The notes under the pieces: generated by a model
Told to the model about the DNA's origin: nothing
The model's input: the letters and a program-made list of their open reading frames with translations, nothing else
Database searches by the model: none
In this document: positions 1 to 21,710 of the stretch, in pieces
Numbering within the stretch: position 1 is the stretch's first letter
Layout: the number at the start of each line of letters is the position of its first letter
Origin: a virus
DNA length: 21,710 nt
IMG/VR virus record: IMGVR_UViG_3300047497_000219
Location: 1-21,710 of that record
Reading direction: 5' to 3' (one strand)
Position numbers and translations under genes: made by a program

Positions 1-393
1 GATCCCGCCACCGGCTACGCCTATGTCTTCACCAAGACCGTCACCATCGTGCCTGGCAAGGCCGAGCTGAAGATCGAGGACAATCTGAAGAACACCGGCA
101 AGAAGCCGATCGACACGACCGTCTACAACCACCATTTCATGACCCTGAGCCCCGGGGAGGATGGCGTGGAGCTCAAGGCGCCCTTCAAGCTGACCAATGC
201 CCGGCCCATGCCGGCCGATGTGGTCAGGTTCGACGGCGACCGCATGACCTATCTGCGCGGGTTGACCGGCCAGGAACAGGTGGCCAGCGACCTGACCGGC
301 TTCACCAATGCGGTGGCCGACAATGACTTCAGGATCACCGCCACCAAGCCCCGGCGATTCAAAATAGGCGAGATTCCAAGCAGGCATTTTCCC
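1..393 (+). pseudogene. Truncated upstream copy of a mutarotase-like secreted protein (partial)
   Basis: The frame is open from the window edge and encodes a segment that aligns with the middle of the next gene: both have YxF/Y-TKT-type strands, LKNTGK, a TTVY(N/D)H motif and a TYLR motif. Homology stops near position 345, after the DFRI residues, where the intact copy continues for about 60 more residues. The remaining codons (about 346-393) read through what looks like the 5' untranslated region of the downstream gene and join it in frame. This therefore looks like a tandem paralogue that lost its 3' end by deletion. The 5' end lies outside the window. Function is not known; the fold guess comes from the intact neighbour. 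Confidence 0.6.
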
Positions 394-1455
394 GTGACGC
401 GATTTCTGGCCCTGGCCGCGCTGCTCGCCACCACGGCGGCGCAGGCCCAGCCTGTGCAACCTGTTCCCGCTAGCTCGACACCAGTGGCCGTCGCCCTGTC
501 GGCCGCGCCCCATCGCGACATCTCCAATGTGCTGATGACGGCACGGCTCGGCACCACCGACGGCACCACGGGTTTCTATCGCGGCACCCGCTTCGACCAG
601 GCCGGCCAGGTCTTCAGCCTGGAATTGAACGGGCGGCAATTCTATGGCCCCTGGTTCGACGCCATCGCGCCCGACGTGCTGGACTATGCCTATGACGCCG
701 CCGGCCAGGTGGTGGCCGGCCCCGACAGCGCCGCGATCGGCCCGGTAGAGGAATTCGCGCCCATCGGTTTCACGCCCACCGCCGGCAGCCATTTTGTCAA
801 GATCGGGGTCGGCATCCTCTATCAGCCGGATACGGCGCCTTACGACCATTACCGCCATTACAAGCTGCTGGACGGCGGCCAGCGCGCCACCCGCATCACC
901 CCGCGCAGCTCGACCTGGATCCAGACCCTGGACGACGCCGATATCGGCTATGTCTATTCCAAGACCATCGGCCTGGAAGCGGGCAGGAACGAGCTGGTCA
1001 TCACCCACAGCCTGAAGAACACCGGCAAGACCGCGATCCATACGACCGTCTACGATCACAACTTCCTGCGCCTGGTGCCTGGCCAGAACGGGGTGCGCAT
1101 CAGCTTTCCCTTCCTCGTCTCCGCCGCCAATCCGCCCGATCCCGGCCTCATGCGGATCGAGGGCAATTCGCTGACCTATCTGCGCGCCATGAAGCCGAAA
1201 GAGCGCGTCTCTTTCCCCATCACCGGCTTCGGTGCGGGCGGCGCGCGGGATTACGATTTCCGCGTCATCGACACCACGACCGGCGCGTCTGTGCATGTGA
1301 CGGGCGACCAGCCGCTGACGCGGGTGAACATCTTCTCGATCGACAAGGTGCAAGCAGTCGAACCCACCATCGCCATCGACCTGGCGCCGGGTACGGAAAA
1401 GCGCTGGACCTATCGCTACACTTATTCAGCACCTGGTACCGCGCCCAAAAAATAA
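394..1455 (+). CDS. Secreted protein, galactose-mutarotase-like fold (putative)
   Basis: Encodes 353 residues from a GTG start. I chose this start because it opens a clean signal peptide (MTRFLALAALLATTAAQA) with AGCAGG a few bases upstream; the longer in-frame reading begins inside a truncated paralogue. The mature part is rich in beta-strand-like segments (GRQFYGPWFDAI, HYRHYKLLDGG, TTVYDHNFLRL, TYLRAM) that recall the beta-sandwich of aldose-1-epimerase-like proteins. That family assignment is by overall look only; I see no catalytic residues I can name with confidence. Likely periplasmic. It probably belongs to the host chromosome flanking the phage region, since it is on the opposite strand to the phage genes. 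Confidence 0.6.
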   Translation: MTRFLALAALLATTAAQAQPVQPVPASSTPVAVALSAAPHRDISNVLMTARLGTTDGTTGFYRGTRFDQAGQVFSLELNGRQFYGPWFDAIAPDVLDYAYDAAGQVVAGPDSAAIGPVEEFAPIGFTPTAGSHFVKIGVGILYQPDTAPYDHYRHYKLLDGGQRATRITPRSSTWIQTLDDADIGYVYSKTIGLEAGRNELVITHSLKNTGKTAIHTTVYDHNFLRLVPGQNGVRISFPFLVSAANPPDPGLMRIEGNSLTYLRAMKPKERVSFPITGFGAGGARDYDFRVIDTTTGASVHVTGDQPLTRVNIFSIDKVQAVEPTIAIDLAPGTEKRWTYRYTYSAPGTAPKK

Positions 1456-1510
1456 TCCCGGCAACCCGCGCATCACGCAGATCACCGGGGCAGTATCCTG
1501 CTTGCGGCTA

Positions 1511-1636
1511 TTATCCGTGCCGTAGGTGTCGTAGGGCGTCCATAACCTCATGATAGACGGACAGCGGGGCGGCGTGCGCAATTGTTGCCAGACATCCGGC
1601 GGCCACCCCGGCCAGAAAGACAGTTCGCGCCCTCAT
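1511..1636 (-). CDS. 41-residue secreted-protein stub (truncated paralogue)
   Basis: A short frame whose N-terminus, MRARTVFLAGVAAGCLATIA, is a signal peptide nearly parallel to that of the adjacent 174-residue gene (MRARTMVLVGLAAMLGISTA). The start regions share an identical 16-base block. The frame stops after only about 20 mature residues (APLSVYHEVMDALRH), so it is best read as the 5' remnant of a second, duplicated secreted protein. It starts just after the stop of its neighbour and could be co-transcribed. Whether it is translated to anything useful is doubtful. Confidence 0.4.
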   Translation of the reverse strand: MRARTVFLAGVAAGCLATIAHAAPLSVYHEVMDALRHLRHG

Positions 1637-2165
1637 CCCTAATCCTCCGCCGTCACGAATCCGGCTTCCAGCCGGTTTAGCCGGCGGCCCTTGTCGAAAT
1701 ACGCACTAAACCAGCAGGTGACACCCCGGCTGTCCTTCAGGCATTCACCGGTACCGATGTCACAGCCACTCTTCGCGCAGCCGGCGGCGAAATCTATTTT
1801 CGGATCCATGGCAGATAATATCCGGTGCGCCTCTTCAAGCGGCATTCCGAACTTCAAGGGATAGTTGGGCGGCAACGCAGCCGAATCATCTGGCCGGCGC
1901 ACGATCTTCGCGATCTCATCGTCGGCGGTCGTGTAATGCGTGCCATCGGCATCCACGAATTCGCAATCGAAGGTATGATATTTGCGATAAACGGTGCAGC
2001 GGGGAAGCCGCTTGGCGTCCTTGGGTATGGCTCTCAAGTGCCCGAGCCGGTACCTGCCAAACGCGTCCAGGTTGCTTGGCCGTATCTCGCAATCCTTGGC
2101 ATAAGCCGTCGAAATGCCGAGCATCGCAGCAAGGCCGACCAGGACCATCGTTCGCGCCCTCATCC
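1623..2165. repeat. 16-bp direct repeat at two duplicated gene starts
   Basis: The block gttcgcgccctcatcc occurs identically at 1623-1638 and 2150-2165. Each copy spans the start codon and first codons (MRART) of a minus-strand secreted-protein gene. It marks a duplication of the 5' end of the gene and could have served as a recombination site. It is too short and too coding in nature to be called an attachment site. Confidence 0.6.
1639..2163 (-). CDS. Secreted Cys-rich protein, putative periplasmic immunity factor
   Basis: Encodes 174 residues with a clear signal peptide (MRARTMVLVGLAAMLGISTA, then YAKDC) and at least seven cysteines in the mature part (for example CAKSGCDIGTGEC), suggesting a disulfide-bonded periplasmic protein. 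The start is set by a strong ribosome site, GGGAGGAAGG, directly before ATG. I do not recognise the family. It follows a remnant carrying an M23 HxH motif whose stop codon lies just upstream of this ribosome site. That places it where an immunity protein against a cell-wall peptidase would sit. The immunity role is inferred from position and export signal only. Confidence 0.6.
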   Translation of the reverse strand: MRARTMVLVGLAAMLGISTAYAKDCEIRPSNLDAFGRYRLGHLRAIPKDAKRLPRCTVYRKYHTFDCEFVDADGTHYTTADDEIAKIVRRPDDSAALPPNYPLKFGMPLEEAHRILSAMDPKIDFAAGCAKSGCDIGTGECLKDSRGVTCWFSAYFDKGRRLNRLEAGFVTAED

Positions 2166-2173
2166 TTCCTCCC

Positions 2174-2356
2174 TTATGGCGTCACCGGCGTATATTGCAT
2201 CGGATCAACGACCGTTCCGCCGGTCGAATGCGGCCTGATGCTATCACGGCGGATTTCATAGTGAACATGGGGCGTGGTCGGCGGATCACCGGGGGCCGCG
2301 TCCGAGGCGCACTCCAGCCGGCCGGACGGCAAGCGCGGGGACCAACGGAAAGTCCA
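2174..2356 (-). pseudogene. Orphan 3' tip of an M23 (LytM) peptidase
   Basis: Stop-to-stop frame of 60 codons with no start codon of its own. It contains PHVHYEIR, the HxH-plus-strand signature of M23 endopeptidases, followed about 15 residues later by GGTVVDPMQYTP. The latter parallels GAVIDPTPYAG in the complete M23 gene at 16520-17500. The upstream part of the domain (HxxxD, YGH) is missing, so it cannot be active alone. It ends at a TAA immediately before the ribosome site of the 174-residue secreted gene. Interpreted as a displaced toxin tip left by recombination. Confidence 0.5.
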
Positions 2357-2360
2357 TTAT

Positions 2361-2426
2361 TCAAAATGTCTTGGGATCAAACCTGTGCACGGTGCATACA
2401 CACGCCCGCATCCGGCGCAAACGTGA
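2361..2426 (-). pseudogene. Orphan 3' tip of the SprT-like metalloprotease gene
   Basis: The minus-strand reading LRRMRACVCTVHRFDPKTF-stop matches the C-terminus of the complete SprT-like gene (FRRMRARVCAVHGFDLKTF-stop at 4187 onward). The DNA also matches, at roughly 80 percent by eye over about 65 bases. Similarity fades just beyond position 2426, so only the last 20 or so codons are duplicated. It carries no HExxH and cannot be a functional protease. It is direct evidence that this end of the element gained duplicated gene ends. Confidence 0.7.
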
Positions 2427-2439
2427 ATCCCTCAGTGTT

Positions 2440-2574
2440 TCAGTAATTTTTGTTGGTATAGGTGGCGCTGACCAAACTGCTCAGATCGGTTTCTTTTAAC
2501 GTAATCTCTCCATACTCGTCTTCCACCTTCCAACGGAAAACCTTATCGTTCTCCAGTTGGTTAATAATGGACAT
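2440..2574 (-). pseudogene. Short frame, probable C-terminal remnant of a secreted/immunity-like protein
   Basis: A 44-codon frame beginning MSIINQLENDKVFRWKVEDE and ending in NKNY. The core (FRWKV..EYGEITLKETDLSSL) loosely resembles residues 128-157 of the neighbouring 216-residue secreted protein (LMNERGFRRWVI...IYVMEEQSG), hinting at a paralogous tail. The start codon lies within the end of that neighbour (13-base overlap), with no convincing ribosome site. I read it as a leftover gene end rather than an independent gene; the paralogy is weak. Confidence 0.35.
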
Positions 2575-3211
2575 TACCACTGCCATCCTGCGGAGAGACC
2601 GGTGTGATCTTGTTCTCGTACATCAGCCTTTGGAAGACCCATGGCGCGGCGGAAGGCGCACCGCCGGGCGGAAACTCAGGCAATCCTGCCGGTATGCCTG
2701 AAAACTTCGCGGGACGGCACTGCATTTTTTCCACCCAAAGATCGCCGCTCTGCTCTTCCATGACATAGATCGACTTGTAGCTGTCCAAATTGATCACCCA
2801 GCGGCGGAATCCGCGTTCATTCATCAGGTAGAGAAGACCGTCCTTCTCCAGCGCGATCTTGTCTTTGCCGGAATTGTATTTGTGCACGTCTTCGAAATGC
2901 ATAGACTGCAAATCGACGATGATATGCCTTTGGACCGCTTGGACTTTCGGAATGTCGCCGCCCGGGCCTGCCATGGGAACAGGAATATAAGCGTCCAGAA
3001 CATGCTCAACATGGCCCTGGCAGAGCAGATCGAACTGCTTTGGACCACCCAGCTCGGGCATTTTCGCAGCAGCAGGACCGCACAGCCACAACAGAATACA
3101 GAAGGCGCCCCACGTGGTTCGCGAAAGCGCGCGGCCGAAATCAGTTGCGCTTGAAAAAATGATTGATGCCACTGGCGTCCGGCGGAGAGACTCGCGTGAT
3201 TTTTTTGTCAT
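2561..3211 (-). CDS. Secreted protein, candidate immunity factor with a chimeric C-terminus
   Basis: Frame of 216 codons. A hydrophobic stretch at residues 35-46 (AFCILLWLCG) followed by PAAAK looks like a signal peptide, so the long N-terminal lead from the first ATG, which overlaps the hydrolase gene by 71 bases, is suspect. A GTG at codon 14 is an alternative start, but no strong ribosome site supports either. Residues 50-165 are unrecognised. Residues 181-216 (PPGGAPS..., KITPVSPQDGSG) match the C-terminus of the adjacent SleB-like hydrolase (PPGGKVPS..., KITRVSPPDASG), also at DNA level. The 3' end therefore appears borrowed from a hydrolase tip. Position suggests periplasmic immunity to the hydrolase; unproven. 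Confidence 0.55.
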   Translation of the reverse strand: MTKKSRESLRRTPVASIIFSSATDFGRALSRTTWGAFCILLWLCGPAAAKMPELGGPKQFDLLCQGHVEHVLDAYIPVPMAGPGGDIPKVQAVQRHIIVDLQSMHFEDVHKYNSGKDKIALEKDGLLYLMNERGFRRWVINLDSYKSIYVMEEQSGDLWVEKMQCRPAKFSGIPAGLPEFPPGGAPSAAPWVFQRLMYENKITPVSPQDGSGNVHY

Positions 3212-3557
3212 TGATCATGCTCTGAAATCCGGACGGCACTTTACCACCGGGCGGCGACGAGAAAAAGTAAGTGCCGCCACCGACGGGATCGGGAATCGCA
3301 CCGCCCATGATGCCCTGCGCCGTATCCTGCGCCTGTTGCCAGGCCTTTGCGTTGGGGCCGGTCAGGCTATCGGGGTCGGCGGAGCCCTGCCATTGCCGAT
3401 CATTGTTCTGGACCGACAAGAAAGCATTCTTCTGGTTGATCACATCATCCATGGTCTTGCCGAATTCGCGGTCGCCCACCCGGTTGACCACTGACCAGCC
3501 AATTGCGGGCATGTCCGACGGGGTGTTGCTGCTCTCGGCATAGATGATCCGCGCCAA
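3141..3557 (-). CDS. SleB-like cell-wall hydrolase domain (downstream half of a frameshifted gene)
   Basis: 138 codons counted from a TTG. The frame stays open further upstream without an ATG, GTG or TTG. The start LARIIYAESSNTP plus GWSVVNRV matches the Hydrolase_2/SleB family signature; Glu8 is the likely catalytic acid. The end (GGGTYFFSS..., SGINHFFKRN) fits the family C-terminus. SleB-type enzymes cleave peptidoglycan glycan strands. The reading frame connects to the gene at 3641-4051 if one missing base near 3645 is restored, giving a 303-residue protein with linker and hydrolase. As it stands translation would need a frameshift or internal start, so this is probably inactive, unless the shift is an assembly error or programmed. 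Confidence 0.7.
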   Translation of the reverse strand: MARIIYAESSNTPSDMPAIGWSVVNRVGDREFGKTMDDVINQKNAFLSVQNNDRQWQGSADPDSLTGPNAKAWQQAQDTAQGIMGGAIPDPVGGGTYFFSSPPGGKVPSGFQSMINDKKITRVSPPDASGINHFFKRN

Positions 3558-3625
3558 GGTGTTTTCATCACCGGCCTGCGGGATATAGCCGTGACTGTTC
3601 AGAACTGAGCTGCCCGCATCGGGAC

Positions 3626-3826
3626 CTGGCTGCCAGGGCGTCAGGCCGTGAAGCCGCTGGCGTCCGGCTGGGGCGGCTGCGCCCGGTCCGGCTGTACCCA
3701 GCCATCCTTGCTCGCGGCAGGCGGCGGCGATCCACCTGCGTCCGCTGATCCCTGGTAATTGCCCGAAGCATCTGGCTGCCAGGGCGTCGGGCCGGTGAAT
3801 CCGCTGGCGTCCGGTTGAGGCGGCTG
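3626..3826. repeat. Imperfect direct repeat, 54/55 bp, holding a 1-base indel
   Basis: Copies at 3626-3679 (54 bases) and 3772-3826 (55 bases) encode the linker unit PPQPDASGFTGPTPWQP. The copies differ by a few substitutions and one base: ggccggtg in the longer copy is ggccgtg in the shorter. The lost base shifts the frame and creates the stop at 3641. The comparison shows which base is missing and how the gene originally read. Confidence 0.75.
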
Positions 3827-4051
3827 TGCCGGCTGCCCTATATCGCCGAAATCAATCGTGGCGATGTCCTCGGGACTCAGAAGGCCGTGGATGGTGCTGT
3901 TGGCCAAGGTCCAGGGCTCAGGATTCAGCGCAGGGCCCAGGATGCTGGGCTGGCCGGCTTGCCATGCGGCGCTCCAGGCCGGATCAAGGCCCGCGTTGCC
4001 CAACACGCTGATGGGCCGGTCGGGATCATAAGTATCGCCGGTATCGGCCAT
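3641..4051 (-). CDS. N-terminal virion-tag/linker half of the SleB-like hydrolase (frameshifted)
   Basis: 136 residues starting MADTGDTYDP; AAAGGAG six or seven bases before the ATG fixes the start. Residues 49-73 (NSTIHGLLSPEDIATIDFGD) resemble residues 33-55 of the M23 protein at the other end of the element (QSTLGGVMTPEQMADVDWGA). Residues 75-136 are a Pro/Asp/Gly-rich linker with two copies of PPQPDASGFT. The frame ends at a TGA inside the second copy, where one base is missing; the hydrolase domain continues in the next frame. Inferred role: N-terminal module that routes the hydrolase into the particle. A terminator lies just upstream, so it is probably transcribed separately. Confidence 0.65.
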   Translation of the reverse strand: MADTGDTYDPDRPISVLGNAGLDPAWSAAWQAGQPSILGPALNPEPWTLANSTIHGLLSPEDIATIDFGDIGQPAQPPQPDASGFTGPTPWQPDASGNYQGSADAGGSPPPAASKDGWVQPDRAQPPQPDASGFTA

Positions 4052-4074
4052 CGAAAAACTCCTTTGGGGTTGGA

Positions 4075-4131
4075 AAAAGAAAAGCCCCGGCGATCCCACG
4101 CGCGCCTCGCGCACAAGGATCAGCCGGGGCC
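4075..4131 (-). terminator. Rho-independent terminator, minus strand
   Basis: On the minus strand GCCCCGGC...GATCC pairs with GGATC..GCCGGGGC, with an inner GCGCG/CGCGC stem, and is followed at once by TTTTCTTTTTCC. It lies between the SprT-like gene stop (4187) and the start of the hydrolase gene (4051), so it closes the lysis/toxin transcript. Confidence 0.8.
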
Positions 4132-4186
4132 ATGTCCGCGCTCCAGCCCGTTGGGAGGGACAACCGGCGAGCGCGAACCTCGAAAT

Positions 4187-4531
4187 TCAAAAAGTCTTCA
4201 GATCAAACCCATGCACGGCGCACACACGCGCCCGCATGCGACGGAAACGCGGCCCGTGATGCTCGCGGTCGCCGGTCAGATGCTGGCGCAGATGGATCAT
4301 CTCATGCGCTAGGGTCGCCAGCAGCGTGGGCGTCAGCCCGTTATGCGCCTCGCTCACCCGTATCACTGGCATGCCCGCTTCCACCGCAAAGTCAGCCGCC
4401 AGCCGCGTGTCGCGCACCACATGAAAGCCGACCTCGTCCGCTTCGGGCAGGCGCCAGCCCCGGAACGGCTCGGTGGTGCGCAGGAAGTCATACGCCGCCG
4501 CCAGCATGTCCGGCGTCAGCTTCAAGGTCAT
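4187..4531 (-). CDS. SprT-like zinc metalloprotease, phage-borne
   Basis: 114 residues. LAHEMIHLRQH at residues 75-84 carries the HExxH zinc motif (H76, E77, H80), and REHHGPRF at 89-96 supplies the expected third histidine, as in SprT/SprT-like proteins. It is short for the family: the C-terminal zinc ribbon found in some members is absent. The start has no strong ribosome site and lies 6 bases after the stop of the preceding membrane-protein gene, so coupled translation is likely. Its 3' end is duplicated as a fragment at 2361-2426. The role is unknown; SprT-like proteins act on DNA-bound proteins in other systems, and small versions occur in phages. Confidence 0.75.
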   Translation of the reverse strand: MTLKLTPDMLAAAYDFLRTTEPFRGWRLPEADEVGFHVVRDTRLAADFAVEAGMPVIRVSEAHNGLTPTLLATLAHEMIHLRQHLTGDREHHGPRFRRMRARVCAVHGFDLKTF

Positions 4532-4537
4532 GGCGGA

Positions 4538-5017
4538 TCAGGGGTTGGGCGTGCAGTCTTCGCGAAGCACGACATGGAAGTGCTGCGCGCCGCCACCGGC
4601 CTGCAAGTCCACATCATTGGTGAAGTCGAAGATGTGGCCGCTTCTCCAGCACAATTCCAGCCTCTCTGGTCCGGCCCAGACGTAGCGATAGAAAGAGGCG
4701 TCGTCGCCATACAGGATGACCTTGGAGTCCCTTTTGCCGTTATGTTCGTAATGGGCGGTGAGCCAGTTGGAATCCGACGTCAGCGGCAGGGATTCGGTCT
4801 GGTATGTCAGTGTGACGCCTGGGAGCGGCGTCTTGAAGGTATCCAAATAACGCGGCGGCGACACAAGCGTAATGAAGGCCCCAAAAAGCAGCGTCACCAC
4901 CAGCACCGTGGCGATCACATATTTCAGGATGGTTTTGGCAGGATGCGGCGCCGGCCATTGAAGAAGTGCCCACGCCAGGGCCAACAAAGCCAACACCGTG
5001 AAGGGCTTATAATCCAC
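4538..5017 (-). CDS. Two-helix membrane protein, candidate immunity partner
   Basis: 159 residues from a GTG start that overlaps the TAG stop of the preceding gene (TAGTG), implying translational coupling. Residues about 6-24 (FTVLALLALAWALLQW) and 32-52 (YVIATVLVVTLLFGAFITLV) are transmembrane helices. The C-terminal two thirds is a soluble, probably periplasmic domain (YLDTFKTPLPGVTLTYQTES onward, with WRSGHIFDF). The family is not recognised. Tight coupling to a toxin-44-like gene makes an immunity role plausible, although an immunity protein against a cytoplasmic RNase would more often be soluble. A lysis-accessory role is the alternative. Confidence 0.55.
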   Translation of the reverse strand: MDYKPFTVLALLALAWALLQWPAPHPAKTILKYVIATVLVVTLLFGAFITLVSPPRYLDTFKTPLPGVTLTYQTESLPLTSDSNWLTAHYEHNGKRDSKVILYGDDASFYRYVWAGPERLELCWRSGHIFDFTNDVDLQAGGGAQHFHVVLREDCTPNP

Positions 5018-5568
5018 TAGAGTCCTGCCCCATAGGCCAGCGCTTGATCTCGCACCGATTGGGCCGATTTGTCCGGACCGAAGGGATTGCTTCCGTCGGT
5101 GGGGCGCCCCTTCCAGATGGCCCTCCCGGTCTTGTAGAGATTATAAGCGGTCGCGAGGCCATCCATGGCTGTATCAGGAAAGATGCCCGACCCGATGGCA
5201 TAAAGGGCAAAATTGCCTGCCTTGCCCAATGCGGCTTCGGTCGTACCGTCCTGTCCACCAAAGCGGTTCTTGAAATCCATCGGCCCGTTAGGCTGGACGA
5301 CCGCAAGATATTGCCCGAACGCATTTCCCAAGCCGCCATCAGTAACCTGCGGATCATTCTGAGCCTGCGCCATGCTGTTTTGCAAGGCTGCCCGCTGCTG
5401 CTGGATCACAGTCCCCAGCCGGCTGCCATCGGGCAGAATATAGTCTGGCCATCCACCGGCAGACGCAGCACCGGTGTCGCTGGGATTTTGGTCCAGCCCC
5501 GGAATGGTGCTGGGATTGATGTCCCATGTGTCGGGCGGATCGGGGAGTTGTACGGTTGGTTTTCCCAT
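5017..5568 (-). CDS. Putative polymorphic toxin type 44-like protein
   Basis: 183 residues starting MGKPTVQLPD; AAGGAG six bases before this ATG decides the start over a longer frame. Residues 1-50 are Pro/Asp-rich with an INPSTIPGL motif; 90-183 carry NGPMDFKNRF (94-103), GNFALYAIGSG (118-128) and NPFGPDKSAQSVRDQALAYG (161-180). From memory this order and spacing resemble the bacterial toxin 44 domain (a GGxxDYK element, GNFNYGATG, then a YGDDPxDQ element), a predicted RNase of polymorphic toxins. The match is by pattern only, with several changes (for example A-L-Y in place of N-Y-G). It lies between lysis genes and a coupled membrane protein. If not a toxin, it would be an unclassified virion protein. 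Confidence 0.5.
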   Translation of the reverse strand: MGKPTVQLPDPPDTWDINPSTIPGLDQNPSDTGAASAGGWPDYILPDGSRLGTVIQQQRAALQNSMAQAQNDPQVTDGGLGNAFGQYLAVVQPNGPMDFKNRFGGQDGTTEAALGKAGNFALYAIGSGIFPDTAMDGLATAYNLYKTGRAIWKGRPTDGSNPFGPDKSAQSVRDQALAYGAGL

Positions 5569-5578
5569 TGCGTCTCCT

Positions 5579-5818
5579 TCAATGTCCGTGGGCAAGGATC
5601 AGATAGATCAGGCTGCCGCAAACGCTCAGCAGGATGGTGATCAGGCTGATCGCCGCCGCCCAGAAGCGCAGGAAAAGTCCCTTCACATCCTGCTTCAGCT
5701 CGGCCAGGCCCTGAATGATATGGCCCTGGCGCTCGGCGCAGACCTGTTCGTGTGCCTCGATCGAGGCCAGCGCCTTGTTGGCGGCGTCACGCGCCAGCTG
5801 GTCGGTCAACGCCGTCAT
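5579..5818 (-). CDS. Small C-terminally anchored membrane protein (XhlA/holin-accessory-like)
   Basis: 79 residues starting MTALTDQLARDAANKAL. The ATG overlaps the stop of the Rz gene (ATGA) and has AGGAGG upstream. Residues about 8-50 are charged and helical (EAHEQVCAERQGHIIQGLAE), and 53-76 form one transmembrane helix (FWAAAISLITILLSVCGSLI). An amphipathic helix followed by a C-terminal anchor recalls XhlA-type lysis accessory proteins. The sequence match is not strong; lysis involvement is inferred from its place directly after holin and spanin genes. Confidence 0.6.
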   Translation of the reverse strand: MTALTDQLARDAANKALASIEAHEQVCAERQGHIIQGLAELKQDVKGLFLRFWAAAISLITILLSVCGSLIYLILAHGH

Positions 5819-6351
5819 GGCGCAAGCGCCTCCTGCCGCCGTACCCAATCCTGCAGCGCTTTCAGCTGGTCGGCGACTTGGTCGTACTGCCCGTCATTTT
5901 CGACCGTGGTCCGGGCCACGTCAGAGAGTGAAGCGCCGGAGGGGGCGTCATCAGCGCCGGCGGCGGCTTGGGGAACGGGGCCATGGGCGGCACCGTTGAA
6001 CACCCGCACAAAGCCAAGAGGCACGGGGCAATCGGCATCAGCCTTTTCGGAAACATGGGTTCGCACCTTCTGTAGCTGCGTCTGGGTCGCGGCGGCGTCG
6101 GCAATCTTGACCGCATCGAAACTCTGGCTGACCTGAAGGGTGATGCGGCTTTGCCGGTCCACGATCTGGGTCACGGCTTTGGCCTCTCGCCCCTTCATCG
6201 CCGCTTCGCCGCGGTCGAATTCGTGCTGGCCGTACCACCACAGCGCCAAGCCAAGGCCGCCCACTAGGGCAAGCCAGGAACCGGGCGGCCTGACGATGAA
6301 GCCCAGCACGCTTTTTGTGGCGCCGAACAGGGACAGAAGAAGCGGCATCAT
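5815..6351 (-). CDS. Rz-like inner-membrane spanin
   Basis: 178 residues starting MMPLLLSLFG, the ATG overlapping the holin stop (ATGA) with GAGGGTGG upstream. One N-terminal transmembrane segment (about residues 27-42, SWLALVGGLGLALWWYG) is followed by a long charged coiled-coil-like periplasmic region (GREAKAVTQIVDRQSRITLQ). The distal part has CPVPLGFVRVFNGAAHG, a feature I associate with Rz-like proteins of alphaproteobacterial and pseudomonad phages. Spanins fuse inner and outer membranes at the last step of lysis. Another reading frame inside this gene encodes a small Pro-rich lipoprotein, the classic Rz/Rz1 layout. Confidence 0.75.
   Translation of the reverse strand: MMPLLLSLFGATKSVLGFIVRPPGSWLALVGGLGLALWWYGQHEFDRGEAAMKGREAKAVTQIVDRQSRITLQVSQSFDAVKIADAAATQTQLQKVRTHVSEKADADCPVPLGFVRVFNGAAHGPVPQAAAGADDAPSGASLSDVARTTVENDGQYDQVADQLKALQDWVRRQEALAP
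5862..6056 (-). CDS. Rz1-like outer-membrane lipoprotein spanin, nested in Rz
   Basis: 64 residues fully embedded in another frame of the Rz-like gene. Start MFPKRLMPIAPCLLALCGC: two basic residues, a hydrophobic core and a Cys at 19 preceded by L-C-G, a usable lipobox. The mature protein is short and proline-rich (STVPPMAPFPKPPPALMTPP), the hallmark of Rz1. AGAAGGTG precedes the ATG at 6056; an internal ATG at codon 7 is an alternative. An embedded proline-rich lipoprotein inside an i-spanin gene is the well-known lambda-type arrangement. No comparison was run; the call rests on these features. Confidence 0.7.
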   Translation of the reverse strand: MFPKRLMPIAPCLLALCGCSTVPPMAPFPKPPPALMTPPPALHSLTWPGPRSKMTGSTTKSPTS

Positions 6352-6566
6352 CCACCCTCCTTCGGCGCCTGCTTGATCAGCCGCCCGCCGATGCCGGCCG
6401 CCAGCAGACCCAGGGTGATCGCCGTCACCAGCCAGTGCGGCACATTCTGTTTCAGGTCGTCGCCGAACGCGGCCCAGGCGCCCTGCACCGCGCCAGCCAG
6501 CACCATCGCCTGCACCGAGGCCCATTTCCAGAACCGCCGCGCGTCGTCCACCAGTTCGAATTTCAT
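6348..6566 (-). CDS. Phage holin
   Basis: 72 residues starting MKFELVDDARRFWKWASVQ. The ATG overlaps the endolysin TGA (ATGA), which decides this start over one four codons upstream. Two hydrophobic segments (VQAMVLAGAVQGAWAAF at about 19-35 and LVTAITLGLLAAGIGGRLI at about 46-64) separated by a short charged loop, and a basic end (IKQAPKEGG), fit a two-helix holin. The RRFWKWASVQ lead is typical of a common proteobacterial-phage holin group. It forms the inner-membrane hole that releases the soluble endolysin encoded just upstream. Confidence 0.75.
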   Translation of the reverse strand: MKFELVDDARRFWKWASVQAMVLAGAVQGAWAAFGDDLKQNVPHWLVTAITLGLLAAGIGGRLIKQAPKEGG

Positions 6567-6994
6567 CTCTCGCTCCATAAGGCCGCCTCGGCGGCGCGGC
6601 GCTTCACCAGCCCCGGCACCACCTTGCCGCCCTCGAAAATCCAGCTTTTGAGACAGGCCGGCACCAGGCTGTAGCCGCCTTCATTCAACTTCTTCAGCAG
6701 GGTGCTGCGCGCGAATGCGCCTTCGCCTTCATTGAAGACAAAATCCGTGAGCGCCGCGAACTGGTTGTCGCTGAGCACCACCTTGACCAGACGCGCCACG
6801 GCGTCCTCCGCTTCCGCCAGATCGGATTCCAGCAGCATCTCCGCCCGCGCCGTCGAAATCGCGTCCCCCGGTTTCACGCCCTTAGTGTGGCCATACCCGA
6901 TGGTCCATACTCCGCCGCCATCGCGATAGGCCTCCAGGCGCAGGCCTTCCTGCGCCTTGACCAGCGCAAGCCCCGCGGCATTGATGTGCGCCAC
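6563..6994 (-). CDS. Endolysin, GH24 T4-type lysozyme
   Basis: 143 residues from a GTG start with GAGAGG a few bases upstream. It has the GH24 catalytic layout: Glu16 in KAQEG, Asp25 in YRDGGG and Thr31 in WTIGYGHT (E-x8-D-x5-T). Later LSDNQFAALTDFVFNEGEGAF and LVKRRAAEAALW are family-typical. There is no signal peptide or SAR helix, so release needs the downstream holin. It hydrolyses the N-acetylmuramic acid / N-acetylglucosamine bond of peptidoglycan from the cytoplasmic side. First gene of the lysis cassette, just after a terminator. Confidence 0.93.
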   Translation of the reverse strand: MAHINAAGLALVKAQEGLRLEAYRDGGGVWTIGYGHTKGVKPGDAISTARAEMLLESDLAEAEDAVARLVKVVLSDNQFAALTDFVFNEGEGAFARSTLLKKLNEGGYSLVPACLKSWIFEGGKVVPGLVKRRAAEAALWSER

Positions 6995-7015
6995 GTCATC
7001 CTCTCACAATGTGGG

Positions 7016-7044
7016 AAAAATCAGCGCCGGCTGTCCGCCAGCGC
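7016..7044 (-). terminator. Putative rho-independent terminator, minus strand
   Basis: On the minus strand GCGCTGGC and GCCGGCGC pair (8 bp, one G-U) around a GGACA loop, followed by TGATTTTT. The stem covers the last codons of the 159-residue gene and its TGA stop lies between stem and T-run. It would separate tail-side transcription from the lysis genes. Confidence 0.55.
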
Positions 7045-7500
7045 CTGGTTCAGCCGCGCCAGCACCACGTCCCGGCGCTCAGACAAAGGCCAGGTCATGA
7101 ATGCGCCTTGCCACTTCACGTCCTCGGCTTCTATGCGGATGCCGTCATAACCAATCCAGCTGCGATATTCGACCTTACCGGCCGAGAAAGACTTGATTGC
7201 ACCCAGTGGCACCCGCCGCACCGGACGGAAACTCAATTGCGTGAAATAGCAAAGCGTCGCGTCTTCAACCCAGACGGCGCGCCTGTCATGAAACAGAAAT
7301 TGGCGTGCCTGGGCAAAGGCAAGCCAGAGAAAAAATGGCGATACCAGACAGTAGAACCAGGTGAATGGATCCTGTGAGGCCGGGACGCCGTAACGGTCGT
7401 GGACCTCGCCCAGCACAAGCCACCAACTCCCGAATGTCAGACCCAGCAGGCCAGCCTGCATTGCCAGAAATGCGAAAAAGCTGAATCGCGCGACGACCAT
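7021..7500 (-). CDS. Two-helix membrane protein of unknown function
   Basis: 159 residues. Hydrophobic segments at about 6-28 (FSFFAFLAMQAGLLGLTFG) and 46-64 (TWFYCLVSPFFLWLAFAQ) are followed by a soluble domain that could be PH-like (AVWVEDATLCYFTQLSFRPV, then RRVPLGAIKSF). Proteins of this kind (two helices then a small beta domain) are common as bacterial-PH-domain hypotheticals. No clear ribosome site is visible. It lies after a Gly-rich protein of the tail cluster and has lower GC than the structural genes, as do other possible cargo genes here. An immunity role is speculation. Confidence 0.55.
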   Translation of the reverse strand: MVVARFSFFAFLAMQAGLLGLTFGSWWLVLGEVHDRYGVPASQDPFTWFYCLVSPFFLWLAFAQARQFLFHDRRAVWVEDATLCYFTQLSFRPVRRVPLGAIKSFSAGKVEYRSWIGYDGIRIEAEDVKWQGAFMTWPLSERRDVVLARLNQALADSRR

Positions 7501-7547
7501 GGCCGGACTAAAGCCAATTGTCTCCGGTCTCGCAATCCCCGGCCGGC

Positions 7548-8183
7548 CTACTTGAACAGGCCGATAACGTCATTGCCGATGGTCGCACCATCGGGCAGAT
7601 ACTTTCCCGCCAGATAACCCGCTCCCGCTGCGCCCAGCGGACCCAACTCGCCGCCCACCACCCCCGCACCGAAGATCGCCGCCGTCCGCAGGGAATTGCC
7701 CAGGATGGCAGCCCCCGGCGACGCGCCATGGTTGATGTCGCTGACTGTATCGGCCACGCCGGAGCCAATGGTCAGCGGCGCCGTGATGGCGGTCGTGACG
7801 CCTTTCAGCCCTTTCAGAACCGAGTCGCCTTTCGCCACAATCTGCCCTATCTGTCCGATGGCGCCATGCGTCCCGTCCACCATTGTTCCGGCCGCTCCAA
7901 GCGCCGTGCTGATCCCCCTGGCCCGGTCTGGCGCCAAGGGGACGCCATCTCCACCGAAAGACAGCAACCCGGCGTTCGCGCCACCGCTTTGCACCGTCCA
8001 TGGCACGGCCTGACTCTGCGCACGCAGGGGCAAGTCACCGCCGGAAAAATCTACCCCGCCCATGATCGACGGCGCCTGCAACGCAGGATCGTCCGGGTTG
8101 ATGGTGATAACTGGCAAACAATCAGGAGGCTGGACAGCCGGGGCGATGTCGCCCGGAGCCAACATGGTTTGAGGATCGCTCAT
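7548..8183 (-). CDS. Gly/Ala-rich phage protein, possible ejected or cargo protein
   Basis: 211 residues starting MSDPQTMLAPGDIAP, 6 bases after the preceding stop. Residues 1-75 are Pro/Asp-rich, with APSIMGGVDFSGGD (about 37-50) that weakly recalls the ST-x-GG...DWG motif of the M23 and SleB-like proteins. Residues 105-205 form an extended Gly/Ala-rich hydrophobic region (IFGAGVVGGELGPLGAAGAG) with glycine-zipper character, able to insert into membrane. The family is not recognised. Candidates are an ejection protein forming a channel, or the carrier part of a toxin. The first is the safer reading given the preceding gene. Confidence 0.5.
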   Translation of the reverse strand: MSDPQTMLAPGDIAPAVQPPDCLPVITINPDDPALQAPSIMGGVDFSGGDLPLRAQSQAVPWTVQSGGANAGLLSFGGDGVPLAPDRARGISTALGAAGTMVDGTHGAIGQIGQIVAKGDSVLKGLKGVTTAITAPLTIGSGVADTVSDINHGASPGAAILGNSLRTAAIFGAGVVGGELGPLGAAGAGYLAGKYLPDGATIGNDVIGLFK

Positions 8184-8189
8184 TTCACA

Positions 8190-9257
8190 CTAGGATCGCG
8201 ACGGCAACTGCGCGGCAGGTCCGAGAATGCTACCGCCGACTGTATTCAATCCCAGACCAGCTACACCCAGAACGTCACCGAAGATGCTGCCGAAGCCGAG
8301 ATTGTTATGGGTGTTTGTCGTGGTTGTCTGCGAAACAGGAATCTCCGTCAGCGCCTGGTTGCGCAACTGCTGCTGTTCGATGGGGAATTGCGCCTGGCGC
8401 AGGAATTCCTGATAGGCGGCTTGATCGATGGCCTGTTGCTGTGCGGTCTGTTGCGCGCCCACGCCCTCAATCGCACCCGCGCGCTGCAAGGCCTGGTTCA
8501 GCTGGTCGTTCGACAGGCTGCTCAACAGGTTTGCGGCATTCATCTGCAAGCCAGCGCCGGCCAGATTGTTGGCGGCATTGGCGGCGGCGGCGTTATAGGC
8601 GCCGGTGGAATTGAACTCCGAGGCGTTCAGCTGATTGCCGGCATTGGCCTGACTGGCCGCGAGCCGGTTGTTGATGTCGGCCAGCGCCGCCTGCTGCGCA
8701 TTGGCATAGGCGCCCTGATTCAGATTGGCGGTGGTTGATGCGACGTTGCGCAGATAGTCATTGGTGGTCAGGGCGTTCTGCACCGCCTGGCGCGTGCCGC
8801 CAAAGGCGTTGGCCGCCGTCGCCGCCGCATCATCCGACACCTGTTGCCGGGCGCGTGCCTGCGCCAGATCGTCCAACGTGCTGCTGATCACCTCGTTGGT
8901 ATAGGGATTGAGATAGGGCGTGAGGTCGGTGCTGGAAAGCTGCCCCGCCGCGATCGTGCTGGGCGTCACCGTGGCCGGCGCGGACAAGGTCGGCGCCTGA
9001 TAGCCCAGCAGGCTGTTTGTGCTGGTCAGCGCGTTGTTCAGCGTGTTGGCCGCGGTGGGATCACTGGCGGCGCTGAGAACAGCCTGCTGGCCTTGGGCTT
9101 GCAGCGGCGAGAATGGCGCCACCAGTTCACCGGTATAGGGCTGAAACGCCGCGGCGTTGCCCGCCACCGCATTGGCGTTGGCATAATTCTGCATGTACAG
9201 GGACAGCAGCTGCGGGTCCACATTCGTGCTGCTTTGCGTCGAGCTTCCACCACCCAT
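8190..9257 (-). CDS. Virion ejection-type protein, Ala/Asn/Gln-rich
   Basis: 355 residues starting MGGGSSTQSSTNVDPQLLSL; the ATG overlaps the upstream stop (TGATG) and AAAGAGGTG lies before it. The N-terminus (GGGSS, then YTGELVAPFSPLQAQGQQAV) is typical of a family of phage virion proteins with MGGSS-type leads and a P(Y/F)(T/S)G..VAPFSP motif. The middle is a long helical, Ala/Asn/Gln-rich region (about 140-300) with AFGGTRQAVQNALTTNDYLR. The C-terminus is Gly/Leu-rich (GSIFGDVLGVAGLGLNTVGG), probably membrane-seeking. The likely role is an internal protein ejected with DNA to help cross the envelope, by position after the tail genes and by composition. Confidence 0.6.
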   Translation of the reverse strand: MGGGSSTQSSTNVDPQLLSLYMQNYANANAVAGNAAAFQPYTGELVAPFSPLQAQGQQAVLSAASDPTAANTLNNALTSTNSLLGYQAPTLSAPATVTPSTIAAGQLSSTDLTPYLNPYTNEVISSTLDDLAQARARQQVSDDAAATAANAFGGTRQAVQNALTTNDYLRNVASTTANLNQGAYANAQQAALADINNRLAASQANAGNQLNASEFNSTGAYNAAAANAANNLAGAGLQMNAANLLSSLSNDQLNQALQRAGAIEGVGAQQTAQQQAIDQAAYQEFLRQAQFPIEQQQLRNQALTEIPVSQTTTTNTHNNLGFGSIFGDVLGVAGLGLNTVGGSILGPAAQLPSRS

Positions 9258-9643
9258 CAGTCTTTCACCTCTTTGATCATCACCAGCCACTGCAATGCAT
9301 AACCCATCGCCTCGGTCACCGGCCTCCAGCTTTCATGGATGCCGAAACCCATCACATATTTGCAGTCCGACGCCCGCGCCCAGGCCAGAAGGCAGGGCTC
9401 CAGCTCCCGCGTCAGGGCCTTGAGGGCCAGGCCTCTCTCGCCACCCGCCGCCAGCACATTGAGAACCTTGCAGCCGGGATAAGTCGCGAATTCCGTCACT
9501 GCCGCGCAGTGTTCACCCGACCAGAACTGCATGCTGCCACCGGCAACGCCGCGCTCGATATCCCCAATCGTATAGAGATGCGCCGGCAGTGCCGCCGCGA
9601 TCCAGTCGCGGCAGCGGGCCCACTCGCCCTGAAGCGGCGTCAT
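9257..9643 (-). CDS. Conserved phage protein, GNAT-like
   Basis: 128 residues. MTPLQGEWARCRDWIAAAL, then TIGDIERGVAGGSMQFW, SGEHCAAVTEFATYPGCKVL, and a C-terminal ARASDCKYVMGFGIHESW look like a known class of small phage proteins related to GNAT acetyltransferases and encoded beside tail genes. I see no clear acetyl-CoA binding P-loop, so catalysis is uncertain. It overlaps both neighbours by a few bases (ATGA upstream, TGATG downstream), so it is translationally coupled within the tail cluster. Confidence 0.6.
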   Translation of the reverse strand: MTPLQGEWARCRDWIAAALPAHLYTIGDIERGVAGGSMQFWSGEHCAAVTEFATYPGCKVLNVLAAGGERGLALKALTRELEPCLLAWARASDCKYVMGFGIHESWRPVTEAMGYALQWLVMIKEVKD

Positions 9644-9828
9644 GTGATGACGACGGCGCCGTGCGCCACGCTCAAGCTCACCACAGCGCCCGTCGCGGTG
9701 TCGCGCAGCAGAATTTTGTCCAGCACTTGGCCGGTCTTGAGATTGCGCTTATCTTCGGTTTCCAGGATGCGGCGCATCTGCGACTGATCGGTTGCGTCAT
9801 ACTGCGCCGGCGCCTTGGGCAGGTTCAT
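9640..9828 (-). CDS. Small phage protein of the tail cluster
   Basis: 62 residues, MNLPKAPAQYDATDQSQMRR then ILETEDKRNLKTGQVLDKIL and a beta-like end. It overlaps both flanking genes by 4 bases (ATGA). Small proteins with the YDATDQSQMRR-type lead are common next to tail genes in proteobacterial phages; the function is unknown. No signal peptide or membrane segment. Confidence 0.65.
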   Translation of the reverse strand: MNLPKAPAQYDATDQSQMRRILETEDKRNLKTGQVLDKILLRDTATGAVVSLSVAHGAVVIT

Positions 9829-11297
9829 CGTCCCTCCCCCGGCACGACTTCCAGCCGCGGGCTTCCGAAGCGCCAGTTGGTGTTGCGCGCGCCCGTGATG
9901 GTCAGCTCCACCAGCCCGCCGGAAAAACGCAAGTCCGTCTTGCTGGCCAGCGCAAAGGGTCCAAAGACCTGGCCCGCATCGTCGGGATTGCGCCGCACGG
10001 TGAAGGAGGCAGTGACATCGCCCACCGTCGCATCATCGGGATAAAGTCCCAGCACGTGCATGATCTGGTCGCCATTGCCCAGCTCGATCGGACCGGTGGT
10101 GGCGTAAGGCGCGGCGCCGCCATAATCCCAGCCCACTTCATGATCCCAGACCGCGCCGCTGGCATCGACCAGGATCGGATACTGGAATACGCCCGCATCG
10201 ACGCCGCAGGTGCGCGCGGCGCGGCCGATGGTCCAATAATCGTCCTTGTATTGCCACACCACACAGCGGTCGATCTCGGTCGATGACGCCGAGCAGTAAC
10301 GCCATTCGATCTCGAAACTGCCCGAATTGGCCGTCGCCACGATCTTGGACATTTGCAGCCAGTTGATGTCCTGGCGAATGTAATCCATCACCGGACAATC
10401 CAGCGGCACCACCCCGCCGCCATTCCACAGCCAGAAGCCCGAAGGACTCATCCAGGCAGCCTGCTGGTCGAACGCAGCCACCGCCTGGCGCGAAATCGCG
10501 CCGCAGGCATCGCCCACGCGGTCGAAACCATAGACAAATGTGCCGCCTATATAGGTGGCGAGATGAACGTCCAGATCTGTGAGCAGCAACGTGCCGCCCT
10601 TGACCCGGCAGCCGCAAAGCAGCCGGCCCTTGGTCTGGAGCGGGAAGCTGCCGGCCTGGTTGGTCGAAGCCGGCGCCCACAGGGTATTGTTTTCCTGGTC
10701 GCACCAGGAAACAGTGCGCGGATCGGAAGTCGCCAGCGCGAAGACAAAGCGCTCGGCGGTAGTGACCACCGCGGCGCAGCCCGGCGCATTGACGACATGG
10801 GCCGCGGGCGCGGCGGTATTCAGCGTCCATTGATAAAGCTTGCCGTCATCGGGACTGACGCCCAGCAGGTCTTCGCCCCATGTGTCCAAGGTCCACTGGG
10901 TGGCGTCGGCGACCAAGCTGGTATCGGGGCGCGGCGCGCCATAGGCGCCCGAGCCATAGGTCGAACCGCCATAGCCGCCCGCGCCGGCGGCATCGGCCTG
11001 ACCGACGGCAAAACCGGCTGGCGTGATGTCGTAAAGCGTGCTGCCGCGATCCATCACATAGAGGTGCGAATGCGTGCCGATGGCAAGCCAGGTCTGGCCG
11101 TTGTTGGCGTTCCAGGCCAGCGCCGCCCGGGCAAAACCGGTCACCACGAAGCTGCCACGCCGGCGCCAGCCATTGACCGGCCCGAGCGCGGCACCGTACC
11201 AGCGCGTCAGCGACGCATCGTAATAGCGGCGTTTGGACTGATATTGCGTACCATCCCGATAAATGCCGAGTGGCAATGTAATCAGAAGGCGTGTCAT
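9825..11297 (-). CDS. Tail accessory / packaged-DNA stabilisation-like protein (P22 gp10-like)
   Basis: 490 residues starting MTRLLITLPLGIYRDGTQYQ; GGAGTG nine or so bases before the ATG fixes the start. The body is rich in Trp/Gly beta-blades (NNGQTWLAIGTHSHLYVMD, WTLDTWGEDLLGVSPDDGKL, WMSPSGFWLWNGG, VVWQYKDDYWTIGRAART), as in a beta-propeller. Length and position after adaptor and tail genes resemble P22 gp10 (472 residues), the tail accessory factor that helps close the portal after packaging; the phage tubular-protein group is the alternative. The family match is inferred from shape and position, with no motif specific to gp10 that I can cite. Confidence 0.7.
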   Translation of the reverse strand: MTRLLITLPLGIYRDGTQYQSKRRYYDASLTRWYGAALGPVNGWRRRGSFVVTGFARAALAWNANNGQTWLAIGTHSHLYVMDRGSTLYDITPAGFAVGQADAAGAGGYGGSTYGSGAYGAPRPDTSLVADATQWTLDTWGEDLLGVSPDDGKLYQWTLNTAAPAAHVVNAPGCAAVVTTAERFVFALATSDPRTVSWCDQENNTLWAPASTNQAGSFPLQTKGRLLCGCRVKGGTLLLTDLDVHLATYIGGTFVYGFDRVGDACGAISRQAVAAFDQQAAWMSPSGFWLWNGGGVVPLDCPVMDYIRQDINWLQMSKIVATANSGSFEIEWRYCSASSTEIDRCVVWQYKDDYWTIGRAARTCGVDAGVFQYPILVDASGAVWDHEVGWDYGGAAPYATTGPIELGNGDQIMHVLGLYPDDATVGDVTASFTVRRNPDDAGQVFGPFALASKTDLRFSGGLVELTITGARNTNWRFGSPRLEVVPGEGR

Positions 11298-11369
11298 CAG
11301 GTTCACTCCGGTAGGAACGAAAGGGGGGCCCAAGGCAAGCGATGCCTGGTACTGAATTCTGGAAGACGA

Positions 11370-12182
11370 TTAAGCCGCTGCGAAAACCGCAATCTTGCCC
11401 GTCTGTGCGCTAGTGTTTGTTTTCAACTGGAAGTAAAGTTGTCCACTTGAAACAAAACACGCCACGCCATTGCCATCATTCGAAGCTGTGTTATTGGTCG
11501 TATCGAAGCAATTGTTGTTGCCGAGAGAGTTTGAGCTTCCAATAACGATCAGAACGCCATTAGATGCCACCGTGAACAGTGCCCAGCCATCGCTACCGTT
11601 CCAGGTGACGAAGACCAAACCACCACCGAACGCAGAAACGACGTCGATAGCGTTATTGGACGATGTTGCATTCACTGTATATCCGGGCCTTACGATGCTG
11701 TGCCCGGCAGACAGCGTTCCTGCGATAGATGCATTGCCAGACACAGTTACGGAGCCAAACTTTGCGCTCGCTCCCGATGAAACATCCTGGTCATGATACG
11801 CCAGCTCCCGCCAATTGCCGGAACTGTCTGATCTGTAGACACCCACGCCCCCTGCCGCCGTGGTCCGGCTCGCCCCGCCCAAAAGGATCAGACTGGTGGC
11901 GTTGTGGGTCAGGGTCAGCGCCGCCGTAAACCGCACGAACCGGATACAATTGGCCACGGTGCCAAAACTGGTGATAGTGGTCGCGCCCGAAATCGCCACC
12001 GCGGTCGACGCCGCGTTGCCGATGTCTGTGGTCGCCGCGGATGCCAAACTCACCTCGGCACCCGGCATCAGCTTGCCGGCAAAGGCGTCGATCAGCCCCA
12101 GATCGGTGTTGAGGTCATTGCCCCAATTGTCGGTATCGGCACCGACAGTGGGAATGGTCATTCCAAGATTGGTTGTGGTCAT
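11370..12182 (-). CDS. Tail fibre / receptor-binding-like protein
   Basis: 270 residues starting MTTTNLGMTIPTVGADTDNW; the longer frame upstream lies over another gene and is ignored. The N-terminus (TIPTVGADTDNWGNDLNTDL) is the common attachment lead of phage tail fibres and distal tail proteins. The middle is beta-rich (AISGATTITSFGTVANCIRF, GNASIAGTLSAGHSIV) with trimer-like repeats; the C-terminus is Ser/Asn/Thr-rich. Base composition changes within the gene: 36/60 GC at 11881-11940 against 28/60 at 11461-11520. This suggests that the C-terminal receptor-binding half was exchanged. Confidence 0.7.
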   Translation of the reverse strand: MTTTNLGMTIPTVGADTDNWGNDLNTDLGLIDAFAGKLMPGAEVSLASAATTDIGNAASTAVAISGATTITSFGTVANCIRFVRFTAALTLTHNATSLILLGGASRTTAAGGVGVYRSDSSGNWRELAYHDQDVSSGASAKFGSVTVSGNASIAGTLSAGHSIVRPGYTVNATSSNNAIDVVSAFGGGLVFVTWNGSDGWALFTVASNGVLIVIGSSNSLGNNNCFDTTNNTASNDGNGVACFVSSGQLYFQLKTNTSAQTGKIAVFAAA

Positions 12183-12192
12183 CGCTCGCTCT

Positions 12193-12693
12193 CTATTGAA
12201 GGGTCCAACTGGTCTGATCGGAAGATGCCGGCACCCAGGGGTCGCCGCCCTCGTCCACGGGGTTCCAGCCGCTTGCCTGCGCGCCTGCCGGCACCCAGAC
12301 ATTGCCCGACAAAAGCCCCGCCCCCGGGCCGGCCAGAGCGACCGCGCTCGCCGTGGCCGTTACAGCCCATTGCGCGGCCAGCGACAGGCTTTCTCCAGCC
12401 AGGGCAAACAGGCCAGGGTCCGCGGCCGCCAGCGCGGCCCACGCAAGCCCTGCCTGCCGGCCGGCCAACGCAAAGGTCCCTGCAGCTGCCGCGCCCGCAA
12501 ATCCGGCCCATAAGCCGCTGGCAAGCCCCGTCAGGCCAAACCCGCCGAAGGACAGCCCGGCCTTTGCCTGCCAGCTCAACCCTGACGTCTGCCCCGTCTC
12601 GGAATAGGCGCACGCTGCCACCGTCAACACGCTGCTCGTGGCCGTGGAGTAATTTCCCTCGCCCCAGGCGCCGGTCCCGTAATTGGCAGCCAT
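12193..12693 (-). CDS. Ala/Gly-rich tail-cluster protein
   Basis: 166 residues starting MAANYGTGAWGEGNYSTATS; the ATG overlaps the stop of the previous gene (TGATG), which decides against a longer frame. The N-terminal YGTGAWGEGNYST motif is common in short phage virion proteins. The rest is a low-complexity Ala/Gly/Trp/Leu pattern (GLASGLWAGFAGAAAAG, AGLAWAALAAADPGLFALAG). The C-terminus ends GWNPVDEGGDPWVPASSDQT. Probably a tail or decoration protein; unknown function. Confidence 0.6.
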   Translation of the reverse strand: MAANYGTGAWGEGNYSTATSSVLTVAACAYSETGQTSGLSWQAKAGLSFGGFGLTGLASGLWAGFAGAAAAGTFALAGRQAGLAWAALAAADPGLFALAGESLSLAAQWAVTATASAVALAGPGAGLLSGNVWVPAGAQASGWNPVDEGGDPWVPASSDQTSWTLQ

Positions 12694-13112
12694 CAGCTCA
12701 ACTGCAGAATGCCGTTGGTCAGGTCCAGCCCGACGGTGAAGGTATCGGCCGACGCCAGCGTGATCGAGGTACCGCGATCCCACCAACCGATCAGGTTGCC
12801 GCCGGCGGCCGTTGAATTGTACAGCACGGCATAGCGGAACGGTCCCACCGTGCCCGTTGCCGTCAGCACCGGATCGGCGCCGGGCAACAGCTTGTAGGTC
12901 CCACCCGACTGGCTCGACGACGCAATCGCCACCGTCAATCCGCCCGTGGCATAGCCGCTGCCGGCGGCGATCTCGCTGACATCGGTCTTGACCAGGTTGG
13001 AGGCAGCCGGCGCGGTGTTGGTCAGCATCACCTTCAGCGTATCGGCGCCCAGATTGTGCACCTTGTTGGCCAGGTCGGCGACAAAGCAGTTGAATTTGGA
13101 AAAGCTCGCCAT
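12693..13112 (-). CDS. Conserved phage tail-cluster protein
   Basis: 139 residues, MASFSKFNCFVADLANKVHN, GADTLKVMLTNTAPAASNLV, then a beta-rich core ending DTFTVGLDLTNGILQLS. The lead pattern (M-A-x-F-x-K-F-N-x-F-x-x-D-L-A-x-K-V-H-N-L) is one I know from alphaproteobacterial phage virion proteins of unknown exact role (tail or decoration). GAGG seven bases before the ATG; 9-base gap after the adaptor gene. Confidence 0.65.
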   Translation of the reverse strand: MASFSKFNCFVADLANKVHNLGADTLKVMLTNTAPAASNLVKTDVSEIAAGSGYATGGLTVAIASSSQSGGTYKLLPGADPVLTATGTVGPFRYAVLYNSTAAGGNLIGWWDRGTSITLASADTFTVGLDLTNGILQLS

Positions 13113-13121
13113 CGGAAAACC

Positions 13122-13817
13122 TCAGCTGTCGGAAGTGATGTCATAGGCACCGAACCGTCCCCATCGCATCAGCGACGGAAACGCCGTGCGCAGCAGCGAC
13201 CGGTCGGTCGGCACGGGATCGGCATTGCACATATCGTCCAGCGCCGCGGTGAACAGCGTCCCCCACAGCTCGGCGCGGGCATCGTCGCGCAGATAGGGCG
13301 CCGACTGCACCAGCGCGCCATAGAGATAGGCGTCGGGATAATCTTCCAGGATCCAGTTGGCCGGCGCCGCGTCGCTCAAAGCCGGCGTGCGCGCGATATA
13401 GACCAGCTCGGCCGCGTAATCCTGAGCGGCCGCCGGATACAGCTGCAACTGCCCGCCCAGCACGGTATAGAACTTCGGCGCCCCCACCCAACGCGACAGC
13501 GCCTTCTCCCGCTCCAGATTGGCTGGGTCCAGATAATCCAGTTCGACCGGCGGCGCCGCCTCAAGCATCAGGTCCAACGGCCCCAGCATGTCGCTGGGCA
13601 CGGCCACATATTCGGCGCCTGGCGCAATCTCCGCATCCGCTCTCTGAATCAGCCGTCGCGGCACCGCCATGCCCTGATTGGCGCGCGACACAAGCCGCCG
13701 CGCCATCTGCGCTTCGGCCAGGGTAATGAAATCGGGAATGGCCGAAGCCAGATCGCCGCGATTGAGAAAATCGGCGATACTGGCCTTCAGGCCGTCATAG
13801 CTGCCATCAAGCGCCAT
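13122..13817 (-). CDS. Head-to-tail adaptor protein
   Basis: 231 residues starting MALDGSYDGLKASIADFLNR with AAGGAG six bases upstream. A much longer open frame upstream only shadows the coat gene. Features typical of phage adaptor proteins: LASAIPDFITLAEAQMARRL near the start, VPSDMLGPLDL in the middle, and a helical end with ILEDYPDAYLYGALVQSAPY and LWGTLFTAALDDM. Its place directly after the coat gene also fits. It bridges the portal ring and tail. Confidence 0.8.
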   Translation of the reverse strand: MALDGSYDGLKASIADFLNRGDLASAIPDFITLAEAQMARRLVSRANQGMAVPRRLIQRADAEIAPGAEYVAVPSDMLGPLDLMLEAAPPVELDYLDPANLEREKALSRWVGAPKFYTVLGGQLQLYPAAAQDYAAELVYIARTPALSDAAPANWILEDYPDAYLYGALVQSAPYLRDDARAELWGTLFTAALDDMCNADPVPTDRSLLRTAFPSLMRWGRFGAYDITSDS

Positions 13818-13825
13818 GCGCACTC

Positions 13826-13867
13826 CTTGAAAAAAGAAACAGCGCCGGCTTCGCGGGCCGGCGCTGT
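13826..13867 (-). terminator. Strong rho-independent terminator after the coat gene
   Basis: On the minus strand ACAGCGCCGGC and GCCGGCGCTGT form an 11-bp perfect stem around a 7-base loop, followed by TTCTTTTTTC. It sits directly after the coat-protein stop (13883) and before the adaptor ribosome site. It should allow much more coat than tail mRNA. Confidence 0.9.
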
Positions 13868-13882
13868 CGATGATGGAATCGG

Positions 13883-15073
13883 CTAGTTGTTGGCCAGCCG
13901 ACACGCCAGCTGCGGCCGGATGGTCTTGTAGCCATAGAGAACATCGATGCGGCAGGGGAACTTGTCGTTCACGATGTCGTACTGGCGCACGATGCGCATC
14001 GACACGCCATCCAGCACTTCGCGCGCCGCGAAATCCACGCCCTTGGGCATGATCAGGTCGGCGGTGGCGAAGGCAAAGGCGTTCTTCTGATAGGCCAGCG
14101 AAATGCCATAGGCTTGCGAGGCCGTGCCCACCTTGGTCACCGCGCCCGTGTTGGTGGGCGAGGCCGACACATTCTGGCCCGCGCCCGTGGTCACGATCGC
14201 CGGGCTGATCGGAATGACCGTGCCGCTGGTCGCGACCGGCGCCGTCACCGTGAACTGCTGCAGCTGGCTCGATACCGCCTTGGTCTCCGGATGCACGCTG
14301 TAACAGCCGGCAAAGGTGACGATATCGCCCACCGTCAGCGTCTTGGCCGAGCCATTGCTCACCGTCACGCTGGAGCCGGTCTGGTTCGCGCCATTGACCG
14401 CAAAGGTCGGCGACGAACCATTCTCGGTGCCCGACAGATGCGTCGGCCACAGCGTGTTCTCCAGAAAGTCGAACCCCGCGGTGCGGCCCATATAGCCTTC
14501 GCGATACTGCCTGGCGATATTGGTCGAATCCTGGAACAGGCCCTTCAGCGCATCCACCAGATCGACATTGTCCTGGGTGCACAGATTACAGGTCCGGTCG
14601 TTGACCGGCGCCAGGCTGTCCACCAGACGCTTTCGCGCCAGAAGCACATTGTGGAAAGTGATGGCCGAGCCCTGATTGTTGATCTGCTGATAAACGTCAT
14701 TGACCATATTCATGGCGTCGGCCTCGATATTGGCCGCCAGCACCGCCATGGCCGGCTCGATGATGCGATCGGAAAAGTCATCCAGGCTCAGAGTCAGGTC
14801 GTTGGAGGTGAAATTCACGTCCACACCCTTCTGGGTGGAGACCTGCAGCTGCACGCTGGTCTCGGTCGTGTCCTGGGTCGAAAGCGTCGGACCGGTGCGC
14901 ACCGTGTACTGGTTGGGCACCCGGATGTTGAGTGTGTTGCCGATCCGGGCGCCGTCCTTGGCGAAGCTGTCGTCATAGCCACGATTGATGGTGCCGACGA
15001 AGTTCAGCTTCTGGTGCAGCACCATCAGCGCCTTGCGCGTCACCTGGGTAGGCGTAAGAAGTGTGTTCGACAT
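13883..15073 (-). CDS. Major capsid (coat) protein, P22 gp5-like
   Basis: 396 residues with GAAGGA before the ATG. MSNTLLTPTQVTRKALMVLH, then INRGYDDSFAKDGARIGNTL and IRVPNQYTVRTG, is the typical start of the P22 coat family (HK97 fold). TSNDLTLSLDDFSDRIIEPA and GFDFLENTLWPTHLSG also fit. The central Ser/Thr/Val-rich part (about 220-320) would be the insertion-domain region. The C-terminus (DKFPCRIDVLYGYKTIRP) is family-typical. It is slightly shorter than P22 gp5 (430). The scaffold gene precedes it and a strong terminator follows. Confidence 0.9.
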   Translation of the reverse strand: MSNTLLTPTQVTRKALMVLHQKLNFVGTINRGYDDSFAKDGARIGNTLNIRVPNQYTVRTGPTLSTQDTTETSVQLQVSTQKGVDVNFTSNDLTLSLDDFSDRIIEPAMAVLAANIEADAMNMVNDVYQQINNQGSAITFHNVLLARKRLVDSLAPVNDRTCNLCTQDNVDLVDALKGLFQDSTNIARQYREGYMGRTAGFDFLENTLWPTHLSGTENGSSPTFAVNGANQTGSSVTVSNGSAKTLTVGDIVTFAGCYSVHPETKAVSSQLQQFTVTAPVATSGTVIPISPAIVTTGAGQNVSASPTNTGAVTKVGTASQAYGISLAYQKNAFAFATADLIMPKGVDFAAREVLDGVSMRIVRQYDIVNDKFPCRIDVLYGYKTIRPQLACRLANN

Positions 15074-15097
15074 GGGGTTCCTTCAAAGGATTGGGGT

Positions 15098-15931
15098 TTA
15101 ACGCCGACGCATCCGCTCGCGCTCGCGCTTGGCCCATTCCTCGGTGCTTAGCGTGTCGCCGCTGGCGTCGGTGGTGCGGCGCGATACCGTTCCCCCGCCG
15201 CCGCCGACACGCGTCACCGGCCGGGCGGCTTGCGTGGCGTCGAACGTCTGCTTTGTCTTTTTCTGTTTCTCGGCTTCGTCGAGCTGATGCGCCTTGTGCA
15301 GCACCAGCACGAAGTTGGGGTTCTGGAGTGCCGCGCTGGTGATCTCGTTCTGCGAGAGCCCCTGTGCGGTGCCATAACGCGCCAGCTTCGCATCCAGGCC
15401 GGGCGACCAGTCCGCGATAAGCCGTGACAGATGCGCATGCACCTCGCCCGCGCGCCTGGCGGTCGCCCGCTGCGTTTGGGTGGCGTTGTCCCGGTCCTTT
15501 CGGGTCCAGGCGCGGGCCGCGCGGTCCCGCAAATGCCTCATCTGAATGCGCTGCTGCCACAATTGCGCAGCCCGCGCCGGGTCCTGCGCCTGAAGCGCCG
15601 GCCAATCCACTTTGTCCAGTTGCGCCAGATGATCGTGCAACGCCACGATCCTGGCCGCATCCTGCAGGTGCTTGCGCATCACCGCGGCTTCCTGGCGATG
15701 GCCGGCGCGCTCGGCTTCGAGGGCGCGGCGCTGGCCGGCCAGCTCCTGGGTCTTCCTCGTATAATCGGCCTGGCGCAACAGCGCGTCGCGCAGCTCCGGC
15801 GGCAGCGAATAACTCTTGCCGTTATACTGAACCTCGACTTCATCCGGCATTTCGCGGCCGTCATCGGTCTGGTCATCCGCCAATTGGGAATCGTTCGCGG
15901 CCGCACCAGCGGCCCCGTTCTCGATGGTCAT
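15098..15931 (-). CDS. Scaffolding protein
   Basis: 277 residues starting MTIENGAAGAAANDSQLADD with AAGGA seven bases upstream. The layout is typical of phage scaffolds: an acidic, disordered N-terminus (DDQTDDGREMPDEVEV), YNGKSYSLPPELRDALLRQA, a long charged helical region (RRALEAERAGHRQEAAVMRK) and a basic C-terminus (AKRERERMRRR) that would bind coat protein. Only 24 bases separate it from the coat start. It directs procapsid assembly and is not in the mature virion. Confidence 0.85.
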   Translation of the reverse strand: MTIENGAAGAAANDSQLADDQTDDGREMPDEVEVQYNGKSYSLPPELRDALLRQADYTRKTQELAGQRRALEAERAGHRQEAAVMRKHLQDAARIVALHDHLAQLDKVDWPALQAQDPARAAQLWQQRIQMRHLRDRAARAWTRKDRDNATQTQRATARRAGEVHAHLSRLIADWSPGLDAKLARYGTAQGLSQNEITSAALQNPNFVLVLHKAHQLDEAEKQKKTKQTFDATQAARPVTRVGGGGGTVSRRTTDASGDTLSTEEWAKRERERMRRR

Positions 15932-16059
15932 GTGTGTTTCCTTGTTTAAGGTCGCTCCCGCTCGCGCGGACGCTCCGGTTTGCGACGCGCGCAATCACCC
16001 GCGCCGTGCGGCGTCACACACGGCTGGCTCAGGATCGTATGATCCGGTAAGCGGAAAAG

Positions 16060-16506
16060 TCAGCAGCCGCCCGGTGTACCACGGCGAAAGACAAGAACAT
16101 CTTCCGGCCGGTCTCGTTCCTGCAACACAATGGTCTCCACGGTGCAAAGGCCCCAATGATACTTGCGGTAGCTGCCATACATCGGGCGCGGATCCTCATT
16201 CAGCAGGATTCCTCCAAGGACGGCATCAATTCTGTTCTGCGCACTGATCTTGCCGGTCAAGACTGGAGGGGGAGATGCTTTTGGAATTTCCTCCATCTGC
16301 GCTTCGATCTTCGAATTACGAAATTCCAGCGTGGCGCTGCCCCAAAATACATCCGGAGCCGAGAACACGCCTACACTGGCGAATACACCATAATACCATT
16401 TCCACTTTCCGGGCGGCACGCCCGGCTGTATGGACCCTTGGGCTTGCGCCGGCTCACAAACAGACAGCAGCGCCAGCGCCGCCAAGCATACCCGCAAGCT
16501 CCGCAT
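16060..16506 (-). CDS. Small secreted protein, candidate immunity factor for the M23 peptidase
   Basis: 148 residues with a clear signal peptide (MRSLRVCLAALALLSVCEPA, then QAQG) and a good ribosome site (AGGGGGAACG before ATG). The mature part includes WKWYYGVFASVGVFSAPDVF, SATLEFRNSKIEAQMEEI and a Cys-containing end (YHWGLCTVETIVLQERDRPE). Not recognised. It is unusual to find an exported protein between portal and scaffold genes. It begins 13 bases after the M23 peptidase stop and has lower GC (about 50-55 percent in lines I counted) than the scaffold next door (43/60 at 15481-15540). The periplasmic immunity role is inferred from this pairing. Confidence 0.6.
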   Translation of the reverse strand: MRSLRVCLAALALLSVCEPAQAQGSIQPGVPPGKWKWYYGVFASVGVFSAPDVFWGSATLEFRNSKIEAQMEEIPKASPPPVLTGKISAQNRIDAVLGGILLNEDPRPMYGSYRKYHWGLCTVETIVLQERDRPEDVLVFRRGTPGGC

Positions 16507-16519
16507 CGTTCCCCCTTGA

Positions 16520-17500
16520 TCAATTCCCCTGGTGCCGGCTCAAATCCACGCCAGGATGAAATTCCGTCTTGCCCTGAAACGTGCGCTTCAGAAACGGACT
16601 GCGTACCCCGCCGCCTGGCATCACGATCCCGGCATACGGCGTGGGATCGATCACCGCGCCCAGCGCCCGCGAATTGTGAATATAGGGAGCATACTGCTGC
16701 TGCAGCGGTTGTGAAGGGTCTCGCTCTTCCAGATGGGTATGCGGGCCGTCCGAACGCCCGTTGGTCGGATCGGCATAGTCTCCCAGCGCCTGGCCCGGCT
16801 GAACCCGGTCGCCCGGCTGCACCTGGGCCGAGCCCGGATCGGCATGGCCATAGATGAACAGATGGCCGTTATCGCCCTGAACCTGGATGCGGTAGCCATA
16901 GCCCTGTTTGTGGTTCTGCGGATTTTCCCATCCCGCCGCCTTCACGATACCACCCGTCGCGGAATAGAACCGATGATCGGGGACCGCACTGGCCACGGCA
17001 ATCGGCGCTGTCGGCATCGTATTAACCGGCGATGTGCCTGCTCCGTCATCGCCTTGGCCGCCCGGTGCAGGAGCATTGCCTGCCACCTGGACCCGCGCAT
17101 CCGTATCCGTCTGGTCGTCCGTCGGAGAGCCAGCCGGCGCGCTGCCCGGTGGCACAAGCCCCGGGGCCTGTCCACTCACCGTCCAAGCCGGTGCGTCATT
17201 GCTGGAATCTGTACCAGTCCCAGCCGAGGGTGCCACATCCCCCGAATCCTGACCGCTGCCCAGCGGCACGGGCCCGGAATCGGGGTCGCCCCATTTCTTT
17301 AAAAGCGTATGGAACGCCGGTCCCGGATCGGGCGGCCCCTCCGCCCCCCAATCCACGTCCGCCATCTGCTCCGGCGTCATCACCCCGCCAAGCGTGCTTT
17401 GCGCCGCCGCGGCATTGATGTCCGGCACCGCCGCCATGATCCCGCCCGGATGCCAGCCATCCGGCACGCCCGAACCATCCTGATCCAAAACATCCGCCAT
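16520..17500 (-). CDS. M23 (LytM) peptidase with apparently permuted domain and N-terminal tag
   Basis: 326 residues; AAGGCGAAG before the ATG. Residues 33-55 (QSTLGGVMTPEQMADVDWGA) resemble the N-terminal motif of the SleB-like protein at the other end of the element. Residues 56-165 are a Pro/Gly/Ser/Asp linker. Residues 178-290 hold the M23 strands YSATGGIVKAAGW, GHLFIYGHAD (His219) and GRSDGPHTHLEE (His254, His256). The HxxxD metal motif that should precede these comes last: SPFLKRTFQGKTEFHPGVDL (301-320, His315/Asp319), seven residues before the end. This looks like a circular permutation that still supplies all ligands. M23 enzymes cut peptidoglycan cross-bridges. Ends in SRHQGN, so a truncated GH25 start is an alternative reading. 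Confidence 0.8.
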   Translation of the reverse strand: MADVLDQDGSGVPDGWHPGGIMAAVPDINAAAAQSTLGGVMTPEQMADVDWGAEGPPDPGPAFHTLLKKWGDPDSGPVPLGSGQDSGDVAPSAGTGTDSSNDAPAWTVSGQAPGLVPPGSAPAGSPTDDQTDTDARVQVAGNAPAPGGQGDDGAGTSPVNTMPTAPIAVASAVPDHRFYSATGGIVKAAGWENPQNHKQGYGYRIQVQGDNGHLFIYGHADPGSAQVQPGDRVQPGQALGDYADPTNGRSDGPHTHLEERDPSQPLQQQYAPYIHNSRALGAVIDPTPYAGIVMPGGGVRSPFLKRTFQGKTEFHPGVDLSRHQGN

Positions 17501-17538
17501 TGTGACTTCGCCTTTCCAACCGTTATCGTGCCGCCCCG

Positions 17539-18120
17539 ATGCAATCCTCGCCCCAGCTCCCGCCCACCATCACCTTTGTGCCCTGGGCCAATGCCTTCAC
17601 GGCCGAGCAGATGGACGGCATCGAACGCCTGGGCGACGCCCTGCCGCTCACCCAAGCCGGCCTGATGACCGACATCGACGCCGGCGCCCGCGACCGCGTC
17701 CGCGTCACCCGCACCGCCTGGATCGACGCCACCCCGGAAAACAAATGGATCTACGACCGCGTTCAGCAGATCGCCATGATGATCAACGCCATGTCCTACC
17801 GTTTCGAGCTGACCGGCTTTTCCGAACGCATCCAGTATTCGGTCTATCACGGCAGCGAAGGCGGCCATTATGACTGGCATGTGGACCAGGGCCCGCTGGT
17901 CACCCGCAGGAAGCTCTCGCTCACCCTCCAGCTCACCGACCCGTCACATTATCACGGCGGCGAGCTTCAGTTCCTCGCGGGCCACCAGACCGAAACCGCG
18001 CCGCGCGAGCGCGGCATGCTGGTGGCTTTCCCCTCTTACGGGGTGCACCGCGTCGCGCCGGTCACCTCCGGCACCCGCAAATCCCTGGTGATCTGGGTCA
18101 CCGGCCCGCAATTGCGCTGA
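17539..18120 (+). CDS. 2-oxoglutarate/Fe(II) oxygenase, PiuC/PKHD-like
   Basis: 193 residues. YSVYHGSEGGHYDWHVDQGP gives the iron ligands His114 and Asp116; FPSYGVHRVAPVTSGTRKSL supplies His170 and the 2-oxoglutarate-binding Arg180. KLSLTLQLTDPSHYHGGELQ is the typical PKHD-type strand. These enzymes hydroxylate protein or small-molecule targets; relatives are frequent in phages and bacteria. It is on the plus strand, divergent from the M23 gene and opposite to the whole phage cluster, so probably an independently expressed extra gene. No ribosome site precedes the ATG. TTGTGA...TTATCG just upstream could be a weak promoter giving a leaderless transcript. Confidence 0.85.
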   Translation: MQSSPQLPPTITFVPWANAFTAEQMDGIERLGDALPLTQAGLMTDIDAGARDRVRVTRTAWIDATPENKWIYDRVQQIAMMINAMSYRFELTGFSERIQYSVYHGSEGGHYDWHVDQGPLVTRRKLSLTLQLTDPSHYHGGELQFLAGHQTETAPRERGMLVAFPSYGVHRVAPVTSGTRKSLVIWVTGPQLR

Positions 18121-18172
18121 CCCGCGCGCGATTTAACTTTGCCGCCCGTGCGGGCCAGCCTAGCCTTCCCCC

Positions 18173-18376
18173 ATGCGCGCGCTTCTCATCCCGGCCCTGC
18201 TCCTTGTGGCCCAGCCCGCCTGGCCGCAAACTTTGGCGCCGGGCAAGCCCGCGGGCACAAAGGCCGCCCAGCATGTTTCCTATCGCGCCGGCTTCATCGC
18301 CGTATCGATCATCGCCGTGGCGCTGACCTTCGCCCTGCCCGGCTCAACCACCAGCACCACTGCGACCACCGGTTAA
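18173..18376 (+). CDS. Small membrane protein with signal peptide
   Basis: 67 residues: signal-peptide-like lead MRALLIPALLLVAQPAWPQ, a short linker (APGKPAGTKAAQHVSYR), one transmembrane segment (AGFIAVSIIAVALTFALPG) and a Ser/Thr tail. Similar tiny proteins are common in alphaproteobacterial genomes. It overlaps the end of the oppositely oriented portal gene by 33 bases. No strong ribosome site. Function unknown; it may be co-transcribed with the oxygenase. Confidence 0.5.
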   Translation: MRALLIPALLLVAQPAWPQTLAPGKPAGTKAAQHVSYRAGFIAVSIIAVALTFALPGSTTSTTATTG

Positions 18377-20341
18377 CCCCGCGTCATTCACCGCCTTCAG
18401 CCTTTCGGTCTGGGCCTTGAAGGCATCGATCCCCAGCTTCTGGCTTTCGATTGCCCGGTCGCTCTGCAGCGCCGCCACCTGCGCCGCCAGCGCCGCATTC
18501 TGCTGCTTCAGCCCGGCGATCATCGTCACCACCTGCGCTGCCGCGGCCTGCACCTGGGGATGCACCGGCCCGCTCGCGCCCGCCGCCACCGGCGCACCCG
18601 CTTGCGCGATCTGCGGCGGCAGCAACGCCTTCAACCGCCGCGCCACTTCATCGGCTTCCGGCCAGTCCAGATTCTTGGCCAGCAGATCGCCCAGGATCGG
18701 CGCCGCCGCCGGATAGGCGCCGATCAGCTCCAGCATCTGGCTGGCCGCTTCCTCGCGCCGCGTCGCAAAGCTCGGTCCCGTCTCCACCGTCAGGTCGTAT
18801 CGCCCGCGCCCCAGATCGCACAGCCGCGTCATCGGCAGTTTCGTCGCCAGATCGACCTGCGGCCTGCCGTCCGCGCCCGTCACCGCCAGCGGCTGGCCCA
18901 ACGCCACCGTCCTGGCGCTGTTGTCGGCGCCCAGCACCCTTATCATCCGCTGACCGGAATAAACCGTGGGGATCAGGTCGATCAGAACGCGCCCGCCATG
19001 CTCGATGGCGCGGGCAAGATTGTCGATGAAATGAAAGTTCGACGTATCGCCTTGGGCTTGCCGCGCCTGGATCGCCACGCCCGAAATCTCGTTGCCCGCG
19101 GCACCCAGGCTGGCATCATAAAGACCCAGTATCGCCTTCATGTCCTCGCTGGCGTTCAGCGCCTCTTGAATGGCCCCGATCGCCGCCCCGCTGTCCAAGG
19201 GCTGGCGCGCCGGCGGAATCTCGCCGTCATATTCGATAAAGGCATGGTTCTGGCTGTTCACACTCGCCCATTTGCGCGCATCCGACTTGAAGCTGCCCTT
19301 CTTGCCGATGAACGGCACGCGCGGCGACAGCGCCGTCAGCTCGGTCGAGGCCGTGCGCCAGTAATTCAGCATCCGCTGGGCGTCCTTGGCGTCGCGGATC
19401 AGGCTCCTGAAATGCCGCTTGCCCTCCACATTCACTTCATCGCCATAGACCGGCACCACCGGAATATATTTCCCCGCCCAGTCGTTCTTCTCCAGCACTT
19501 CCGCGCCGGTCAGAACCGTCTGCGTCACCTTGTGCCCACCCACCAGCCGCTCGCCCAACACCGCGATGCCTTGGGCGTCCAGCACATCCTTCTGCTTCCG
19601 GTAAACATCGGCCTCGACGACCGAGCCATCCGACAGCGCCAGGATGGCGCGCTTGACCCGCTCCCTGCGCCACCATTCCGCCACCAGCACGCTATGCTCG
19701 CCCGTCTCCCCTGATGTCCACGGCGCCGGCAGCTTCTGATAACCGTCATCGCTCCAGCTGACCGGATCGGCGCCTTTATACTTGGCGCGGAAGGCATCGC
19801 GCGAAAGCACCTCGGTGACAAAACACTGGTTCCAGTCGCTGGAGTCACTCGCCGTGCTCAGCGGATCGGCATAGACGCTGAACGGATTGGCAATCCGCTC
19901 GATCCGCAGCTCCAGGTCGAAACTGTCGTCATCGGCATAGTCGCTGGTGATGCGGAAATAGCCGAAACCATTGCTGACCGCGCAATCCACCGCCGTGTCA
20001 TAGGCGACATCGGCTTTGGAAGTCTGCTCGATATTGCGGATCAGGCCGTTATAGATTTCGGCGATGGATACATCCGCTTCACTGTCCACCGGATGCACCT
20101 TGATCCCGGGCCGGTTCGCCCGCGCCGCATTCACCACCTGGCGAATGAAGGCCGGCTGCCGGTTGATGGTCAGGCACGGCCGCCCGTCGCGGATGCGGCC
20201 CTGCCGCACGCTCTCCGGCCACTGCTCGCCCAGCTTGGCGAACCGCAGGTCATCCAGCGCCGCGATGCGGTTCTCGGCTTCCGCCTCTTCGCAGAGCGCA
20301 AACGCCGCCTTGGCATCGGAAAGCAGTTGATCGTCTGTCAT
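18344..20341 (-). CDS. Portal protein, P22-like
   Basis: 665 residues; AAGGTCACA before the ATG. The lead (AENRIAALDDLRFAKLGEQW, DGRPCLTINRQPAFIRQVVN, ARANRPGIKVHPVD) is that of P22-type portals. DCAVSNGFGYFRITSDYADD, the FSVYADPLSTASDSSDWNQC segment and the helical AGNEISGVAIQARQAQGDTS region also fit. The C-terminal 100 residues are Ala/Gln-rich coiled coil (the barrel region in P22), ending in a Gly-rich tail. P22 gp1 is 725 residues. It forms the dodecameric DNA gate. Unusually, no terminase gene precedes it: the next gene is divergent, 48 bases away. Confidence 0.9.
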   Translation of the reverse strand: MTDDQLLSDAKAAFALCEEAEAENRIAALDDLRFAKLGEQWPESVRQGRIRDGRPCLTINRQPAFIRQVVNAARANRPGIKVHPVDSEADVSIAEIYNGLIRNIEQTSKADVAYDTAVDCAVSNGFGYFRITSDYADDDSFDLELRIERIANPFSVYADPLSTASDSSDWNQCFVTEVLSRDAFRAKYKGADPVSWSDDGYQKLPAPWTSGETGEHSVLVAEWWRRERVKRAILALSDGSVVEADVYRKQKDVLDAQGIAVLGERLVGGHKVTQTVLTGAEVLEKNDWAGKYIPVVPVYGDEVNVEGKRHFRSLIRDAKDAQRMLNYWRTASTELTALSPRVPFIGKKGSFKSDARKWASVNSQNHAFIEYDGEIPPARQPLDSGAAIGAIQEALNASEDMKAILGLYDASLGAAGNEISGVAIQARQAQGDTSNFHFIDNLARAIEHGGRVLIDLIPTVYSGQRMIRVLGADNSARTVALGQPLAVTGADGRPQVDLATKLPMTRLCDLGRGRYDLTVETGPSFATRREEAASQMLELIGAYPAAAPILGDLLAKNLDWPEADEVARRLKALLPPQIAQAGAPVAAGASGPVHPQVQAAAAQVVTMIAGLKQQNAALAAQVAALQSDRAIESQKLGIDAFKAQTERLKAVNDAGLTGGRSGAGG

Positions 20342-20389
20342 TGTGACCTTGTCTTGGCCGCGCTAGCTTCGCGGCTTGGGGAGGCTGGA

Positions 20390-20914
20390 ATGCGGCAATG
20401 GAATCGGACCTGGTGGACGACCGTCATGGGAACGGCTGTTCTGCTCGCGTCGGCCGGCACTGCCTGTGCCCAGGCGCAAGACAAGGAACCCGCCGCCATC
20501 GTCGAAGCCGGCGGCGCCGGCCAATGGGGCGTGCACGGCGGCTCGGCCTATGGCCCGTCCATCGCCGTCGAAACCACACCCATCCCCGATCTGCTGGAAA
20601 TCGAAGGCGGCACCACCGCCCTGTACAGCAAGGGCCAGACCGAATGGGATACCGATTTCCTGTTCAAGAAGCCCTTCACCCTATCCGACACGGTGGAGTT
20701 CATGTTCGGCCTGGGCCCGCAATGGGCGCATGTCACCACCCACGGCCGCTCCAGCGACACCGTCGCCGGAGAAGCCGCGCTGGATTTCATGTTCTGGCCC
20801 TGGCGGACCAGAAAGCTCGGCTTCTATCTCGAGCCCAGCTACGACTACACCTTCGCCCACGGCCACGAGCAATCCTTGGGCGTCAGCGGCGGATTGCTGA
20901 TTCCGTTTCCGTGA
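20390..20914 (+). CDS. Outer-membrane beta-barrel-like protein
   Basis: 174 residues starting MRQWNRTWWTTVMGTAVLLA with GGAGG just upstream; a longer open frame overlaps the portal gene and is not used. Signal peptide to about residue 27 (ASAGTACAQAQ). The mature part alternates polar and apolar strands (QWGVHGGSAYGPSIAVETTP, LFKKPFTLSDTVEFMFGLGP, AALDFMFWPWRTRKLGFYLE) and ends HEQSLGVSGGLLIPFP, a pattern I know from alphaproteobacterial hypothetical outer-membrane proteins. Likely a host gene flanking the phage block, or a lysogenic extra gene. Confidence 0.7.
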   Translation: MRQWNRTWWTTVMGTAVLLASAGTACAQAQDKEPAAIVEAGGAGQWGVHGGSAYGPSIAVETTPIPDLLEIEGGTTALYSKGQTEWDTDFLFKKPFTLSDTVEFMFGLGPQWAHVTTHGRSSDTVAGEAALDFMFWPWRTRKLGFYLEPSYDYTFAHGHEQSLGVSGGLLIPFP

Positions 20915-21049
20915 AGGCGGGGGGATTCGGCGTCCTCGCGCGCCTATTGTCATGTATGAATCCGAGAGTGGGCCAACGCGGTCAAACGATTTCGACCAGC
21001 AAAGCGGCCAGTGGCGGGCTACGACATGCTTACAAACTAAGATATCCTG

Positions 21050-21559
21050 CTATGCAGCAAGTCGTTCCACGCTGCGCTTGAATTTAATCCACTCGCGTGT
21101 CTTTTGTTCGTAACCGCGCTTGCGGATTTGAAGAATATACAAGTGCTTTGATTCAATGTGGACACCACCTAAATCTTTACCCATTGAATCGGCCGTTATC
21201 GTTTGCACTTCTCGTACATGAGTGGGGTCAGTCACGGTGAGTATCTTGTCACCGCGCTGAAATGCGTCCAGCTGCCTCAATTCAGGGGCGAAGATTGTTT
21301 TGTCGCCAAATATGCGAACAACAAAGGGAGATATTTCTTTCGGAGTGGCTCCCATATTGTACGCCCTAAAAAGCAACTTATTGAGTGCGAGCGGCCCTCC
21401 AACTTCAATAATGGAAGTCAACATCACCAGATGCCACTCTTTAGTAACTACGTCGGTACCCCACCCGAGCAGCTCAGGATAGAGACCCAAAGAATTTAGA
21501 GCGGTGAGATATTCCTCGCCTGCCTCTAAATATTTAGGCGGTAACGCTTCGACAGCCAT
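21050..21559 (-). CDS. Unrecognised protein in an AT-richer segment
   Basis: 169 residues, MAVEALPPKYLEAGEEYLTA onward; no signal peptide or membrane helix. Mixed helical N-terminus (LLGWGTDVVTKEWHLVMLTS) and a beta/basic C-terminus (LYILQIRKRGYEQKTREWIK). The sequence does not resemble a phage structural gene, and GC is visibly lower than to the left. It overlaps the preceding minus-strand gene by 34 bases, so the two are probably an operon. Both the lower GC and the position suggest acquired accessory DNA. Confidence 0.6.
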   Translation of the reverse strand: MAVEALPPKYLEAGEEYLTALNSLGLYPELLGWGTDVVTKEWHLVMLTSIIEVGGPLALNKLLFRAYNMGATPKEISPFVVRIFGDKTIFAPELRQLDAFQRGDKILTVTDPTHVREVQTITADSMGKDLGGVHIESKHLYILQIRKRGYEQKTREWIKFKRSVERLAA

Positions 21560-21710
21560 TCTACTACTCCGTCCGAGCCGAACGCGGCTTCGTACATTTG
21601 TTCAGAAAATTTGAGGGACAATTTGTTAGACGCGTACCCATGTCCTCGGTGCCACTCGAAGGTCATTTTCCAGGCCGCAGCGGCCGCGTCTGTCGGGTCG
21701 AAACTTTTAG
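21526..21710 (-). CDS. Partial unrecognised gene at the right window edge
   Basis: Sixty codons are visible before a TAG; the start lies beyond the window. The visible end reads KSFDPTDAAAAWKMTFEWHR, then ASNKLSLKFSEQMYEAAFGS and VVEWLSKRYRLNI. A frame without stops that runs into the next gene start suggests a real gene. No family is recognised. Confidence 0.5.
   Translation of the reverse strand, partial: KSFDPTDAAAAAWKMTFEWHRGHGYASNKLSLKFSEQMYEAAFGSDGVVEWLSKRYRLNI

Follow-up and report, generated by a model that had tools for sequence, protein, structure and literature searches.

A P22-like particle locus with candidate toxin-immunity cassettes, possibly domesticated, in an alphaproteobacterial family

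Particle genes and the position of the terminase

The window analysed here is an entire IMG/VR virus record of 21,710 b, to which no further genome sequence is attached. Of the particle set of a P22-like podovirus it carries the portal, coat and scaffold, while the terminase is present in relatives only. The structural, lysis and cargo genes of the window are as follows.

4190-4531, minus strand: SprT-like gene, the conserved last core gene (PF10263, E=9.6e-8)
5582-6566, minus: lysis genes, in the order holin-like, Rz-like spanin, holin-like (phrog_4952 / Rz-like spanin; the holin labels are interpretation)
6566-6994, minus: endolysin, a phage lysozyme (PF00959, E=1e-44)
8193-9257, minus: retained virion protein, from a family similar to DNA ejection proteins (homologues match phrog_4287)
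9260-13112, minus: neck/tail genes (g128, g62, g502 = phrog_3287, g270, g166, g139)
13125-13817, minus: gp4-like head protein (phrog_2941, E=2.4e-38)
13886-15073, minus: major coat protein (PF11651, E=8.8e-38; phrog_283, E=1.8e-76)
15101-15931, minus: scaffolding protein (phrog_3927, E=3.9e-27)
17539-18120, plus: reverse-strand cargo, 2OG-Fe(II) oxygenase (PF13640, E=5.5e-15; 81% in L002)
18173-18373, plus: small conserved exported protein, also in L002 and L003
18347-20341, minus: portal protein (P22_portal PF16510, E=2.8e-182 for 18344-20341; dN/dS 0.14-0.16)
20390-20911, plus: exported protein, reverse-strand cargo of the TerL-portal slot (partial homologue only, in G045)
21050-21559, minus: cargo in the TerL-portal slot, of lower GC (0.555 for 20501-21500); no Pfam match and no homologue among the loci searched
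21526-21708, minus: cargo ORF truncated by the contig end; no Pfam match

A preliminary description of this DNA judged the structural and lysis genes to be intact, and this assessment stands. The coat, scaffold, gp4-like and virion proteins, the lysozyme and the spanin are all open and score well. The order of the lysis genes was also read in L077, L078, L173, L257 and L258, all of which carry the SprT-like gene. The virion protein at 8193-9257 has no PHROG match itself; its homologues in L079 (E=1.4e-23), L258 (1.2e-5) and L173 (5e-4) match phrog_4287, 'DNA ejection protein'. Some relatives have long genes in the DNA-ejection position, whose ejection role is based on weak matches except in CV-1-33. 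These long genes are absent from six of six clade records and likewise from L179, so that their absence is not peculiar to the clade.

The portal and the exported ORF at 20390-20911 diverge with 48 bp between their start codons, as first described. The reported absence of terminase and integrase from the window is also borne out, with no match to phrog_2 (TerL) or PF00589 (integrase) in the 21,710-b record. The preliminary description took the missing terminase as an argument for domestication, and that argument fails on the position of the contig end. The record stops inside a cargo slot, 1,369 bp beyond the portal start, and TerL is absent from the window for this reason. In all eight nearest relatives whose sequence extends far enough, TerL lies upstream of the portal; two of these relatives have only its 3' part (L013, whose portal start is cut off, was left out of the count). 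In these eight clade loci the gap between TerL and portal holds 621-2400 bp of variable cargo and exceeds 1,369 bp in four. The terminase is therefore probably located just past the contig end, behind variable cargo. A locus truly without terminase would agree with the lack of TerL in the record, but is highly improbable given the eight relatives and a record that ends within the slot.

The divergent gene encodes a protein of 174 aa with nothing above the Pfam cut-off; the best match, EccD at E=0.032, falls below it, and the proposed identity as an outer-membrane barrel was not confirmed. A partial homologue occurs in one of 385 genomes of the class (46% over 46 aa, 37% over 78 aa), and none in any other fetched locus. 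The gene had also been called host-type. Judged by its sequence context it is part of the variable cargo between TerL and portal, a slot that varies in eight of eight relatives.

Candidate effectors and their partner genes

The remaining genes of the element are read as effectors and their candidate immunity partners.

1642-2163, minus strand: exported protein (signal peptide read from the sequence), last element gene before host DNA, an orphan immunity gene or cargo
2564-3211, minus: putatively exported candidate for immunity to the Hydrolase_2 effector, overlapping the effector 3' end; no Pfam match
3144-3605, minus: effector C-terminus, cell-wall hydrolase (SleB-like, Hydrolase_2; PF07486, E=4.1e-10)
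3644-4051, minus: ORF with an N-terminal motif, in a frame differing from that of the hydrolase; same arrangement in L077
4541-5017, minus: membrane protein by hydropathy, candidate immunity protein of 5020-5568; its start overlaps the effector stop
5020-5568, minus: candidate effector, by position and paired gene only
7024-7500, minus: membrane protein, candidate immunity protein of 7551-8183 (hydropathy 1.97, slightly below the cut of 2.0)
7551-8183, minus: candidate effector with N-terminal motif 2, common to L077, and a Gly/Ala-rich hydrophobic C-terminus
16063-16506, minus: exported protein, candidate for immunity to the M23 effector (signal peptide read from the sequence; hydropathy 2.77)
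16523-17500, minus: effector with N-terminal motif 1, a linker and an M23 peptidase (PF01551, E=9.2e-11)

Across the loci, the cassettes combine common short N-termini with changing C-termini (M23, Pesticin, GH23-like, M74, M15, SleB, lysozyme), and the Pfam families of the effectors are M23, Pesticin, Hydrolase_2, Phage_lysozyme, M74 and M15. Residues 8-163 of the M23 effector are 69% identical to L003 4717-5766, which ends in Pesticin, and motif 2 of 7551-8183 recurs in L077 at 7601-8326 and 9072-9953. A wall-cutting domain was assigned by Pfam, fold or homology in 14 of the 27 effector-like genes listed, one of the 14 being below cut-off and one cut by a contig end. Several window genes gave no match: 7551-8183 in Pfam or PHROG, 5020-5451 in Pfam or NCBIfam, 4541-5017 in Pfam, and 1642-2163 in Pfam or among the loci searched.

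The effectors are followed by type-matched, mostly exported partner genes in 13 of 13 recurrent pairs (HEEQH/FNN 5/5, GH23/GIW 4/4, type 3 2/2, M15 2/2), a count that leaves out L004 8076 (GH23) and L005 4531 (type 3), each truncated by a contig end. With a hydropathy cut of 2.0, a strongly hydrophobic N-terminus is present in 13 of 19 paired genes and in 13 of 106 other genes (p=9e-7). In both the pairs and the control, start codons were picked by hydropathy, over ranges that are similar, not identical. This control omits L173 577, L173 2083 and window 1642-2163, which are presumed to be second or orphan immunity genes; adding the three gives 16/109 and p=3.7e-6. The candidate immunity gene at 2564-3211 has a hydrophobic N-terminal segment of 1.62, below the cut. 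Polymorphic toxins are recognised by a conserved N-terminus joined to a variable C-terminal toxin domain and by a cognate gene directly downstream, and both features were found. The cassettes are thus likely to be of the polymorphic-toxin type, each with a likely protective partner. Broken cassettes occur in the window (3144-4051), L007 and L258. Pfam scans of effectors returned no MuF family in those examined.

A role of the N-terminal motif as a host secretion signal was considered and rejected. A profile of 11 N-termini matched one of 385 class genomes (E<=0.01), by chance to judge from gene context. In the host family the profile matched 8 of 96 genomes at E<=0.05; the match in the cellular genome G497 is real by context, and for the other seven the fetched stretches contained neither element nor flank genes. 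The HEEQH effector had no plasmid match and matched two of 385 class genomes, one as an isolated fragment; its structure model (mean pLDDT 38.5) was not used. The GH23 effector had no phage match and weak PDB sequence matches. No Foldseek match of its low-confidence model reached E<=0.001, and the 13 top-ranked matches were without exception g-type lysozymes or chitinase from Ralstonia (E 0.013-0.38).

Host flanks, selection and gene trees

One end of the window is host DNA.

1-1455, plus strand: host chromosomal DNA flanking the element, with a partial and a full copy of a tandem exported-protein family (the host array), by homology to the array in G181

The cellular genome G181 has four tandem copies of the array gene, adjoining metG, and the window flank matches this array at 81% nucleotide identity over 342 b. 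The array family is also present in G497 and at the corresponding end of L258, where the same host gene begins 72 bp after the last core gene. In L006, a host porin lies about 0.1 kb before TerS. G497 has the order metG-array-[TerL/TerS remnant, immunity, toxin]-porin, and keeps part of TerL, TerS, the GH23 effector and its immunity gene as a decayed remnant. Matching host flanks are thus seen in four partial views (window, L258, L006 and G497), from which the fixed site is pieced together; no contig carries a complete element with both flanks. Conservation of position across related genomes, raised in the preliminary description, is suggested by these shared flanks, although the G497 copy is decayed. 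Portal relatives were found in only 2 of 96 host-family genomes, at 62% and 37%, and the host gene of the window had no match in five genomes behind named loci. Synonymous divergence (pS) is similar for element and flank, but near saturation. In G181 the array adjoins a tRNA-Thr and no element is present. It is conceivable that this tRNA marks an old attB. Its use as an attachment site is not supported: its match to the window spans just 11 b (E 0.27), and neither the window nor L258 contains a tRNA according to ARAGORN.

Portal, coat, scaffold, g502, tail and lysozyme have dN/dS values of 0.06-0.25 when the window is compared with L002 or L003/L077, and TerL (L002 against L003) falls in the same range. 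This check across relatives indicates that the structural genes are under purifying selection, which could stem from a phage phase. No integrase was found in 11 clade records searched, all of them partial; L257, L258 and L175 lay outside this profile search. Repressor and replication genes were sought by reading gene lists and via 10 proteins. More distant relatives with long records (G021, G022, G430 and G431) do have an integrase. L223 was set aside as an integrase-bearing relative because two of its genes read as phage-gene fusions and mis-assembly is suspected, and it was used in the ejection-position comparison only.

In the portal tree the window and nine clade records group together (100/98) to the exclusion of L009. 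This relative, which has no cassettes and whose TerL abuts the portal, was left out of the clade (69% portal); in the g502 tree it falls, weakly placed, inside the group. In the coat tree the cassette-free phages L177, L178, L179 and L181 interleave. The gene trees therefore disagree, implying that parts have been exchanged with phages.

A particle locus that may arm its host

We favour, with a probability of roughly 55%, a fixed-site, integrase-less P22-like particle locus that has been domesticated and arms its host. The window would be the array-side end of a locus of about 23 kb in an alphaproteobacterial family, placed in the chromosome as metG - tandem array - [element] - porin. TerS and TerL would lie at the other end of the element, as in relatives, the terminase being off the contig end behind variable cargo that includes 20390-20911. 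Its retention may be explained by the lysis of induced cells, which would free wall-cutting effectors, inside or alongside capsid particles, to harm neighbours without the immunity genes. Immunity would act in the envelope, as signal peptides, lipoboxes and membrane segments suggest. A domesticated, perhaps killer-particle-like locus had been proposed at the outset. That proposal has lost its missing-terminase argument and has gained the host flanks, a remnant in a cellular genome, the lack of integrase in 11/11 clade records searched, purifying selection and the cassettes. Domestication is nonetheless something that we infer, because a complete element with host DNA on both sides was not seen on any one contig and the gene trees disagree.

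A more specific and less probable version is that the particle itself would be the weapon. An inherited P22-like particle would have dropped its DNA-ejection proteins, and the N-terminal motifs would load peptidoglycan-cutting effectors into the head, which would deliver toxins, not a genome, with envelope immunity protecting kin. Because L179 also lacks the ejection-position genes and the gene trees are mosaic, we lowered our confidence in both this version and the favoured reading, and raised it for an ordinary temperate P22-like prophage.

Such a prophage, sitting at a fixed attB with its integrase and early genes uncaptured and the cassettes as lysogenic-conversion morons, is a possible but doubtful explanation. 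Most records are fragments, the array adjoins tRNA-Thr in G181, the more distant long records have integrase and the trees are mosaic, all in favour of a prophage. Against this, the porin precedes TerS in L006, the same porin precedes toxin-immunity-TerS in G497, and host DNA begins 72 bp past the last core gene in L258; together these leave no room for early genes at either observed end, and the 11 clade records searched also lack integrase. We consider it unlikely that the locus is a decaying prophage that lost its early region, no longer makes particles and is kept for useful or addictive toxin-immunity genes. The reduction of G497 to part of TerL, TerS, the GH23 effector and its immunity gene would suit such decay, as would the broken cassettes, but the portal, coat, scaffold, neck, lysis and TerL genes have open reading frames and show purifying selection in comparisons of the window, L002 and L003. 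Still less probable is a gene transfer agent whose particles mainly move host DNA and whose wall enzymes aid entry or release. The retained terminase, portal and capsid, the fixed locus and the lack of a detected integrase are in keeping with it, whereas competition better explains the type-matching of immunity genes and the exchange of C-termini, and the long ejection-position genes are missing from 6/6 clade records, though from L179 too.

Phage tails have repeatedly become weapons (tailocins, eCIS, T6SS), and phage heads have become gene transfer agents. The favoured reading, if true, would add a head-based counterpart of the tail-derived weapons and a testable case of domestication swapping viral parts for bacterial effectors. 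The locus shares the order TerS-TerL-portal-scaffold-coat-gp4-neck-lysis with the P22-like podovirus morphogenesis module. Unlike that module, it has host genes right next to both observed ends, toxin cassettes between structural genes, no long ejection-position genes and, in the clade records searched, no integrase. As with gene transfer agents, in outline, it would be a chromosomal, integrase-less capsid cluster with terminase; those known from alphaproteobacteria are, to our knowledge, siphovirus-like and have no polymorphic toxin array.

MuF polymorphic toxins of temperate phages, as outlined in Jamet et al. (2017, PMC5576092), have a conserved N-terminus, a variable C-terminus and a small downstream gene, and are linked to head genes. 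MuF is a portal-associated head protein domain, and the toxins are mostly nucleases, mainly in Firmicutes. The cassettes resemble these phage-encoded toxins in architecture, downstream gene and proximity to head genes, but their N-terminal motif is short and unrelated, many of them encode peptidoglycan hydrolases, the partners are exported and one locus holds several cassettes. Telocins of Klebsiella telomere phages are summarised as one locus with one of several alternative bacteriocin-immunity pairs, in phages with linear extrachromosomal replication (PMC12042878). Exchangeable pairs in a phage locus are common to both, whereas here several cassettes lie within a chromosomal structural cluster. 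eCIS and tailocins (PMC8213781) are likewise phage-derived particle loci with exchangeable toxins. Such systems are tail-derived and without a capsid, whereas this locus has capsid and portal and no long tail. A surface-level literature search returned no published description of such a toxin-armed podovirus-type locus. The locus set also offers a collection of wall-cutting enzymes together with the candidate inhibitors that match them.

The portal end of the window and the terminase

The portal gene of the window is identified unambiguously (PF16510, E=2.8e-182). As the preliminary description stated, it starts 48 bp from a divergent gene, and no TerL (terminase) or integrase family match is present in the 21,710-b record. 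The features at this end of the window are:

20341 (-): portal start codon
20390 (+): start of the exported 174-aa protein, for which Pfam, in the correct frame, gives nothing above cut-off
18173-18373 (+): gene for an exported protein of 67 aa that converges on the end of the portal gene and is conserved in clade records L002 and L003

This linear IMG/VR virus record is covered completely by the window, with only 1,369 bp left beyond the portal start. A portal search gave 63 loci from viral contigs and 12 from named genomes. TerL was present by phrog_2 in 31 of 36 records searched, and by tblastn lay upstream in 55 of 77 portal-bearing loci, a set that includes the window and some duplicates. 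Thirteen of the 22 loci without a tblastn match begin within the portal or at most 150 bp from it, and two of the 22, L012 and L028, do have a phrog_2 match. Every one of the eight nearest-clade loci (portal 77-90%) with upstream sequence carries TerL, two of them (L004 and L008) its 3' part only. The gaps between TerL and portal are 1464, 1153, 621, 621, 2400, 1156, 2009 and 1792 bp, exceeding 1,369 bp in four of the eight; in many distant relatives TerL directly abuts the portal. In this clade, TerL and portal are thus separated by a slot for variable cargo. The window stops within that slot, and its terminase gene probably lies beyond the end of the record. Nor does the divergent gene need a special explanation, because cargo on the reverse strand is a repeated feature of these loci (window 17539-18120 and 18173-18373, the response regulator of L173, and L006 4674-6149).

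The slots of other clade records hold varied genes. L010 2036-3106 carries two genes between TerL and portal, one HTH_17 and one with a PIN domain, likely an ordinary toxin-antitoxin pair, and L002 2115-2981 a proteasome-subunit-like gene (PF00227) in the same slot. Between portal and scaffold, L013 1560-2015 is a short gene matching phrog_5880, as does a long gene in the ejection position of the relative L223.

Proposed chromosomal site and mosaic gene trees

The gene family at window 1-1455, the array, occurs in one of 385 genomes of the class searched. This genome, the Caulobacteraceae MAG G181, has four tandem copies adjoining metG, and the window DNA is 81% identical to it over 342 b. In L258, found with the protein of the neck/tail gene g502, the 3' end of the array follows the SprT-like gene by 72 bp in the same orientation as in the window; a search with the array gene itself confirmed this record only. 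In L006, the end of a porin gene (PF07396) and the TerS reading frame that follows it are approximately 0.1 kb apart. The cellular genome G497, from the same family as G181, has the order metG, three array copies, truncated TerL, TerS, GIW-type immunity gene, GH23 effector, porin and chrA, and shares 71% (porin) and 84% (TerL) protein identity with L006. Taken together, the flanks seen in the window, L258, L006 and G497 thus indicate a single chromosomal location.

Per synonymous site, L006 and G497 differ by 0.56 in the porin and 0.53 in TerL. For the window and L258 the values are 0.57 (full array copy) and 0.54-0.72 (six genes of the element); a second, partial copy, aligned over 46 residues only (pS 0.77), was given no weight. 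Element and flank have diverged similarly, which agrees with common descent, although the values approach saturation. At window 1511-1636 (-) lies a 41-codon remnant with a signal peptide similar to the one at 1642-2163, as might be left of a paralogue cut short at the host junction.

The portal tree unites the window with nine records (L002-L008, L010 and L013) in one group (100/98), with L009 just outside, and the portal-less L173, L174, L175, L257 and L258 were assigned to the clade by other genes and content. The g502 tree places L009 weakly within the group, and in the coat tree the cassette-free phages L177, L178, L179 and L181 interleave with it. The trees disagree, so the element has swapped parts with phages, and this weighs against the idea that every gene descended strictly vertically.

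Genes not found and selection on retained genes

A search of 11 clade records (L002-L008, L010, L013, L173 and L174) found no integrase (PF00589); in more distant relatives, long records do carry one. Ten L006 and L078 proteins scanned against PHROGs matched no integration or replication family and gave one weak DNA-methyltransferase match. The interval from the ejection-type gene to the endolysin holds two or three long genes in L079, the doubtful L223 and phage CV-1-33; one CV-1-33 gene clearly matches ejection or injectosome families, and the others do so weakly or not at all. Eight distinct records with both anchors were compared, six of them from the clade. The interval measures 3.0 kb in L079 and 4.4 kb in L223. 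In the clade records it is closed in L173, L257 and L258 (tblastn gaps of 158, 116 and 92 b) and filled by toxin cassettes in the window, L077 and L078. The cassette-free phage L179 also lacks the long genes, so losing them does not set the clade apart.

Purifying selection on the structural genes is evident from dN/dS values of 0.14-0.16 for the portal, 0.06-0.09 for the coat and 0.24 for the scaffold. The corresponding values are 0.10 for g502, 0.14 for the tail gene, 0.25 for lysozyme, 0.14 for TerL (L002 versus L003) and 0.33 for the 2OG cargo gene.

In L223 5136-8197, a single frame runs from TerL into scaffold and another from coat into g502, and we suspect a chimeric assembly; this record and L002 come from the same metagenome.

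Putative toxin cassettes and their proposed working

Each recurrent effector type keeps its partner: HEEQH with the FNN lipoprotein (5/5), GH23 with GIW (4/4), and type 3 and M15 with their own (2/2 each). If the 13 partners were dealt out at random, a complete match would be expected about twice in a million trials, by a hand calculation over related loci whose events are not independent. An N-terminal hydrophobic segment above 2.0 is present in 13 of 19 paired genes versus 13 of 106 others at seven loci (p=9e-7; 16 of 109, p=3.7e-6, with three dropped genes included). The M15 pair occupies the post-lysis slot in L257 and the TerL-portal slot in L007 and is a fused remnant in L258, so cassettes both change slots and decay. 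Some partner-like genes also stand without their toxin (L024 3613, L007 7477).

The effectors combine shared N-termini with differing C-termini. The M23 protein at 16523-17500 is 69% identical over residues 8-163 to an L003 protein ending in Pesticin (PF16754, E=5.4e-37), and two L002 proteins combine the M23 protein's N-terminus with other C-termini. A profile of this motif detects 12 genes across the window and six clade records, and no more among 234 loci; a second N-terminal motif marks genes of the tail-lysis interval. Among the C-termini are two unlike M23 domains, Pesticin, Hydrolase_2, Phage_lysozyme, M74 and M15, and another family has an invariant HEEQH. One family without a Pfam match is predicted, in a low-confidence model (pLDDT 45), to have a GH23-enzyme-like fold; its first 13 Foldseek matches, none at E<=0.001, are Ralstonia chitinase or g-type lysozymes, which we take to be GH23.

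Gene order, flanks, pairings and selection are direct observations. Beyond them, we propose that on induction the late operon would produce particles and effectors, that lysis would release both, and that neighbours without the matching envelope immunity would suffer damage. Judged on sequence, the effectors could either be loaded into the head through the N-terminal motifs or simply be released at lysis. Variable cargo and broken cassettes are compatible with an arms race and also with a decaying prophage, which we keep as a rival explanation. MuF toxins (PMC5576092) and telocins (PMC12042878) show that phages can carry toxin-immunity pairs, and eCIS and GTAs are domesticated tails and heads, respectively; among the titles and abstract openings searched, a podovirus-type version of such systems was not found.

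At window 3144-4051 and L077 13265-14103, the N-terminal motif and Hydrolase_2 lie in different frames, with the same relative frame in both, as conserved split genes, a programmed frameshift or two independent breaks might produce. Between TerL and portal of the more distant relative L024 (7189-8671), two neighbouring genes share an N-terminus unlike the first motif and differ in their C-termini, possibly a second cassette family.
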